Below, piece by piece: positions 1 to 64,000 of a stretch of DNA of 64,000 bases; the stretch's first letter is position 1, and each line of letters begins with the position of its first letter. The stretch comes from Pseudomonadota bacterium (GTDB taxonomy: Bacteria > Pseudomonadota > Gammaproteobacteria > Xanthomonadales > Xanthomonadaceae): contig JAFEFT010000021.1 of the NCBI GenBank assembly GCA_018240435.1, positions 1 through 64,000 of the forward strand, given 5' to 3'. The notes beneath the pieces are model-generated. The model saw only the letters and a list, made by a program, of their open reading frames with translations, made no database searches and had not been told where the DNA came from. Position numbers and translations under genes: made by a program.

Positions 1-698
1 CCCTGCGCTGCCGCGTTCCCCTCTCCCTGCACTGCCGCGCTATCCTCTCCCGCAAGGGGAGAGGGGAAGCAGGCGGTATCGAGGTTGATGCGATCGCCCG
101 GCAACCGAGCCGGCGTGTGTTCAAGCCCCTCCCCCCTCGCGGGGGAGGGGTTGGGGAGAGGGGGCGAGGGCCGGGATGCCTCGGTGCAACGCCCGTCCCG
201 AACTCCCTGCGCTGTCGCGCTCCCCTCTCCCGGCGCTGCCGCGCCACCCTCTCCCGCAAGGGGAGAGGGGAAGCAGGCGGCGGCGCGATCGGGATGCATT
301 GGGGGTGTCCGTGAGTCTTTGCGATCGGAGCCGGCATCCCCTTGCGTACGCGCGGGTCTGCCTGTGTTCGGCGCGGCCCTGACGGCTTCCAGGATGCGTT
401 CCAGCACCGCTTCGGTCTCGCCGAGGATTTCATGATTCCAGAACCGCAGCACCCGAAATCCGTGGGCCTGGAACCACGCATCACGCTGTGCATCTGCGCC
501 AGTTCGGTTGTGCTGCCCACCATCGGCCTCGATGATCAGGCGCGCACCGAAGTGGACGAAATCCGCGATGTAGGGACCGATGGGTTGCTGGCGACGAAAC
601 TTCTGCTCCGCCAGACGATGCGCTCGCAGGCGCCGCCACAGCAGGCGCTCGGCATCGGTCATCGCGCTGCGCAAGTACTTGACGAAGCCGTCGGTCAC
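1..698 (-). CDS. DUF559 endonuclease-like protein, 3' end beyond the window
   Basis: A GTG start preceded by GGAAGGAG gives a frame open for 232 codons to the left edge. Residues 13-120 resemble the DUF559 (very-short-patch-repair-like) family: MTDAERLLWRRLR, then QQPIGPYIADFV, ARLIIEADGGQH and FRVLRFWNHEI, including the E-x-DGGQH core of the PD-(D/E)XK fold. Members are usually about 110-130 residues. Here the frame runs on through the palindromic repeats at 24-286, encoding a low-complexity Pro/Gly/Glu/Arg tail. An internal ATG at 662 is an alternative start. The nuclease role is inferred from the family; no substrate is known. The core is convincing, but whether the repeat-coded tail is translated is unclear. 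Confidence 0.75.
   Translation of the reverse strand, partial: MTDGFVKYLRSAMTDAERLLWRRLRAHRLAEQKFRRQQPIGPYIADFVHFGARLIIEADGGQHNRTGADAQRDAWFQAHGFRVLRFWNHEILGETEAVLERILEAVRAAPNTGRPARTQGDAGSDRKDSRTPPMHPDRAAACFPSPLAGEGGAAAPGEGSATAQGVRDGRCTEASRPSPPLPNPSPARGEGLEHTPARLPGDRINLDTACFPSPLAGEDSAAVQGEGNAAAQ
24..286. repeat. GC-rich palindromic repeat units (CCCTCTCCCGCAAGGGGAGAGGG type)
   Basis: Two units of the form CCTCTCCCGCAAGGGGAGAGG (about 44-66 and 247-270) and a related unit CCCCTCCCCCCTCGCGGGGGAGGGG (126-150) lie in tandem with spacers such as GAAGCAGGCGG. Each can form a strong hairpin. They overlap the open 3' part of the DUF559 gene. A related unit lies inside mfd near 36.9 kb, so this is a dispersed family. 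Confidence 0.8.
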
Positions 699-730
699 GG
701 CGCAGCGCTCCTTCCCGCGGCGCGCGGGGC

Positions 731-1924
731 TCAGCCCTTGATGACGCCCAGCTCGCGACCAATGCGGGTGAAGGCGTCGATGCAGCGGTCGAGATGTTCG
801 CGGGTGTGGGCGGCGCTGATCTGGGTGCGGATGCGCGCCTGCCCTTTTGGAACCACGGGGAAGAAGAATCCAATCGCGTAGATGCCTTCTTCGAGCAGGC
901 GCGATGCGAATTTCTGCGCCAGCGGCGCGTCGTAGAGCATCACCGGGCTGATCGGATGCACGCCGGGCTTGATGTCAAAGCCCGCAGCGGTCATCCGCTC
1001 GCGGAAATATTTCGTGTTGGCGACGAGCGTTTCGCGCAGATCGCCAGCCGAGGAGAGCATGTCGAATGCCTTGATGCCGGCCGCGACCACCAGCGGCGGC
1101 AGCGAATTGGAAAACAGATAAGGACGCGAACGCTGGCGCAGCATTTCGATGACCTCGCGCTTGCCGGTGGTGAAGCCGCCGAGCGCGCCGCCCATCGCCT
1201 TGCCGAGGGTGCCGGTGATGATGTCGATCTTGTCGAGACAGCCTTTGACTTCCGCCGAGCCGCGTCCGGTCGCACCGAGGAATCCAGTAGCGTGGCATTC
1301 GTCGATGTGCACCAGCGCGTTGTATTTCTGCGCGAGTCGGGTGATTTCATCCAGCGGCGCGATGAAGCCATCCATCGAGAACACGCCGTCGGTGGAGATC
1401 ATCTTCGTGCGAACCCCTGCTGCGTCCGCCTCCTGCAACCGGGTCTCCAGCTCGGCCATGTCGCAGTTGGCGTAGCGGTAGCGCCGGGCCTTGCACAAGC
1501 GCACGCCGTCGATGATCGAGGCATGGTTGAGGGCGTCGGAGATGATTGCGTCGTCTTCCTGCAACAGCGGTTCGTACAGGCCGCCATTCGCGTCGAAGCA
1601 GGCGGCGTAGAGGATGGTGTCTTGCTTGCCGAAAAAGTCCGCGATCTTCGCTTCGAGCTGCTTGTGCAAATCCTGGGTGCCGCAGATGAAGCGCACCGAA
1701 GCCATGCCGAAGCCATGCGTGTCGAGCGCGGCTTTTGCGGCGGCGATGATGTCGGGATGATCGGCGAGGCCGAGGTAATTGTTGGCGCAGAAGTTGAGCA
1801 CCTTGCGGCCGTCGGCGAGTTCGATTTCGGCCGACTGCGGCGAGGCGATGACCCGCTCGGACTTGAACAGGCCCTGTGCGCGGATGGATTGCAGTTCGTC
1901 GGCGTAGCGTTGGGTGAGGGACAT
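731..1924 (-). CDS. kbl: 2-amino-3-ketobutyrate CoA ligase (glycine C-acetyltransferase)
   Basis: This PLP enzyme cleaves 2-amino-3-ketobutyrate with CoA to glycine and acetyl-CoA, the second step of threonine catabolism after Tdh. The 397-residue protein matches the family length and begins [18 protein letters not shown]. It carries the AONS/KBL landmarks: IFGTQ-like substrate segment ([11 protein letters not shown]), [20 protein letters not shown], and [10 protein letters not shown] with the PLP lysine at about residue 242. The frame stays open another 63 bp upstream, but those codons are heptamer repeats, so I take the ATG matching the family N-terminus. No Shine-Dalgarno sequence is visible because the repeats reach almost to the start codon. 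tdh lies upstream on the same strand, 307 bp away. Confidence 0.95.
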
Positions 1925-1930
1925 GGGAAC

Positions 1931-1975
1931 CAGAGGACAGAGGACAGAGGACAGAGGACAGAGGACAGAGGACGG
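1931..1975. repeat. Heptanucleotide tandem repeat (CAGAGGA)n in the kbl leader
   Basis: About six copies of a 7-bp unit (CAGAGGA on the plus strand) end 7 bp upstream of the kbl start codon, where the ribosome binding site should be. The same unit recurs at 27197-27266 and, with variants, at 51998-52033. Confidence 0.9.
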
Positions 1976-2061
1976 ATCAGGCAGCACGGATCCCGCTTCA
2001 CTGGCTCCGGGCTACAGGCTGTGTCGATTCACGATTCACCCATCACGATTCACGGCTCCGG

Positions 2062-2260
2062 TTCCACGAACACACCACCTTGCCGCTGCGTGTTTCGACC
2101 GAGATGCCGAAAACAGAACGTTGTCCGCAAAGGGCGCGAAGTACGCAAAAAAATCAAGGACGGACAGCGCCAATGCGTGTTTTTGCGCCCTTTGCGTCCT
2201 TTGCGGACAGTTTCACTTGCCAGGCCTCGAGTCAGTTCCACGAACAAACGACCTTGCCGC
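2062..2260. repeat. Near-direct repeat: second copy of the tdh 3' end
   Basis: The bases 2236-2260 encode the last residues of Tdh (GKVVCSW then N). A copy with 23 of 25 matches lies at 2062-2086, 174 bp away in the same orientation. The interval between the copies holds the inverted repeat at 2123-2208. Outside the 25 bp the flanks do not match. The tdh-kbl spacer has no gene. Confidence 0.85.
2123..2208. repeat. Inverted repeat element (GTCCGCAAAGGGCGC ... GCGCCCTTTGCG..GCGGAC)
   Basis: The left arm GTCCGCAAAGGGCGC pairs with a right arm that has an extra internal 9 bases (GCGCCCTTTGCGTCCTTTGCGGAC). Inner sequences (ACGCAAAAAAAT and GTGTTTTTGCG) extend the pairing. The element lies just downstream of tdh and may act as a transcript-end hairpin. 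It looks like a dispersed intergenic repeat. Confidence 0.7.
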
Positions 2261-3266
2261 AGTTGCCTGACGCCATCAGGTCGAAACCGCGCTGGAAATC
2301 GTCGATGTGGACCTGATGCGTGAGCACCTTCTGCAAGGGGAAGCCGGTCAGCACCAGCTGCGTCATCTTGTACCACGTCTCGTACATGCGTCGCCCGTAG
2401 ATTCCATGCAATACGAGCCCCTTGAAAATGACCTTGTCCCAGTCGATGCCGGCGCCGTTGGGCAGGATGCCGAGCAGGGCGACGCGGCCGCCGTGGTACA
2501 TGGCGCCGAGCATGTCGTTGAATGCCGCCGGGTTGCCGCTCATCTCCAGCGCCACGTCGAAGCCTTCCATGTGCAGCTCGGCCATGGTGTCCTTCAGCGA
2601 CTGCTTGGACACGTTGACCACGCGGGTCGCGCCCATGTCGGCGGCGAGCTTGAGCCGGTAATCGTTGACATCGGTGACCACCACGTTGCGCGCGCCGATG
2701 TGCTTGCAGATGCCGGCGGCGATGATGCCGATCGGCCCCGCGCCGGTGATCAGCACGTCCTCGCCGATCACGTCGAACTCGAGCGCGCAGTGCGCGGCGT
2801 TGCCGTAGGGATCGAAGAAGGCGGCCAGCTCCGACGGAATCTGATCCGGAATCGGCCACAGGTTGGAAGCCGGCATCACCACGTATTCGGCGAACGCGCC
2901 GTTGCGGTTGACGCCGATGCCCACGGTATTCGGGCACAAATGCTGGCGACCGGCGCGGCAGTTGCGACAATGGCCGCAGACGATGTGGCCTTCGGCCGAG
3001 ACGCGCTGGCCGAGCGCATAGCCGGTGACGCCGGGGCCGATGTCGACGATGCGGCCGACGAATTCATGGCCGATCACGAGGCCGGGCTTGATCGTGCGCT
3101 GGCTCCACGCATCCCATTTGTAGATGTGCAGATCGGTGCCGCAGATCGCGGTTTTCTCGAGCTTGATGAGAACTTCGTTGGGGCCGACCTCGGGGATCGG
3201 CACCTGCTCCATCCAGATGCCTTGCTCGGGCTTGCGCTTGACCAGCGCTTTCATCGTCTGCGGCAT
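2232..3266 (-). CDS. tdh: L-threonine 3-dehydrogenase
   Basis: This zinc-dependent medium-chain dehydrogenase oxidises L-threonine to 2-amino-3-ketobutyrate with NAD+, feeding Kbl. The 344 residues match the family length. Visible are [15 protein letters not shown] (catalytic zinc Cys), the GHEFVG motif, the four-cysteine structural zinc lobe ([15 protein letters not shown]) and the Rossmann segment [11 protein letters not shown]. The start [12 protein letters not shown] is preceded by AAGGA at suitable spacing; a second Met four codons on matches the E. coli start. A -10-like TATAAT lies 41 bp upstream. The end GKVVCSWN is duplicated in the downstream spacer. Confidence 0.96.
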
Positions 3267-3306
3267 GGCGAATCCTTGCGTGCGGCACGGCCGCGTCGGG
3301 ATTGCG

Positions 3307-3312
3307 ATTATA
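3307..3312 (-). promoter_or_regulatory. Candidate -10 element for tdh
   Basis: TATAAT on the minus strand, 41 bp before the tdh start codon, in the 200-bp spacer between divergent tdh and dnaB. No convincing -35 element is seen at 16-18 bp spacing. Confidence 0.45.
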
Positions 3313-3466
3313 CGCGCCGGTCCGCCGTGGCCCGGGGCGGTCGCCGCCGGGCTGTCGCAGCCGGTGAGATTCCCACCGGTTATCCACAGACTTGTCTGCA
3401 ACGCTCGACCGCTGCCGCGGCCTATGATCGGGGCAGGCATTTCCCTCGCACCCGAGTCTTTCGAAC

Positions 3467-4882
3467 ATGTCCGTACGTCCTGGCTTGCGCACCGATGAAC
3501 GCGGCCTGCCTGCTTTCGATGCGCGGGTGGAAGCCCTGCGCGTCCCGCCGCATTCGGTGGAGGCCGAACAGGCCGTGATCGGCGGCTTGATGCTGGCGCC
3601 CGAATCGCTCGATGGCACCAGCAGCCTGCTCGATTCGACCGACTTCTACCGCCGCGACCATCGGCTGATCTACGAAGCGATCTGCGGTCTGTCGGCCAAG
3701 GGCAAGCCGTTCGACGTGGTGACCTTGGGCGAATGGTTCGACGCCAACGGCAGTGCCGAGCAGATCGGCGGGGCCGCCTATCTGATCGAACTGGCCACCA
3801 GCACGCCGTCGGCCGCCAACATCGGCGCCTACGCGCAGATCGTGCGCGACAAGGCCGTGCTGCGGCGCCTGATCGAGGCCGGCACGCAGATCGTCAATGA
3901 TGGCTTTCAGCCCGGGCAGGCGTCGGTCCGCGATGTGCTGGACAAGGCCGAGCAGCGGGTGTTCCAGATCGCCGAGCAGGGTGATCGCGGCCGCAAGGAG
4001 TTCGTCGACCTGCGTGAGGCGATGCTCGATGCCTATCGCATCTTGCAAGACCGCCACGAAAATCAGGGCACGGTGACCGGCGTCCCCACCGGGTTCACCG
4101 AGCTGGACGAGATGACCGCGGGCTTGCAGCCGACCGACCTGATCATCCTCGCCGCGCGGCCGTCGATGGGCAAGACCGCGCTGGCGGTGAACATCGCCGA
4201 ATACGCGGCGATGAAGACGAAAAAGGCGGTGGCGATCTTCTCGATGGAAATGTCGGCCTCGCAATTGGCGTTCCGCCTGATTTCGTCGATGGGCCGGATC
4301 GACTCCCAGCGCCTGCGCACCGGCGATCTGCAGGAAGAAGACTGGCCGCGGGTGAGCAGCGCCATCCGCATGCTGTCGGAGCTGAAGATCTTCATCGACG
4401 ACAAGCCCGGGCTGAGCCCCATCGAGCTGCGCGGTCGTGCCCGCCGGCTCAAGCGCGAGCACGATCTGGGCCTGATCGTGGTCGATTACCTGCAGTTGAT
4501 GCAGGTGCAGGGCACGCAGGAGAACCGCGCCACCGAGATCGCCGAGATCTCGCGCAGCCTCAAGGGCCTGGCCAAGGAACTCAACGTGCCGGTGATCGCG
4601 CTCAGCCAGCTCAATCGCAGCCTGGAATCGCGCACCGACAAGCGCCCGGTGATGTCCGACCTGCGCGAGTCGGGCGGCATCGAGCAGGATGCCGACGTGA
4701 TCGTGTTCATCTATCGCGACGAGGTCTACAACAAGGACAAGCAGGACAACAAGGGCCTGGCCGAGATCATCATCGCCAAGCAGCGCAACGGCCCGACCGG
4801 CAAGGTGGATCTGCGCTTTGCCGGCGCCTACACCCGCTTCGACAACCTGGCGCGGGAAAGCTACGGCGTCTACGAGGGATGA
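3467..4882 (+). CDS. dnaB: Replicative DNA helicase DnaB
   Basis: This is the hexameric helicase that unwinds DNA at the replication fork. The 471-residue protein has the DnaB N-terminal domain (from [17 protein letters not shown], about residues 25-130) and the RecA-like ATPase domain. The ATPase shows the Walker A segment [11 protein letters not shown] near residue 230, the Walker B segment [12 protein letters not shown] and the C-terminal arginine-finger region with [14 protein letters not shown] and KQRNGPTG. It ends GVYEG, as is common. alr follows 16 bp later, so co-transcription is likely. No strong Shine-Dalgarno sequence is seen before the ATG. Confidence 0.97.
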
Positions 4883-4898
4883 GCCGGTAAACTGCGGC

Positions 4899-6026
4899 AT
4901 GGATCGGCCCACCACCATCACCGTCGATCTGCCGGCGCTCGGCCACAACCTTGGCGCGATCCGCGCGGCGGTCGGTTCGGCGCGGGTGATGGCGGTGGTC
5001 AAGGCCGATGCCTATGGCCACGGTTTGGTGCCGGTGGCGCGGCATTTCGCGGCGCTGGGCGTGGAATACCTCGGGGTGGCCTTCGCCGAGGAGGGCATCG
5101 CGCTGCGCCGCGCCGGCATCACCACGCCGATCCTCGTGCTGGGCGGCCTGTTCGGGCCGCAGCTGGCGCTGTTCCTGCGCCACGATCTTGAAATCACGGT
5201 GTCCTCGCTGGCCAAGCTGCGGCAAGTCGAGGCCGCCGCCGCGGCGGTCGGCGGCAAGGCGCGCATCCACCTGAAGATCGACACCGGGATGGAGCGCATC
5301 GGCGTGCACAGCGAAACCTGCGGGCCGTTCATCGAGGCGGCGGTGGCGTCGCCGTGGTGCGAAATCCGCGGCATCTACTCGCACCTGGCCTGTGCCGACG
5401 ATCCGGATTCGCCGATGACGCAGCAACAGGTGGAACGCTTCGCCGACGCCTGCGCGCACTTCGATCGTCTCGGCGTGGCGATGCCGACCCGGCATCTGGC
5501 CAACAGCGGTGGCGTGCTGAACTTTCCGCAAACCCATCTGGACATGGTGCGCCCCGGCATCATGCTCTATGGCGTTTATCCCGATCCGGCCTGTCGGCGC
5601 ACGGTGGCCGTACGGCCGGCGCTGTCGCTGCGCTCGCAGGTGGTGTATTTCAAGGTCGTCGGCGCCGGCCGCTCGATCAGTTACGGTGCGACCTGGCGGG
5701 TGGCGCGTGAAACCCGGGTGGTAACGGTGCCGATCGGCTACGGCGACGGTTTCCCGCGCGCGCTGTCGTCGAAAGGGCAGGTGCTGATCCGCGGCCAGCG
5801 TCATCCGATCGCCGGGCGGGTGTGCATGGATCAGTTCATGGTCGACATCGGCTGGGGCAGCGCCTACAACGAGGACGAGGTGGTGCTGATCGGCAGGCAA
5901 GGCGCGGAGGCGATTTCCGTCGAAGACGTGGCGGCCTGGGCGGGCACGATCCCCTATGAAATCCTCACCGGGCTCAACCACCGGATCCCGCGCAGCTATC
6001 TTGCGCCGGCGGCGGCGTGCGATTGA
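4899..6026 (+). CDS. alr: Alanine racemase
   Basis: This PLP enzyme interconverts L- and D-alanine and supplies D-Ala for peptidoglycan. The protein has 375 residues. The PLP lysine is Lys35 in AVVKADAYGHG, and the second catalytic base is Tyr262 in GRSISYGATW. Also present are LKIDTGMERIG, HLANSGG, RPGIMLYG and the GRVCMDQFMVD motif near the C-terminus. The start MDRPTTITVDL was chosen over an upstream in-frame Met inside dnaB because it matches family N-termini. It follows dnaB closely, an arrangement common in gammaproteobacteria. Confidence 0.96.
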   Translation: MDRPTTITVDLPALGHNLGAIRAAVGSARVMAVVKADAYGHGLVPVARHFAALGVEYLGVAFAEEGIALRRAGITTPILVLGGLFGPQLALFLRHDLEITVSSLAKLRQVEAAAAAVGGKARIHLKIDTGMERIGVHSETCGPFIEAAVASPWCEIRGIYSHLACADDPDSPMTQQQVERFADACAHFDRLGVAMPTRHLANSGGVLNFPQTHLDMVRPGIMLYGVYPDPACRRTVAVRPALSLRSQVVYFKVVGAGRSISYGATWRVARETRVVTVPIGYGDGFPRALSSKGQVLIRGQRHPIAGRVCMDQFMVDIGWGSAYNEDEVVLIGRQGAEAISVEDVAAWAGTIPYEILTGLNHRIPRSYLAPAAACD

Positions 6027-6076
6027 CGCTGTCGCGCGCAGCGTGATTCACTGCCCATCCTGCACGAGGGCGAGCC

Positions 6077-7603
6077 ATGGCGACGAAAAAGGCGAACCGT
6101 GAGGCCAAGGCGCCACCGCCGTCTCCGGCGCCATCGCGCAAGCTGCGGCGCGAGGGCATGTCGCGGGTCGACACCGCCTGGCTGCGGATGGAAAAGCCGA
6201 CCAACCTGATGATGATCACCGGCGTGCTGATGTTCGACACGCCGATGGCGATCGGCCGCCTGCGCAAGATCATCGGCGAACGCTTCCTGGCCTGGCCGCG
6301 GTTTCGCCAGAAGGCGGTCGACGGGCCGGCCGGGGCGACGTGGGAGGAAGACGGCGATTTCGACCTCGACTGGCACGTTCGCCTGACCGCCCTGCCGGGG
6401 AAGGCCGGCAAGCGCGAGCTGGAACGCTTCGTCAGCAACCTCGCCTCGACGCCGCTGGATCAGAGCAAGCCGCTGTGGCAATTCCATCTGGTCGAGAGCT
6501 ATCGCGGCGGCAGTGCGCTGGTGGCGCGCATCCACCACTGCTATGCCGACGGCATCGCGCTGGTGCAGGTGTTGCTCTCGCTCACCGACACCGCCGCCGA
6601 GCCCGGTCAGGGCGAGGATGCGCAAAGCGCATGGCTGGCCGAGGAAGCCAGGGGCAGCGCCGATGCCTTCGCCCGCTATCGCAAGCTGGGCGGCAAGATG
6701 CTGGCCAAGGGCATGGACCTGTACCGCGATCCGTCGCTGGCGATGGTGCTGGCGAACGAAGGCAAGCAGATCGCCCGCGAACTGGCCAATGCCGTCGTGC
6801 TGCCCGACGATCCGCCGACCGTGCTCAAGGGCCGGCTGGGGGTGAGCAAGCGCGTCGCCTGGGCCGAGCCGCTGGCTCTGGACGAGGTCAAGGCGGTCAG
6901 CCGCGCCTTCCGCTGCACCGTCAACGACGTGCTGATGGCATCGGCCGCCGGCGCGCTGCGCAGCTACCTGATCGATCGCGGCGAGGCGATCGACGGCCTG
7001 ACCGTGCGCGCCACGGTGCCGGTCAACCTGCGCCCGCTCAAGCATGCCAAGAAACTCGGCAACCACTTCGGCCTGGTCTTCCTCGATCTTCCCGTCGGTG
7101 AGGACAATCCGGTGCGCCGGCTCGAGCGCGTGGCTGCGCACATGACCGAACTGAAGAGTTCGCGCCAGGCGATCGTCTCGTTCGGGTTGCTGGCGGCGCT
7201 GGGCATGGCGCCGGTCGGTATCCAGCGGCTGGCGCTGGATCTGTTCAGCCGCAAGGCCACTGCGGTGGCGACCAACGTCCCGGGGCCGAAAATGCCCTTG
7301 TACATGGCCGGCCAGAAGATGCGCGAGATGATGTTCTGGGTGCCGCAGACCGGCGGCATCGGCGTCGGCATCAGCATTCTCAGCTATGAGGATCACGTCC
7401 ATTTCGGCCTGATCGGCGATGCCCGGCTGATGCCCGACCCCGACGCAGTGATCGGCCGCTTTGCGCCCGAGTTCGAAAAGCTGCTTTATCTGGCATTGAT
7501 GGGCGACTGGGAGGATGCGGTCGATCCGCGGCTGGCGCAGTTGTTGCGCGGCCCGGGCGGCACATTCGTGCCGGCGACGGAGCCGGCGACCGCCGGCCGT
7601 TGA
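6077..7603 (+). CDS. Wax ester synthase/diacylglycerol acyltransferase (WS/DGAT) family protein
   Basis: Members transfer acyl groups from acyl-CoA to long-chain alcohols or diacylglycerol, making storage wax esters or triacylglycerol. The 508-residue protein has the catalytic HHxxxDG motif as HHCYADG at residues 153-159. It also has RATVPVNLRP and the later family signature NVPGP followed by PLYMAG, as in the actinobacterial and gammaproteobacterial enzymes. A basic Lys/Arg/Pro-rich N-terminus precedes the domain. The ATG has GAGGG 8 bp upstream. It stands alone between alr and the tRNA. Whether it makes wax ester or triacylglycerol cannot be read from the sequence. Confidence 0.88.
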   Translation: MATKKANREAKAPPPSPAPSRKLRREGMSRVDTAWLRMEKPTNLMMITGVLMFDTPMAIGRLRKIIGERFLAWPRFRQKAVDGPAGATWEEDGDFDLDWHVRLTALPGKAGKRELERFVSNLASTPLDQSKPLWQFHLVESYRGGSALVARIHHCYADGIALVQVLLSLTDTAAEPGQGEDAQSAWLAEEARGSADAFARYRKLGGKMLAKGMDLYRDPSLAMVLANEGKQIARELANAVVLPDDPPTVLKGRLGVSKRVAWAEPLALDEVKAVSRAFRCTVNDVLMASAAGALRSYLIDRGEAIDGLTVRATVPVNLRPLKHAKKLGNHFGLVFLDLPVGEDNPVRRLERVAAHMTELKSSRQAIVSFGLLAALGMAPVGIQRLALDLFSRKATAVATNVPGPKMPLYMAGQKMREMMFWVPQTGGIGVGISILSYEDHVHFGLIGDARLMPDPDAVIGRFAPEFEKLLYLALMGDWEDAVDPRLAQLLRGPGGTFVPATEPATAGR

Positions 7604-7661
7604 CCGCGCTGGCGCATCGTCCGCCGCGGTGCATCCGTTGCCGCTGGCGGCGGCGCCCGGT

Positions 7662-7691
7662 TTGGACGACCGGCGTCTGCCGTGCTACGCT
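7662..7691 (+). promoter_or_regulatory. Candidate sigma-70 promoter for tRNA-Val
   Basis: TTGGAC and TACGCT are separated by 18 bp, ending 31 bp before the mature tRNA. The position and the tRNA target support it. It has not been tested. Confidence 0.55.
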
Positions 7692-7722
7692 TCGCGCCCT
7701 CGCGGCTGGCCTGCGAGGTTGC

Positions 7723-7797
7723 GGGCGGTTAGCTCAGCGGTAGAGCACTACCTTGACATGGTAGGGGTCACAGGTTCGAAACCTGTACCGCCCACCA
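7723..7797 (+). tRNA. tRNA-Val (anticodon GAC)
   Basis: A 75-nt cloverleaf including an encoded CCA. The acceptor GGGCGGT pairs with ACCGCCC. The D arm holds AGCTCAGCGGTAGAGC, the anticodon stem CTACC/GGTAG encloses the loop TTGACAT with anticodon GAC, and the T arm is ACAGGTTCGAAACCTGT. It is a single gene with no tRNA neighbours. Confidence 0.98.
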
Positions 7798-7902
7798 TCG
7801 ACATCGGTCGAATGCGACGATGGCGATGGTGGCCGCGAGCGGCGGAGGGCGGCGCTTTGCGCCGGCTGGCTGTCGCCCGGCTCGTCGAAACACCCGATGA
7901 AA

Positions 7903-7927
7903 CCGCCGGATCACCGGCGGTTTTTTG
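7903..7927 (+). terminator. Rho-independent terminator after tRNA-Val
   Basis: The stem CCGCCGG-ATCA-CCGGCGG is followed directly by TTTTTTG. It lies about 105 bp past the tRNA and separates it from the exopolysaccharide locus. The rest of the 360-bp stretch between tRNA and phosphatase gene holds no gene, only the palindromes listed next. Confidence 0.9.
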
Positions 7928-8063
7928 TTTCCGCGACGGGCGCGGATGGTGTCCGGGTGCGAGTCCCGACCTGGCGAACCGGTCGCCGGCGGCAGGCATC
8001 GGCACGAGGGGCGGGCGTCGCGCGCTGATTTTGCAGGGGATTCTTGTTACCATCGACGGGTTT

Positions 8064-8081
8064 TCGTGACGTCGGTCACGA
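8064..8081. promoter_or_regulatory. CRP/Clp-like palindromic operator upstream of the exopolysaccharide locus
   Basis: TCGTGAC-GTCG-GTCACGA is a perfect 7-bp inverted repeat. Its core GTGA-N6-TCAC is the arrangement bound by CRP-family regulators. In Xanthomonas the CRP homologue Clp is known to control exopolysaccharide genes. The site is about 75 bp before the first gene. No clear -10/-35 pair is seen around it, so its role is inferred. Confidence 0.5.
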
Positions 8082-8098
8082 TCGATCCGGGCAGGATG

Positions 8099-8118
8099 CG
8101 GCCCGGAGCGCCGGGCCG
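8099..8118. promoter_or_regulatory. Perfect GC hairpin in the exopolysaccharide leader
   Basis: CGGCCCGG-AGCG-CCGGGCCG forms an 8-bp stem with a 4-nt loop, 38 bp before the GTG start of the phosphatase gene. No T-run follows, so it is not a simple terminator. It could influence leader transcription or translation. Confidence 0.45.
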
Positions 8119-8156
8119 ATGGCTGACTGGGGATTGGCAGGGAGCTGACGCGAGCT

Positions 8157-8600
8157 GTGTTCAATCGGATTCTGGTCGTATGTGTCGGCAACATCTGTCG
8201 CAGTCCCACCGCCGAGTACCTGTTGCGTGCGCGCCTCGGCGGCAAGGGGCATGAGGTTGCCAGTGCCGGTTTGAGCGCGATGGTCGGGCAGGCGATGGAG
8301 CCGACGGTGGCCGAGTTGCTGCGCGAGAACGGCATCGACGGCAGCGCCCATCGCGGACGTCAGGCGACCGGGGAGCTGTTGCGCCAGGCCGATCTGATCC
8401 TGACGATGGAGAAGGTGCATTCGGCGACGATCGTGCGCGGGTTCCCGGAAGTCAGCGGCAAGGTTTTTCTCCTCGGCAAGTGGCAGTCCGACCTCGACAT
8501 TCCCGATCCCTACCGGCAACCGCGCCATGCTTTCGTCCACGCCTACCGTTTGATCGACCAGAGCATCGACGGCTGGTTGCCTTACCTGAAAAAACACTGA
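8157..8600 (+). CDS. Low-molecular-weight protein-tyrosine phosphatase (Wzb-type)
   Basis: This enzyme dephosphorylates phosphotyrosine. In capsule and exopolysaccharide loci its target is the C-terminal tyrosine cluster of the Wzc kinase encoded next. The 147-residue protein has the P-loop CVGNICRS (C-x5-R-S) at residues 9-16 and the general-acid motif DPY in DIPDPYRQ. It begins with GTG; AGGGAG lies about 13 bp upstream, a rather long spacing. Arsenate reductases share the fold, but the DPY motif and position next to a tyrosine kinase favour a phosphatase. It is the first gene of the locus; the usual wza gene is not seen before it. Confidence 0.9.
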   Translation: MFNRILVVCVGNICRSPTAEYLLRARLGGKGHEVASAGLSAMVGQAMEPTVAELLRENGIDGSAHRGRQATGELLRQADLILTMEKVHSATIVRGFPEVSGKVFLLGKWQSDLDIPDPYRQPRHAFVHAYRLIDQSIDGWLPYLKKH

Positions 8601-8640
8601 TTCCGATTTTCCGCCCCCATCGCTTTTCGAGCCGAGCCTC

Positions 8641-10866
8641 ATGAGCCAAGTTGCCAGCGCTGTCGCCACCCCCCACGACGATGAAATCGATTTTGCCGCG
8701 CTCGTCGGGACCTTGATCGACAACAAGTGGCTGATCGCGACCATCACCGGGGTCCTGCTGGTGCTGAGCGTCGCCTACGCGTTTCTGGCGACACCGATCT
8801 ACGAAGCCGATGGCCTGGTCCAGGTCGAACAGAAAGTGCCTGACCTGCCCGGGCTGAGCGCGCTCACCGAGACGCTGGGGGCGTCCAGTTCGCAGGCGAC
8901 CACCGAAATCGCCTTGATCACCTCGCGCACCAACATCGGCGGGGCGATGAGCGCCTACAACATGGCGATCAGCGTCGGCCCGCATCGTTTCCCGCTGATC
9001 GGCAAGTATCTGGCGCGCGGATACGCCGGTGATCATCCGGGCGCGCTGGCCGATATTCGTTGGGGGATGAACAGCTACGGCTGGGGTGGCGAGAGGCTTT
9101 CCATTCCCCAGCTCGACGTTCCCGATGGCATTCTCGGGCAAACCATGCTGCTCGTCGTCGGGGATGGCGGCAGCTACTCGTTGTACGCGCCCAGCCTGTT
9201 CTTTCCGACCGGCACCCTGCTGGTCAAGGGGCGGGTCGGCGAGGTGGCGAAGGGCAACGGCGTGACGATCCTGGTCGACCAGCTGGTGGCGCACCCTGGC
9301 ATGCGCTTCGATGTCGTGCGCAACACCGACCTGGCGACGATCAACTTGCTGCAAACCCAGATCACGGCCACCGAGCAGGGCACCGACTCGGGCATCATCG
9401 CCATCACTTACGACGACGCCGATCCGGCGCGTGCGCAAGGCTTCATGAACAAGCTGATGCAGTTGTATGTCAAGCAGAACGTCGATCACAACGCCGAGGA
9501 GGCGGCCAAGAGCCTGACCTTCGTCAAGGAACAGATTCCCGGCGTGAAAAAACAGCTCGACGACGCCACCGCCGCCCTCAACCGTTATCAGCAGAGCGCC
9601 GGCTCGGTCGACATCACGATGCAGACCAAGGGCCTGCTCGATCAGGAGGTGGCGATCGAGACCAGCATCCAGCAATTGCGCCAGCAACAGGCCGAAATCG
9701 CCAACAAGTACACACCCGAGCATCCGGCCTACCGGGCGCTGATGCAGCAGATCGGACAGTTGCAGGCGCAGAAGGCGGCCATCGAAAAGCAGGTCGGCAA
9801 GCTGCCCGACACCCAGCAGGAACTGCTCCGGCTCACCCGCGACGTCACCGTCAGCAACACCACCTACACCTCGTTGCTGGGCCAGGCGCAGCAGCTGGAC
9901 ATCGCCCGCGCCGGTACCGTCGGCAACGTTCGCATCATCGACAACGCGTCCGTCGACATCATGAATCCGGTCAAGCCGAAGAAGGCGCTGGTGATCATCG
10001 GCGGCACCTTCCTTGGCGGCTTCCTGTCGGTCGCCTGGGTGTTCCTCGTGCAGATCCTGCGCAAGGGCGTGGAAGATCCGGCCGAGATCGAGAAAATCGG
10101 TCTGCCGGTCTACGCATCCATCCCGGTCAGCGCCAAGGAAAAATCGATCACCGTGCACGGCCGCGATCGTCACGCCGACGGCAAGCAGCACCTGCTGGTG
10201 GTCAGCGCGCCCGAGGATGTCGCCACCGAGGCCTTGCGCAGCTTGCGCACCAGCCTGCATTTCGCGCGCCTGGAGGCGAAAAACAACATCCTGATGATTT
10301 CCGGCCCGAGCCCCAACGCCGGCAAGACCTTCGTCGCCACCAACCTCGCCGCGGCGGTGGCGCAGGGCGGCCAGAAGGTGTTGCTGATCGACGGCGACAT
10401 GCGTCTGGGCACCATGCACGACGTGATCGGCGGCAAGTCCGAAGGCGGCCTTTCCGAGCTGATCGCCGGGCAGATCGAGCTGGCGCAGGCGCTGCGCCAG
10501 GTGGCCAACGTCGACAACCTGTTCTTCATCGCCCGCGGCAAAGTGCCGCCCAACCCGTCCGAGCTGCTGATGCATCCGCGCTTTTCGGCGCTGCTCGAAA
10601 AGCTCAAGGCGAGCTTCGACATGGTCATCATCGACACCCCGCCGATCCTGGCGGTCACCGATGCGGCGATCATCGGCAGCCATGCCGGCACCAGCATGAT
10701 GGTCGCGCGCTTCGGCCTCAATCAGGTGCGCGAAATCGCCTTGGCGGTGCAGCGTTTCGAACACAATGGCGTCGAGATCAAGGGCGCGATCTTCAATGCC
10801 GTCGAGCGCCGCCATACCGGCTACGCATCGTACGGCTACTACGATTACTACAAGACTTCCCGCTGA
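8641..10866 (+). CDS. Polysaccharide copolymerase/tyrosine autokinase (Wzc-type)
   Basis: This inner-membrane protein controls chain length and export in Wzx/Wzy pathways through autophosphorylation. The 741 residues contain a Wzz domain with a first membrane helix near residues 28-50, a long coiled-coil periplasmic part (KEQIPGVKKQLDDATAALN) and a second helix near 445-465. The cytoplasmic BY-kinase domain has Walker A in SGPSPNAGKTFVATN (about 554-568), Walker A' in LLIDGDMRLG and Walker B in MVIIDTPPI. The C-terminus has six tyrosines in GYASYGYYDYY. It follows its presumed phosphatase by 40 bp. The fused copolymerase-kinase is typical of proteobacteria. Confidence 0.95.
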   Translation: MSQVASAVATPHDDEIDFAALVGTLIDNKWLIATITGVLLVLSVAYAFLATPIYEADGLVQVEQKVPDLPGLSALTETLGASSSQATTEIALITSRTNIGGAMSAYNMAISVGPHRFPLIGKYLARGYAGDHPGALADIRWGMNSYGWGGERLSIPQLDVPDGILGQTMLLVVGDGGSYSLYAPSLFFPTGTLLVKGRVGEVAKGNGVTILVDQLVAHPGMRFDVVRNTDLATINLLQTQITATEQGTDSGIIAITYDDADPARAQGFMNKLMQLYVKQNVDHNAEEAAKSLTFVKEQIPGVKKQLDDATAALNRYQQSAGSVDITMQTKGLLDQEVAIETSIQQLRQQQAEIANKYTPEHPAYRALMQQIGQLQAQKAAIEKQVGKLPDTQQELLRLTRDVTVSNTTYTSLLGQAQQLDIARAGTVGNVRIIDNASVDIMNPVKPKKALVIIGGTFLGGFLSVAWVFLVQILRKGVEDPAEIEKIGLPVYASIPVSAKEKSITVHGRDRHADGKQHLLVVSAPEDVATEALRSLRTSLHFARLEAKNNILMISGPSPNAGKTFVATNLAAAVAQGGQKVLLIDGDMRLGTMHDVIGGKSEGGLSELIAGQIELAQALRQVANVDNLFFIARGKVPPNPSELLMHPRFSALLEKLKASFDMVIIDTPPILAVTDAAIIGSHAGTSMMVARFGLNQVREIALAVQRFEHNGVEIKGAIFNAVERRHTGYASYGYYDYYKTSR

Positions 10867-11005
10867 CGCCAGCGCGGTTGCGGGGTGATGAGGCCCGCGC
10901 GGGTGTCGCAGCGGCCAACGGGCCGGGAGTCGCAGCCAGAGCAATGGCCGTTCGCCGGTGCGAAATTCGTTTTCCCCTCAATGAGAAGGGAGCAAGACTG
11001 ACGCC

Positions 11006-12442
11006 ATGGTGTTGATGCCGGGCCACGCAGGAGTTCGCAGGGGCGATTCGACATTCCTGTCGAAATACGCGGCCCTGTTCGAGATGCTGCAACGCGTCGG
11101 CGATCTTGGCATCCTGCTGGCCACTGCCGTCGTCTGCCATTGGTTCCGCTTCGGAACCACACAGATCAACCCCTCGCTGACGAATCTGCTGGTCGTGGCG
11201 ATGCTGCTGGTGCTGCTGGTGTTCCCGGTGTTCGGCCTGTACCGGAGCTGGCGTGGCGAAGGCGTCGCCGAGGAGGTCGCCCGCATCGCGCTGGCGTGGA
11301 CGGTCGTGGTGGCGATCACCGCGATCGTTGGCTGGTGGCTGGCCGACATGGGCCGCCCCTCGCGCGACTGGGGGCTGGCGTGGTACCTGTCGACCATCGT
11401 CGCGCTGGGCGCGCAGCGCGGCATGGTGCGCTGGGCACTGCGCCGGATCCGCAGTCGCGGCCTGGACAGCCGCGACGTGGTCATCATCGGTGCCACCCGG
11501 ACCGGCGATGACATCGCCCAGGCGATGCAGCGCAATGCCTGGATGGGGCTGCGCGTTCTCGGCCACGTGCGCACCGACTATGACCAGATGGTGGTCGATC
11601 CGGGCAAGGATCTGGGCGATGTCGATGCGTTCATCGCCAGCCTGCGCGAGCGGGTACCCAGCCAGGTCTGGATTGCGTTGCCGCTGCGTGCCGAAGAATT
11701 GATCCGCACGCTGATGGACGCCACCGCCGATCTTCCCATCACCGTGCGCCTCGTGCCCGACCTGTTCGGCTTCGACCTGCTCAACCACGGGGTCACCAGC
11801 GTCGGCGACATTCCCGTCATCACCCTCCAGGGCAAGCGACTGGAAGGGCGGTCGCAGGCCAGCAAGGCGATCGAGGACGTGGTGCTCGGCAGTTTGATCC
11901 TGATCCTGATCGCGCCGTTGATGGCGCTGATCGCGGTTGGCGTCAAACTCAGCTCGCCCGGGCCGGTTCTGTTCCGGCAACGCCGCCACGGATTGGGCGG
12001 GGAAGTGGTGGACGTCTGGAAGTTCCGTTCCATGCGGGTGCATCAGGAAGACCACGGGCAAGTCACCCAGGCCACCCGCGGCGACGCGCGCATCACGCCG
12101 TTCGGTCGCTTCCTGCGTGCCACCAGTCTCGACGAGCTGCCGCAGTTCATCAACGTGCTGCAAGGGCACATGTCCATCGTCGGCCCGCGGCCGCATGCGG
12201 TCGAGCACAACAACCATTACCGGGATCTGGTGCCCCGCTACATGACCCGCCACAGCATGAAGCCGGGCATCACCGGCTGGGCGCAGGTCAACGGCTTCCG
12301 CGGCGAGACCGATACCCTCGACAAGATGATCAAGCGGGTCGAATACGACATCCACTACATCCAGAACTGGTCGGTCTGGCTGGATTTGCGCATCATCGCC
12401 CTGACCATCGTCCGCGTGTTCTTCCAGCGCAGCGCGTACTGA
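11006..12442 (+). CDS. Undecaprenyl-phosphate glucose phosphotransferase (GumD/WcaJ type)
   Basis: This enzyme starts repeat-unit synthesis by moving hexose-1-phosphate, usually glucose, from UDP-sugar to undecaprenyl phosphate. The 478-residue protein has four or five N-terminal membrane helices (about residues 30-130) and a central nucleotide-binding-like region (VVIIGATRTGDDIA). A further hydrophobic segment precedes the C-terminal bacterial sugar transferase domain, with LFRQRRHGLGG, KFRSMRVH, SLDELPQFINVL, MSIVGPRPHAVEHN and KPGITGWAQVNGFRGET. These match the PHPT family that includes GumD and WcaJ. The 139-bp spacer before it holds no gene; GAAGGGAG precedes the ATG. Glucose as the sugar is inferred from the subfamily. 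Confidence 0.93.
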   Translation: MVLMPGHAGVRRGDSTFLSKYAALFEMLQRVGDLGILLATAVVCHWFRFGTTQINPSLTNLLVVAMLLVLLVFPVFGLYRSWRGEGVAEEVARIALAWTVVVAITAIVGWWLADMGRPSRDWGLAWYLSTIVALGAQRGMVRWALRRIRSRGLDSRDVVIIGATRTGDDIAQAMQRNAWMGLRVLGHVRTDYDQMVVDPGKDLGDVDAFIASLRERVPSQVWIALPLRAEELIRTLMDATADLPITVRLVPDLFGFDLLNHGVTSVGDIPVITLQGKRLEGRSQASKAIEDVVLGSLILILIAPLMALIAVGVKLSSPGPVLFRQRRHGLGGEVVDVWKFRSMRVHQEDHGQVTQATRGDARITPFGRFLRATSLDELPQFINVLQGHMSIVGPRPHAVEHNNHYRDLVPRYMTRHSMKPGITGWAQVNGFRGETDTLDKMIKRVEYDIHYIQNWSVWLDLRIIALTIVRVFFQRSAY

Positions 12443-12487
12443 TGCAGGCCGGCGACGTGGATACCAATCCGGCGATCGGTCGCTGAG

Positions 12488-13885
12488 ATGACGCTCAAGC
12501 ACACGATCGTCCACGGAACCCTGTGGGCCGGCGGCGCGCAGGTGCTCTCGATGGGCTGCAACTTCCTGCTCACGATCGTGCTGGCGCGTGGCCTGACTCC
12601 GACCGAGTACGGCCTGTACTTCATCGCTCTGAACACCATCGTCATCCTGGTCAATGTCGGCACGGTCGGAATGGACCGATCGACCGTCCGCCTGGCATCG
12701 GTTCGCCTCGTCGAGAAGGATTGGCAGGGTCTGCGGGCCTTGCTGGCGATGTGTTTCCGGATCGTGGTGGTGTGTTCGCTCGCTGCCGCCGCCGGCTTTC
12801 TCATCGCAGGTCCGTACGCGATGACGAACTGGCTGCACGCTCCGGGGCTGTTGCCGTACATCGCGGTCATGGCGGCATGGCTGGTTGCGGCCACGGTGCA
12901 GGGTGAGCTGACGGAGGCGTTCCGCGGCCTCAACGACATTCGCATGGCCTCGTTGTTTGGCGGCGTGCGCAGCAATGGCATCGTGATGGCCGTGGCGGTG
13001 TGCGGCCTGATGGGCGCACTGGCGTGGCTGGGGCGGCTGACGCTGGCCAGTGCGTTGTGGATCATGGTGATGGTCGCCGTTGCCAGCGTCGTCGTCGGAG
13101 CCGCCATCCTGGTCGCGCGCATCCGCCGGCTGACGGCTGCGCCGGCCACTACCGCCACCGCTTCCCCATGGAGCGTTCGCGACGCCCTCGCCGACGGCTG
13201 GCCGTACTGGATCGCCGCGATCATCGTCGCCCTTCGCCTGCAAGGTGGTGCCTGGCTGGCCGGCGCCTTCGACAGCAACGACAAGGTGGCCCTGTACGGT
13301 GTCGCGCAGCGGATGATGCTGTTGCTGGCCGGCCCGATGATCATTTCCAACGCGGTATTGCCGCCGATCGTCGCCCAGTTGCACGCCTCCGGGCAGGTTC
13401 GCCGGCTCGAACGGGTGGTGCGTTCGGTGAGCGGTTTGATTCTGCTGCCGTCGCTGGTGCTGACCATCGTCCTGGTGGTCGCCGGCAAGTTCATCCTGCA
13501 CGGACTGTTCAGTGCATTCTACGAAGCGGCGTATCCATTGCTGATCATCCTGTGCATCGGCCAGACCGCCAACATCGCCACCGGCGCCTGGCAAACGGTG
13601 TTGCCGATGACCGGCAATCAACGCCTGATGCTGGTCACCAGCGTGCTGGCGATGGCCATCCAGCTTGGCCTGGGCTTGTGGCTTGGCTTTTTGTACGGGG
13701 TGCTGGGCATCGCCATCAGCTTCGCCGCCAGCGTCACCGTTGCCAACCTCGTCGGCATGCTGTTCGTGCGCTGGCGGCTGGGCATCTGGACGTTCGCCAC
13801 GCTGGACGCGACAACCATCAAGGATGCCTCGGGGCTGGTTCTGGCAAAACTGCGGGGACGCAAGGCGGCATGGCAGAAGGTATGA
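12488..13885 (+). CDS. Oligosaccharide flippase (Wzx-type)
   Basis: This is a MOP-superfamily polytopic protein expected to flip the undecaprenyl-linked repeat unit across the inner membrane. The 465 residues contain about twelve hydrophobic helices. The N-terminal pattern TLWAGGAQVLSMGCNFLLT with ARGLTPTEYGLYF is the usual start of the polysaccharide-synthesis transporter family. Its stop codon overlaps the next start (ATGA), which predicts translational coupling to the sulfur genes. Substrate specificity cannot be read from sequence. Confidence 0.9.
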   Translation: MTLKHTIVHGTLWAGGAQVLSMGCNFLLTIVLARGLTPTEYGLYFIALNTIVILVNVGTVGMDRSTVRLASVRLVEKDWQGLRALLAMCFRIVVVCSLAAAAGFLIAGPYAMTNWLHAPGLLPYIAVMAAWLVAATVQGELTEAFRGLNDIRMASLFGGVRSNGIVMAVAVCGLMGALAWLGRLTLASALWIMVMVAVASVVVGAAILVARIRRLTAAPATTATASPWSVRDALADGWPYWIAAIIVALRLQGGAWLAGAFDSNDKVALYGVAQRMMLLLAGPMIISNAVLPPIVAQLHASGQVRRLERVVRSVSGLILLPSLVLTIVLVVAGKFILHGLFSAFYEAAYPLLIILCIGQTANIATGAWQTVLPMTGNQRLMLVTSVLAMAIQLGLGLWLGFLYGVLGIAISFAASVTVANLVGMLFVRWRLGIWTFATLDATTIKDASGLVLAKLRGRKAAWQKV

Positions 13886-15975
13886 ACATTGCCGGTTCCA
13901 CGGGCGCGGCGGCGCCTGCCACCGCGCCGTATGCCGAGGCGCTGGTGCGCACGCTCGCGCTGCTGGCGCGCATCGACCGGGACTATCGTCCGGCGGTGCT
14001 GGCCAACGGCTTCGGGCCGGAAAGCATGGTGCTGACCGACCTGATCGCACGCCATGATTTGGCGATCGAGATCATTTCCCTCGATACCGGGCGATTGCCC
14101 GATGAAACCCACATCCTCGCGCAGAACGCATTCAAGCGTTACGGTGCGCGCATCCGGATGATCTCGCCCGATCCGGCCGCATTGCAGGACTGGGTGCTGG
14201 CGAACGGGCCCAATGGCTTTTACCAAAGCGTCGAGCAGCGTCGCGATTGCTGCCGCCTGCGCAAAGTGGAGCCGTTGCGGCGCGTGCTGGCCGGCAAGAA
14301 GGCCTGGCTGACCGGGTTGCGCCGCGAGCAGGCGCCCAGCCGTGGGCAACTGGGCGAGCACGCCTGGGATGGCGAGCACGGGCTGGACAAGTTCAACCCG
14401 ATGATCGACTGGACGGCGGCCCAGGTCTGGGCCTACATCCACGATCACTCGGTGCCTTACAATGCGCTGCACGATCAGGGATATCCCAGCGTCGGCTGCT
14501 CTCCATGCACGCGCGCGGTCGCTCCGGGCGAGGACATCCGGGCCGGCCGTTGGTGGTGGGAACGCGAAACCGCGAAGGAGTGCGGTTTGCACATGAACCC
14601 GTCGACCGGTCAGCTGGAGCGGGCCGTCAAGGCCGGTGCTGCCGCCGAGCCGGCGCCGGAGCTGCGCACGTTCCGTACGCCGGCCATCGGCGTGTCCGAA
14701 TCGATACTCGCCGCGCGAGCGGCGTTCAACACGCATCTCATCAAGAAGGAAGGGAGACGGAAAATGAAAGTTCTCGTATTGGGTGGCGATGGTTTCTGCG
14801 GCTGGCCCACCGCATTGCACCTTTCGGCGCAGGGCCACGACGTGGCCATCGTCGACAACCTCTCGCGCCGCAACATCGATATCGAGCTGGAGTGCGAATC
14901 GCTGACGCCGATCCGGCCGATGGGCGAGCGCCTGCGGGCATGGAAAGAGGTCAGCGGCAAGACCATCGCCTTCCACAATCTCGACGTGGCGGTGAACTAC
15001 CAGCGCCTGCTCGACCTGATCCTGGCGTGGAAGCCCAACGCCATCGTGCATTTCGCCGAGCAGCGCGCGGCGCCGTATTCGATGAAGAGCAGCCGCCACA
15101 AGCGCTACACGGTCAGCAACAACCTCAATGCCACCAACAACGTGCTGGCGGCGGTGGTCGAGAGCGGGCTGGATATCCACATCGCCCATCTGGGCACGAT
15201 GGGCGTGTACGGCTATGGCACGGCCGGCATGAAGATCCCCGAGGGCTACCTCAAGGTGCAGGTCGAGATCGAAGGCGGCCGGATGGTCGAGAACGAGATT
15301 CTCTACCCGGCCAATCCGGGCAGCATCTATCACATGACCAAGACCCAGGATCAGTTGCTGTTCCTGTACTACAACAAGAACGACAAGGTGCGCGTGACCG
15401 ACCTGCACCAGGGCATCGTCTGGGGCACCCAGACCACCGAAACCCGCCTCGACGAGCGCCTGATCAATCGTTTCGACTACGACGGTGACTACGGCACCGT
15501 GCTCAATCGTTTCCTGATGCAGGCGGCGGTCGGCTACCCGCTCAGCGTCCACGGCACCGGTGGCCAGACCCGCGCCTTCATCCATATCCAGGACACGGTC
15601 AAGTGCATCCAGCTCGCGCTCGAGAACCCGCCGGCGCACGGCGAGCGTGTGCAGATCTTCAACCAGATGACCGAGACCCATCGCGTGCGTGATCTGGCCA
15701 AGATGATTTCCGACCGTACCGGCGTGAAGATCGACTTCGTGCCCAACCCGCGCGTCGAAGCCGACGAGAACGAGTTGCACGTCGCCAACGACCGCTTCCT
15801 GCATCTGGGTCTGGAGCCGATCACGCTCAACGACGGCCTGATGGAGGAAGTCACCCAGATCACCCGCAAGTACGCCGACCGTTGCGACCGCAGCAAGATT
15901 CCGTGCGTGTCGTTCTGGCGCAAGCCGGCGGCGGCGGCGGCGGCGCCGGCGCCGGAGTCGGTCGCCGCGGGTTGA
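13882..15975 (+). CDS. APS reductase (CysH-type) fused in frame to UDP-sulfoquinovose synthase (SqdB)
   Basis: One 697-codon frame joins two enzymes. Residues 1-250 match [4Fe-4S] assimilatory adenylylsulfate reductases. The cluster cysteines are Cys123-Cys124 (RRDCCRLRK) and Cys206/Cys209 (VGCSPCTRAV), the catalytic cysteine is Cys234 in KECGLHMNPSTG, and ISLDTGRLPDET binds substrate. It would reduce APS to sulfite with thioredoxin. Residues 295-697 match SqdB, which makes UDP-sulfoquinovose from UDP-glucose and sulfite. They contain the NAD motif GGDGFCGWPTALHL, TMGVYGYG, the YxxxK motif in SIYHMTKTQ and HGTGGQTRAFIHI. A linker of about 45-60 residues lies between them. The start overlaps the flippase stop (ATGA); ATG at 13870 is an alternative. 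An internal Shine-Dalgarno sequence and ATG could also give free SqdB. Confidence 0.88.
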   Translation: MNIAGSTGAAAPATAPYAEALVRTLALLARIDRDYRPAVLANGFGPESMVLTDLIARHDLAIEIISLDTGRLPDETHILAQNAFKRYGARIRMISPDPAALQDWVLANGPNGFYQSVEQRRDCCRLRKVEPLRRVLAGKKAWLTGLRREQAPSRGQLGEHAWDGEHGLDKFNPMIDWTAAQVWAYIHDHSVPYNALHDQGYPSVGCSPCTRAVAPGEDIRAGRWWWERETAKECGLHMNPSTGQLERAVKAGAAAEPAPELRTFRTPAIGVSESILAARAAFNTHLIKKEGRRKMKVLVLGGDGFCGWPTALHLSAQGHDVAIVDNLSRRNIDIELECESLTPIRPMGERLRAWKEVSGKTIAFHNLDVAVNYQRLLDLILAWKPNAIVHFAEQRAAPYSMKSSRHKRYTVSNNLNATNNVLAAVVESGLDIHIAHLGTMGVYGYGTAGMKIPEGYLKVQVEIEGGRMVENEILYPANPGSIYHMTKTQDQLLFLYYNKNDKVRVTDLHQGIVWGTQTTETRLDERLINRFDYDGDYGTVLNRFLMQAAVGYPLSVHGTGGQTRAFIHIQDTVKCIQLALENPPAHGERVQIFNQMTETHRVRDLAKMISDRTGVKIDFVPNPRVEADENELHVANDRFLHLGLEPITLNDGLMEEVTQITRKYADRCDRSKIPCVSFWRKPAAAAAAPAPESVAAG
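14746..14756 (+). promoter_or_regulatory. Internal ribosome binding site at the CysH-SqdB junction
   Basis: AAGGAAGGGAG lies 7 bp before an in-frame ATG that starts the SqdB-like part exactly where free SqdB proteins begin. No stop codon separates it from the reductase part. Either two genes have merged by loss of a stop, or both a fusion and a free SqdB are made. Confidence 0.75.
14764..15975 (+). CDS. sqdB: UDP-sulfoquinovose synthase from the internal start (same frame as the fusion)
   Basis: Read from the internal ATG, this is a complete 403-residue SqdB beginning MKVLVLGGDGFCGWP, the normal length and N-terminus of the family. The Rossmann motif, the Thr in LGTMGVYGYG and the Tyr/Lys pair of YHMTK are intact. 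Generic sugar epimerases lack the extended insert with LECESLTPIRPM and the AEQRAAPYSM segment seen here, both typical of SqdB/SQD1. No sulfoquinovosyl-diacylglycerol synthase gene (sqdX or sqdD type) is seen nearby. Polysaccharide genes flank it, so the sugar is probably destined for polysaccharide. The C-terminus is an Ala/Pro-rich tail. Confidence 0.6.
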   Translation: MKVLVLGGDGFCGWPTALHLSAQGHDVAIVDNLSRRNIDIELECESLTPIRPMGERLRAWKEVSGKTIAFHNLDVAVNYQRLLDLILAWKPNAIVHFAEQRAAPYSMKSSRHKRYTVSNNLNATNNVLAAVVESGLDIHIAHLGTMGVYGYGTAGMKIPEGYLKVQVEIEGGRMVENEILYPANPGSIYHMTKTQDQLLFLYYNKNDKVRVTDLHQGIVWGTQTTETRLDERLINRFDYDGDYGTVLNRFLMQAAVGYPLSVHGTGGQTRAFIHIQDTVKCIQLALENPPAHGERVQIFNQMTETHRVRDLAKMISDRTGVKIDFVPNPRVEADENELHVANDRFLHLGLEPITLNDGLMEEVTQITRKYADRCDRSKIPCVSFWRKPAAAAAAPAPESVAAG

Positions 15976-16046
15976 TGGTCACGATGAGAGCAACGCGCGA
16001 GGGCGGGCCTCGGGCTCGCCCTTCGCGCAGATCGACGGAGACAATC

Positions 16047-17759
16047 ATGGGTTCGCGACGGATTGCTGCAGCGTTGGTTGCCGCCGGTTGCCTGCTGGCG
16101 ATGCCGGCCGTGGCCGGTCTGGCCGCGGGCCCGGGGAACACCCCCTTCTGGATCGGGTTGAGCGATCCCGGCCAGGTCGATCAACAGGTTTCGCGGATGC
16201 TCGCCGAACATGCGGTGACGATCGCCGTGCGCCTGGCCGATGGCGGTGATGGCGGCCGCGCGGTCGTCGCACGTCTGAAAAAGGCGGCGCCACAGACGCC
16301 GGTGCTGATGTACGCCTGGGCCAGCCGCAACCTGCGCGGGCGGCCGGGGAGCGCCGGCATCATCGACTGGCTGGATCAGCATCCGGAGTGGCAGATCAAT
16401 ACCGGCTGGGGTCGCGCGCTGGCAGGGTTTCCCGACGTGACCAACGCCGCGTTCCAGAGCCGACTGGCCGGAAGCATCGCCGGTGCCGTGGCGCGCGGCG
16501 GTTTCGACGGCGTGGCGCTGGATCTGGCGATCCGCACGCCGCGCTACCGACCCGGTCCGTTGGCGCGCCTGTGCAAGGCCGATGCGACCTTTTGCCGAAA
16601 CTACGCGGCTGGCATGGATGCCACCTTCGACGCCATCCGTGGCAGTTTGCGCGGCAAGGCCGTTCTCTACAACGGCATCTGGAATCAGGGGCCCGGCTCG
16701 GTCGACGACCAACTTCTGCTGCTGGCGCATGCCGATGCGGCGATCGTCGAGTTTTTCGGTGGCGACGTGAAGGGCGATTCGCGCGGCTTCAGCCAGGATG
16801 TCCTGCCCTACCTGCAGGCGATGGCGAAGGTCCCGGACGACAAGAAGCTGTTCGTGTTCGGCCGCGCCTCGCGGCAATACGATGCCTACGCCGAAGACTA
16901 TGCGCGGCAGCGTTACCTGTATTGCGCCTACCTGCTCGGCGCGCGCAAGAACACATACTTCAAGTACCACGCGACGTTCCAGTCCGGCGTGCCGGAGGGG
17001 CGCAGCGGCGGCTTGTCGATCTACGCCGACTGGTCGACGAACCTCGGGGCGCCGAGCAAGGCCTACACGGTGCAGGCGAACATCTACTCACGGCCGTTTG
17101 CGCATGGGCTGGTGGTGGTCGCGCCCGATGATGGCAGCGGTGGCAGCTTCACCCTGCCGCGGACGATGTACTCCCCCGAGGGCGACACATATTCCGGAAC
17201 GGTGGCATTGCGGCCGGGACAGGGCCTGTTGCTGCTCGACGCCAAGCCGGCCGAGGACAACGACCAGCACTTGCTCGATCTGCGACTGGCAAGCGACTGG
17301 CCGGCGGCGACGCTCGGCGGTACCGCGGCCGCGCCGGTGCTGGACCTGCAGCCGGCGGCCGCGGGTGCGCATGACTTGCTGCTCGATCCGATCCGGACGC
17401 AGCGCCCGCGCAAGCTTCTGCGGCTGGGCGTGCGGCCGACCGATGCCAGCGCCGGGATCGATCTGCTCGTCGAAGTCGACGATTCGGAGCGTCGTTCGCA
17501 GTGGGCGATGATCCACATCGGCGTCAAGGGCGCGGCCGGTTCGGGCAACGGCGCCAGCGCGATCGGCTTTCGCATGCGTTCGCCGGCGCGGGCGGCGATG
17601 CCGTTGGTGAGTGGGCCGTCGGTGACCGCGGGCAACTGGCAGAACCTGGAACTGGATGGCGCCGCACTGCTGGCGAAGTCGGGCTTGACGTTTCGACGCT
17701 GGGATTTCGCGCGTTTCAATGGTGCGATCCAGGTCCGCGCGGTCACGCTGGCACGATAG
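16047..17759 (+). CDS. Exported putative glycoside hydrolase (GHL15-like TIM barrel)
   Basis: The 570-residue protein begins with a signal peptide (MGSRRIAAALVAAGCLLAMPAVAG). The start was chosen because GGAG lies 6 bp upstream and the signal peptide begins there. The middle, to about residue 400, looks like the hypothetical glycosyl hydrolase 15 family: PVLMYAWASRN, HPEWQINTGWG, FPDVTNAAFQSRL, GGFDGVALDLA and, near the end, the FAHGLVVVAPDD segment. A C-terminal part of about 150 residues resembles a beta-sandwich. Inside the locus it could trim or release polymer in the periplasm, but no member activity is known to me and no catalytic residues can be assigned with confidence. Confidence 0.7.
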   Translation: MGSRRIAAALVAAGCLLAMPAVAGLAAGPGNTPFWIGLSDPGQVDQQVSRMLAEHAVTIAVRLADGGDGGRAVVARLKKAAPQTPVLMYAWASRNLRGRPGSAGIIDWLDQHPEWQINTGWGRALAGFPDVTNAAFQSRLAGSIAGAVARGGFDGVALDLAIRTPRYRPGPLARLCKADATFCRNYAAGMDATFDAIRGSLRGKAVLYNGIWNQGPGSVDDQLLLLAHADAAIVEFFGGDVKGDSRGFSQDVLPYLQAMAKVPDDKKLFVFGRASRQYDAYAEDYARQRYLYCAYLLGARKNTYFKYHATFQSGVPEGRSGGLSIYADWSTNLGAPSKAYTVQANIYSRPFAHGLVVVAPDDGSGGSFTLPRTMYSPEGDTYSGTVALRPGQGLLLLDAKPAEDNDQHLLDLRLASDWPAATLGGTAAAPVLDLQPAAAGAHDLLLDPIRTQRPRKLLRLGVRPTDASAGIDLLVEVDDSERRSQWAMIHIGVKGAAGSGNGASAIGFRMRSPARAAMPLVSGPSVTAGNWQNLELDGAALLAKSGLTFRRWDFARFNGAIQVRAVTLAR

Positions 17760-18105
17760 GCAGGCGATGATCGAGGTGTTGGCCGGGCGGCGGGGATTGC
17801 CTGAGGCTCGGGCCGGCCGTTCGTGCGCAGGGGCGCGCGGGCAGGCTGGGGGGCGGGCGACGTCGACGCCGATCGGCCGCGACGCATGGCCGCGCTTGGC
17901 GGGTGTCGGGGAGGTGATCGCGCACTCGTCCTGCCGGCCGATCACCGCCCGATGATCCGCTGGTCGATGGCCGGCTGTTCAATGGCCGCGGCAATGATTG
18001 GCTGGAGTCCAGGCGCGTCTGAACTTATCATGACCGACCGTCGACGATAGCGGCGGCGGGATCGACTGGCCGCGTGTGCCAGGGTCGCGGTACTCGGCTC
18101 GGGAA
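17760..18105. other. 346-bp spacer inside the exopolysaccharide locus
   Basis: No convincing gene is seen. Short frames here are GC-rich noise without ribosome binding sites. TATCAT near 18027 could be a -10 element for the polymerase gene, but no -35 partner fits. The locus may therefore be two transcription units. Confidence 0.5.
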
Positions 18106-19662
18106 ATGGCAATGACACAACGTGTGCTGCGGACATTGATGCCATCCTCGCCGATCCTGCTGCTGGCAGCCGTTTCGGCCGGGCTGGCGATCGTGTCGCT
18201 GCTGTTCGGTGCATTGCTTTCCGACCTGGGTTCGTCGGAGTTGGTGGCGATCGGCTGGTCGATGTTCGCCGTCATTTGTTTCGCGGTCTGGGCGCGCAAG
18301 TCCTTCGACGTGTTCGAGCCGATCGTGCCGATGGCGATCTCCACTTTCATCGGCGGCACCCTGCGTTCGATGTACATCGCCTGGTCGCCGCGCGATTACA
18401 GCGTCGTCCAGTTTCTTGTCGGTGACATGACGCCGTCGCAATTGGCCCAATACGAGTTCATGGTGCCGATCGCGCTGGCATCGATGGCGCTGGGTTATCT
18501 GGCGTGGCGTGGACGGGTGCCGATCGAACGCCTGCCGGTGATGCGCAATACCCAGTGGCCGGCGGCACGCACGTTGCTCATCGCCGGAACATACGCGCTG
18601 CTCGGCATGATCGGCGTCTACATCCTGATCAAGAGCACCGGCATCTCCTTTGCCGGGCTGGCCGGCTTGTCGGCCAAGCGCACGATCGACTTGTCGAGCC
18701 AGGGCGGCGATCAGTACGCGCATGCCGGATATCTGCGCTGGCTGGCCGCTTGCCTGCGGGTGTCGTTGTTGTTGCTGTACATGGCGTGGGCCTCGCGCAA
18801 GGATGCCGACGGCAATCCCAAGCCATTCGGCCCGTTCCGGGCGATCGTGCTGGTCGGCCTGTTGCTGGCCTGCATGGTGTGGCCGGTGTTGAGCAGTTCG
18901 CGCACGGCGGTGATCGAAATCGTCTTCAACCTGATGGTCATCTACGTCTATGCCCGCAACCGCGGCAACTTCGGCCGTTTTTTCCGCATCTGCATGACCG
19001 TGCTGGTTTTCGCGCTGGTGGTGCTGGTCGGCATGGGGTTGTGGCGCAACCTGTCGCAGCGCGGCACCGTCACCCCGGCGCCGTTCCTGCAGACCTTCGC
19101 CGATCAGTCGCTGGGTTCGGGCAACTTCCTGCCGGCCGAGCGCGCCGCATTCATCATGGCCAATTACGGCGACCGGCCTTATCGCTACGGGTCGAGCTAT
19201 CTGGTCTGGCTGACCATGCCGATCCCCAAATCGCTGTGGCCCGACCGTCCGGACATCTCCGAGATGGACGATTTCGTGAAAGGCCAGATCTACGGGCGCG
19301 ACGTAATCCAGGGTGGCTATCCGCCGGGGATGATCGGCGAGGCCTACATCAACTTCGGCTATTTCGGCGTGCTGTTCATCCCGTTCCTGCTCGGTGCCCT
19401 GCAACGCTTCGTCTACGTGACGTTCCGGCCGCTGCTGGGCGTCAATCGCAATGCGACCTTGCTGTACGCGGCCATCCTGTGGGAGATCGGGTTCCAGGTG
19501 GCTGACCTGAACATTTCGCTGCTCATGGCCAACGTGATCACGACCGTGCTGCCGTTGCTGCTGGCATTCGCGTTCATGAAGAAGGCGCCGGCAGGGCTGG
19601 CTGCGCCGGCCGCGGCGGTCGCGCCGTTGCCGGCATTGGCGATCAAGGGCCGCCCCGCATGA
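18106..19662 (+). CDS. O-antigen/exopolysaccharide polymerase (Wzy-type)
   Basis: This 518-residue inner-membrane protein is expected to join repeat units on the periplasmic face. It has about ten to twelve hydrophobic helices and one large hydrophilic loop (about residues 320-420) containing FADQSLGSGNFLPAERAAF, MPIPKSLWPDRPDI and GYPPGMIGEAYINFGYFGV. The last resembles the conserved end of oligosaccharide repeat-unit polymerases. Such proteins are poorly conserved, so the assignment rests on topology, this loop and the setting between flippase and transferase genes. Two Met codons (18106 and 18112) are possible starts. Confidence 0.85.
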   Translation: MAMTQRVLRTLMPSSPILLLAAVSAGLAIVSLLFGALLSDLGSSELVAIGWSMFAVICFAVWARKSFDVFEPIVPMAISTFIGGTLRSMYIAWSPRDYSVVQFLVGDMTPSQLAQYEFMVPIALASMALGYLAWRGRVPIERLPVMRNTQWPAARTLLIAGTYALLGMIGVYILIKSTGISFAGLAGLSAKRTIDLSSQGGDQYAHAGYLRWLAACLRVSLLLLYMAWASRKDADGNPKPFGPFRAIVLVGLLLACMVWPVLSSSRTAVIEIVFNLMVIYVYARNRGNFGRFFRICMTVLVFALVVLVGMGLWRNLSQRGTVTPAPFLQTFADQSLGSGNFLPAERAAFIMANYGDRPYRYGSSYLVWLTMPIPKSLWPDRPDISEMDDFVKGQIYGRDVIQGGYPPGMIGEAYINFGYFGVLFIPFLLGALQRFVYVTFRPLLGVNRNATLLYAAILWEIGFQVADLNISLLMANVITTVLPLLLAFAFMKKAPAGLAAPAAAVAPLPALAIKGRPA

Positions 19663-19759
19663 ACGACGGTGCCCGGGATCGGGCGCGCCGCGTGCGCGCC
19701 CGTCGATGCCTGCGGGGCGCGTGGACGCAGTGGGTCGCGTTGCCGTGCAAGGCGGCGTC

Positions 19760-20659
19760 ATGACCGCGCTGCGGCTGCCGGACTTCGCCATCGTCGGCGC
19801 GCAAAAGTCCGCATCGACGTTCGTCCAGGATGCGCTGCGCACGCACCCGGACATCTTCATGCCGGCCGGCGAAACGCGGTTTTTCGAAGATCCGGAATAC
19901 GGCGACGGCAACCTTGCCGGGCTGGCCGCGTCGTTTGCCGATTGCCGGCAACGGCGGATCGGCATCAAGCGGCCCGACTACCTCGGGCGACCGGAAGTGC
20001 CGGCGCGGCTGCGCAGCGCCATTCCCGACCTGCGTGTCGTCGTGGTCCTGCGCCACCCGATCGATCGTCTGGTGTCGGCGTACTACTACTACATCAAGCT
20101 CGGCTTCCTGCCGGTGCTGGACATCAACGAGGCGATCGCGCGCTTGTTGCGTGGCGAGCCGATCGGCAACCCGAAATCGCGCGACCTGCTCGACTACGGC
20201 AATTACGCCACCCACCTGCAGCGATACTTCTCGCTGTTTCCGCGAGAGCAGATCAGGGTCTTGTTGCAAGAAGACGTCGTGGCCGGTGAGCGGGAGGCGA
20301 TCGCCGGGATTTGCACGTTCGTGGGCGTCGACCCGGCGCGCATGGGCGCCATGCCGCCGCGCGCGAACACCGGCGTATATCCGCTGCGTCGCCTGCGTTT
20401 CCTGACCCGGCGCAACCGCCATCTGTACGACTACGACGCCGTCACCGGCAAGCTCAAGCCGCACCCGATGACGATCGGCCGCTGGTTGCCCGCGGCCGCC
20501 ATCACCGCCGTCGATCGTCTGGTGCTGGCGCGCATGATCGGCAACCGCAAGCCGCGGCTTCACGAGAGCACGCAGGCCATGCTCGCCGAGTATTATCGTG
20601 CCCAGATCGAAGAGACCGCGCAGCTGCTCGGACGTGATCTGGGGGGGTGGCTGCGATGA
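19760..20659 (+). CDS. PAPS-dependent sulfotransferase
   Basis: Members move sulfate from PAPS to hydroxyl or amino groups of sugars. The 299-residue protein has the 5'-phosphosulfate loop GAQKSASTF (residues 13-21) and the 3'-phosphate motif VVLRHPIDRLVSAYY (about 94-109). LPDFAIVGAQK is the usual start of heparan-type sulfotransferases. The chosen ATG has AAGG 7 bp upstream; an earlier in-frame Met is not supported. The stop overlaps the start of a second sulfotransferase-like gene. In this setting it probably sulfates the polymer or its lipid-linked unit. No signal peptide is seen, so it should act in the cytoplasm. Confidence 0.9.
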   Translation: MTALRLPDFAIVGAQKSASTFVQDALRTHPDIFMPAGETRFFEDPEYGDGNLAGLAASFADCRQRRIGIKRPDYLGRPEVPARLRSAIPDLRVVVVLRHPIDRLVSAYYYYIKLGFLPVLDINEAIARLLRGEPIGNPKSRDLLDYGNYATHLQRYFSLFPREQIRVLLQEDVVAGEREAIAGICTFVGVDPARMGAMPPRANTGVYPLRRLRFLTRRNRHLYDYDAVTGKLKPHPMTIGRWLPAAAITAVDRLVLARMIGNRKPRLHESTQAMLAEYYRAQIEETAQLLGRDLGGWLR

Positions 20660-21408
20660 CCGGCCTGCGCACTCTGCTCGCACGCGGGCGATACGGATTT
20701 AGGGTGCGGATCTCGCACTTGCCGGCGATCTATCTGCCGATGGCGGCGCGCAAGCGGCGGATGGTCGGCCTGGATGGCGATCGCGACGCCGCCACGCCCG
20801 TGGTGATGGCGACGCAGCTGGTGATGGAGGCGTTCCCGCGCAGCGGCAACACCTTCGCGTACGCTGCGCTGCGATCGGTCGAGCCGACGCTGGAGATCGC
20901 ACACCACCTGCACGCGCCCGCGCAGTTGATCGCCGCGGCGCGAATGGGCAAGCCGGCGCTGGTGATCGTGCGGCAACCGCGTGATGCCGTCCTTTCTTTC
21001 CTGCTGCGCCATCCGGAACTCGGCACCCGGCAGGCGCTGGATGCGTGGATCGCCTTCCACGAAAAATTGCGACCTTGGGAGGATAGCCTGGTGGTGGCGA
21101 CATTCGATCAGGTCACCAGCGACTTTGGTCGAGTGATCGCCCGCGTCAATGGCCGCTTCGGGACATCGCTGGCGGTTTTCGAGCACACGCCCGGCAACGT
21201 CGCGGCCTGCTTTGCCGCCATCGAAGCGCGCAATGCCAAGCGCTTCGGCGCCGGCGCCGTGCAGGAATCCGGCGTCGCCAGGCCATCGGCCGAGCGCCAG
21301 CGAAACAAGGCGGACACCGAAGCGCGATGGGAGCGCGCGGTCCGTGCAGTCCGGCGTGCCCGGGCCGATGGGCTGTTCGCTCACTTCGAGCGCTTGAGCA
21401 GGCGCTGA
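20656..21408 (+). CDS. Second sulfotransferase-like P-loop protein
   Basis: The 250-residue product starts at an ATGA overlap with the preceding sulfotransferase. It has a different 5' loop, AFPRSGNTF (residues 59-67), and a 3'-phosphate motif VIVRQPRDAVLSF (103-115). Both are typical of sulfotransferase domain families. Sequence likeness to the neighbour beyond these motifs is low, so it is not a recent duplicate. A distinct acceptor site is likely. The C-terminal third is rich in Arg and Ala and gives no motif. Confidence 0.8.
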   Translation: MTGLRTLLARGRYGFRVRISHLPAIYLPMAARKRRMVGLDGDRDAATPVVMATQLVMEAFPRSGNTFAYAALRSVEPTLEIAHHLHAPAQLIAAARMGKPALVIVRQPRDAVLSFLLRHPELGTRQALDAWIAFHEKLRPWEDSLVVATFDQVTSDFGRVIARVNGRFGTSLAVFEHTPGNVAACFAAIEARNAKRFGAGAVQESGVARPSAERQRNKADTEARWERAVRAVRRARADGLFAHFERLSRR

Positions 21409-21561
21409 TGGCGATGGCGCCGGGCCGGTCGGCGAGGGTCGTGGCGGCGCCGATCGAGGCGATGATCGGATGTGGTTGTCCGTTTGCGACCGCGTTTTTG
21501 CGTTTGCCGACAGATGGGTGTTCGCCTCCATGGGCGAACTGGTTTCGGGATGGGGCGGGCG

Positions 21562-22671
21562 ATGGCTGAGGCAACGAGGATTTCCTATCTCGCACCGGTG
21601 TTCGAGCCGGCGATCGGCGGTGGCGTGGTGTACGTCGCCATCCTCGCCCGCGAGCTTCCTGCGCGCATTGCCGGCAGCGTGTTCGCCGTCGTCACCGAGG
21701 CCTACCCGGGGTCGCCCGCGCACGAGACGCGCGCCGATGGCAAGGTTGAAGTGCATCGGGTGTTCCCCTTTCGCGCCGGCCAATCGACGCGTGGCGTCGG
21801 CGCCTACGTCGCCTATGCGATGCAGAACGCGCAGTTCTTCGGGTTGTACCGCTGGCTGCCGCGCCGCGGCGTGCTGTTCGTCCATGGTTCGTTTTTCAAC
21901 AACCCGGGAGCGATCTGGCCCGCGCTGCGGCTGGTTCGTAGATTGCGCCCGCACTTGCGTCTGATCCTCGACCTGCGTGATCCGAAATTTCCCGCGTCCC
22001 TTGCCCGGAAGGCGAACTGGTTCGATGCGACGGTGAGTTGCTCGCGCAACATCAGCGCCCGCCTGCCCGGCGTCGAGCACTTGTGGGACATTCCGGTGAT
22101 GATCGAACAACGTCATTTCGACGTCGATGAATTGGCGGCGGTGCTTGTCAGGCACCGTCTGGAAGGACGGCGCTACGTCTTCAACGGCAGCGGCTTCAAC
22201 GAAGGCAAGGGCTCGTCGGAGTTGCTCGAATTGGTGCGCGAGATCCGCAAGCGGCAGCCGGACATCGTGCTGGCGGTGGCAGGCAAGCGGCGGCACTGGA
22301 CGCCGGCCATGGAATCGGCAGTGCGCGAGGGCTGGCTGCTGCCTCTGGGCATCATTGCCTCGATCGACGTGCGCGCGATTTCGGCGGCATCCTGGCTCGA
22401 TGCCAATCTGTCGCGCGTCGACAGCTTTCCTCGGCATTCGCTGGAAGCGCTTGCCAGTGGCGCACGCGTGCTGCTGCCTGCGGGGGTGCCGGAGTTCGCC
22501 GACACCTGTCCGGAACACATCGGCGATCCAGGCCGGGGCACCAGCGCGTTGGCCGAGCAGGCGATCGCGATTGCCGATGGCACCATCGGCAGCTGTCCTT
22601 ACCCGTGGCGCCAGCACCTTCCCGATGCGGTGATGGCGCAATACGTCGACCTGATTGCTTCGCTGCACTGA
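21562..22671 (+). CDS. Glycosyltransferase, GT4-like (GT-B fold)
   Basis: The 369-residue protein begins ISYLAPVFEPAIGGGVVYVAILARE, the usual GT-B N-terminal pattern with a Gly-rich loop. It carries YVFNGSGFNEGKGSSELLELV as the start of the second Rossmann domain and VDSFPRHSLEALASGARVL as the equivalent of the E-x7-E donor-binding motif, although the first glutamate is replaced. It should add one sugar to the growing repeat unit. Met codons at 21550 and 21562 are both possible; GGGGCGGG precedes the second. A spacer of about 150 bp separates it from the sulfotransferases. Confidence 0.82.
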   Translation: MAEATRISYLAPVFEPAIGGGVVYVAILARELPARIAGSVFAVVTEAYPGSPAHETRADGKVEVHRVFPFRAGQSTRGVGAYVAYAMQNAQFFGLYRWLPRRGVLFVHGSFFNNPGAIWPALRLVRRLRPHLRLILDLRDPKFPASLARKANWFDATVSCSRNISARLPGVEHLWDIPVMIEQRHFDVDELAAVLVRHRLEGRRYVFNGSGFNEGKGSSELLELVREIRKRQPDIVLAVAGKRRHWTPAMESAVREGWLLPLGIIASIDVRAISAASWLDANLSRVDSFPRHSLEALASGARVLLPAGVPEFADTCPEHIGDPGRGTSALAEQAIAIADGTIGSCPYPWRQHLPDAVMAQYVDLIASLH

Positions 22672-22735
22672 CCCTGCCGCGTCGCTGATCCCAAACCGTT
22701 CACCGATCCCACCATCGCCTTTCGCAGAGATACAC

Positions 22736-23476
22736 ATGCCGGCACCAGGTTTGCTCGCCAAGTTCGCCAAGCTGCGCCGGATCCTCGCGGTGCCGGGTTA
22801 TCGCGCAGCGTTGCGCAGGGGCGCGGCCGCCGGCGTCGAGCACGCACGCGTGCTGCGGCAGATTCCATGCCGAACGGTGGTCGACATCGGCGCCAATCGG
22901 GGCCAGTTCGCACTGGTGGCCAGGGCCTGCTTTCCGGCGGCGAACATCATCAGTTTCGAGCCGCTGGCGGCACCGGCCGACATCTTCGCGCGCGTGTTTG
23001 CCGGCGATGCGCAAACCCGGCTGGTGCGTGCGGCGATCGGCCCGACCCGTGGCCAGACGACGATCCATGTCTCGCAACGCGACGATTCGTCGTCGCTGCT
23101 GCCGATCACCCCGGCGCAGAACGAACTATTCCCGGGCACTGCCGAGGCGCGCACCGAGACCATCACGACCGCGCGTCTGGCCGAACATCTGGATGCCGAT
23201 GCGATCGCCGCGCCGGCCCTGCTCAAGCTCGACGTGCAGGGCTTCGAACTGCCGGCGCTGGAGGGATGCGAGGATCGCTTGCGCCATTTCGAGTGGATCT
23301 ACGCGGAGTGCTCGTTCGCCGAGCTGTACCAAGGGCAGGCGCTGGCCGACGAGGTGATCGCCTGGTTGCGGGACAGAGGGTTTCGTCTGGTGGGCGTGTA
23401 CAACATGTCCTACGACGAACGCGGCCGCGCCATCCAGGCCGATTTCCTGTTCCGCATCGTGGGCGGGCATGAATGA
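22736..23476 (+). CDS. FkbM-family methyltransferase
   Basis: The 246-residue SAM-dependent enzyme has motif I VVDIGANRGQF (about residues 48-58) followed by ISFEPLAAPADIF. KLDVQGFELPALEG and EWIYAECSFAELY complete the FkbM pattern. Family members O-methylate sugars in polysaccharides and natural products. In this locus it probably methylates a sugar of the repeat unit. Its stop overlaps the next start (ATGA). Confidence 0.88.
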   Translation: MPAPGLLAKFAKLRRILAVPGYRAALRRGAAAGVEHARVLRQIPCRTVVDIGANRGQFALVARACFPAANIISFEPLAAPADIFARVFAGDAQTRLVRAAIGPTRGQTTIHVSQRDDSSSLLPITPAQNELFPGTAEARTETITTARLAEHLDADAIAAPALLKLDVQGFELPALEGCEDRLRHFEWIYAECSFAELYQGQALADEVIAWLRDRGFRLVGVYNMSYDERGRAIQADFLFRIVGGHE

Positions 23477-24726
23477 ACATCCTCATTCATGGTCTCAACT
23501 ACGCACCCGAGCCGACCGGCACCGGCAAGTACACGGCCGAGATGGCGCAGTGGCTGGCGGCGCGCGGCCATCGCGTCGAGGTCGTCTGCGGGCTGCCGCA
23601 TTACCCGCAATGGAGCCTGGATCCGGACTACGCCGATGGTCGTGCCCGCGTCGAGCAGCGCGATGGCGTGCGCGTGCTGCGGGCGCCGCATTTCGTGCCG
23701 AGCGCGGACGCGCTGACCGCCGGCGCCCGCATCCGCCTTGAAACCAGCTTCACGCTGTCGTCCTTGCGCTACTGGCTGGGCCGCTTCTTCGGCCGTCGCC
23801 CGGATGTGGTGATCGCGGTGATGCCGCCGATGCAGGATGCCGTCTGGCCGCTGCTGTATCGCTGGCTGCGGCGCACGCCGTGGGTGTTGCACGTGCAGGA
23901 TCTCCAGGTCGATGCCGCGCTGCGCCTGAACATGCTCAAGGTAGGGCGGCTGGGCCGGGTGCTGTATTGGGTGGAAGGATTCCTGCTGCGCCATGCCACC
24001 CGGGTTTCGACCATCACCGAGGCAATGCGCGCGCGGATCGTCGAGAAGGGCGCCGCCCGCGAGCGCACCTGGCTGTTTCCGAATTGGTCGGACATTGCGA
24101 CGATCACGCCGGGGGCGCGCGACAACCCGTGGCGGCGGTCGCTGGGCCTGGCCGACGACGCGGTGCTGGTGCTTTATGCCGGCAACATGGGCGAAAAGCA
24201 GGGGCTGGATGCGGTGCTCGCTGTCGCGGCCGACTGCCGCGATGATCCGCATTTGCAATTCGTGATGGTCGGCGCCGGTGCGGCGTTGCCGCGCCTGCGC
24301 CAGCGAGCGGCGGAACTGGGCCTGCCCAACCTGCGTTTCCTGCCGGTGCAACCGCTCGAACGGCTGGGTGAAATGCTCGCCGCCGGCGACATCCATCTGG
24401 TCGTGCAAAAGCGCGATGCGGCCGATCTGGTGATGCCGTCCAAGCTCACCAACATCCTTGCCGCCGGTCGCGCCTGCGTCGCCACCGCCGATCCGGGAAC
24501 GGCGCTGCACGATGTGGTCGTCAGTGGTGGCGCCGGCCTTGCCGTCGCGCCCGGCGACCATGCGGCGCTGACCGCGGCGGTGCGTCAGCTGGCCGGTGAC
24601 GCGGCGCGGCGCGATGCCTGCGGCCTGCGCGCACGCGCCCATGCGGAACGACATCTCGACCGGGATCGCATCCTGGGCGAGTTCGAACAAAACCTGATTT
24701 CACTTTGCAAGCGAGGCGGTAAATGA
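23473..24726 (+). CDS. WcaI-family glycosyltransferase
   Basis: The 417-residue GT-B enzyme resembles colanic-acid WcaI, a probable fucosyltransferase: [20 protein letters not shown] at the N-terminus, [43 protein letters not shown] and [13 protein letters not shown]. It is coupled by an ATGA overlap both to the methyltransferase before it and to gmd after it. Being tied to the GDP-fucose genes supports a fucosyl donor. This is inference from family and position. Confidence 0.88.
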
Positions 24727-25835
24727 AAAAGCGCGCACTGATCACCGGTGTCACCGGTCAGGACGGGGCCTATCTGGCCGAGTTGCTGCTCGACAAGGGC
24801 TACGAGGTGCACGGCATCAAACGCCGGGCGTCGTCGTTCAATACCGATCGCATCGATCACCTCTATCAGGACCCGCATGAAACCGATCGCCGATTCGTGC
24901 TGCATTACGGCGATCTGACCGATTCGACCAACCTGATCCGGGTCATGCAGCAGGTGCGGCCGGACGAGATCTACAACCTCGGCGCGCAAAGCCACGTCGC
25001 GGTCTCGTTCGAAAGCCCTGAGTACACCGCCAACAGCGATGCGATCGGCACCTTGCGGCTGCTCGAGGCGATCCGCATCCTCGGCATGGAAAAGACCGCA
25101 CGCTTCTACCAGGCCTCGACGTCCGAGTTGTACGGCAAGGTGATGGAGACCCCGCAGCGCGAGAGCACGCCGTTCTATCCGCGTTCACCGTATGGCGTGG
25201 CCAAGCTGTACGCGTACTGGATCACGGTCAACTACCGCGAGTCCTACGGCATGTACGCCTGCAACGGCATCCTGTTCAATCACGAGTCGCCGCTGCGCGG
25301 CGAGACCTTCGTGACGCGCAAGATCACCCGCGCGCTGGCGCGCATCTCGCTGGGCCTGCAAGATCGCCTGTACCTGGGCAACATGAACGCCCTGCGCGAT
25401 TGGGGCCACGCCCGCGACTACGTGCAGATGCAATGGATGATGCTGCAACAGGATCAGCCCGAGGATTTCGTCATCGCCACCGGCGAGCAGCATTCGGTGC
25501 GGGAGTTCGTCGAACGCGCCGCCGCCGAACTGGGCATCGGGATCGCCTTCGAGGGCGTCGGTGTCGACGAGGTCGGCAAGGTGGCGTCGGTTCCCGATGG
25601 CTCGCCATTGACGATCGGCGATGTCATCGTCGCCGTCGATCCGCGTTACTTCCGCCCGGCCGAGGTCGAGACCTTGCTCGGCGATGCCACCCGTGCTCGC
25701 GAGAAGCTCGGCTGGGTGCCGCAGATCGGTTTTGCGCAACTGGTGAGCGAAATGGTCGCCGGCGATCTGGCCATCGCCAAGCGCGATGCCATGGTCAAGG
25801 ATGCGGGCTTTCGCACCTTCTCCCACCATGAATGA
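24723..25835 (+). CDS. gmd: GDP-mannose 4,6-dehydratase
   Basis: It converts GDP-D-mannose to GDP-4-keto-6-deoxymannose, the first step to GDP-L-fucose. The 370 residues include the Rossmann motif [15 protein letters not shown], the active-site STSELYGK and the catalytic Tyr/Lys in [12 protein letters not shown] (Tyr near residue 156). [16 protein letters not shown] and WGHARDYV are also typical. The start overlaps the stop of the WcaI-type gene, and fcl follows 24 bp later. Confidence 0.97.
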
Positions 25836-25859
25836 CGGCAGCAACACGGAGCAGGCGCC

Positions 25860-26801
25860 ATGAAAACCGATTCGAGCATCTATGTGGCCGGCCATCGTGG
25901 CCTGGTCGGCAGCGCCATCGTTCGCCGGTTGCTGGCCGATGGCTATGCGAACCTGCTGTGCGCCTCGCACACCGAGCTGGATCTGACCCGCCAGGACGCG
26001 GTCGAGGCCTACCTTGCGCAGCATCGGCCCGAGTACGTCTTCGTGGCGGCGGCCAAGGTCGGTGGCATCCACGCCAACGACAGCCGTCCGGCCGAGTTCA
26101 TCCGCGACAATCTGGCCATCCAGACCAACCTGATCCACGCGGCGTGGACGGCGGGCGTGCGCAAGTTGTGCTTTCTTGGATCTTCGTGCATCTATCCCAA
26201 GCACGCCGCGCAGCCGATGGCCGAAGACGCGCTGTTGACCGGGCCGCTGGAGCCGACCAACGAGTGGTATGCGATCGCCAAGATCGCCGGCATCAAGATG
26301 TGCCAGGCCTATCGTCGCCAGTACGGCTTCGACGCGATCAGCCTGATGCCGACCAACCTGTACGGGCCGGGCGACAATTTCTCGCTGGAAAATTCGCATG
26401 TGCTGCCGGCGCTGATCCGCAAGTTCCACGAGGCCAAGGCCAGCGGCGCGACGGAAGTCGTGATGTGGGGCACCGGCTCGCCGCGACGCGAGTTCCTGCA
26501 CGTCGACGACCTCGCCGCCGCGGCCGTCCACTTGATGCGCCATTACAGCAGCGACGAAATCGTCAACATCGGCGTCGGCCACGACATCAGCATCCGCGAG
26601 CTGGCCGAACTGGTGGGCGAAGTCGTCGGCTACCGCGGACGCATCGTCAACGACACCAGCAAGCCCGATGGCACGCCGCGCAAGCTGCTCGATGTTTCGC
26701 GCCTGCACGCCCTGGGCTGGAATGCGCAGATCGCGCTGCGCGATGGCATCGCCGGCACCTACGACTGGTATCTGCGCCACCTCGACGACGCGCGATCCTG
26801 A
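25860..26801 (+). CDS. fcl: GDP-L-fucose synthase
   Basis: This is an NADPH-dependent 3,5-epimerase/4-reductase that turns the Gmd product into GDP-L-fucose. The 313-residue protein has the Rossmann motif [12 protein letters not shown] (residues 9-20), [13 protein letters not shown] and the Tyr137/Lys141 pair in [19 protein letters not shown] and [13 protein letters not shown] are typical. GGAG lies 8 bp before the ATG. It is the last gene of the exopolysaccharide locus. Confidence 0.97.
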
Positions 26802-26881
26802 GCGTCACGCCGGCCTGTGGGCCGTCGGCAAAATCCTGCAAGCGCGCCGCAGCCGGTATTACCGCCGCCTGCGCTCGCATC

Positions 26882-26903
26882 GCCGGCAACGTTCGTTGCC
26901 GGC
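26882..26903. terminator. Hairpin between fcl and the opposing small gene
   Basis: GCCGGCAAC-GTTC-GTTGCCGGC is a perfect 9-bp stem with a 4-nt loop in the 110-bp spacer between convergent genes. No T-run follows on either strand, so it may slow or protect transcript ends rather than terminate intrinsically. Confidence 0.5.
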
Positions 26904-26911
26904 AGTGGCGA

Positions 26912-27127
26912 TCAATGCTCGTCGATGCCGAGAAAGGCGAGCACCGGCTGGGTCGCTTCCCCGGCTTGCGTGAACAGCGACTTGGTGGTGACGCCGTCGT
27001 TGACCTTGATCTCGGCGCCGGACTCGCGAAAGCTCTTGCGGTTGCCGGGGCGGATCGAGACGATCCAGTGCGGGTTGACGTATTGCATGTCGCCTTCGAG
27101 ATCGACGATCTTCAGGTACTGGGTCAT
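26912..27127 (-). CDS. Small conserved-looking protein of unknown function (71 residues)
   Basis: The product begins MTQYLKIVDLEGDMQYVNPH and ends AFLGIDEH. It is compact and charged, with no signal peptide or membrane helix. The pattern of short beta strands (QYLKIVDLEG, HWIVSIRPG, AEIKVND) suggests a small all-beta fold. GGAG lies 6 bp before the ATG, which fixes this start over a longer in-frame form. I do not recognise the family. It converges on fcl and lies beside the large heptamer repeat block. Confidence 0.7.
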   Translation of the reverse strand: MTQYLKIVDLEGDMQYVNPHWIVSIRPGNRKSFRESGAEIKVNDGVTTKSLFTQAGEATQPVLAFLGIDEH

Positions 27128-27196
27128 GACGGGCTCCGAGGTCGGGGGCTGGAAGCACGGCTCCGCACCGCGCGCTGTGCGCATGGTACGACGGGG

Positions 27197-27266
27197 CAGA
27201 GGACAGAAGACAGAGGACGGAGGACGGAGGACAGAGGACGGAGGACGGAGGACAGAAGACAGAGGG
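27197..27266. repeat. Heptanucleotide repeat block (GAGGACR/GAGGACG)
   Basis: Ten or so imperfect copies of AGAGGAC/AGAAGAC/GGAGGAC follow in tandem, the same unit as in the kbl leader. The block lies about 70 bp upstream of the small opposing gene. Confidence 0.9.
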
Positions 27267-27306
27267 TGGTCAGTGGGCAGTTGACGGTGGGGGTGCGTGG
27301 GTTGTT

Positions 27307-27554
27307 CCGAGTTGCGAGTTGCGAGTTCCGAGTTGCGAGTTCCGAGTTGCGATTTCCGAGTTGCGAGTTGCGAGTCCCTAGTCCCTAGTCCCTAGTCCCT
27401 AGTCCCTAGTCCCTAGTCCCTAGTCCCTAGTCCCTAGTCCCGAGTCCCGAGTCCCGAGTCCCGAGTTCCGATTCCCGATTCCCGATTCCCGCCTCCCGAT
27501 TCCCGATTCCCGATTCCCGATTCCCGATTCCCGATTCCCGATTCCCGATTCCCG
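27307..27554. repeat. 250-bp array of changing heptanucleotide repeats
   Basis: Four 7-bp families succeed one another: GAGTTGC/GAGTTCC (27307-27373), AGTCCCT (about 27372-27443, some ten copies), GAGTCCC (27441-27468) and CGATTCC (27468-27554, some twelve copies). Neighbouring units differ by one or two bases, as if one heptamer drifted into the next. The array ends 6 bp past the smpB stop codon. The stretch between the small gene and smpB holds no gene. Confidence 0.95.
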
Positions 27555-27559
27555 GCTCT

Positions 27560-28072
27560 TCAGGCGTCCTTGTTGTGCCGGCGCATGATGCGCTGCTTGT
27601 CGCGGGCCCAGTCGCGGTCCTTGATCGCCGCGCGCTTGTCGTGCGCCTGCTTGCCGCGCGCCAGGGCGATCTCCAGCTTGACCTTGCCGTGTTTCCAGTA
27701 CATCGCCAGCGGCACCAGCGTGTAGCCCTCGCGCTCGACCGCGCCGATCAATCTGGCGATTTCGTGGCCGTGCAGCAGCAGCTTGCGGGTGCGCCGATCG
27801 TTGGCCGTCACGTGCGTGGAGGCGGTGATCAGCGGCGTGATCTGGGCGCCGATCAGGAAGATCTCACCGCCCTGGACGATGGCGTAACTGTCGGCGAAGG
27901 CGATGTGGCCGGCGCGCAGCGCCTTGACTTCCCAGCCCTGCAGGGCGATGCCGGCCTCGTGGCGCTGTTCGATGGCGTAGTCGTGGCGGGCGCGCTTGTT
28001 GAGCGCGATCGTCTTCGTCGCCGCTTCCTTGTTCGCGCTTTTAGTATCCTTGCGAGGATGGGTGCTGGTCAT
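27560..28072 (-). CDS. smpB: SsrA-binding protein SmpB
   Basis: It binds tmRNA and brings it to stalled ribosomes for trans-translation. The 170-residue protein has the family core: [62 protein letters not shown] and LALARGK-like [13 protein letters not shown] at the C-terminus. It is slightly longer at the N-terminus than E. coli SmpB; a further Met 15 codons upstream is also in frame. No ssrA gene is visible in the adjoining DNA. It is divergent from ratA. Confidence 0.95.
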
Positions 28073-28179
28073 GGCGGTAGTTTCGCACGCGCGCGCCGGC
28101 GATGGCGTGCTGGTCATGCCGGCATTTTTCGCCCTGCGCCATCGGTGCAGCCGCATTCGCCGTCCGGACCTGCGCAGGC

Positions 28180-28620
28180 ATGACCACGATCCACCGCAGC
28201 GCCCTGGTGGCGCAACCGCCGGCCCGATTGTACGAACTGGTCAACGACGTCGGCGCCTATCCGCGCCGTTTCGATTGGTGCCGCAACGGCATCGTGCTCG
28301 CCCACGCCGGGCGCTCGATGCTGGCGCGGCTGGATGTGCGCATCGCCGGCATGGCGGTCAGCTTCACCACCCGCAACACGCTCACGCCGGTGTCGCGGAT
28401 CGATCTGGAACTGGCCGACGGGCCGTTTCAGCGCCTGGGCGGGGCATGGACGTTCGATGCCCTGGGCGACGCCGGTTGCCGGGTCGGCTTGCGGCTGGAT
28501 TTCGAGCTGGCGGGGAAGTTGCTCGGTTCGGCGCTGGCGATCGGTTTCGCGGGATTCGCCGATCGTCTGGTCGACGATTTCTGCAAGGTGGCGCGGCGCG
28601 AGGCCAGCGATGGCGGCTGA
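28180..28620 (+). CDS. ratA: RatA/Coq10-like START-domain protein
   Basis: The 146-residue protein has the START/polyketide-cyclase fold pattern typical of Rat[42 protein letters not shown] and FRRL-like [12 protein letters not shown]. RatA was described in E. coli as an inhibitor of 70S assembly; the Coq10 branch acts in ubiquinone function. The conserved order smpB | ratA-rnfH supports orthology. The next gene overlaps its end by 11 bp. The ATG was chosen over an earlier frame extension because it matches family N-termini. Confidence 0.9.
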
Positions 28621-28900
28621 GCCGATGATCCGGGTGAGCGTCGTCTACGCGCTGCCCGAGCGGGCATGGACGGTGGCACTGGAACTGCCGGCGATGACGA
28701 CCGCCGCCGAAGCGATGGCCCGTTCGGGGCTGGTCGATACCGTGCCTGGCCTGGACGCCACCCGGATCAGCTTCGCGATCTTCAGCCAGCCGGTGGCGGG
28801 CGCGACGGTGTTGCGCGACGGCGATCGGCTCGAGCTGCTGCGGCCGCTGCAGGCCGATCCCAAACAGGCGCGGCGCAGGCGCGCTCGCGGCGAGCGCTGA
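28610..28900 (+). CDS. rnfH: RnfH-family ubiquitin-fold protein
   Basis: The 96-residue protein has the RnfH beta-grasp pattern: IRVSVVYALPERAW, ELPAMTTAAEAMARSGL and the end DGDRLELLRPLQADPKQARRRRA. Function is uncertain; the family lies beside ratA in most gammaproteobacteria. The ATG inside ratA has GAGG 6 bp upstream; a second Met five codons later also fits the family start. Confidence 0.9.
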   Translation: MAAEPMIRVSVVYALPERAWTVALELPAMTTAAEAMARSGLVDTVPGLDATRISFAIFSQPVAGATVLRDGDRLELLRPLQADPKQARRRRARGER

Positions 28901-28999
28901 CGGGCGGCGAGTTTCCAGCCTCGCAGGCCGGTCACGGCTGGCCGCTGATTGTTTCCACGGGAATCGGAAAAAACCACGGGCTCCGTGTGGCGACGAAGA

Positions 29000-29407
29000 T
29001 CAGCCGCCGCCGCCGGGGTTTTTCTTCTTCTTGTCCTTGGGCAGGTTGCCAAAGCGTCCCATCTTCTTGGCCAGCGCCTGATCTTGCTCCGGGAAATAGC
29101 TGCCGGTCATGCTGACCAGATTGTTGCCGTCGAACACCAGCGTGAGCACCTTGATGTCGGGCTTGCTCTGGCCGCGCCGATCCTGCTGGCTGGCGGCGTA
29201 ATCCCAGCGCTGCGAATGGAACGGATCGGCGATCGACGGCGTGCCCAGCAAGGCGATCACGTCCTGCTTGCTCATTCCCGGCTTGACCTGCTCGACGTTC
29301 CTGGCCTCCAGCAGGTTCCCCTGATACACCGGCGCATGGTAGACCAGCCCGCCACAGGCGCTGAGCAGGAGGGCTGCGAAGGCAGCGGGAAGCCAGTGAT
29401 AGCGCAT
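29000..29407 (-). CDS. bamE: Outer membrane assembly lipoprotein BamE (SmpA/OmlA)
   Basis: It is a lipoprotein of the BAM complex that inserts beta-barrel proteins into the outer membrane. The 135-residue precursor has a signal peptide ending in the lipobox LLSACGG. The SmpA/OmlA domain shows VKPGMSKQDVIALLGTPSI, FHSQRWDYA and VLTLVFDGNNLVSM. The C-terminus is a Lys/Gly run. The start was set at MRYHW, just before the signal peptide. It is divergent from fur, an order common in gammaproteobacteria. Confidence 0.95.
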   Translation of the reverse strand: MRYHWLPAAFAALLLSACGGLVYHAPVYQGNLLEARNVEQVKPGMSKQDVIALLGTPSIADPFHSQRWDYAASQQDRRGQSKPDIKVLTLVFDGNNLVSMTGSYFPEQDQALAKKMGRFGNLPKDKKKKNPGGGG

Positions 29408-29502
29408 GATCGGGCGGATCCGAGGGCGAGGGAACAAGCCGCGGATGATACACTACGCGGCCTGAGCGCCGCCCGCTGGCGGCGGACGGGAGCGGAGGGT
29501 CG

Positions 29503-29913
29503 ATGGAATCGCACGATCTGCGCCGGGCGGGGCTGAAGGTGACCCATCCGCGGATGCGGATTCTGGAGATCCTCGATCAGGCCGGCGCCCGCCACCTCAC
29601 CGCCGAGGACATCTACCGGCAACTGCTGGACGGCAGCGAGGACATCGGTTTGGCCACGGTGTACCGCGTGCTGACCCAGTTCGAGGCCGCCGGCCTCGTG
29701 CTCAAGCACAATTTCGAAGGCGGCCACGCGGTGTTCGAGCTCGATCGCGGCGAGCACCACGACCACATGGTCGACCTCGACACCGGCAAGGTCATCGAGT
29801 TCTCCAGCCCCGAGATCGAGCAGTTGCAGCAGCAGATCGCCGATCGCCACGGCTATGTCATCCAGGCGCACAGCCTGGTGCTGTACGTGCGCGGCAAGGG
29901 CGGTCGCAGCTGA
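29503..29913 (+). CDS. fur: Ferric uptake regulator Fur
   Basis: This iron-responsive repressor has 136 residues. The winged helix (AEDIYRQLLDGSEDIGLATVYRVLTQFEAAGLV) and the metal site (GEHHDHMVDLDTGKVIEF) are intact. The positions of the first structural CxxC pair of E. coli Fur are Asp and Thr here, so that structural zinc site is missing, as I recall for xanthomonad Fur proteins. It is divergent from bamE with a 95-bp shared control region. Confidence 0.96.
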   Translation: MESHDLRRAGLKVTHPRMRILEILDQAGARHLTAEDIYRQLLDGSEDIGLATVYRVLTQFEAAGLVLKHNFEGGHAVFELDRGEHHDHMVDLDTGKVIEFSSPEIEQLQQQIADRHGYVIQAHSLVLYVRGKGGRS

Positions 29914-30179
29914 TCGGCCGGCGGCGGTTGGTGGAGGTCAGGCCAGGCGCAACGGGCAAACGTCGCCGCCGCTGACCGGACCGGCGCTCGCGCAAACCGC
30001 CCCCGAAGCCACCGCGCGGGCAGGCTGCGCGCGTTTCGAGTACCGGACGCCGCCGCTGGGTGCCGCCGCCAGGGCTGTCTCCGAGGCGGTGATTCTCCAT
30101 TTTCCGTGGAAACGATCAGATGACCAACGATGGCTGGCCAACGATGGCCGGCCTGCGCGGACGGAAGACTCGCCGCCTT

Positions 30180-30974
30180 TCAGCGCTTGTCGGCGATCAC
30201 GATGTCCTGGAACGACAGGAACTGCTTGCGGCCGCACCACGAGCCGTAGTGGATCGGCATCCTTGCGGTCATGCCGTGACGTGCCAGCAGGTCGAGCACG
30301 TGGCCTTGTTCGTACGCGGTCACGGCCTCGGGGATTTGCGGGTCGCTGGTCCACGCCGGGCCCTCGACGTGATGGGTTGCCGCCAGCCGCGCCGGCGTCA
30401 CGCCGGATTCGATCAGCTTCAGCGATTCCTCATTGCGCAGCAGGAAGGTCACCAGGCAGCGCCCGCCGGGCTTGAGCACGCGGGCGATTTCAGCGGTGTA
30501 GTGCTCGACATCGGCCGGCAGCATGTGGGTGAACACCGAGGTGAGAAACGCCACGTCGAAATGATGGTCCGGGAATGGAAACGCATACTCGCTTGCCTTC
30601 ACCGTGCCGCGCCGGTTGTAGAGCTTGTTGTAGATGTTGCTGTGGACGAAGCGGAAGTTCGGAAAGCGCGGGGTGATGCGGCGTTCGCACCAGAGGATGC
30701 CCTTCTCGACGATGTCGATGCCACGGTACTGGCCGCGCGTGAGATACGAGGTCAGCGGCACCGCCATGCGGCCGATGCCGCAGCCGATGTCGAGCACATG
30801 GCTGTCGGGCCGCAGGCCGGCGAGGTCGATCAGGTAGGCCTTGAATTCGTTGCCGATGGCCTCGAAATCGCCGTCGCCGACGAACACCATCGACCGGGGC
30901 GGAATCATGCCGCGATTGCCCTTGAGCGATTCGATCGCGATCTTGCCGCGATACCAGAGTTTCTTGAGTCCCAC
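30180..30974 (-). CDS. Class I SAM-dependent methyltransferase
   Basis: The 264-residue protein has motif [17 protein letters not shown], the acidic end of strand two (YRGIDIV), [18 protein letters not shown] and [13 protein letters not shown], the standard class I methyltransferase set. The N-terminus [19 protein letters not shown] is basic. The substrate is unknown; relatives often act on sugars or lipids. A spacer of 266 bp between it and fur shows no gene. It is divergent from htpG. Confidence 0.85.
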
Positions 30975-31169
30975 GCGTCGAGTTCCTTGATCGGCCGGCG
31001 ACAGATGCGCCTATTGTGCGGCATGCGGGAGGCGCGGGCGATGCTGGCGTGCGGCCGCGGACGCGCGTCGCGCGCTGATGGCGATGCGACGGGTCGCACG
31101 GCGAGGCTTGAATTCGGCCCCAGCCACCTCCATCCGGGAACCATCGCATCCCGTTCAGGAGGTTCCGTC

Positions 31170-33059
31170 ATGACCACCACCGCCGCCCCCGAAACCCGCC
31201 GCTTCGACGCCGATGTCGCCCAGGTGCTGCATCTGGTGACGCATTCGTTGTATTCGCACAAGGAGATCTTCCTGCGCGAGCTGGTCTCCAACGCCGCCGA
31301 TGCCTGCGACAAACTGCGTTTTGCCGCGATCGCCGAGCCGGGCCTGCTCGCCGGTGACGCCGACCTGCACATCGACGTGAGCGTCGACGCCAAGGCGCGC
31401 ACAATCACGATCACCGACAACGGCATCGGCATGAGCCGCGACGAGGTGGTCGCCAACATCGGCACCATCGCCAGTTCGGGCACGCGGCGTTTCCTCGAAG
31501 CGCTGTCGTCCGAACAGAAGGCCGATGCCAACCAGATCGGCCAGTTCGGCGTGGGTTTCTACTCGGCCTTCGTGGTCGCCGACAAGGTCACGCTGGTCAC
31601 GCGCAGGGCCGGGGCCGAGGCGGGCGAGGGCGTGCGCTGGGAGTCGGACGGCAGCGGCGAGTACACCCTGGAAGCCATCGACGCGGATGCGCGCGGCACC
31701 ACCATCACCCTGCATCTGAAGGCCGATGAAGACGAGTTTTTGCATGCCTGGCAGTTGCGCAGCCTGATCGGGCGCTATTCCGACCACATCGGTTTCCCGA
31801 TCCGCATGCCCAAGCAGAACGACAAGGGCGAGCCGACTGCGGAGTGGGAAGTCGTCAATCAGGCCAGCGCGCTGTGGACACGGGCCAAGGCTGAAATCAG
31901 CGACGAGGACTATCAGGCGTTCTACAAGCATCTGTCGCACGATTTCGACGACGCGCTGGCGTGGACGCACAACCGCGTCGAGGGCAATCAGAACTTCACC
32001 TCGCTGCTGTACATCCCGACCAAGGCGCCATTCGATCTGGCGATGCGCGGGCCGAACGAGCGCAAGGGGCTGAAGCTGTACGTCAAGCGCGTGTTCATCA
32101 TGGACGCCGCCGAGCAGTTGCTGCCGCCGTACCTGCGTTTCGTGCGCGGCGTGGTCGATTCCGATGACCTGCCGCTCAACGTCAGCCGCGAGTTGCTGCA
32201 GCACAATCGCAATCTCGACAAGTTGCGCGCCGCCTGCACCAAGCGCGTGCTCGACCTGCTCGATCGCCTGGCCACCGACGAGCCGGAAAAATTCGCCACC
32301 TTCTGGAAGGCCTTCGGCGCCATCCTCAAGGAGGGCATCGCCGAGGATTTCGCCAACCGCGAGCGCATCGCCAAGCTGCTGCGTTTTGCGTCGACCAAGT
32401 CCGATGATGCGCAAGCAATGGTTTCCTTCGATGACTACATCGGTCGCATGATGGCCGATCAGGAGGCGATCTATTTCCTCACCGCCGGTGGCTACGCTGC
32501 CGCCAAAGGCAGCCCGCACATCGAAGCGCTGGCGGCGCGCGGCATCGAAGTGCTGCTGATGACCGATCGCATCGACGAATGGATGAGCAGCCACCTGCAC
32601 GAATACGCCGGCAAGAAGCTGCGCGATGTCGGCAAGGGCGATCTCGATCTGGGCAAGCTCGGTCAGGCCGATGCCGAGCAGCGCAAGGCGGCAGCGGAGG
32701 CGGGCGAGGGCCTGGTCGCGCGGATGAAGGAATTGCTCGGTGAGCGCGTGCGCGAGGTGCGGGTGAGCGAGCGGCTGACCGAATCGCCGTCGTGCCTGGT
32801 GGTCGACGACCACGCGATGGGTTTGGCGATGCAGCGCCTGCTGCGCCAGGCCGGGCACGATGTCCCCGACGAAAAGCCGGTGCTGGAAATCAATCCGTCG
32901 CACGCGCTCGCCAAGCGGCTGGAAAGCGAATCCGATGCGACGCGGGCGCAGGACATCGCCTTGCTGCTGCTCGATCAGGCGCAGTTGCTCGAAGGCGTGG
33001 CGCTGGAGGACCCGGCCGCGTACGTCAAGCGCGTCAATCGCTTGTTGGCAGCGGGGTGA
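31170..33059 (+). CDS. htpG: Chaperone protein HtpG (Hsp90)
   Basis: The 629-residue Hsp90-family ATPase has the N-terminal Bergerat fold: [41 protein letters not shown] and [10 protein letters not shown]. The middle domain carries [10 protein letters not shown] and [13 protein letters not shown]. The full C-terminal dimerisation domain is present (to VNRLLAAG). A perfect AGGAGG lies 7 bp before the ATG, which fixes the start. No heat-shock promoter was recognised with confidence upstream. Confidence 0.97.
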
Positions 33060-33140
33060 GTGCCGGCGGCGCGTAGCCGTCTGGGCCGTCGCGGCGAGGC
33101 ATCGCGGGTGGTGCGCCGCCGCGATCCCGCCCGTGGTGCG

Positions 33141-33447
33141 CTCGCCAGATCGAGCCAGCCCTTCGACAGGCTCAGGGCGAACGGCTTGGCATTCCGTTCG
33201 TGGTGAGCTTGTCGAACCACGCTCGAGTGCATTCGCCAGATCGAGCCAGCCCTTCGACAGGCTCAGGGCGAACGGCCTTGTGTTCCGTTCGTGGTGAGCG
33301 TGTTCAACAGGGCGAACGACGCTGCGCTCCGTTCGTGGTGAGCTTGTCGAACCACGCTCGAGTGCATTCGCCAGATCGAGCCAGCCCTTCGACAGGCTCA
33401 GGGCGAACGGCCTTGCGCTCCGTTCGTGGTGAGCTTGTCGAACCACG
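33141..33447. repeat. Three copies of a REP-like inverted repeat
   Basis: Each unit has CCCTTCGACAGGCTCAGGGC then GAACGG, and a second arm CCGTTCGTGGTGAGCTTGTC then GAACCACG that pairs imperfectly with the first. Copies lie at about 33141-33235, 33232-33305 (second arm degraded, with a short extra fragment after it) and 33361-33447, linked by GCTCGAGTGCATTCGCCAGATC. The 430-bp spacer between htpG and the DUF488 gene holds nothing else. Confidence 0.92.
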
Positions 33448-33488
33448 GACGGCGACGACCGTCGCCCGAGTCCCGCCGTTTGCCTCAA

Positions 33489-33881
33489 TCACCCGTCTGC
33501 GATCGCCGCTCCCTGCGCCGCCAGCAATTCCTTGAGCGCGGCGCGGTGGCAGTGCTTTTCATCCTCGCAATAACAGCCGATCGAGAAGTCGGTGTGGTGC
33601 GACATCGCCGCCAGCAAGGCGATCGCGTGCGCGGCATCGGGCTTGGCCATCTCGGCGCGATACAGGCGGAAGAAGCGCGCCCATTGCGCCGGTGTCTTCG
33701 CCGCCAGCGCGATCTTCATGGTCGGCAGGCTCGGCGCGACATTCGGAAACCAGACGTCGTAAAAGTTGCGCGCGGCGAATTCGGATTTGGGCACGCCACG
33801 CGGTGGGCGGCGCACGGTGCCGATGCGCAGCGCTTCGCCTTGCGCACGTGCGCTGCCGAGACGAACGACACGGATGGCCAT
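33489..33881 (-). CDS. DUF488 family protein
   Basis: The 130-residue protein begins MAIRVVRLGSARAQGEALRIGTVRRPPRGV and contains FYDVWFPNVAPS and HTDFSIGCYCEDEKHCHRAALKEL, the conserved Cys/His segment of DUF488. Function is unknown. AGGAG 7 bp before the ATG sets the start. It lies 4 bp after the glycosidase gene on the same strand and is probably co-transcribed with it. Confidence 0.88.
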   Translation of the reverse strand: MAIRVVRLGSARAQGEALRIGTVRRPPRGVPKSEFAARNFYDVWFPNVAPSLPTMKIALAAKTPAQWARFFRLYRAEMAKPDAAHAIALLAAMSHHTDFSIGCYCEDEKHCHRAALKELLAAQGAAIADG

Positions 33882-33885
33882 GGCT

Positions 33886-34677
33886 TCACTCCTGATGGAT
33901 CGCAGGCGCCTCGCCCGCAGGGGTGGTGGAATGTTCTGCAGCCGGTGCAACGGGTGCCGACGGCAGCGGCTCGACGACGCCGATGATCGGCCCGAGCGGC
34001 TCGCGCTGGTCGTCGCGACCGTGCGCACGGTCGTACAGGCTCGATAGATTTCCGTCCAGATACAACGCATCGGTGCAGTGCAATTCATCGCGAAAATACC
34101 TCGCGAACTCGTGGAACGTCACCGGCGCATCGCTGACGACGAACCACACGATCGGACCATCGACGCCGATGCCGTTGCGCAAGTGGCGTGAGGTCGAGGC
34201 GGGGTTGAACCCCGGATGGATCATGCCGTGCGCGAGCAGCAACGGCCCGGATTGCGTCGCCAGTCGCACGTGATCTTCGATGCCGGCGAACTCGGACGAC
34301 GCGACGATGCGCGGCCCGGTCGCGGTGAGCGCGAACACGCCGTTGGGTTTGAGGTAGAAGTTGCCCTTGCCATCGCGCAGATTCAGCGGCGCCTGTTCGC
34401 GGCCATCGGCGACGAACAAGCCGACCGGCGAAAAATCGGGCTCGAACATGCCCGCATTCATCGCCAGCATCAGCCGCTGTCCGCGCGCCGCCAGCCAGTC
34501 GGCCAGGCGATCGAAGCGATGGAAGACTTGCCCCTGATCGTCGCGCCAGAACAGTTCCAGCCGCTGTTCGCGGGTATCGATGCGAATCGCGGTGTAGCTC
34601 GGTGCAACCGGCGTGCGCACGGCCGCGGGCGCCGGCAGCGCGTACAGCACGAACAACAGCAGCAACGTCTTCACCAT
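33886..34677 (-). CDS. Exported phosphodiester glycosidase (NAGPA domain) family protein
   Basis: The 263-residue protein has an N-terminal signal peptide (MVKTLLLLFVLYALPAPAAV). The NAGPA-like domain (formerly DUF2233) shows LMLAMNAGMFEPDFSPVGLFV, NFYLKPNGVFAL, QSGPLLLAHGMIHPGFN, RNGIGVDG and ALYLDGNLSSLY. Human NAGPA uncovers mannose-6-phosphate; bacterial roles are mostly unknown. It ends in an acidic/proline-rich tail. It follows mfd by 45 bp and precedes DUF488. Confidence 0.88.
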   Translation of the reverse strand: MVKTLLLLFVLYALPAPAAVRTPVAPSYTAIRIDTREQRLELFWRDDQGQVFHRFDRLADWLAARGQRLMLAMNAGMFEPDFSPVGLFVADGREQAPLNLRDGKGNFYLKPNGVFALTATGPRIVASSEFAGIEDHVRLATQSGPLLLAHGMIHPGFNPASTSRHLRNGIGVDGPIVWFVVSDAPVTFHEFARYFRDELHCTDALYLDGNLSSLYDRAHGRDDQREPLGPIIGVVEPLPSAPVAPAAEHSTTPAGEAPAIHQE

Positions 34678-34722
34678 TCGCGCACCGTCGCCTTCATTGG
34701 CCTGGCCGGCCCTGCGGCAGCC

Positions 34723-37700
34723 TCAGCCCAGCATCGTGAGCATAGCGCGCGCGCCGGCGATGCGGGCGGACGCCTCCGGCAGCGGCGTGCGGATGCGCAG
34801 GCGCTCCGGGCTTTCCATCGCGTAGAGCTTGGGTTGGCTCTGGATCATCCGGATCAGCGCCATCGGATCGATGCTGGGCTTGCTCGCAAAAACGATGCGG
34901 CCGCCACCCGGGCCCAGATCGAGCTTGCGGATGCCAAGCCGCGTGGCGTCGAGTTTGAGGTCGGTGACCGCGAACAGATGCCTGACCGGTTCGGGCAGCA
35001 GCCCGAAGCGATCGATCATCTCCACCTGCAACTCGCGCAGCGCCACCGCATCGCGCGCACTGGCGATGCGCTTGTACAAGGTCAGCCGGGCGTGGACATC
35101 GGGCAGGTAGTCTTCCGGTATCAACGCCGGCACGTGCAGTTCGATTTCCGCGCCGCGCGACGGCTCGGCATCGAGATCGAGCCGGCCTTCGCGCATCGCG
35201 CGCACGGTGCGTTCGAGCAATTCGGTGTAAAGGGTGAAGCCGACTTCGGCGATCTGCCCGCTCTGCTCGGCACCGAGCAATTCGCCGGCACCGCGGATCT
35301 CCATGTCGTGGGTGGCGAGGGTGAAGCCGGCGCCGAGTTCTTCCAGCGCGGCGATCGCTTCCAGTCGCTTGGCGGCATCGCCGCTCATCGCCTTTTTGTC
35401 CGGCACGATCAGATAGGCGAAGGCGCGATGATGCGAGCGACCGACGCGGCCGCGCAACTGGTGCAATTGCGCCAGCCCGAAGCGATCGGCGCGGTCGATG
35501 ATGATGGTGTTGGCGTTGGGGATGTCGATCCCCGATTCGATGATCGTCGTGCACAGCAGCACGTTGAAACGCTGGCGCTGGAAGTCGAGCATCACCTGCT
35601 CGAGTTCGCGCTCGGGCATCTGCCCGTGGCCGACGCGGATGCGCGCCTCCGGCATCAGCTCGGTGAGTGTGCGCGCCATGCGCTCGATGCTCTCGACCTG
35701 ATTGTGCAGGAAGTAGATCTGGCCGCCGCGGGCGATCTCGCGCTGCATCGCCTCGCGTAGCAGGGCGCCGTCCCACGGCGTGAGCACGGTCTTGACCGCG
35801 ATCCGTTGCGCCGGTGCGGTGGCGATCAGCGACAATTCGCGCAGCCCGCTCATCGCCATGTTGAGCGTACGGGGTATGGGTGTGGCCGTAAGCGTCAGCA
35901 GGTTGACCTCGGCGCGCAGCTTCTTCAGCGCCTCCTTCTGCTGCACGCCGAAGCGCTGTTCTTCATCGACGATGACCAGGCCGAGGTTGGCGAACTTCAC
36001 GTCGGCCTGCAGCAGGCGGTGGGTGCCGACGATGACATCGACCTTGCCGTCGGCCAGCGCGTCGAGCGCGACTTTCATTTCCTTCGGTGAGCGAAAACGC
36101 GAGATCGTCTCGACGCGAATCGGCCAGTCGGCGAAGCGATCGGAAAAATTGCGGCCGTGCTGTTGCGCCAGCAGGGTGGTCGGCACCAGCACCGCCACCT
36201 GACGACCGGCGCAGGCAGCCACGAAGGCCGCGCGCAAGGCGACCTCGGTCTTGCCGAAACCGACATCGCCGCAGACCACCCGATCCATCGGCTGCGCGCT
36301 CGCCAGATCGGCGATCACGGCGGCGATCGCCTGTTGCTGGTCGGGCGTTTCTTCGAACGGGAAGCCGGCCGCGAACGATTCGTACAGGGCGCGATCAAGC
36401 GCGATCGCCAGGCCTTCGCGGGCATGCCGGCGCGCTTGTATCTCCAGCAGTTCGGCGGCGACATCGCGGACACGCTCGGCCGCCTTCTTCTTCGCTTTCG
36501 CCCATTGTTCGCCGCCGAGCGAGTGCAGCGGCGCGGTCTCCGGCGAGGCGCCCGAATAGCGATTGACCAGATGCAGTTGCGCGACAGGGACGTAGAGCTT
36601 GTCGCCCTTGGCGTATTCGATTTCGAGATATTCGCCGCGCTCGCCGCCGGCTTCGAGCGTGATCAGGCCGCGATAGCGACCGACGCCATGATCTTCGTGC
36701 ACGATCGGCGCGCCGACGGCGAGTTCGCCCAGATCGCGGATGATCGCCTCGGGCTCCTTGCCGGCGCGCCGCCGCCGGCGCACGCCGGGCGCGCGTTCGG
36801 GGTGGAACTGGCGCTCGGTGAGCACGCACAGCGCCGGCTCGGTCAGGGCGAAGCCGTCTTCCAGTGGCGCCACGCAGATCGCGAACGCCGGCAACGACCG
36901 CTCTCGCATCGGGAGAGGGGCAGGGGTGAGGGGCCGGTCGCGCACCGTCTGCGCCCGCTCGCCGGCGTCTTCCCTCGCGCCAACCCCTTTCTCGGGGGAG
37001 GGGCTGCAGAACGCCTGCCAGTCGGCGACCGGCTGCGGGTGCAGCCCGGCGGCGGCGAATTGTTCAAGCAATGCCTCGCGCCGCCCGGCCGAATCGGCCG
37101 CGACCAGCACGCGCCCCGGGTAGCTGGACAGGAAACCGGCCAGCGCCGCGCAGGGTGCGGCGTCGCGCGCATTCAATGGCAGCGCCGGTGCCGGCTGATC
37201 GCCGAGCGCTTCGGCCTGCGCACGCTGCGGATGATGTTCGCCGCACACCTCGACGCGACGATGCCGATTCAGCCGCTCGCGCAAGGCGTCGGGCGGCAGG
37301 AACAATTCGCGCGGCTCGAGGATCGGCCGTTCGAGATCGTGCCGGCGCTGCTCCCAGCGCTGCCCGGTTTGCGTCCAGAACGACTCGCCGGCGGTCAGCA
37401 CCTCATCGTCGAGCACGACCAACGCCTCGGGCGAAAGGTAATCGAACAGGCTGGCAGTGCCTTCGTGGGCCAGGCGCGGGCTGCGCGTGGCGGTGCCATC
37501 GCGGCTGGCGAAGAACAGCGGCAGGTAGTATTCGATGCCGGCCGGCGCGCCGCCTTCCTTCAGATCCTGATAAAAGCCGCTGCGCCGGGTGTCGATGTCG
37601 AAGCGCTCGCGCAGGGTTTCGCGCACGCTGGCGATGGTGTCGGCCGCGAGTGGAAACTCACGCGCCGGCAACAAGTGGATCGCGTCGACCGGATCGGACG

Positions 37701-38361
37701 ATCGCTGCGTCTCCGGATCGAAATGGCGGATGGTGTCGATCGCATCGTCGAGCCATTCGATGCGGCAGGGTGCGGTGGCGCCCATCGGATACAGATCGAG
37801 CAGGCCGCCGCGCACGGCGAAATCGCCCGGATCGAGCACCTGTTGCACATGCCGATAGCCGGCCGCCTGCAGGCGACGTTGTTCCTGCGCCAGATCGAGT
37901 GTTTGCCCGCGTTGCACGACGAGGCTGTGGGCGGCGACGTAGCCGGTCGGGCACAGCCGCTGCATCAGCGTCGCCACCGGCACCACCAGCACGCCGCGGC
38001 GCGTGCGCGGCAATGCGTGCAAGGTGGCGATGCGCTGGCTGACGATGTCCGGATGCGGGCTGAACAGGTCGTAGGGCAGCGTTTCCCAGTCCGGAAAATG
38101 CAGCACCGGCAGGCCGTCGGCTGCTGCATCGGGCCGCGCCCGCTCGTCGCCGATCAGGATGCGCAAGTCCGATTCGAGCGTGTGCGCGGTGTGGGTGTCG
38201 CGCGTCACCGCCAGCACCAGGCCGGCGTGCTCCTGCGCGCAGCGCGCCAGCATGAAGGCGAACGCGCTCGGACTGGCCGGGGCGCGCCAGTACGCGCGCT
38301 GCTGGCCGGCCTTGGGCAGGGGCGGGACGGGAAGCGGGAGATGGGACATCAGCGTCGGCAT
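34723..38361 (-). CDS. mfd: Transcription-repair coupling factor Mfd
   Basis: Mfd removes RNA polymerase stalled at lesions and recruits UvrABC. The 1212-residue protein has the UvrB-like N-terminal region, the RNA-polymerase-interacting domain (ELAVGAPIVHEDHGVGRYRGL and after), the helicase motor with Walker A VCGDVGFGKTEVAL and DEEQ in VIVDEEQRFGV, GRVGRSHHRAFAYL, and the C-terminal TRCF domain. It is longer than most Mfd (about 1150). Part of the excess is a 36-residue insert at residues 454-489 made of a palindromic intergenic-type repeat. The two possible Met starts are 12 bp apart. A GNAT gene lies upstream on the same strand. Confidence 0.96.
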   Translation of the reverse strand: MPTLMSHLPLPVPPLPKAGQQRAYWRAPASPSAFAFMLARCAQEHAGLVLAVTRDTHTAHTLESDLRILIGDERARPDAAADGLPVLHFPDWETLPYDLFSPHPDIVSQRIATLHALPRTRRGVLVVPVATLMQRLCPTGYVAAHSLVVQRGQTLDLAQEQRRLQAAGYRHVQQVLDPGDFAVRGGLLDLYPMGATAPCRIEWLDDAIDTIRHFDPETQRSSDPVDAIHLLPAREFPLAADTIASVRETLRERFDIDTRRSGFYQDLKEGGAPAGIEYYLPLFFASRDGTATRSPRLAHEGTASLFDYLSPEALVVLDDEVLTAGESFWTQTGQRWEQRRHDLERPILEPRELFLPPDALRERLNRHRRVEVCGEHHPQRAQAEALGDQPAPALPLNARDAAPCAALAGFLSSYPGRVLVAADSAGRREALLEQFAAAGLHPQPVADWQAFCSPSPEKGVGAREDAGERAQTVRDRPLTPAPLPMRERSLPAFAICVAPLEDGFALTEPALCVLTERQFHPERAPGVRRRRRAGKEPEAIIRDLGELAVGAPIVHEDHGVGRYRGLITLEAGGERGEYLEIEYAKGDKLYVPVAQLHLVNRYSGASPETAPLHSLGGEQWAKAKKKAAERVRDVAAELLEIQARRHAREGLAIALDRALYESFAAGFPFEETPDQQQAIAAVIADLASAQPMDRVVCGDVGFGKTEVALRAAFVAACAGRQVAVLVPTTLLAQQHGRNFSDRFADWPIRVETISRFRSPKEMKVALDALADGKVDVIVGTHRLLQADVKFANLGLVIVDEEQRFGVQQKEALKKLRAEVNLLTLTATPIPRTLNMAMSGLRELSLIATAPAQRIAVKTVLTPWDGALLREAMQREIARGGQIYFLHNQVESIERMARTLTELMPEARIRVGHGQMPERELEQVMLDFQRQRFNVLLCTTIIESGIDIPNANTIIIDRADRFGLAQLHQLRGRVGRSHHRAFAYLIVPDKKAMSGDAAKRLEAIAALEELGAGFTLATHDMEIRGAGELLGAEQSGQIAEVGFTLYTELLERTVRAMREGRLDLDAEPSRGAEIELHVPALIPEDYLPDVHARLTLYKRIASARDAVALRELQVEMIDRFGLLPEPVRHLFAVTDLKLDATRLGIRKLDLGPGGGRIVFASKPSIDPMALIRMIQSQPKLYAMESPERLRIRTPLPEASARIAGARAMLTMLG
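36895..37004. repeat. Palindromic repeat inserted in frame within mfd
   Basis: The segment holds GGGAGAGGGGCAGGGGTGAGGGG and CCCCTTTCTCGGGGGAGGGG, the same type of repeat as at 24-286. It encodes SPEKGVGARED, GERAQTVRDR and PLTPAPLPMRER. The flanking Mfd sequence (VADWQAF and LPAFAICVAPLEDG) reads on smoothly, so the insert kept the frame. Confidence 0.75.
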
Positions 38362-38397
38362 TTTACCGCAGCCGATGCATCGCTCGCGGGCAACGAT

Positions 38398-39045
38398 TCA
38401 AGTCGACGTCGAATCGGCCGAGCAGGCAGCGCTGGCGGGCGTGATGTCCTGCGTTGGCGGCGCGGGCGGTGCCGGCGAGGCGTCGAGTGCTGGCCGCAGC
38501 GGTAGTTGCACGCGCACCATGCCGGCGTCGTCGCTGGGCAGGCGCCGGAAACCCAGTGCCTGCGCCAGCCGCAGCATCGGTTCGTTGCCGATCAGCACGT
38601 CGCCGTGGATCGCGCGCATGCCGCTGCGGCGGGCGCGCGCGATCAATTTCGACAGCAGCAGGCGGCCCAGCCCGCGACCGGCGAGGTAATGCGAGACGAG
38701 GATCGCGAACTCCATGTCGTCGGTGCCTGGCGTGCGCGCCATCCGCGCCACCGCGCCGACCAGTGCCTGTCCAGGCGGCAGCGGCTCGGCCAGCACGAGG
38801 GTGAAGTCCTGGCCGCGGCGGGGATGCACCAGCCGTTGCAGGTAGGCCTCGTCGAGCCATTTCACCGGATGCTGATAGCGCATTCGCACTTCTTCCGGAT
38901 CGAGCAGGACGAAACCGTGCCGGATCGGTTCGATGTCGGCCGGATCGATCGGTCGCAGCAGCAGCTCGCGGCCGTCGCGCAGCACGATGCGTTCGCGCCA
39001 GCGCGAGGCGGTGGGAAAGCGCTGGTAGGGCTGGCCGAGCTTCAT
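38398..39045 (-). CDS. GNAT family N-acetyltransferase
   Basis: The 215-residue protein has a GNAT core like the acetyltransferase domain of Pat-type protein acetyltransferases: LRPIDPADIEPIRHGF, MRYQHPVKWLDEAYL, MEFAILVSHYLAGRGLGRLLLSKLI (acetyl-CoA loop RGLGRL) and RLAQALGFRRL. A Pro/Ala-rich tail follows. GGAG lies 5 bp before the ATG. The substrate is unknown; likeness to the Pat domain hints at protein lysine or small-molecule acetylation. It lies 37 bp upstream of mfd. Confidence 0.85.
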   Translation of the reverse strand: MKLGQPYQRFPTASRWRERIVLRDGRELLLRPIDPADIEPIRHGFVLLDPEEVRMRYQHPVKWLDEAYLQRLVHPRRGQDFTLVLAEPLPPGQALVGAVARMARTPGTDDMEFAILVSHYLAGRGLGRLLLSKLIARARRSGMRAIHGDVLIGNEPMLRLAQALGFRRLPSDDAGMVRVQLPLRPALDASPAPPAPPTQDITPASAACSADSTST

Positions 39046-39172
39046 CGTGGCTCCACCCGCGCAGCATGGCACGAAGCGCGGGCGCCGGCGCGTCGACGGG
39101 TCATCGCCGGCCGCGCCTGCGGCAGCGACCTTGGGCTATGATCGCGGACATTTTCCGTCACCGTTCGCTCCC

Positions 39173-40081
39173 ATGTCCGGCAAGGCCGACTCGGTCAAGA
39201 CCATCTTCTACGCGCTCGGCGCCAATTTCCTGATCTTCGTCGCCAAGTTTGCGGCGGCGTTGTTCACGCGATCGGGGGCGATGCTGGCCGAGGCGGTGCA
39301 TTCGCTGGCCGACTGCGGCAATCAGGTGCTGCTGCTGTGGGGCGTGCGTCAGGCGCGCAAACCGCCGTCGCCGGACTACCCGCTCGGACATGGCCGCGAG
39401 GTGTATTTCTGGTCCTTCCTCGTCGCCCTGATGCTGTTCTCGGTCGGCGGCACCTATTCGCTGTACGAAGGCCTGCACAAACTCGATCATCCCGTGGCGC
39501 TGACGCGGCCGTGGCTGGCGATCGGCGTGCTGGCGTTCTCGATCGCGCTGGAGACGGTTTCGTTTCGCGCCTGCCTGGCCGAGGTGAGCAAGGTTCGTGA
39601 TGGTCGCTCGTACTGGCGCTGGTTTCGCGAGAGCCGCAACAGCGAATTGCTGGTGATCTTCGGCGAGGATCTGGCGGCGTTGCTGGGCCTGGTGCTGGCG
39701 CTGGCAGCAATCGTCGCCTCGATGCTGACCGGCGATCCGCGCTGGGATGCGCTGGGCACCATCGCCATCGGTGGCCTGCTGGTACTGGTGGCGGCCTTCG
39801 TCGCCATCGAGATCAAGGCGCTGCTGGTCGGGCAGGGCGTCGATCCCGCCGAGCATCGCGCCATCTACGGCTGGCTCAACGCACGCCCGGAAGTGCGCGG
39901 CATCTTCAGCCTGATCACCATGCAGATGGGCGAGCAGGTGATGGTGGCGGTGCAGGCGGAGATGGATTTCGATCTGTCCGGGCACGAGCTGGTGGCGCAG
40001 ATCAACGCGATCGAGAAAGGCCTCAAGCAGGAGTTCCCGCAGGTGCGCTGGCTGTTCTTCGAGCCGGATGTTTCCGATTGA
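39173..40081 (+). CDS. Cation diffusion facilitator family transporter
   Basis: The 302-residue protein has six membrane helices and the CDF pattern: AMLAEAVHSLADCGNQVLLLWG on helix 2, PLGHGREVYFWSFLVAL on helix 3 and GEDLAALLGLVLALAA on helix 5. A cytoplasmic C-terminal domain follows. The HSxAD-x2-NQ form places it nearer the SLC30A9/ZnT9-like branch than FieF. Members export Zn, Mn or other divalent ions by proton exchange; the metal cannot be assigned. It converges on rlmJ. Confidence 0.9.
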   Translation: MSGKADSVKTIFYALGANFLIFVAKFAAALFTRSGAMLAEAVHSLADCGNQVLLLWGVRQARKPPSPDYPLGHGREVYFWSFLVALMLFSVGGTYSLYEGLHKLDHPVALTRPWLAIGVLAFSIALETVSFRACLAEVSKVRDGRSYWRWFRESRNSELLVIFGEDLAALLGLVLALAAIVASMLTGDPRWDALGTIAIGGLLVLVAAFVAIEIKALLVGQGVDPAEHRAIYGWLNARPEVRGIFSLITMQMGEQVMVAVQAEMDFDLSGHELVAQINAIEKGLKQEFPQVRWLFFEPDVSD

Positions 40082-40108
40082 TCGATGCCGCGCGCGCCGC
40101 GCCGGCGA

Positions 40109-40948
40109 TCACTCGCGGCGCAGCCATTCCAGCCGCTGCGATGCGCCAGCCTCGCCGAGCACGTGCGCCAGTTCCGGCAATGCCGCCGCGAGTTCCGCAT
40201 CGACCTGCCACGGCGGGTTGAGCAGCAACATGCCGCTGCCGTTCAGGCGCAGCGGCGAATCGTCGGGGCGCACCAGCAATTCCGCCAGCAGGATGTTTTT
40301 TGCCGACAACTTCGCCGCCGCGCGCAGGAACGGCTGCAAGTCGCGTCGCCGCTTGATCGGGTACCACAACGCAAAGACGCCCTGTGGCCAGCGTCGCAGG
40401 CCTTCGGTGAGCGTGGTCAGGGCGGTGTCGAATTCGGCCAGCTGGGCCTCGTAGGGCGGGTCGATCAACACCAGGCCGCGCCGCGGCGTCGGCGGCAGCA
40501 GTGCCTTGATCGCGGCCCAGCCGTCGCCGTGCTGGACGTGGACACGGCGGTCATGGGCGAACAGCGACGCCAACGCACGCGCCTCGTCGGCCTGTGCTTC
40601 ACGGCAAGACAGGCGATCGTTTTCGCGCATCGCCATCGCCGCCAGCAGCGGCGAACCGGGATAGATGCGCAGGTGCCCATCGGAATTGCAGGCGCCGATT
40701 GCCTGCTGATAGCGCGTGATCGCTGCTGCCTTGGCGGGCATCCCCAGCACCCGGCCGACACCGCCCTCGGCTTCGCCGGTGCGCTGCGCGGCGTCGTCGT
40801 GCAGGGAGTAACGGCCGCGCCCGGCATGGGTATCGAGCACGCTGAACGGGGTGTCCTTGCGTTTGAGGGCGTCGATCAGTGCGAGCAGGACGATGTGCTT
40901 GAGCACGTCGGCGTGGTTGCCGGCGTGGAAGGCGTGGCGGTAGTTCAT
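40109..40948 (-). CDS. rlmJ: 23S rRNA (adenine(2030)-N(6))-methyltransferase RlmJ
   Basis: RlmJ methylates A2030 of 23S rRNA. The 279-residue protein begins MNYRHAFHAGNHADVLKHIV, the family hallmark. It has LDTHAGRGRYSL for SAM binding, YPGSPLLAAMAMRENDRL and the catalytic DPPY in GLVLIDPPYEAQ. ALWYPIKRRRDL and GMLLLNPPW complete the pattern. The upstream frame extension to 41206 is not used, because the hallmark N-terminus is at this Met. Confidence 0.96.
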   Translation of the reverse strand: MNYRHAFHAGNHADVLKHIVLLALIDALKRKDTPFSVLDTHAGRGRYSLHDDAAQRTGEAEGGVGRVLGMPAKAAAITRYQQAIGACNSDGHLRIYPGSPLLAAMAMRENDRLSCREAQADEARALASLFAHDRRVHVQHGDGWAAIKALLPPTPRRGLVLIDPPYEAQLAEFDTALTTLTEGLRRWPQGVFALWYPIKRRRDLQPFLRAAAKLSAKNILLAELLVRPDDSPLRLNGSGMLLLNPPWQVDAELAAALPELAHVLGEAGASQRLEWLRRE

Positions 40949-41144
40949 GGTTACAGTCTGGCATGGTGGCTGACGTTCGCGCGTGGCGCCGGGCGATGTT
41001 TCCTCCTTGTCAGGCAGGACGCGCGCAGGCAGCGCACGGCGCGGGTGCTGGACGGGCATCGCCGTCGGCGCGCTGCCGGTGCGGGCTTGCGATCGCCAAG
41101 GCAGCCGACTAGCCTGATCGCCCCGCCACTTGCCGCTCCGAGTC

Positions 41145-41444
41145 ATGGCACCGCGCATGCTTGCCGCCCAGGGCACGATCCCTGGCTGCCCCGAGCCGGA
41201 AGGCATCTACCTCCGCGAGAACCGTTCGTGGTATTCGCCGCCGGGTGGCTGGATGGCAGTGCAGTCGGGCAAGTGGGAGCAGATCAGCGTCACTGGCGTG
41301 GCGTTGCTGGCCGGCGATGGTGGGCGCAACGTGTTCATGGCCGGGTTGGTGTTCGCCAACGCCAAGGCCGGTGACAGCGGCGAGCTGCGCGATCAGGTCG
41401 GCGGCAAGGTGGGGCGATGGGTCATCACCGCCGCCACGGGTTGA
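41145..41444 (+). CDS. Hypothetical protein (99 residues)
   Basis: The product contains CPEPEGIYLRENRSWYSPPGG, then WEQISVTGVALLAGDGGRNVFMAGLVFAN. It has no signal peptide; a single moderately hydrophobic stretch is present. Codon use resembles that of neighbouring genes, and it overlaps the DUF922 gene start by 28 bp. No family is recognised and the start codon lacks a clear ribosome binding site, so this may be a small real gene or a chance frame. Confidence 0.45.
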   Translation: MAPRMLAAQGTIPGCPEPEGIYLRENRSWYSPPGGWMAVQSGKWEQISVTGVALLAGDGGRNVFMAGLVFANAKAGDSGELRDQVGGKVGRWVITAATG

Positions 41445-42034
41445 GCGTGGCCGATCCGCGCCGGGCACTGCTTGCGGCGGTGCTTGCGACGCTGACGCCG
41501 GCGCTGCCTGCGGCGACCGCAAATGGCATCGAAACGAACGCACAGGAGCGAACGTACGCCATTCGCGGCGACACCGCGGCGGCGTTGCGTGAGCAGATGC
41601 GCACGCTGGGGCCGGCGGTAGCGGCCGATGGCGGCCATTTCGCGGCGTGGACGCAGTGGCAGCTGCAATGGCATTACGACTACCTGCGCGACGACGGCGG
41701 CTGCCGCATCGGTGCTTCGCGGGTCGAATTGACGACCACCATGACGCTGCCGAGCTGGGTCGACTACGCGCGCGCCACGCCGGCATTGCGGCAGCGCTGG
41801 GACGAGTTCGTCACTCGCCTGCGCACGCACGAGGACGGTCACCGCGAGCACGGCATGCAGGCGGCGCGGGCGGTGCGGCAGGTCATCGACCATGTCGGCC
41901 GAGCGCTGGATTGCCGGACGCTGGGGGAACAGATCGACGCCTACGCCCACGCCGCGATCGCGCAGCAGGCATGGGCCGACAAGGATTACGACGCGCGCAC
42001 GCGGCATGGGCAAACGCAGGGTGCGCAGTTGTGA
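41417..42034 (+). CDS. DUF922 family putative zinc-dependent protease
   Basis: The 205-residue protein has an N-terminal hydrophobic export signal (ALLAAVLATLTPALPAATA). The DUF922 pattern includes YAIRGDTAAALREQM, WQLQWHYDY, SRVELTTTMTLPSW and RTHEDGHREHG. The last holds a HExxH zinc motif (His138, Glu139, His142). It should be periplasmic. A GTG at 41447 is an alternative start that would shorten the signal peptide. Substrate is unknown. Confidence 0.82.
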   Translation: MGHHRRHGLSVADPRRALLAAVLATLTPALPAATANGIETNAQERTYAIRGDTAAALREQMRTLGPAVAADGGHFAAWTQWQLQWHYDYLRDDGGCRIGASRVELTTTMTLPSWVDYARATPALRQRWDEFVTRLRTHEDGHREHGMQAARAVRQVIDHVGRALDCRTLGEQIDAYAHAAIAQQAWADKDYDARTRHGQTQGAQL

Positions 42035-42102
42035 TGGGGTGATGGATTGCTCGCGACCGCGCTGCGGTCATTCGATCATCGCGAAAAATGCGTGGCGCGA
42101 TT

Positions 42103-42756
42103 TCAGTCCAGCGTGCCAGCGATCGCGCGGATGTCCGACGCATGGCTCAGCGCGGTTTCGATGGCGATGGCGATGCCGCGGGTCATCGTGTCCAGAGCCA
42201 TGCTCGGCGCGCCGGGATGCAAGGCTGCCTGCGCCGGCAGGTAGGGGATGTGGATGAAGCCGCCGCGCGCGCCGGGATGGTGATGCGCCAATCGATGCAT
42301 CAGCGCGAAGAACACCGCATTGCAGACGTAACTGCCGGCGCTGAACGATAGTTCGGTCGGCACTCCGGCGGCCTGCATCGCCGCCCGCATCGCCTTCACC
42401 GGCAGCGTGCTGAAACAGGCGGCCGGGGCGTTGGCGATCACGGCTTCGTCGATCGGTTGCGCGCTGTCGTTGTCGGCGATGCGCGCGTCGATCAAGTTGA
42501 TCGCCACCCGTTCCAGCGACACGCATGCGCGGCCGCCGGCCTGGCCGATGGCGAGCACCAGCGCCGGTTGCGTGCGGTCGATGGCGGCCGCGAGTTCGCG
42601 TCGGGCTGCGGCGAAGGCGACCGGCAGTTCGGCGATTTCCACCCGATGCCCGGCGATGACACGACCGGCCAGCGCACGCACGACTTCACGCGATGGATTG
42701 ATGGTGTCGCCGGCGAAGGGCGCGAACCCGGTGAGCAGGACGGTCGGAAGGTTCAT
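42103..42756 (-). CDS. pcp: Pyroglutamyl-peptidase I
   Basis: This cysteine peptidase removes N-terminal 5-oxoproline from peptides. The 217-residue C15-family protein begins VLLTGFAPFAGDTINPSREV. The catalytic Cys is in SFSAGSYVCNAVFF (about residue 145) and the catalytic His in GGFIHIPYLPAQ. ALVLAIGQAGGR is also typical. Its start overlaps the stop of the DUF979 gene (ATGA), which couples it to the putative 5-oxoproline transporter genes and thus to PxpABC. Confidence 0.94.
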   Translation of the reverse strand: MNLPTVLLTGFAPFAGDTINPSREVVRALAGRVIAGHRVEIAELPVAFAAARRELAAAIDRTQPALVLAIGQAGGRACVSLERVAINLIDARIADNDSAQPIDEAVIANAPAACFSTLPVKAMRAAMQAAGVPTELSFSAGSYVCNAVFFALMHRLAHHHPGARGGFIHIPYLPAQAALHPGAPSMALDTMTRGIAIAIETALSHASDIRAIAGTLD

Positions 42757-43727
42757 CGGAAGGCCAACCATGCCATCAGGCCGAGATTGGCGACGAGCAG
42801 CGCCACGGCCGTCGGCCATTGTGCGGCGATCACGCCATTGCGATCGGGCAGTTCCAGCAGCACGGCGGGGACGATATTGAAGTTGGCGGCCATCGGCGTG
42901 AGCAGGGTACCGCAGTAGCCGGTGAGCATGCCCAGCGAGCCGACCACGGCGGCGTTGGCACCATGTGCGTGTACCAAAAGTGGCAGGCCGATGCCGGCGG
43001 TCAGCACCGGGAAGGCGGCGAAGGCGTTGCCCATGATGATGGTGAACAGCACCATGCCCAGCCCATAGGCGAGCACGCAGGCGTACGCGCTCTGTACCGG
43101 CACGATCGCGCGCACGATGCCCGCGACCGCATCGCCGACGCCGGTGGCGGTGAACACGCCGCCGAGCGCGGCCAGCACCAGCGGCAGCAGTGCCGCCCAA
43201 CCGACGCTATCGAGCAGGCGGCGACCTTCGCTGCTGGCGCGTTGCGGGGCTTGCCCGGTGATCGCCAGCGCGGCGATGGCGGCGATCACGCACGACACCG
43301 CCAGTCCGATCAGCGTTGGTGAATCGCTGCCGACCAGCCACGCCAGCGAGCCGCCGCGATGCCTGGCCACCATGTCGGCGAGGGCGAAGGCGACGGTGAT
43401 CGCAGGGATCAGCAATGCCGGCAGGAACAGCCGATGGCGCAGCCGCAGTGCATCGCGCAGGCGTTCGTCGGCGGCGCGCTCGACCAGCGCCGGCCGGCGC
43501 ATCGCCGGCGCCAGCAAGGCCAGTGCGACCACGCACAGCCCGACGGCCTGCGCCGGCCGATCATCGCCCCGCGCATGTGCGGCCAGAGCCCAGTCGCCGC
43601 CGACGAAGGGCAATGCCAGCACCGTCCAGAACGCCGCCGCCGGCCAGTGCCGCTGCCGCGCATTGGCCCACGCGGCGGCAAGGAAGAAGGCCGCCAGCAG
43701 CCACCAGGCGGACTCAAGGCGCAGCAT
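42753..43727 (-). CDS. DUF979 membrane protein, putative 5-oxoproline transporter component
   Basis: The 324-residue protein has about nine membrane helices and the DUF979 patterns GVGDAVAGIVRAIVP, GMVLFTIIMGNAFAAFPVLTAG and GMLTGYCGTLLTPMAANFNIVP. DUF979 and DUF969 occur as neighbours and cluster with 5-oxoprolinase genes in many bacteria, so they are predicted to carry 5-oxoproline. It overlaps DUF969 by 14 bp and pcp by 4 bp. Confidence 0.88.
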   Translation of the reverse strand: MLRLESAWWLLAAFFLAAAWANARQRHWPAAAFWTVLALPFVGGDWALAAHARGDDRPAQAVGLCVVALALLAPAMRRPALVERAADERLRDALRLRHRLFLPALLIPAITVAFALADMVARHRGGSLAWLVGSDSPTLIGLAVSCVIAAIAALAITGQAPQRASSEGRRLLDSVGWAALLPLVLAALGGVFTATGVGDAVAGIVRAIVPVQSAYACVLAYGLGMVLFTIIMGNAFAAFPVLTAGIGLPLLVHAHGANAAVVGSLGMLTGYCGTLLTPMAANFNIVPAVLLELPDRNGVIAAQWPTAVALLVANLGLMAWLAFR

Positions 43728-44442
43728 CGCCGGCCTCCGTCGTCGCTGCCGCAGCGGTCGTGCTGGCATCGCGCGCCTGCGTTCGCGCCAGATGATGCTG
43801 GAAGATGACGATGCGCACGGCGTGGATCACGAACGCCGCGATCGCCGTCGGCAATGCCCAGAGCGCGATCTGCAGCGGTTCGAGGTGGATGCCGTTGCCG
43901 GCATAGAAGCCCTGGATCAGCAACACCGCGCCGAGCGCGACGAACACGTCCTCGCCAAAGAACAGGCCGATGTTGTCGGTCGCCGCCGCCAGCGCCGCGA
44001 CGCGATGGCGGTTGTCGGTGTCGAGTTCGCCATGTGCCTTGCTCGCCGCCGCCTCGCTCATCGGCGCCAGCAACGGTCGCACCGTTTGCGCATGGCCGGC
44101 GACATTGGTCAGGCCGAGCATGCTCAGGCATTGGCGCAGGGCGAGGTAGCCGATCAGCAGCTTCGCCAGTGTCAAGCCGCGCAAGGATTCGATCCAGCGC
44201 TGCGCATGTTCGCGCAGGCCGGCGCGTTCGAGCACGCCCACCGCCGGCAGGGTGAGCACGAACAGCATCAGTGCGCGATTGGACAAAAAGCTGGTGCCGA
44301 GCAGGGTGAGGATGGCGGCAATCGACTTGCCCGCAGCCAGCCCGCTGGCGAAACCGGCGCTGACCACCACCAGCACCGGGTTGGCGCGCAGGGCGAAGCC
44401 GAGCACGACCACGGCGACGCCGAGAAGCGGCCAGTAGCTCAT
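43714..44442 (-). CDS. DUF969 membrane protein, putative 5-oxoproline transporter component
   Basis: The 242-residue protein has about six membrane helices. DUF969 features are MSYWPLLGVAVVVLGFALR at the start, SNRALMLFVLTLPAVGVLERAGLREHA and TDNIGLFFGEDVFVALGAVLLI. Its start overlaps the pxpA stop by 4 bp. Partner of DUF979; transport of 5-oxoproline is inferred from context, not seen in the sequence. Confidence 0.88.
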   Translation of the reverse strand: MSYWPLLGVAVVVLGFALRANPVLVVVSAGFASGLAAGKSIAAILTLLGTSFLSNRALMLFVLTLPAVGVLERAGLREHAQRWIESLRGLTLAKLLIGYLALRQCLSMLGLTNVAGHAQTVRPLLAPMSEAAASKAHGELDTDNRHRVAALAAATDNIGLFFGEDVFVALGAVLLIQGFYAGNGIHLEPLQIALWALPTAIAAFVIHAVRIVIFQHHLARTQARDASTTAAAATTEAGDAAP

Positions 44443-45197
44443 GCGTGCGCGCTCCGCGATGGCGCTTGAACGATCACGCCTTCGGCGTCCAGCATCGCCC
44501 GCAACGCCCGCGCGAACGCCGCCGCATCGGCGCGATCGCCATGCAGGCACAAGGTGTCGGCGCGCAGCGTGATGGACTTGCCGCTACGCGCGACCACACT
44601 GCCATCGACCACCAGTTGCCGCGCCTGTGCCAGCGATTCATCCAGATCGGCGATCACCGCATCGGCGTGGGTGCGCGGCGTGAGCCGGCCGTCGTCCTCG
44701 TAACGGCGTTCGGCGAACACCTCATGCAGCACGCGCAACCCGAGCGCTTCGCCCGCCGTCGGCAATTTGCTGCCCGACAGGCCGACGAGAAACAGTGCCG
44801 GATCGGCTGCGCGCACCGCCAGCGCGATCGCGGTGGCGATCGTCGCATCGCCGGCGGCGAGGTTGTACAGCGCGCCATGCGGTTTGACGTGGACGACGGA
44901 GGCGTTTTGTTCGGCGGCAATGGATTGCAATGCGCTGACCTGCGCCAGCACGAGCGCGTGGATGTCATCTGCCGGCAGCGTCAACGCACGCCTCCCGAAA
45001 TGCGCGCGATCGACGAACGACGGATGCGCGCCGACCGCCACGCCGTGCCGCAGGCACAGCGCCACCGTCGCGCGCATCGTGGCGTCGTCGCCGGCGTGGC
45101 CGCCGCAAGCGATGTTGGCCGAGCTGATGTACGGCAGCAGCACCGCGTCGTCGCAGCCTTCGCCCAGATCGCAATTGAAGTCGATGCGGGCCGGCAT
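44439..45197 (-). CDS. pxpA: 5-oxoprolinase subunit A (LamB/YcsF family)
   Basis: With PxpB and PxpC it cleaves 5-oxoproline to glutamate using ATP. The 252-residue protein begins RIDFNCDLGEG and has SSANIACGGHAGD, VGAHPSFVDRAHFGRR, HVKPHGALYN and EVFAERRYEDDGRLTPR, all typical of the family. It lies apart from pxpC-pxpB: a small membrane gene and a DUF885 peptidase gene stand between them on the same strand. Confidence 0.95.
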   Translation of the reverse strand: MPARIDFNCDLGEGCDDAVLLPYISSANIACGGHAGDDATMRATVALCLRHGVAVGAHPSFVDRAHFGRRALTLPADDIHALVLAQVSALQSIAAEQNASVVHVKPHGALYNLAAGDATIATAIALAVRAADPALFLVGLSGSKLPTAGEALGLRVLHEVFAERRYEDDGRLTPRTHADAVIADLDESLAQARQLVVDGSVVARSGKSITLRADTLCLHGDRADAAAFARALRAMLDAEGVIVQAPSRSAHA

Positions 45198-45206
45198 GGC
45201 GGCGCG

Positions 45207-45371
45207 TTACTTGCCGCGCTTGAACATCATGCTCAGGCCGACCGCGATCAGCAGTGCCGGCCACCAGGTGTGGACGAGGTGGGCGAGGTTGACGCTCCAC
45301 AGCCCGAGGTTGTCGAGCAGCAGGACGAGGCCGATGACGATCAGGATCAGGGCGGGGACGTTGGCGCGCAT
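45207..45371 (-). CDS. 54-residue membrane protein (LiaI/LiaF-like transmembrane segment)
   Basis: The product begins MRANVPALILIVIGLVLLLD and ends MMFKRGK, with two hydrophobic helices split by NLGLWSVNLAHLVHTWWP. The pattern LILIGLxLLLxNLG...WWPxLLIxxGL is that of the LiaI-LiaF-like transmembrane region often found as a stand-alone small protein. No signal peptide or catalytic residue is present. It lies 9 bp upstream of pxpA on the same strand. The ribosome binding site is weak (GAGAA). Confidence 0.75.
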   Translation of the reverse strand: MRANVPALILIVIGLVLLLDNLGLWSVNLAHLVHTWWPALLIAVGLSMMFKRGK

Positions 45372-45413
45372 GAAGTTCTCGACGATGGATGCGAAATCGC
45401 GGGACGGAATCGA

Positions 45414-47231
45414 TCAGGGTTTGTCGTCGGCTGGCGCCTGCCACAGCACCGCTTCGGGCTCGCCGCCGAGCATCTGCGCGCGCACCAGCGGGATCGGCGG
45501 CCCGCCGTACGACAGGAACTGGTCGTGGAAGGCGCGCCACGCCTTGCGCCCGCCGCGGCTGGCGGTCCAGTCCTCGCGCAGTTGCATGATCATCAGCTTG
45601 CCCAGCGTGTAGTTCAGGTAGGCCGGATCATACGTGCCGCGCGCGGCCTGCTGGATCGCGTTGCCCTTGTCCTGGAACGCCTTGTCCTCGAACATCCGCT
45701 CGGATTGCGCGACGGTCATGCCGCCGGTGTGCAATCCGATCGCGGAGACGAAACGCACGTCGCGCAGCAGCGCTTCGCTGAGCTGGCCGATGTGGGTCTC
45801 GGGCGTGTGCTTGCCAAGTCCGGCGTCGTACATCATCTCCTCGCAGTAGTGCGCCCAGCCTTCGGCATAGGCGTAGCCGACGAACAGCCGGCCGAAGATC
45901 CAGCGCGAACGGTTGGCGTGCAGGAACTGCACGAAATGGCCGGGGAAGACCTCGTGCGCGGAAGTGAACAGCAGCACTGCCTTGCCCGGAACATAGGCTT
46001 CCTGCATGGCCTTTGGCCAGGACGGATCGGGCGGCGCGATGTAATACACCGACGGCAGGTTTTTCTCGTAGGGGCCGGGAATCTCGATGTAGGCGAAGTT
46101 CCAGCGGTTGAACGGCGGCGCTTCGGCGACTTGCGCCTGCTCGCTGCCGGGAATGGTGACCAAACCGTGGTCGACGATGAACTTGCGCAGTTCCACCAGT
46201 TGCTTGCGCGCATACGCCACCGCGCCGCCCTCGGGCTTGTCGGCATCGACCCTGGCCACGCACTCGGCCAGCGACTTGCCCGGCAGGAATTGCGCGCAGG
46301 CCGCCTGCAGGGCCGCGGTGTTGCGCGCCAGGTCGGCTTCGGCGGCGGCCTTGAGCCGGTCGAGCGGGATGTCGACGCGCTCGGTGGCGTAGAGCATCTT
46401 CGCGAACTTGTCGGCGCCGAGTGCGAAGTCCTGCGTTGCCTGCGGCTTTTGTGCCTTCAGCCACTCGGCCAGTTCGCGGGTGGCGGCGATGGCCTTGGCG
46501 TTGGCGGCGCGAAAACGTGCCTGCAAGGGCTTGTCGTCGATGCTCGCGAACGCCGAGGGCACGTCCTTCGCGAAAAAATCCGCCAGCCCGCCGAATACGC
46601 CGATGCCGTAGTCGACATACGTCGCCGGCAGCGGCGCGTGCAGGTTGGCGCGGATTTGCGCGATCGCCCGCGGCAGGTTTTCCTCGTACTTGACGAAGGC
46701 CTGCATGCGTTCGTGCAGCGGCGCGTAGGGGCGGGTGAGATAGGTGCTCGGCGACAGGTCGCCGGCGTAGTAAGCAGGGTTGTTGGTCGCGAAGCCCGAA
46801 TCCTCCATCCAGAACAGCTTGCCGTCGAGCACCGCCAGCACATAGTCGCGCTCGAAGCGCTGCTGCGCGTCCAGCGATGCGTCGGAATAGGCGGCGATGG
46901 CGTCGCGCTGGCGATGCAGCCAGGCGATGGCTTTTTTCTGCCCGTCGCGGCTGTAGTCGGGCAGGATGCCGTCGTACTCGTGTTTGCCGGCACCGACGGC
47001 ATCGACCGGAAACTGCTCGAACCAGCCGGCGATCAGCGCATCGACGCTTTTTTGCCATGCTGGATTGGGCTTGGCGGCGTCGGCCGCGGGCGCGGCTTTC
47101 ACTGGCGTAGCCTGGCTGGCCGTTGCCCTTGTCGCGGCGGGCGTGGCGGCGATGGCAGGGCTGGACAAGGCGATGGCGAGCGCGAGCGTCAACGGCGCGA
47201 GGTGCCGTCGCGAAAGATGAATTGACGACAT
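45414..47231 (-). CDS. DUF885 family exported peptidase-like protein
   Basis: The 605-residue protein has a signal peptide (about residues 1-29, ALAIALSSPAIAA). The DUF885 core includes the zinc motif HEVFPGHFVQFLHANR and YAEGWAHYCEEMMYD. Family members act like M32-type carboxypeptidases or aminopeptidases, and most are uncharacterised. AAGGAG lies 5 bp before the ATG. It sits inside the 5-oxoproline locus, so release of pyroglutamyl peptides or amino acids in the periplasm is plausible, but this is inference. A second DUF885 gene lies at 52.6 kb. Confidence 0.88.
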   Translation of the reverse strand: MSSIHLSRRHLAPLTLALAIALSSPAIAATPAATRATASQATPVKAAPAADAAKPNPAWQKSVDALIAGWFEQFPVDAVGAGKHEYDGILPDYSRDGQKKAIAWLHRQRDAIAAYSDASLDAQQRFERDYVLAVLDGKLFWMEDSGFATNNPAYYAGDLSPSTYLTRPYAPLHERMQAFVKYEENLPRAIAQIRANLHAPLPATYVDYGIGVFGGLADFFAKDVPSAFASIDDKPLQARFRAANAKAIAATRELAEWLKAQKPQATQDFALGADKFAKMLYATERVDIPLDRLKAAAEADLARNTAALQAACAQFLPGKSLAECVARVDADKPEGGAVAYARKQLVELRKFIVDHGLVTIPGSEQAQVAEAPPFNRWNFAYIEIPGPYEKNLPSVYYIAPPDPSWPKAMQEAYVPGKAVLLFTSAHEVFPGHFVQFLHANRSRWIFGRLFVGYAYAEGWAHYCEEMMYDAGLGKHTPETHIGQLSEALLRDVRFVSAIGLHTGGMTVAQSERMFEDKAFQDKGNAIQQAARGTYDPAYLNYTLGKLMIMQLREDWTASRGGRKAWRAFHDQFLSYGGPPIPLVRAQMLGGEPEAVLWQAPADDKP

Positions 47232-47319
47232 GCGTTCTCCTTCAGGATCCGATGGCCAAGCCCGCACAGTAGGCAATCGTGGCGGGCGCTGCAATGTTCG
47301 CGCGTGGTCGATCGCGCCG

Positions 47320-48288
47320 TCAGCCATGGAACGGTCGCGCCGAAATCGCCAACGCGATCCGCGCCAGCCGCGCCCGTTGTTGCGCATTGGCCCGTGCCGC
47401 CTGTACGTGGTCGACGGGAATGAAGCGCAGCCGCTGGCCGCTGCGACGCTGCGCCAGTCGCGGCAGATCGGCGGTGATGACGTGGCCGATGCGCGGGTAG
47501 CCGCCGACGGTCTGCGCGTCGGCGAGCAACACGATCGGCTGGCCGTCGGGTGGCAGTTGCACGGTGCCGGGCACGACCGGCTCGGAAATGCATTCGCGTC
47601 GATCGGCCAGATGCAGCGGCGGCCCGTGCAGGCGCAGGCCCTGGCGGTCGCTGCTGGCGGCAACGACGAACTCCTGCGCGTGCAGGGCGTCGGCCGGTGC
47701 GGTGGCGTCGCGGCCCGGCAGCACGCGCACGGCGATGCTGTCGGCGAAGGCCAGATCGGGTTCGGGATCGATCCACCACGGCGCGATGGACAGCGCGTTC
47801 GCACCCGCATGGGGTGCGTTGCGCGCTCCGACTGACAGCCCATCGCCAGCCCGCAACGCGCGGCCCGCGTGACCACCGAAGCCGCCGCGCAGATCGGTGC
47901 TGCGCGAGCCCATCACCCTCGGTACGTCGATGCCGCCGGCGATGGCCAGATACGCGCGGGCGCCGCGCCGGCAGGCACCCAGCGTCAGGGTGGACCTCGC
48001 GCGCAGATGGATCGGCCGCCAGCCGGGCAGGGTGAGCTCATCGCTGCGCGCGTCGATGTCGGCGCCGCAGATCGCGATCGTGGCGGCGCGACGAAAGCGC
48101 AGGCGCGGGCCGGACAGGGTGATTTCCAAGGCGGCGGCTGTGGTCGGATTGCCGACCAGGCGATTGGCCACCGCCAGCGAATAGCCATCGACCGCACCGG
48201 CAAGGCCGATGCCGAGTGCGCGTGCGCCATCGCGACCGGCATCCTGCACGGTGGTCAACAGGCCCGGAGCGAGCACGTCCAGATTCAT
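47320..48288 (-). CDS. pxpC: 5-oxoprolinase subunit C (KipA, biotin-dependent carboxyltransferase-like)
   Basis: The 322-residue protein has MNLDVLAPGLLTTVQDAGRDGARALG at the N-terminus, then AVDGYSLAVANRLVGNP, ALEITLSGPRLRF and GGIDVPRVMGSRSTDLRGGFGG. VLLADAQTVGGYPRIGHVI near the end completes the family pattern. The start overlaps the pxpB stop by 4 bp. Confidence 0.94.
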   Translation of the reverse strand: MNLDVLAPGLLTTVQDAGRDGARALGIGLAGAVDGYSLAVANRLVGNPTTAAALEITLSGPRLRFRRAATIAICGADIDARSDELTLPGWRPIHLRARSTLTLGACRRGARAYLAIAGGIDVPRVMGSRSTDLRGGFGGHAGRALRAGDGLSVGARNAPHAGANALSIAPWWIDPEPDLAFADSIAVRVLPGRDATAPADALHAQEFVVAASSDRQGLRLHGPPLHLADRRECISEPVVPGTVQLPPDGQPIVLLADAQTVGGYPRIGHVITADLPRLAQRRSGQRLRFIPVDHVQAARANAQQRARLARIALAISARPFHG

Positions 48289-49007
48289 CGCGAATGCTCG
48301 TCGAGCGCGGCAAAACGGGCGGCGTCGATGGCGACGAAACGCACGCGGTCGCCCGGTCGCAGCAGGCTCGGCGAATCGCGGCTGGCGGCGAACAGCCGCA
48401 GCGGCGTGCGGCCGATGAGTTGCCAGCCACCGGGCCCGGCGAACGGATAGATGCCGGTCTGCGCGCCGCCGATGCCGACGCTGCCGGCGGCGACGCGGGC
48501 GCGCGGCGTGGGATGGCGTGGCGCGTGCAGGCGCGGATCGAGCCCGAGCAGATAAGGAAATCCCGGTGCGAAACCGAGCATGGCGACGGTGTAGTCACCG
48601 CCGGCATGCAGGTCGATGAGTTCGGTCGCGCGCAGGTTCGCGTGAACGGCGAGGGCGTCGAAATCGGGCCCGGCATCGCCGCCGTACAGAACGGGAATCT
48701 CGATGCTTTGCGCGATGGCAGAAGCGGTGTCGATGCGTGCGTGCGCCAGCCATTGCGTCAGCCAGTCACGCACGCTGGCGAGTGGATCATCACCGTGCAG
48801 GGCGGTCACATCGACATGCACCGCCAGGCTCGCATACGCCGGCGTCAGCTCGATCAGCCAGTCAGGTTTCTGCGCCTGCAGGGCAGCCGCGATCGCATGC
48901 ACGCGGCGATTGCTCGTCGCGTCGATGGTTTCGCCAAGACGAAGCAGCAAGGCGCCATCGCCGAGCGATTCGATGCTTGCGACGGCGGGCGCATTGGCAG
49001 ACGGCAT
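48285..49007 (-). CDS. pxpB: 5-oxoprolinase subunit B (KipI)
   Basis: The 240-residue protein shows ESLGDGALLLRLGETID, LTPAYASLAVHVD, IEIPVLYGGDAGPDFDALA, LGFAPGFPYLLGLD, VAAGSVGIGGAQTGIYPF and PGGWQLIGRTPLRLF, the KipI/PxpB signature order. It is coupled to pxpC by an ATGA overlap. The start was chosen at MPSANAP because the family core begins soon after. Confidence 0.94.
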   Translation of the reverse strand: MPSANAPAVASIESLGDGALLLRLGETIDATSNRRVHAIAAALQAQKPDWLIELTPAYASLAVHVDVTALHGDDPLASVRDWLTQWLAHARIDTASAIAQSIEIPVLYGGDAGPDFDALAVHANLRATELIDLHAGGDYTVAMLGFAPGFPYLLGLDPRLHAPRHPTPRARVAAGSVGIGGAQTGIYPFAGPGGWQLIGRTPLRLFAASRDSPSLLRPGDRVRFVAIDAARFAALDEHSR

Positions 49008-49015
49008 CGTCGGGA

Positions 49016-49447
49016 TCACCCGCCCAGCGAGTTCCGAATGGCGGCAAGCGTCGATTCGCGTTCGTCGGTGCGATAGGGCCGCGTCTGTCCGAATCCCCAC
49101 ACCGGCTTCGGCCACGCCGCATCGCCATCGAAACGCGCGATCACGTGCGCGTGCAATTGCGGCACGAGGTTGCCGATCATCGCGATATTGATGCGCGTTG
49201 GCGCATGCAGCCGTTGCAGCGCATTCGCGCAGCGGCGAATCTCATGCAGCAGCGTTGCTTGCTCGCCATCGTTCAAGTCGAGCAGGCCGGTAGCGCCGGC
49301 GCGGCGCGGCACGAGGATCAGCCACGGGAAGCGCGCATCGTCCATCAGCCGCAGTTCGGACAGATCCAGCGCGGCGATGGCGATGGTGTCGGCGGCCAGC
49401 CGCGGATGCAGCGCGAAGGCAGATTCATCGCCAGCCAGCGCGCTCAT
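49016..49447 (-). CDS. HIT domain protein
   Basis: The 143-residue histidine-triad protein has FPWLILVPRRAGATGLLDL and VPQLHAHVIARF, the HIT motif with the first His replaced by Gln as in one branch of the family. LHPRLAADTIAIAALD is typical of bacterial members. HIT proteins hydrolyse or transfer nucleoside phosphates; the substrate is unknown. The start overlaps the stop of the dienelactone hydrolase gene (ATGA), and pxpB follows 8 bp later. Confidence 0.9.
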   Translation of the reverse strand: MSALAGDESAFALHPRLAADTIAIAALDLSELRLMDDARFPWLILVPRRAGATGLLDLNDGEQATLLHEIRRCANALQRLHAPTRINIAMIGNLVPQLHAHVIARFDGDAAWPKPVWGFGQTRPYRTDERESTLAAIRNSLGG

Positions 49448-50112
49448 GCCGAGATGCCCGCGAGAAATTCGAGCGTGACCGCCAGCGCCTGCGCCGCGCT
49501 GTCGGCATCGTAGTCGGCGCGGCGATCGCAATTGAATCCATGCCCGGCGGGCCAGATGCACACCTTCGCGGCCGGCTGCGCGGCGCGAGTCGCGGCGATG
49601 TCGGCGGCGCTGATCGAGCCATCGCGCTGCCCGAAGTGGAACAGCATCGGCGCGTGCAACGGCTCGTCGATGAACGGCATCGTGCGCGCGCCGTAGTAGC
49701 TCACCGCCGGCAGCCCGAGCCGGGTGTTGGCGAGGAAAGCGACGCTGCCGCCCCAGCAGTAGCCGATCGCGGCGACGGGCAAGGCGGGATCGCGCCGCCG
49801 CAGTTCATCGACCGCCGCTTGTACGCCGGCCAGTGCGTTCTCGAAGCCGAGCGCAGCGACGAGTTCGCGCCCTTTGGCGATGCCCGCGGTGTCGTAATCG
49901 AGCTCGACGCCGCGCTCGACCGGGTCGAACAGCGCCGGCGCCAGCGCCGTGAAACCGAGCGCAGCGAACCGATCGACGACACTGCGGATGTGCGCGTTGA
50001 CGCCGAAGATTTCCTGGATGACGACGATGCCGGCGCGCGGCGCGCCGCCCGGCGTGGCCAGCCAGCCGCCGATGCGCGCGGCGGGCGTGTGCAGTTCGAT
50101 GGGTTCGCCCAT
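49444..50112 (-). CDS. Dienelactone hydrolase family protein
   Basis: The 222-residue alpha/beta hydrolase has IVVIQEIFGVNAHIRSVVDRFA, the nucleophile Cys in VAAIGYCWGGSVAF, Asp in HFGQRDGSIS and His in WPAGHGFNCDRRADY. This is the Cys-Asp-His triad of carboxymethylenebutenolidases. No aromatic-degradation genes lie nearby, so the true substrate is open. It heads the HIT-pxpB-pxpC gene run. Confidence 0.92.
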   Translation of the reverse strand: MGEPIELHTPAARIGGWLATPGGAPRAGIVVIQEIFGVNAHIRSVVDRFAALGFTALAPALFDPVERGVELDYDTAGIAKGRELVAALGFENALAGVQAAVDELRRRDPALPVAAIGYCWGGSVAFLANTRLGLPAVSYYGARTMPFIDEPLHAPMLFHFGQRDGSISAADIAATRAAQPAAKVCIWPAGHGFNCDRRADYDADSAAQALAVTLEFLAGISA

Positions 50113-50275
50113 GTGTCGATCTCCCGATGTCGTTGCGATTGTCGAGCCCCTCGCCAAGCCCCTCGCCGAACCCGCCGCGGCGCGCTTGCCGCCGATCCGG
50201 GTGGATGGTTGTAAGGTTGCGCTGCCGGCGCCGTCCAATGGCGGCAGGTTCGATTCCGAAGTCGAGGATGATCCG

Positions 50276-51151
50276 ATGGCGGCGATCGCAAGCCAAGTGC
50301 ACGAAACCACATCCACGCCGGCATGGACGATCTACCGTCATCGTTTGCCGGTGCGGATCATGCACTGGATCAATGTCGTGTGCATGACCGTGCTGCTCGG
50401 CAGCGGCTTGCAGATCTTCAACGCCCATCCGCATCTGTACTGGGGCGAGCAATCGACGTTCGGCCACGCCGCGTTCGAAATCGGCGCGGTGCGCGGCAGC
50501 GATGGCCAGTATCACGGCGTCACCCGCATCGGTTTGCACACGCTTGCCACCGATGGCGTGCTGGGCGTGTCCAAGGGCATGGATGGCCAGCCGCAACGAC
50601 GCGCCTTTCCGTCGTGGGCGACGTTGCCTGGCCCGCAGAATCTGGCGCTGGGGCGCAAGTGGCACTTCACGTTCGCGTGGATCTTCGTCATCAACGGCAC
50701 GCTGTATCTGCTGTGGGCGTTCGCCAGCCGTCACTTCAGTCGCGATCTGGCCCCGACGAAATCGGATTGGCGCGGATTTTTTCGCTCGATCGTCGATCAC
50801 GCGCTGCTGCGGCATCCGCACGGCGAGGCGGCGACGCGCTACAACGTGTTGCAGAAGCTCGCCTATCTGGCGGTGATTTTCGTGCTGGTGCCAGGCATCG
50901 TGTTGATGGGGCTGGCGATGTCGCCACAGTTCGACACGGTGCTGGGTGGCGTGGTGGAGGCGGTGGGCGGGCGGCAGTCGGCGCGCACGATCCATTTCAT
51001 CCTGGCGATGAGCCTGCTCGCCTTCGTCGCGATTCATGTGTTCGAACTGCTGGTCGCCGGCGTGTTCAACCATCTGCGTTCGATGATTACCGGCTGGTAC
51101 GCGGTGCCGGGTGGCAGAGACGAGGGCGCGGCAAAGGAGGATCACCCATGA
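50276..51151 (+). CDS. Cytochrome b561-like membrane subunit (partner of the Tat molybdoenzyme)
   Basis: The 291-residue protein has four main membrane helices with haem-ligand histidines: RIMHWINVVCMTVLLGSGLQIF, KWHFTFAWIFVINGTLYLLWAF, LQKLAYLAVIFVLVPGIVLMGL and TIHFILAMSLLAFVAIHVFELL. This is the layout of formate-dehydrogenase gamma or thiosulfate-reductase cytochrome b proteins. It is coupled to the next gene by an ATGA overlap and should link its periplasmic redox reaction to quinones. The start was set at MAAIASQVHE. Confidence 0.88.
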   Translation: MAAIASQVHETTSTPAWTIYRHRLPVRIMHWINVVCMTVLLGSGLQIFNAHPHLYWGEQSTFGHAAFEIGAVRGSDGQYHGVTRIGLHTLATDGVLGVSKGMDGQPQRRAFPSWATLPGPQNLALGRKWHFTFAWIFVINGTLYLLWAFASRHFSRDLAPTKSDWRGFFRSIVDHALLRHPHGEAATRYNVLQKLAYLAVIFVLVPGIVLMGLAMSPQFDTVLGGVVEAVGGRQSARTIHFILAMSLLAFVAIHVFELLVAGVFNHLRSMITGWYAVPGGRDEGAAKEDHP

Positions 51152-51936
51152 ACGATCATGGCGACAACGATCGCGGCGACAACGATCGTGGCCGCCGCCG
51201 ATTTCTGGCCGGCGGCATCGCCGGAACCGGCGCGCTGCTGCTGGCCGGTTGCGACAAGCTGGCCGGGACGCCGTGGTTTTCGTCGGTGCTCGACCAGGCC
51301 GGCCCGCTCACCGAGGCGGCGCAGTCGGCGATCACCCCTGCCAATGCGCTGGCGCGCGAATACACCCGTGCCGACATCGCGCCGGTGTTCCGCCCCAACG
51401 GTTCGATCGATCCGCCCGACGCCGTTTACCGCGCGCATGTGGCCAACGGTTTCGCCGATTGGCGGCTGGCCGTGCGAGGTCTGGTGGAGCGACCGTTGCA
51501 GTTGTCACTGGCGGAGCTGCGGGCGATGCCCTCGCGCACGCAGATCACCCGCCACGATTGCGTCGAAGGCTGGAGCTGCATCGGTCAGTGGAAGGGCGTG
51601 CCGCTCGAGCATGTGTTGCAGCAGGCCGGCGTGAAACCTTCGGCGCGCTTCGTCGTGTTCCGCTGCATGGACACGCTGGCCGATGCGAAGTATTACGAAA
51701 GCTGCCGTCTCGTCGATGCCTTCCATCCGCAGTCCATCCTCGCCTACGAACTCAACGACGCCCCGTTGCCGATCGCCAACGGCGCGCCGCTGCGCATGCG
51801 CCTGGAGCGCAAGCTCGGCTACAAGCAGGCCAAGTACCTCGCGGCGATCGAACTGGTCGACAGCTATGCCGGCATCGACGGCGGCAAGGGCGGCTTCTGG
51901 GAAGATCGCGGCTACGACTGGTTCGGCGGGATCTGA
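51148..51936 (+). CDS. Tat-exported molybdopterin-dependent oxidoreductase (sulfite-oxidase/MsrP fold)
   Basis: The 262-residue protein has a Tat motif (RGRRRFLAGG) followed by LLLAGCDK, which resembles a lipobox, so it may be an inner-membrane-bound or periplasmic lipoprotein. The molybdopterin Cys is Cys138 in ITRHDCVEGWSCIGQWKGVP. FVVFRCMDTL and YYESCRLVDAFHPQSILAYEL are typical. The N-terminus has a short tandem repeat, GDNDRGDNDRG. AAAGGAGG lies 7 bp before the ATG. The electron partner is the preceding cytochrome b. The substrate is unknown; sulfoxide reduction as in MsrP is one option. Confidence 0.9.
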   Translation: MNDHGDNDRGDNDRGRRRFLAGGIAGTGALLLAGCDKLAGTPWFSSVLDQAGPLTEAAQSAITPANALAREYTRADIAPVFRPNGSIDPPDAVYRAHVANGFADWRLAVRGLVERPLQLSLAELRAMPSRTQITRHDCVEGWSCIGQWKGVPLEHVLQQAGVKPSARFVVFRCMDTLADAKYYESCRLVDAFHPQSILAYELNDAPLPIANGAPLRMRLERKLGYKQAKYLAAIELVDSYAGIDGGKGGFWEDRGYDWFGGI

Positions 51937-51997
51937 ACGGAAGCAGGGTGCAGTGAGCAGGTCTTTCCCATGCGATCGATCCACTGAAAACTGACCA

Positions 51998-52033
51998 CCC
52001 TCTGACATCTGTCCTCTGTCATCTGTCCTCTGC
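51998..52033. repeat. Heptamer-type repeat overlapping the greB 3' end
   Basis: CTGACATCTGTCCTCTGTCATCTGTCCTCTGCC is made of TCTGTCC-like 7-mers. On the minus strand it supplies the last greB codons and its stop (GAGGACAGATGA). It is the same unit as in the kbl leader and at 27.2 kb. Confidence 0.8.
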
Positions 52034-52528
52034 CTCGTAGCTCACCGCAACCACCACATAGCGCGCCACGCCCTCCGGCAGCATGACCTCGAATTCGTCG
52101 TCGACGCGCTTGCGCAGCGCGGCGCGCGCCAGCGGCGAGTCGATGCTGATGAGTCCCGACTTGGCGTCGGTTTCGTCGGGGCCGACGATGCGGTAGCGGT
52201 GGCTGTCGCCATCGTCGCCTTCGATGGTGATCCAGGCGCCGAAGTAGGTGGCATGGCGATCGGTGGGCGCGGTGTCGACCACCTTCAGCGACCGCAGCCG
52301 CTTGCCGAGATAGCGAACGCGCCGATCGATCTCGGCCAGCTGTTTCTTGCGATAGGTGTATTCGGCGTTTTCCGAACGATCGCCCTCGGCGGCGGCGGCG
52401 GCCAGCGCCGCGACCACTTCCGGGCGGCGTCGCCGCCAGAGTTCATCGAACTCGGCGCGCAGGGCCGCCATGCCGGCGCCGGTGATGATGGCGGTGGAGC
52501 CGGGAGCAGGTGGGCGCCAACGTGACAT
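52019..52528 (-). CDS. greB: Transcription elongation factor GreB
   Basis: GreB stimulates RNA polymerase to cleave backtracked transcripts. The 169-residue protein has the coiled-coil N-terminal domain with the acidic tip ([31 protein letters not shown]). The C-terminal FKBP-like domain carries [41 protein letters not shown] and [10 protein letters not shown]. The start [16 protein letters not shown] matches other xanthomonad-type GreB. The last residues EDR and the stop lie in a heptamer repeat. Confidence 0.95.
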
Positions 52529-52596
52529 GCGGACGTTGCCAAGCCGTGGCGGCAGCGGATCGGCGCATCATTCGCCGAACCGCAGCACCTGCGGCA

Positions 52597-54420
52597 TCAC
52601 CGGATCGGCTGATCGAACATCAGCTCGCCGACATAGCGCGCCGGCGGCGAGCCGAACGAAGTCACGGTGTCGTGATAGCGCTTGAGGTTGAAGGCATTGC
52701 CCCATTTTTCGTGCGCCTCGCGCAGCAGGTCGAAGTGCTCCTGGGCACCGACGAAATAGGTCGACAACTGGGTCGAGCTGAGCTGCGCGCGCACCCACTT
52801 GCCGGCGGCCTCGCGTTCTTCCTGGAAGGCGGTGTGCGTCATCAACTGCATCGCCTGCTCGCGCGACATGCCGTCGACCTGGATGGCCTGGTCGAGGATG
52901 GCGTTGGCGGTGGCGCGCAGATACCACTTGAGCTGCACCAGTCGGTACAGCGGGTCGCGGTCGAGGAAGCCCTGCTCGGCCATCATGTGCTCGGCGTACA
53001 CCGCCCAGCCTTCGATGAACGAGCCCGAGCCGAGCACGGCGCGCAGCGTCGAGGGGAACTGGTTGGAATGCCAGATCTGCACGTAGTGTCCCGGCATCGC
53101 CTCGTGCACGCCCAATTCGGCGATCGAGCGGGTGTTGTATTCCCTCAGAAACGAAGTGACCTGCGCGTCCGTCCAGTCGTTGGGGATCGGCGAGACCGCG
53201 TAGAACGTGGCGAGGTTCTTGTCGAGCGGGCCGGGTGAGTCGCAATAAGCCACCGCCACGCCACGTGCGAACTCCGGCATCAAGATCACCTGCACCGGCG
53301 CGCTGGGCAGGGTGATCAGGTCGTGCTTGCGGACGAAATCTGTGGCCTTGGCCAGCTCGGCTTTCGCCGTTTCGACCACATGGTCGCGCGCCGGGCGATC
53401 GGCAGCGGCCAGGTCGAGGGCGAACTGGATCGCGGCCTGCTGCTGGTCCGGCGTGGGCTGCGCGGGCGTCGCCGGCGCGCCGGGTTTGTCCTTGAGCACG
53501 TCGCGGGCGATGGCGTACATCTGCGCACGCGTCTTGACGATTTCGGCTTCGGCGCGGCGGCGGATTTCCTCGCGGCTCATCGTCGAGTCGAGCGCGAAGT
53601 GCAGTTTCTCGTCGAACAGCGCCTTGCCGATGCGGAAGTCGCCCTTGGCGTTGGGCACCAGATCCTTCTCCAGCCACGCTTGCTGCTCGTCGATCGCCTT
53701 GCGCAGCTTGGCGATGGCGGCGTCGAGGCGGGCGCGGTCGGCGGCGGGGAGTTCTTTTTCCTGCGGCACGATCATCGAATCGACGATGTCGAGCGCGCCG
53801 CGGCCCTGCTTTAGCGCGGTCTGCGCGAAGATCGGCGGCACCCGTGCCGGGTCGAGGTTGGCGCGCATGGAGGCGAAGATCGACGGCAACTGCTCGATGC
53901 GTGCGGTGGCGCTGCGCAGGCGGTCGGGCAGCGGCGCGAAGTCGCGCGCCATCAGGGTGAACAGGGCGCTGCCTTCCAGGCCGGTGTAGATCGTCGGATC
54001 CCAGGCCCAGCCCTGCAGCTTCTCGGCGTTGAAGATGTCGTAGCGCAACTGGTTGCGCAGCAGCGCGGCATCGACCTGGTTCTCGCGAGAGAGTTTGCTG
54101 CGATCGATGCGATCGAGCTCGCCGAGCATCTGTTTCGAGAACGCCAACGACTTGGCGCGGCCGGCGGCAGACAGGTCGTCGAGTTGGGCGTCGAAGCGAT
54201 GATCGCCGGTCTGGGTGGCGCCGACCGGCGACAGCCGCATGGCGCCGTCCAGCCAGCGTTTGGCGAGATCGGAAAATTGTGCGTCCATCGGCGATTTCGC
54301 TGGCAGGGTCACGATTTGCGGTGCGCCCGCCGTCGCCGTGGCGTCGCTCGGCGCGGCGGCAGCGATGCCGGTGGCAAGACAGAACGAGGCAGCGAACACG
54401 GCGAGCGGCTTGAGGCGCAT
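52597..54420 (-). CDS. DUF885 family exported peptidase-like protein
   Basis: The 607-residue protein has a signal peptide (MRLKPLAVFAASFCLATGIAAAA). The DUF885 zinc motif is HEAMPGHYVQIWHSNQ, followed by FIEGWAVYAEHMMAEQG. Family length is normal. It is only distantly like the other DUF885 protein in the window, so it is not a recent duplicate. It is divergent from the ubiH pair. Confidence 0.9.
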   Translation of the reverse strand: MRLKPLAVFAASFCLATGIAAAAPSDATATAGAPQIVTLPAKSPMDAQFSDLAKRWLDGAMRLSPVGATQTGDHRFDAQLDDLSAAGRAKSLAFSKQMLGELDRIDRSKLSRENQVDAALLRNQLRYDIFNAEKLQGWAWDPTIYTGLEGSALFTLMARDFAPLPDRLRSATARIEQLPSIFASMRANLDPARVPPIFAQTALKQGRGALDIVDSMIVPQEKELPAADRARLDAAIAKLRKAIDEQQAWLEKDLVPNAKGDFRIGKALFDEKLHFALDSTMSREEIRRRAEAEIVKTRAQMYAIARDVLKDKPGAPATPAQPTPDQQQAAIQFALDLAAADRPARDHVVETAKAELAKATDFVRKHDLITLPSAPVQVILMPEFARGVAVAYCDSPGPLDKNLATFYAVSPIPNDWTDAQVTSFLREYNTRSIAELGVHEAMPGHYVQIWHSNQFPSTLRAVLGSGSFIEGWAVYAEHMMAEQGFLDRDPLYRLVQLKWYLRATANAILDQAIQVDGMSREQAMQLMTHTAFQEEREAAGKWVRAQLSSTQLSTYFVGAQEHFDLLREAHEKWGNAFNLKRYHDTVTSFGSPPARYVGELMFDQPIR

Positions 54421-54532
54421 GGCAGAATCCTTGGGCGTCGGGCGAAGCGGCAAGGATAACGCCGTTGCCAGCCCGACCGCTCGTCGCGGTGCGATCGCGG
54501 TGAGCTGCGGCCTGCCGCGATACCATGTACGC

Positions 54533-55765
54533 ATGACCGAACGCATCCACGACCTGCTCATCGTCGGCGGCGGCCTCGTCGGCGCCAGCCTCGCCTGCGC
54601 ACTCGACGGCAGCGGCCTCGACGTGGCATTGGCCGAATCCGAACCGGCCACCGCGCCGATGATCGCCGATGCCGACGCGCGTTCGCTGGCTTTGGCCGCG
54701 GCCAGCCTCAATGCACTGGCGGCGCTCGGCGTGCTGCGCCAGTTGCCGACGCCGCCCGCGCCGATTCGCCGCATCCATGTCAGCCGCAGCGGCGATTTCG
54801 GGTCGGTGCGGCTGGATGCCGGTGAATACGGGCGCGACGCCTTCGGCGGGGTGGTCGCCGCGACCGCGCTGGGCGCGGCCTTGCAGGCGCGGCTGCGGCA
54901 GGTGCGCGGCTTGCGCCATCTGAGCGGCGCACGGCTGGTGGCGTTGCGCGAAGGCGAGGGCTGGCGCGAGGCCGACGTGGCCGGCGAACAGGGCACGACG
55001 ACGCTCAAGGCGCGACTGGTGGTCGGTGCCGACGGCACCTTCTCGTCGGTGCGCGCGGCGCTGGGCATTGCCACCACGGCACACGATTACCAACAACACC
55101 TGTTCGCCAGCAGCGTGCGCGCCGCGCGCGCCGCCGACGGCCAGGCCTGGGAACGCTTCACCGATGACGGCCCGGTGGCGTTGTTGCCGCGCCTCGGCGG
55201 CGACTATGGTTGCATCTGTACCGTGCGTGCCGACGAGGCCGAGGCGGTTGCCGCGCTCACCGATGACGATTTTCGCGCACTGCTGCAAGCGCGCTTGGGC
55301 TGGCGCGCCGGACGCCTGCTCGCGGTCGGCCGGCGCTCCGGGCATCCGCTGCGGCAGCGGCTGGCGCAGGATCTGATCGCCACGCGCGCGGTGCTGATGG
55401 GCAATGCCGCGCAGACCTTGCATCCGGTCGGCGCGCAGGGCTTCAACCTTGGCCTGCGCGATGCATTGACATTGGCCGAGCTGGTTGGCGGTGCCCGCGG
55501 GGATGCCGGCAGCGCCGCGATGCTGGCCGAATACGCACGCCGGCGTGCCGACGACCGCGCGCAAACCGTGCGCTTCTCCGATGGTCTGGCGCGGCTGACC
55601 GCACTCCCGATGGCGCCGGCGCGAGGGCTGCGATCGCTGGCGATGCGTGCGCTGGCCGACGTGCCGGCGTTGCGCGCGCGGCTGGCCAGTGGCGCGATGG
55701 GATTTCGCGGACGGGTGCCGGCACTGGCGGGCGACGACTCCCTCGCCGCGCAGTGGGCGCGATGA
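54533..55765 (+). CDS. ubiH: 2-octaprenyl-6-methoxyphenol hydroxylase (UbiH-type FAD monooxygenase)
   Basis: The 410-residue flavoprotein hydroxylase of ubiquinone synthesis has the N-terminal FAD motif LLIVGGGLVGASLACAL, the DG motif LVVGADGTFSSVR and the second FAD motif VLMGNAAQTLHPVGAQGFNLGLRDALTLAEL, which is the UbiH/UbiI/UbiF family fingerprint. It overlaps the next hydroxylase gene by 4 bp, as in many gammaproteobacteria. Which ring position it attacks is inferred from gene order. Confidence 0.92.
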   Translation: MTERIHDLLIVGGGLVGASLACALDGSGLDVALAESEPATAPMIADADARSLALAAASLNALAALGVLRQLPTPPAPIRRIHVSRSGDFGSVRLDAGEYGRDAFGGVVAATALGAALQARLRQVRGLRHLSGARLVALREGEGWREADVAGEQGTTTLKARLVVGADGTFSSVRAALGIATTAHDYQQHLFASSVRAARAADGQAWERFTDDGPVALLPRLGGDYGCICTVRADEAEAVAALTDDDFRALLQARLGWRAGRLLAVGRRSGHPLRQRLAQDLIATRAVLMGNAAQTLHPVGAQGFNLGLRDALTLAELVGGARGDAGSAAMLAEYARRRADDRAQTVRFSDGLARLTALPMAPARGLRSLAMRALADVPALRARLASGAMGFRGRVPALAGDDSLAAQWAR

Positions 55766-56970
55766 GCCGGCGGACGCCGTTCGATGTCGCCGTGGTCGGC
55801 GCTGGCGTGGTCGGCGCCAGCGCCGCGCTCGCCGGCGCGCGAATGGGGTTGCGGGTGGCGATGATCGAGGCGCGAGCGCCGACGCCGTGGCGAGCCGATG
55901 CGCCCGATCTGCGCGTGTTCGCGCTGGCGCAGGATGGCATCGACCTGCTCGCCGGGCTGGGCGCATGGGACACCATCGCCGCCCACGCGCAGCCGTATCG
56001 CACGATGCGGGTGTGGGACGCCGCCGGCGGCGGCGCGCTGTGCTTCGATGCGCAGCGTTACGGTCGCGCCGCGCTCGGCTGGATCGCCGAGCAGGGTTTG
56101 CTCGCCGATCGCTTGTGGGCGGCAATGCAGCAGGCTGGCGTGACACTGCACTGTCCGCGGCGGGTGGTCGCGGTCGAGGACCAGGCGTCCGCTCGCGGTG
56201 ATGGCGAGGGCGATGATCGCGAAACGGTCACGCTGCGGCTCGACGATCATTCGGCACTTCGCGCGCGGCTGCTGATCGCCGCCGACGGTGCCGATTCGCA
56301 ACTGCGTACGCTCGCCCGAATCGAGGTGAAACGCCACGACTACGGCCAACGCGGGCTGGTCGCCTTCGTGCAATGCGAACGGCCGCACGCGGACACCGCC
56401 TGGCAACGTTTCCTGCCCACCGGCCCGGTGGCGTTCCTGCCGTTCCGCGATGGCCGCTGTTCGATCGTCTGGACCTTGCCCGACGCCGAGGCCGTCCGCT
56501 TGCTCGCCGTCGACGACGAAACGTTTTGCGGCGAGCTCACCCGCGCCTTCGACGCGACCCTCGGCGAAGTCGTCGCGGTATCGGCGCGTGCCGCCTTCCC
56601 GCTGCGTCGGCAACTGGCCGAGCGCTTCGTGAGCGGACGCATCGTGCTGTGCGGCGATGCCGCGCACGCCGTGCATCCGCTCGCCGGGCAAGGTCTGAAC
56701 GTTGGCTTGCGCGACGTGATCGCGCTGCGCTCGCTGCTGCAAGACGCATTCGCGCGCGGCACCGACATTGGATCCCCTTCGCGGCTGGCGCGCTGGCAAC
56801 GCCAGCGGCGCAGCGAAAGCGCCGCCGCGGCGTGGACTTTCGATGGCATCAATCGCCTGTTTTCCAACGATGCGCCGCTGCCGACACTGGCACGCGGGCA
56901 CCTGCTCGGGCTGGCCGGTCGCATCCCCGGCCTGGATGCGTTGCTGTGGAAGCGTGCGGCTGGCGTTTGA
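55762..56970 (+). CDS. Ubiquinone biosynthesis hydroxylase (UbiI/UbiF-type)
   Basis: The 402-residue flavoprotein has VAVVGAGVVGASAALAGARMG, LLIAADGADSQLRTL and VLCGDAAHAVHPLAGQGLNVGLRDVIALRSL, the fingerprint of the same family. It is coupled to ubiH by an ATGA overlap. UbiI (C5), UbiF (C6) and UbiM share these motifs, so I leave the symbol open. Confidence 0.92.
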   Translation: MSRRTPFDVAVVGAGVVGASAALAGARMGLRVAMIEARAPTPWRADAPDLRVFALAQDGIDLLAGLGAWDTIAAHAQPYRTMRVWDAAGGGALCFDAQRYGRAALGWIAEQGLLADRLWAAMQQAGVTLHCPRRVVAVEDQASARGDGEGDDRETVTLRLDDHSALRARLLIAADGADSQLRTLARIEVKRHDYGQRGLVAFVQCERPHADTAWQRFLPTGPVAFLPFRDGRCSIVWTLPDAEAVRLLAVDDETFCGELTRAFDATLGEVVAVSARAAFPLRRQLAERFVSGRIVLCGDAAHAVHPLAGQGLNVGLRDVIALRSLLQDAFARGTDIGSPSRLARWQRQRRSESAAAAWTFDGINRLFSNDAPLPTLARGHLLGLAGRIPGLDALLWKRAAGV

Positions 56971-56987
56971 GCCGGCCGTCGCGGAGT

Positions 56988-58271
56988 TCAGCCCAGCTTG
57001 CCGGCAATGCGGGCGATGGCCCAGGCCTCGCCGGCGATGGTGCCCATGCAGGTGAGGAAGAAGTTGAGGAAGGTGCGCGAGACGCGATTGCGATACCAGC
57101 CGCCGAGGCTGCCGACGTCATCGCGCAGGTTCATGAAGTCCTGATACGTCGGCTTGCGCGCCCAGGCCTCGACGAGGGCGCTGACGGTGCCCGAGGCGAT
57201 GCCCGGATGGAAGGGCTTGAATGGCGACCACAGCGCGCCGGCGAGCACGCTCAGCGGATGCCCGCCGGCGAGCAGGCAGCCCAGCCCGCCACCGATGGCG
57301 GTGGCGGCGAACCACGTCATCAGCAGGCTGGTGCCGAGGTGGGCGCCACCGTGCCAATAGCCCCAGGCGAAGCTGGCCAGCACCACCGCGGCGATGGTCA
57401 GCGAGACCCACGGGATGCCGCTGCGCTTGGTCACGGTTTCCAGCTCGCTGCATGCGGTGGCCGGGTCGTCGCGATCCTCGCGCAGGTGCTGTGCCAAACC
57501 CTTGAGGTGGCCGGCGCCGACCACCACCAGCACCTGCCGTGATTGCGCAAGCGCACCGTCGGCTGCAGATCGTTCGTCAGGCTCGCCGCGAACCGGAGCA
57601 TTCTCGGCGCGCAGGCGCGCCGCCATGTAGCGATCACGTTCGGCGATCAGCGCGGTGTAGATCGGTGGGCTCTGCGCCGCGAACTCGCCAAAGCTGCTCT
57701 CGAGCATGTCGCCTTGCTTGAGTTTCTCGACCGACTCGGCATCGACGTGTTCGCGTTCGAACAAGCCGGCGCCCAGCCCGGCCATCAGCTTCATCCGGCC
57801 CCAGAAGCCCAGGCCTCGCCAGGCGCGGCGCAAGGTCAGGCCGACATCGCGATCGACCAGTTGCAACGGCAGTCCGCGCGCCTGCGCGGTCGCTGCCGCC
57901 GCCTTCAATTCGGCGCCGGGCTCGACCCCGAGTTGCTCGGATAACCGCCGTTGATACGCGGCCAGTGCGAGGTTGGCGGCGACCAGGCCGGTCTTGCCCT
58001 CGCGCAGGATGCGGAACAGGTCCATGTCGCGCAGGGCGTCGGGGTCGAGCAGGTTGCGCAGCCGGTGCGGATCGAGTTCGACGGCGATGGCGGCAAAGCG
58101 CGGCTCGTTGCTCAGTCGTTCGACTGCCTCGACGCTGGCGCGCGAAACGTGGGCGGTGCCGAGCAGGGTGTAGCGCACGCCATCGCGTTCGACGATGGCA
58201 TGCGGCTGGCTGGCGAGCGGGTCGGCGGCGGTGTCGGCGGCGATGGCGTTCAATCGCGGTACCGTTTGCAC
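56988..58271 (-). CDS. TraB/PrgY family membrane protein
   Basis: The 427-residue protein has the TraB domain (YTLLGTAHVSRASVEAVERL, AIAVELDPHRLRNLL, LVDRDVGLTLRRAWRG, ERDRYMAARL and VLVVVGAGHLKGLAQHL) and then about four C-terminal membrane helices. In Enterococcus relatives (PrgY, TraB) dampen pheromone signals; the fold resembles EreA/ChaN-type metalloenzymes. The role in proteobacteria is unknown. Its start lies 22 bp inside the aguB 3' end, which suggests translational coupling. Confidence 0.88.
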   Translation of the reverse strand: MQTVPRLNAIAADTAADPLASQPHAIVERDGVRYTLLGTAHVSRASVEAVERLSNEPRFAAIAVELDPHRLRNLLDPDALRDMDLFRILREGKTGLVAANLALAAYQRRLSEQLGVEPGAELKAAAATAQARGLPLQLVDRDVGLTLRRAWRGLGFWGRMKLMAGLGAGLFEREHVDAESVEKLKQGDMLESSFGEFAAQSPPIYTALIAERDRYMAARLRAENAPVRGEPDERSAADGALAQSRQVLVVVGAGHLKGLAQHLREDRDDPATACSELETVTKRSGIPWVSLTIAAVVLASFAWGYWHGGAHLGTSLLMTWFAATAIGGGLGCLLAGGHPLSVLAGALWSPFKPFHPGIASGTVSALVEAWARKPTYQDFMNLRDDVGSLGGWYRNRVSRTFLNFFLTCMGTIAGEAWAIARIAGKLG

Positions 58272-59167
58272 AGATCGGCGTAGGCGTCGATGCGGCGATC
58301 GCGCAGGAACGGCCAGATGCGACGGACGTGTTCGCCGCGATCCAGATCCACCTGCGCGATCAACACCTGCGCGGCGTCGGTCGATGCCTGCGCCAGCACT
58401 TCGCCCTGCGGCCCGAGCACATGACTCGAACCCCAGAAGTCGATGCCGCTCGCATCCGTGTGATTTTTAGAAGCAATGGGCGACGGTTCGTGGCCGATGC
58501 GATTGCAGGCCAGCACCGGCAGGCCATTGGCGACGGCATGGCCGCGATGGCTGAGCAGCCAGGCATCGCGCTGCCGCGATTTTTCGTCGTCGGCATCGCT
58601 CGGGTCCCAGCCGATCGCGGTCGGATACAGCAGCAGCTCGGCACCGGCCAGCGCCATCAGGCGCGCCGCTTCCGGATACCACTGATCCCAGCACACCAGC
58701 ACGCCAAGGCGCCCCAGCGAGGTGTCGATCGGAGTGAAGCCCAGATCGCCCGGGGTGAAGTAGAACTTCTCGTGGAAACCCGGATCGTCGGGAATGTGCA
58801 TCTTGCGATAGATGCCGGCCAGCGAACCGTCGACATCGAGCACCACGGCGGTGTTGTGGTACAGGCCGGCGGCGCGACGCTCGAACAGCGAGCCGACGAT
58901 GACCACGCGATGTTGCTTCGCCAGTGCGCCGAGAAATTCGGTGCCGGCGCCCGGGATGGCCTGCGCGCGTTCGAATTCGGTCACCGCTTCGTGCTGGCAG
59001 AAATAGGCACCATCGTGCAGCTCCTGCAGCAGCACCAGTCGGGCGCCGAGCGCCGCGGCCTCGGCCACGCGGTCGGCGATCACGGCGTGATTTTCGGCGA
59101 CGCTGCCGTGATCGCGCTCCTGCACGAGGGCGACGGTGAGCAGGCGTGGGCCGCTGGGTTGTTTCAT
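58250..59167 (-). CDS. aguB: N-carbamoylputrescine amidase
   Basis: This nitrilase-family enzyme hydrolyses N-carbamoylputrescine to putrescine, the step after agmatine deiminase. The 305-residue protein has the Glu-Lys-Cys triad in LVLLQELHDGAYF, YRKMHIPDDPGFHEKFYF and GVLVCWDQWYPEAARLMAL. AIGWDPSDADDEKSRQ is also typical of AguB. aguA lies 80 bp upstream on the same strand. Confidence 0.95.
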   Translation of the reverse strand: MKQPSGPRLLTVALVQERDHGSVAENHAVIADRVAEAAALGARLVLLQELHDGAYFCQHEAVTEFERAQAIPGAGTEFLGALAKQHRVVIVGSLFERRAAGLYHNTAVVLDVDGSLAGIYRKMHIPDDPGFHEKFYFTPGDLGFTPIDTSLGRLGVLVCWDQWYPEAARLMALAGAELLLYPTAIGWDPSDADDEKSRQRDAWLLSHRGHAVANGLPVLACNRIGHEPSPIASKNHTDASGIDFWGSSHVLGPQGEVLAQASTDAAQVLIAQVDLDRGEHVRRIWPFLRDRRIDAYADLCKRYRD

Positions 59168-59247
59168 GTCGAATCGAGCTCGCGGGCGACGACCGGCGTG
59201 GTGCCGGCGGACGGTTGCAGTGGACGAAGCAATGCCGGGGGAAGGAC

Positions 59248-60291
59248 TCAGGACGCGACCAGGCCCTTGGGCAACTGCATGGTCAGGCAATGCAGACTGC
59301 CGTTCTGCCAGATCAATTCGCGGCATGGTACAGGCACCACCTGCCGACCGGGAAATGCCAGCGCCAGCACATCGGCGGCGATGGCATCGGCAGGATCGTC
59401 GTAGGCCGGCATCAGCACGCCGCCGTTGACGATCAGGAAATTGGCGTACGACGCGGCCAGGCGCCGGCCGTCGTGGGCATCGTGGATCGGCCGCGGCCAC
59501 GGCAGCGCGAACAGGCGATAGGGTTTGCCGTCGAGCCGGTGCAACGCCGCCAGTTCGTCGGCCATCGCCGCCAACGGCGCATGATGGGCGTCGCCGTCGT
59601 CGTCGCAGGCCTGGTAGACGATGGCGTCGATCGCCGCAAAGCGAGCCAGGGTGTCGATGTGGGCGTCGGTGTCGTCGCCCTCCAGTGCGCCGTGGTCGAG
59701 CCAGAGCACGCGGCGCTGGTGCAAGGTTTCGGCCAGCCGGGTCGAAAGTTCGCTGCGGTCGAGCTGCGGGTGGCGCGCGTGCAGGCAATGCCAGGTACAC
59801 AGCAAGGTGCCGTCGCCGTCGGTCTCGATGGCGCCGCCTTCGAGCGCGAAATCCACCCGTTCGCGCTGCGCGTGCGCGAACAGACCGTGCACGAACAGCC
59901 GTTCGATCAGGCGATCATCACGGCAGGACGCGAATTTGTCGCCCCAAGCGTTGAAGTGGAAGTCGAGCAGGCGAAAATCGCCGTGACCGACGAGGCTGAC
60001 CGGCCCGGAATCACGCAGCCAGGTGTCGTCGTAATCGACCTCGACGAAACGCAGGCGCTTGCCGGGCACGCCAGCCTCGATCAGGCGTGCGTGCGCATGC
60101 TCGCGCAGCGTGGCATCGGCGACGCAGACGATGACGGGCTGGAAACGCGCGATCGCGGCGACCAGCGCGAGGTAACTCTTCTCTACGGCCGGAAGTCGCG
60201 GCGCCCAGTCGGTGCCGGCATGCGGCCACGCGACCAGTACCGCCGATTGCGGCTCCCACTCGGCGGGAAAGCGAACGCCAGGAGCGGTCAT
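59248..60291 (-). CDS. aguA: Agmatine deiminase
   Basis: It converts agmatine to N-carbamoylputrescine and ammonia for putrescine synthesis. The 347-residue protein has FPAEWEPQSAVLVAWPH, DYDDTWLRDSGPV, FNAWGDKF and LEGGAIETDGDGTLL. HIDTLARF and the catalytic Cys335 in GSLHCLTMQLP complete the family pattern. The small exported-protein gene ends 7 bp upstream. Confidence 0.96.
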   Translation of the reverse strand: MTAPGVRFPAEWEPQSAVLVAWPHAGTDWAPRLPAVEKSYLALVAAIARFQPVIVCVADATLREHAHARLIEAGVPGKRLRFVEVDYDDTWLRDSGPVSLVGHGDFRLLDFHFNAWGDKFASCRDDRLIERLFVHGLFAHAQRERVDFALEGGAIETDGDGTLLCTWHCLHARHPQLDRSELSTRLAETLHQRRVLWLDHGALEGDDTDAHIDTLARFAAIDAIVYQACDDDGDAHHAPLAAMADELAALHRLDGKPYRLFALPWPRPIHDAHDGRRLAASYANFLIVNGGVLMPAYDDPADAIAADVLALAFPGRQVVPVPCRELIWQNGSLHCLTMQLPKGLVAS

Positions 60292-60297
60292 TGCATC

Positions 60298-60630
60298 CTA
60301 TTTGCCAACCGGCGCCGGGCCGATTTCCTCGGCCGAGGCGCGGTTGAGGACGACGTCGACGACGCGGCCATGCGCGAAATAGACCGTGTACTGCGGATAC
60401 ACCCAGCGCTGGATCACCGGCCACTGCGCCTTCTCGCCGCCGCGCGGCTCGAGCTTTTGCGTCGGCGCGCCGAGGCGTTTTTCGACCGCCGCCATGTTCA
60501 TGCCGCGCATCGAATGCTCGACCGCCGCATCCATCCTGGCGCGATCGACGAGCAGCGTATCGGCATGCGCGGCCGGCAGGAACGCCAGCGTCGCCATCGC
60601 GAAGGTCGAAATCAGGAACAGACGATTCAT
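60298..60630 (-). CDS. Small exported protein with BamE/SmpA-like segment
   Basis: The 110-residue product begins MNRLFLISTFAMATLAFLPAAHAD, a clear signal peptide. The mature part has MNMAAVEKRLGAPTQKL, QRWVYPQYTVYFAHGRVVDVVL, a helix-GxP-strand order like the SmpA/BamE fold, but no lipobox. GGAG lies 6 bp before the ATG; an earlier in-frame ATG is also preceded by a repeat of the same bases (GGAGATCGCAATG). Function is unknown. It may be co-transcribed with aguA. Confidence 0.75.
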   Translation of the reverse strand: MNRLFLISTFAMATLAFLPAAHADTLLVDRARMDAAVEHSMRGMNMAAVEKRLGAPTQKLEPRGGEKAQWPVIQRWVYPQYTVYFAHGRVVDVVLNRASAEEIGPAPVGK

Positions 60631-60745
60631 TGCGATCTCCATTGCGATCTCCCGGATCTGGAATGCGCGGAACGTTGCATCGGCGACGACCATCGCTGGC
60701 CGGACGCAGTGTCGGGCACGCCAGGGGCGCGCGGTCACGCCGGCA

Positions 60746-60871
60746 TCAGCGCTGGCGAGCCTTGAAGCGCGGGTTGGATTTGCAGATCACGAACACCTTG
60801 CCGCGACGGCGGACGACCTTGCAGTCGCGGTGGCGGCTCTTGGCCGACTTCAGGGAAGACAGGACTTTCAT
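60746..60871 (-). CDS. rpmJ: 50S ribosomal protein L36 (YkgO type)
   Basis: The 41-residue protein begins [20 protein letters not shown] and ends [12 protein letters not shown]. This is the longer YkgO-like L36 form with an incomplete zinc ribbon, as opposed to the 38-residue Zn-ribbon form. It is divergent from rpsO. Confidence 0.93.
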
Positions 60872-60942
60872 GGCGGGCTCTGGCTGGCGTGTGATGGATC
60901 AATCGCCCATTGTATCGACCGCGTCGGGTTGCGGCAACTGGA

Positions 60943-60978
60943 AGCCTCTTCCAACGACACATGAGCCTGGAAGAGGCT
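60943..60978. promoter_or_regulatory. Perfect 10-bp inverted repeat upstream of rpmJ and rpsO
   Basis: AGCCTCTTCC and GGAAGAGGCT are separated by 16 bp. The site lies 72 bp before the rpmJ start and just upstream of the rpsO promoter. It could be an operator or form a hairpin in the rpmJ leader. Confidence 0.5.
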
Positions 60979-60988
60979 CGTGCAGTGC

Positions 60989-61017
60989 TTGCTGCGCCGC
61001 CGCATCGGACTTACAAT
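60989..61017 (+). promoter_or_regulatory. Sigma-70 promoter for rpsO-pnp
   Basis: TTGCTG and TACAAT are separated by exactly 17 bp, about 160 bp before the rpsO start codon. A long leader follows, which is common for rpsO. Confidence 0.7.
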
Positions 61018-61179
61018 GCCGTGCTCACCCGGGCTAAGGCGGGCCGTCGTTGCGGCGGCGCCTGTGGTTCGGGTCGAGTTCGTCCCATGTCCCCGGGGCC
61101 CTGGCCCCACCCACGGCGGACTGCGCGGTGTGCCGCAAGGCATTCCTGCCGGTTTCGCATCACCAGAAGGCAACATCCG

Positions 61180-61440
61180 ATGTCCATCGATACCGCCAAG
61201 GTCATTTCCGAATACCAGCGTGCGCCCGGCGATACGGGTTCTCCCGAGGTCCAGGTCGCCCTGCTCAGCGCCCGCATCGAGCAGCTCACCGGCCACTTCA
61301 AGACCCACAAGAACGATCACCACTCGCGCCGCGGCCTGCTGATGATGGTCAACCAGCGCCGCAGCCTGCTCGACTACCTGCACCGCACCGACGCCGAGCG
61401 TTACAAGACGTTGATCGGTCGCCTCGGCATCCGCAAGTAA
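61180..61440 (+). CDS. rpsO: 30S ribosomal protein S15
   Basis: The 86-residue primary rRNA-binding protein of the small subunit shows [37 protein letters not shown] in separate helices and ends [15 protein letters not shown] lies 9 bp before the ATG. pnp follows, the usual order. Confidence 0.98.
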
Positions 61441-61452
61441 TCGCGTCACCGC

Positions 61453-61486
61453 GAACGCCTCCGAAGTGGAGGCGTTCTCGTTTTCC
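61453..61486 (+). terminator. Terminator/attenuator between rpsO and pnp
   Basis: GAACGCCTCC-GAAGT-GGAGGCGTTC is a perfect 10-bp stem followed by TCGTTTTCC. The partial T-run suggests leaky termination, as known between rpsO and pnp in E. coli. Confidence 0.75.
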
Positions 61487-61617
61487 GGCGTCGGCGATGC
61501 CCGCGCCCGAACCGCTGCCCGCACTCGCTCGTGGCGGAATCCGCGCCGGTTCGCCGGCATACTCGCAACACCCCTGCGTGGCCAATGGTGGCCCCGCATC
61601 CAGACAGGACAGATACC

Positions 61618-63723
<2,106 letters not shown>

Positions 63724-63750
63724 GCGCTGCTGCCTGCACAGGGGATTCGG

Positions 63751-63776
63751 AAAGGCGGGCTGCGGCCCGCCTTTTC
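63751..63776 (+). terminator. Rho-independent terminator after pnp
   Basis: AAAGGCGGGC-TGCG-GCCCGCCTTTTC: a GC-rich stem, flanked by A-run and T-run, 28 bp past the pnp stop. It may work in both directions. Confidence 0.92.
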
Positions 63777-64000
63777 TCGTGAAAGCGTGGGATATCAGGC
63801 AACCTGATTGGTCTTGGTGCGAGGCTGTCCGGGGCGTCCCTCGGCATTCCTGCGCAGGCAGCAATCCTGTGTCGTCATGATGCTGAACCGCGATCTTTTG
63901 AAGCGGGTTCACCGGATGGCCGCTTTCTGCTGCTGGCCAGCAATCACGCCCCAAGCAGGCGGCTGCGACAAATGTCCGGGCTGGTCAGGATTCACCATGG
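63777..64000. other. Right edge without a supported gene
   Basis: The last 224 bp contain no frame with a ribosome binding site, family pattern or convincing codon use. A gene may begin beyond the edge. Confidence 0.5.

Follow-up and report, generated by a model that had tools for sequence, protein, structure and literature searches.

The question raised by this locus is whether an enzyme that produces sulfite and one that consumes it are joined in a single functional protein. In vivo sulfite transfer by UDP-sulfoquinovose synthases was described as still unknown in the excerpted text of a 2015 paper (PMC4388408), according to which Agl3 accumulates a 5,6-ene intermediate at 0.1 mM sulfite and proceeds to product at 3 mM. 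In the window, the whole stretch of 64,000 nucleotides analyzed here, positions 13882 to 15975 of the forward strand form a single stop-free frame of 697 codons (697 amino acids), which specifies, in order, a [4Fe-4S]-type CysH, a 57-residue linker, and a full-length SqdB. An earlier note had read this frame as an in-frame fusion of APS reductase and UDP-sulfoquinovose synthase, and the reading was upheld both by the open frame and by three further genomes, as detailed below. The exopolysaccharide operon, the separate PAPS-type CysH, the recurrence of the fusion, and the clade of the SqdB half go beyond that note.

The APS reductase (CysH) domain occupies residues 1 to 237 (13882 to 14592, forward strand) and carries the signature of the 4Fe-4S APS reductases, namely, the cluster cysteines in a CC pair (residues 123/124) and a CxxC motif (206/209) together with a C-terminal ECGLH motif (Cys234). 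The earlier note had placed these five cysteines correctly, its assignment to the [4Fe-4S] APS reductase type is supported, and all five are strictly conserved when the frame is aligned with two other fusions. Pfam PAPS_reduct matched residues 39 to 212 of the fusion (132.8 bits, cut-off 22.5), and the CysH half passed PRK02090 (246, cut-off 154), while the NCBI APS_reductase model TIGR02055 scored the window fusion at 230.9 against a cut-off of 235.3, which was exceeded by the fusions of genomes G196 (237.9) and L086 (240.4). A described relative, the assimilatory APS reductase of P. aeruginosa (2GOY; E value of 3.5e-52), shares the fold, cluster cysteines, and catalytic cysteine, with 38% identity in the structural alignment; in contrast to 2GOY, the window CysH sits in an exopolysaccharide locus, is fused to SqdB, and is accompanied elsewhere in the genome by a separate PAPS-type CysH, which is without cluster cysteines. 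This genome additionally encodes a CysD-like protein and an APS kinase. The CysH half is predicted to reduce APS to sulfite.

The SqdB domain (14764 to 15975, forward strand) belongs to a UDP-sulfoquinovose synthase clade with the motif GTMGVYGYG and could also be produced as a free 403-amino-acid protein from the ATG at 14764. It is complete, as the earlier note had stated, since it matches Arabidopsis SQD1 over its full length (residues 2 to 388, E value of 1e-97); Pfam Epimerase covers residues 297 to 590 of the fusion, and the SDR match includes the Thr and YxxxK expected of an SQD1-type enzyme. SQD1 and Sulfolobus Agl3, the latter described in the excerpted text of PMC4388408 as supplying UDP-sulfoquinovose for glycoconjugates, share a common fold with the window SqdB and the catalytic Thr/Tyr/Lys positions, but identity to SQD1 is 41 to 42% (Foldseek), and of the Agl3 dehydration pair Glu147-Tyr148 the Tyr is kept while Glu147 is replaced by Val442, as it is in the Sinorhizobium meliloti protein. 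Because the Glu is a Val, the class assignment is to the GVYGY clade holding the S. meliloti SqdB and not to the SQD1/Agl3 (GEYG) branch. The fusion scored 348 against the cut-off of 575 of NF041015 and thus falls below the NCBI naming cut-off, which is narrower than the family, because it is also missed by the S. meliloti SqdB (332), a Loktanella protein (328), and a Rhodanobacter GTMGEYG protein (446). The S. meliloti SqdB and the SqdB of alphaproteobacterial sqdB-sqdD-sqdC rows share the clade, with 61 to 64% identity (60.9% for S. meliloti), yet their SqdB stands alone as a protein, its gene precedes others resembling sqdD and sqdC, and no CysH was found near these rows. The SqdB half is predicted to make UDP-sulfoquinovose from UDP-glucose and sulfite.

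As an open linker of 57 codons has a chance of approximately 0.48 at the observed stop-codon frequency, the window alone is weak evidence for a fusion. Proof that the fusion is real is provided by three other genomes, G196, G427, and L086 (a MAG labeled Nocardioidaceae), which also carry an in-frame CysH-SqdB fusion; this recurrence rules out both an assembly error or missed stop at the junction and a chance open frame in one genome, with which the length alone would be compatible. The contigs in which fusions were sought had been chosen by two peptide patterns, the best 80 among the matches listed being used, and no frequency is drawn from them. No described CysH-SqdB fusion appeared among the papers listed by full-text searches of the open literature, in agreement with the earlier note, and the fusion is a new architecture made from known enzymes. 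It is also rare: with two candidates scored per genome, that of the window was the only one seen in scans of 395 genomes of the family, 397 of the order, and 398 of the phylum, which rules out a trait typical of the host family or order. One clean origin for all fusions was unsupported. In a CysH tree of 31 chosen rows, the CysH halves as one clade were not rejected (p-AU of 0.32), with the unfused L124 and L186 falling among them, and a single clade of SqdB halves was mildly rejected (p-AU of 0.031, bootstrap unsettled).

The fusion gene lies within an exopolysaccharide operon (wzc, wcaJ, wzx, wzy, and sulfotransferase) on the forward strand, in which the initiating transferase, flippase, polymerase, and Wzc co-polymerase of a Wzx/Wzy-dependent locus are all present. 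Upstream are encoded a low-molecular-weight phosphotyrosine phosphatase (Wzb-like; 8157 to 8600), a Wzc-like tyrosine autokinase (8641 to 10866), the undecaprenyl-phosphate glucose phosphotransferase WcaJ (11006 to 12442; 526.7 bits, cut-off 410.75), and a Wzx-type flippase (12488 to 13885), whose stop codon shares the sequence ATGA with the start codon of the fusion. Downstream follow a hypothetical glycosyl hydrolase of the GHL15 type (16047 to 17759), a Wzy-like repeat-unit polymerase (18076 to 19662; TIGR04370, 57 bits, cut-off 40), a sulfotransferase (19706 to 20659), a sulfotransferase-like protein recognized by its motifs PRSGNT and RQPRDAVLS and lacking a Pfam match (20647 to 21408), a glycosyltransferase-like protein with a weak TIGR04047 match and likewise no Pfam match (21472 to 22671), an FkbM methyltransferase (22655 to 23476), a GT4 glycosyltransferase (23473 to 24726), and a GDP-mannose 4,6-dehydratase (24723 to 25835).

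At the level of gene order, recurrent unfused reductase/SqdB neighbors link the two enzymes independently of the fusion. An unfused CysH lies near SqdB in Pelagovum, M382, and Rhodanobacter sp. DHG33, and in a class scan a CysH-like gene was found near 4 of 30 unfused SqdB loci; the neighbors in L206 and L209 are divergent proteins without the GCxPC motif and are counted as CysH-like only, and the CysH of L103, approximately 3.6 kb from SqdB on the opposite strand, lends weak support. SqdB evidently needs no nearby CysH, because 26 of the 32 loci of the scan were without a CysH-like gene within approximately 10 kb. The Wzc locus of Rhodanobacter sp. DHG33 (L186) resembles that of the window in holding a same-clade APS reductase (99/99) in an exopolysaccharide locus, approximately 3 kb from a UDP-sulfoquinovose synthase, but there the two genes are separate and SqdB has the GTMGEYG motif.

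We consider it probable that the fusion is a dedicated bifunctional enzyme converting APS via sulfite to UDP-sulfoquinovose for a sulfonated surface polysaccharide, with the proximity afforded by the linker and a free SqdB as parts of the arrangement; its bifunctionality in particular we strongly infer from the sequence. APS formed by sulfate-activation enzymes from other loci of the genome would be reduced to sulfite by the CysH half, and the tethered SqdB half would combine this sulfite with UDP-glucose. The resulting UDP-sulfoquinovose would then presumably be used by the glycosyltransferases of the same exopolysaccharide cluster, and an advantage of proximity would arise from a flexible linker holding sulfite production and use together. 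In favor of this reading are the four fusions with their diverged linkers, the Shine-Dalgarno core at the junctions, the operon and the gene order around the fusion of G196, the separate PAPS-type CysH, CysD-like gene, and APS kinase, the second SqdB of G196, the unfused neighbors, and the response of Agl3 to sulfite concentration. Weighing against it are the rarity of the fusion, the many SqdB loci lacking a nearby CysH-like gene, Val442, the TIGR02055 and NF041015 scores below cut-off, the weak junction Shine-Dalgarno sequence of L086, and the weakly coding-like linkers of G196 and G427.

The linker itself (residues 238 to 294; 14593 to 14763, forward strand) is in frame and modeled with low confidence (pLDDT of <50 at residues 221 to 290). 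The AlphaFold2 model of the fusion (pTM of 0.56) shows no confident domain-domain arrangement and is uninformative on the geometry of the CysH and SqdB domains. An unlikely alternative to the bifunctional enzyme is that a stop codon was lost between cotranscribed neighbors, leaving a neutral linker and a fusion without benefit while SqdB freed by an internal start does the work. The possible internal start put forward in the earlier note does hold as a possibility: the ATG at 14764 is preceded by AAGGAAGGGAGACGGAAA, a Shine-Dalgarno-like stretch (14748 to 14756, forward strand) places GGAG (14753 to 14756) 7 nt upstream of it, and this ATG ranks second of 15 in-frame ATGs by anti-Shine-Dalgarno pairing energy, after ATG 238. 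Such a sequence and ATG are kept at the SqdB start in all four fusions, GGAG lying exactly 7 nt upstream in three, and the core is found at 4/4 junction ATGs versus 4/49 other in-frame ATGs; that of L086 is weak, ranking fourth of 15 in one ranking and outside the best four ATGs in another. Stop-codon loss is further favored by the same kind of Shine-Dalgarno sequence at 65 of 74 listed sqdB starts (three fused ones included), by the unfused neighbors, and by the chance with which such a linker stays open. It is opposed by the persistence of the join in four diverged genomes, the linkers of the three other fusions being poorly alignable and of differing length (39 to 82 residues) yet all open and in frame, and by the 82-residue linker of L086, which is rich in Pro, Thr, Ala, and Ser, as interdomain linkers are. 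Codon-position GC of the linker is only weakly coding-like in G196 and G427. Because all four fusions keep the Shine-Dalgarno-like sequence and ATG, both fused protein and free SqdB are likely made, and the retained ribosome-binding site would probably give SqdB subunits in excess over CysH.

The remaining alternatives concern the product and its destination. SqdB enzymes are best known from sulfolipid (SQDG) synthesis, and the clade includes alphaproteobacterial sqdB genes followed by sqdD- and sqdC-like genes; a sulfolipid role for the fusion is nevertheless improbable, given that a Wzx/Wzy cluster surrounds the fusion gene, whose start falls within the stop codon of wzx, and that the initial 30 kb of the window yielded no sqdD- or sqdC-like match at 1e-9. 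In G196, moreover, a second, unfused SqdB overlaps a GT4 gene (sqdB-GT4), while the fusion is flanked by a NusG-like gene on one side and a Wzx-like gene on the other. Less probable still is a different sulfonated or 4-keto/5,6-ene nucleotide sugar as the product of the SqdB half, a reading prompted by the Val that the clade carries where Agl3 has Glu147, with GVYGY in place of GEYG in every clade row where the motif was found (two partial rows being without it). In Agl3, Glu147 is implicated in dehydration, and the E147A variant was strongly impaired, according to the excerpted text of PMC4388408. Against this stand the retained Thr439, Met440, Tyr443, Tyr483, Lys487, His390, and Arg395 (matched to Agl3/SQD1 by motif) and the S. 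meliloti gene, which is neighbored by genes resembling sqdD and sqdC, shares GTMGVYGY, and encodes a protein named a UDP-sulfoquinovose synthase in the excerpted text of PMC10315480.

Extended further, and more tentatively, the bifunctional reading would make the fusion a sulfite-channeling single-chain enzyme for a sulfoquinovose-bearing exopolysaccharide, in which a second start within the gene governs how much SqdB is fused and how much is free. APS reductases tied to SqdB, whether fused or neighboring and in several lineages, would then directly supply the sulfur of sulfoquinovose on bacterial surfaces; we put this forward as possible, at somewhat less than even chance. If true, it would explain where SqdB gets its sulfite in these bacteria. 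The fusion in several genomes and the unfused neighbors name a donor enzyme, and with the fusion the coupling could be measured in one protein. The fusion is also a pointer to bacterial exopolysaccharides that are sulfonated (carbon-sulfur), are distinct from those bearing sulfate esters, and may be searched for chemically.

The reading frame at 13882-15975, in which an earlier note had recognized an in-frame fusion of CysH and SqdB, indeed extends for 697 codons without a stop. Residues 1-237 constitute an APS-reductase-type CysH (33-239, or 39-212, by NCBIfam/Pfam profiles), in which the cysteines claimed in that note (Cys123/124, 206/209 and 234) are all present, and residues 295-697 form the expected full-length SqdB (profile limits 295-670, or 297-590). 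The nearest solved structures are the Pseudomonas aeruginosa APS reductase 2GOY for the CysH half and Arabidopsis SQD1 for the SqdB half, and a single Foldseek run with the predicted model of the whole chain returned matches to both. This model (pTM 0.56), which is of low confidence across residues 221-290, provides no defined placement of the domains.

Because a 57-codon linker has a chance of approximately one-half of being open, and is thus often open by chance, other genomes were needed to prove the join. A class scan, in which 369 genomes were searched with the SqdB half and 19 chosen genomes with the CysH half, identified a fusion in a single 683-codon frame on contig C53 of genome G196. 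Searching the six genomes of the G196 family revealed another on contig C205 of G427, where the contig ends after residue 596. A third (locus L086, WQZX01000007.1), from a scan of named genomes, derives from a MAG labeled Nocardioidaceae, and the third-position GC of 0.94 to 0.99 in 14 of the 16 genes called there fits a high-GC actinobacterial contig, though the source is a MAG. Relative to the window, the CysH halves of the other fusions are 56 to 63% identical and the SqdB halves 80 to 87%. The linkers, of 57 (window), 39 (G196), 47 (G427) and 82 (L086) residues, align poorly with one another; their GC contents at codon positions 1/2/3 (0.65/0.56/0.81, 0.54/0.49/0.59, 0.62/0.70/0.66 and 0.57/0.67/0.88, respectively) resemble those of coding sequence clearly for the window and L086, and weakly or not at all for G196 and G427. 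As the scans of large taxa scored two candidates per genome and the class scan up to five, with the SqdB half only, additional fusions may have escaped detection. The earlier note knew of no described fusion, and those portions of the openly licensed full-text literature that were covered, queried for the CysH and SqdB pair or for sulfoquinovose with polysaccharides, contained none among the matches listed.

At the junction, GGAG lies exactly 7 bases upstream of the SqdB ATG in three of the four fusions, the sequence ahead of this codon in L086 being AAGGGAAGGCA. Ranked by anti-Shine-Dalgarno energy among in-frame ATGs, the junction codon is 2nd of 15 in the window, 1st of 12 in G196, 1st of 11 in G427 and 4th of 15 in L086, where it falls outside the best four under slightly different settings. 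A purine Shine-Dalgarno core is present at all four junctions versus 4 of 49 other ATGs (hypergeometric, 2.4e-4, for a core set picked after inspection of the data), and the same kind of core precedes 65 of 74 listed sqdB starts, three fused ones included. The fused genes thus retain an ordinary ribosome-binding site of the sqdB kind, the natural reading being that free SqdB is predicted to be produced alongside the fusion protein.

Two SqdB motif classes were apparent: GTMGEYG, found in 14 rows and in SQD1, and GTMGVYGY (GSIGVYGY in two rows), found in all remaining rows with a detectable motif, two partial rows having none. Alanine at Glu147 or Tyr148 of Agl3 is reported to impair conversion strongly (PMC4388408). 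The fusion retains the tyrosine and carries Val442 at the glutamate position. This substitution is a feature of the clade, as SqdB of Sinorhizobium meliloti Ak57, which lies within the GVYGY clade of a 77-row tree, has GTMGVYGY. The Ak57 gene, which stands ahead of sqdD- and sqdC-like genes on a record labeled pSymB, is taken to be the studied S. meliloti sqdB from its ruvAB/tolQR neighborhood. S. meliloti SqdB is named UDP-sulfoquinovose synthase in a published study (PMC10315480). Against the NF041015 cut-off of 575 bits, the S. meliloti protein scores 332, the window 348 and a Rhodanobacter GTMGEYG protein 446; the cut-off shuts out all SqdB proteins tested here, and several plasmid records call such genes just "NAD-dependent epimerase/dehydratase family protein."

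The start codon of the fusion overlaps the wzx stop codon (ATGA at 13882-13885), within a cluster that comprises a Wzb-like phosphatase, Wzc, WcaJ, Wzx, the fusion, GHL15 and Wzy, together with a sulfotransferase, glycosyltransferases, an FkbM methyltransferase and a GDP-mannose dehydratase; a second protein is sulfotransferase-like by motif alone. The GHL15 hypothetical glycosyl hydrolase (16047-17759) directly follows the fusion, and the polysaccharide of this cluster is its possible substrate. In G196, the fusion is flanked by NusG-like and Wzx-like genes, and in L086 genes for GalE-like, methyltransferase and GT4 proteins follow it, together with those for two related proteins read as sulfotransferase-like, without Pfam confirmation. 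G196 also carries a second, standalone sqdB, which begins before a GT4 gene has ended; the two look like a lipid-type pair. Elsewhere in the window's own genome, an APS kinase gene lies close to a PF01507 gene read as cysD (contig C49), and a separate CysH lacking the cluster cysteines (contig C71) scores as the PAPS type, with 223 by TIGR02057 (below its cut-off of 254) versus 117 by TIGR02055; the fused reductase would therefore be an extra enzyme of a different kind.

The fused CysH halves form one clade with proteins of Oleiagrimonas soli (L124) and Rhodanobacter (L186) with support of 99/99 among 31 chosen rows. The fused SqdB halves fall within an eight-row group (support 87; 77-row tree, short search) together with Rhodanobacter, Saccharomonospora, genome G069 and a gammaproteobacterial MAG whose contig starts inside SqdB; a stricter tree of 23 of the 77 rows resolved no clear branching in this group. 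The fusion may have arisen once, with later losses or transfers, or several times. The O. soli protein is a standalone APS reductase (L124, 9953-10666), with an AMP-binding synthetase (Pfam) and GT2, ACP, KAS-III-like and DegT-like aminotransferase proteins (read from their sequences) as neighbors; its genome yielded no SqdB match at 1e-30.

Unfused cysH genes also occur near sqdB. In polysaccharide-rich plasmid regions, cysH directly follows sqdB in Pelagovum pacificum, and in Rhodobacteraceae M382 it also comes after sqdB, with a sulfotransferase gene between the two. The Wzc locus of Rhodanobacter DHG33 carries an APS reductase of the window's clade approximately 3 kb from a GTMGEYG-type SqdB. 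All 32 SqdB places of the class scan were checked over at most approximately 10 kb on each side, several being shortened by contig ends. A CysH-like gene was present in six, namely two fusions and four unfused cases (L206, L207, L209 and L210), the latter among 16 GTMGEYG-type loci; leaving out the window, 5 of 31 compares with a rough expectation of 0.3 to 0.4, assuming 1.5 to 2 CysH genes per 3 Mb. No such gene was found within this distance at the other 26 places, and SqdB thus generally does without one. The L207 and L210 neighbors are ordinary cluster-type reductases. Those of L206 (14394-14936) and L209 (11380-11955) are diverged members of PF01507 that lack the GCxPC motif, having DPCKGP...ECGLH or ECGIH where GCxPCTR...ECGLH is usual, and are possibly another sulfite-supplying or regulatory variant. 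A further link between sulfate activation and sulfosugar synthesis is seen at 13470-16725 of L084 (G069), where genes for APS kinase, a protein read as UDP-glucose dehydrogenase, and SqdB stand in a row. On a Rhodococcus qingshengii plasmid (L168), SqdB lies downstream of a SulP anion transporter and upstream of an alkyl sulfatase-type gene.

In the proposed mechanism, the CysH half would convert APS and a reductant to sulfite, and the SqdB half would convert UDP-glucose, via the 4-keto/5,6-ene intermediate, to UDP-sulfoquinovose. According to the Agl3 study, the 5,6-ene builds up in vitro at 0.1 mM sulfite and the reaction is completed at 3 mM (PMC4388408), and a nearby source of sulfite should therefore help. 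Both activities of the fusion are predicted from its sequence, and the proposed link to a polysaccharide stems from gene context; the tether supplies proximity between CysH and SqdB, true channeling being putative.
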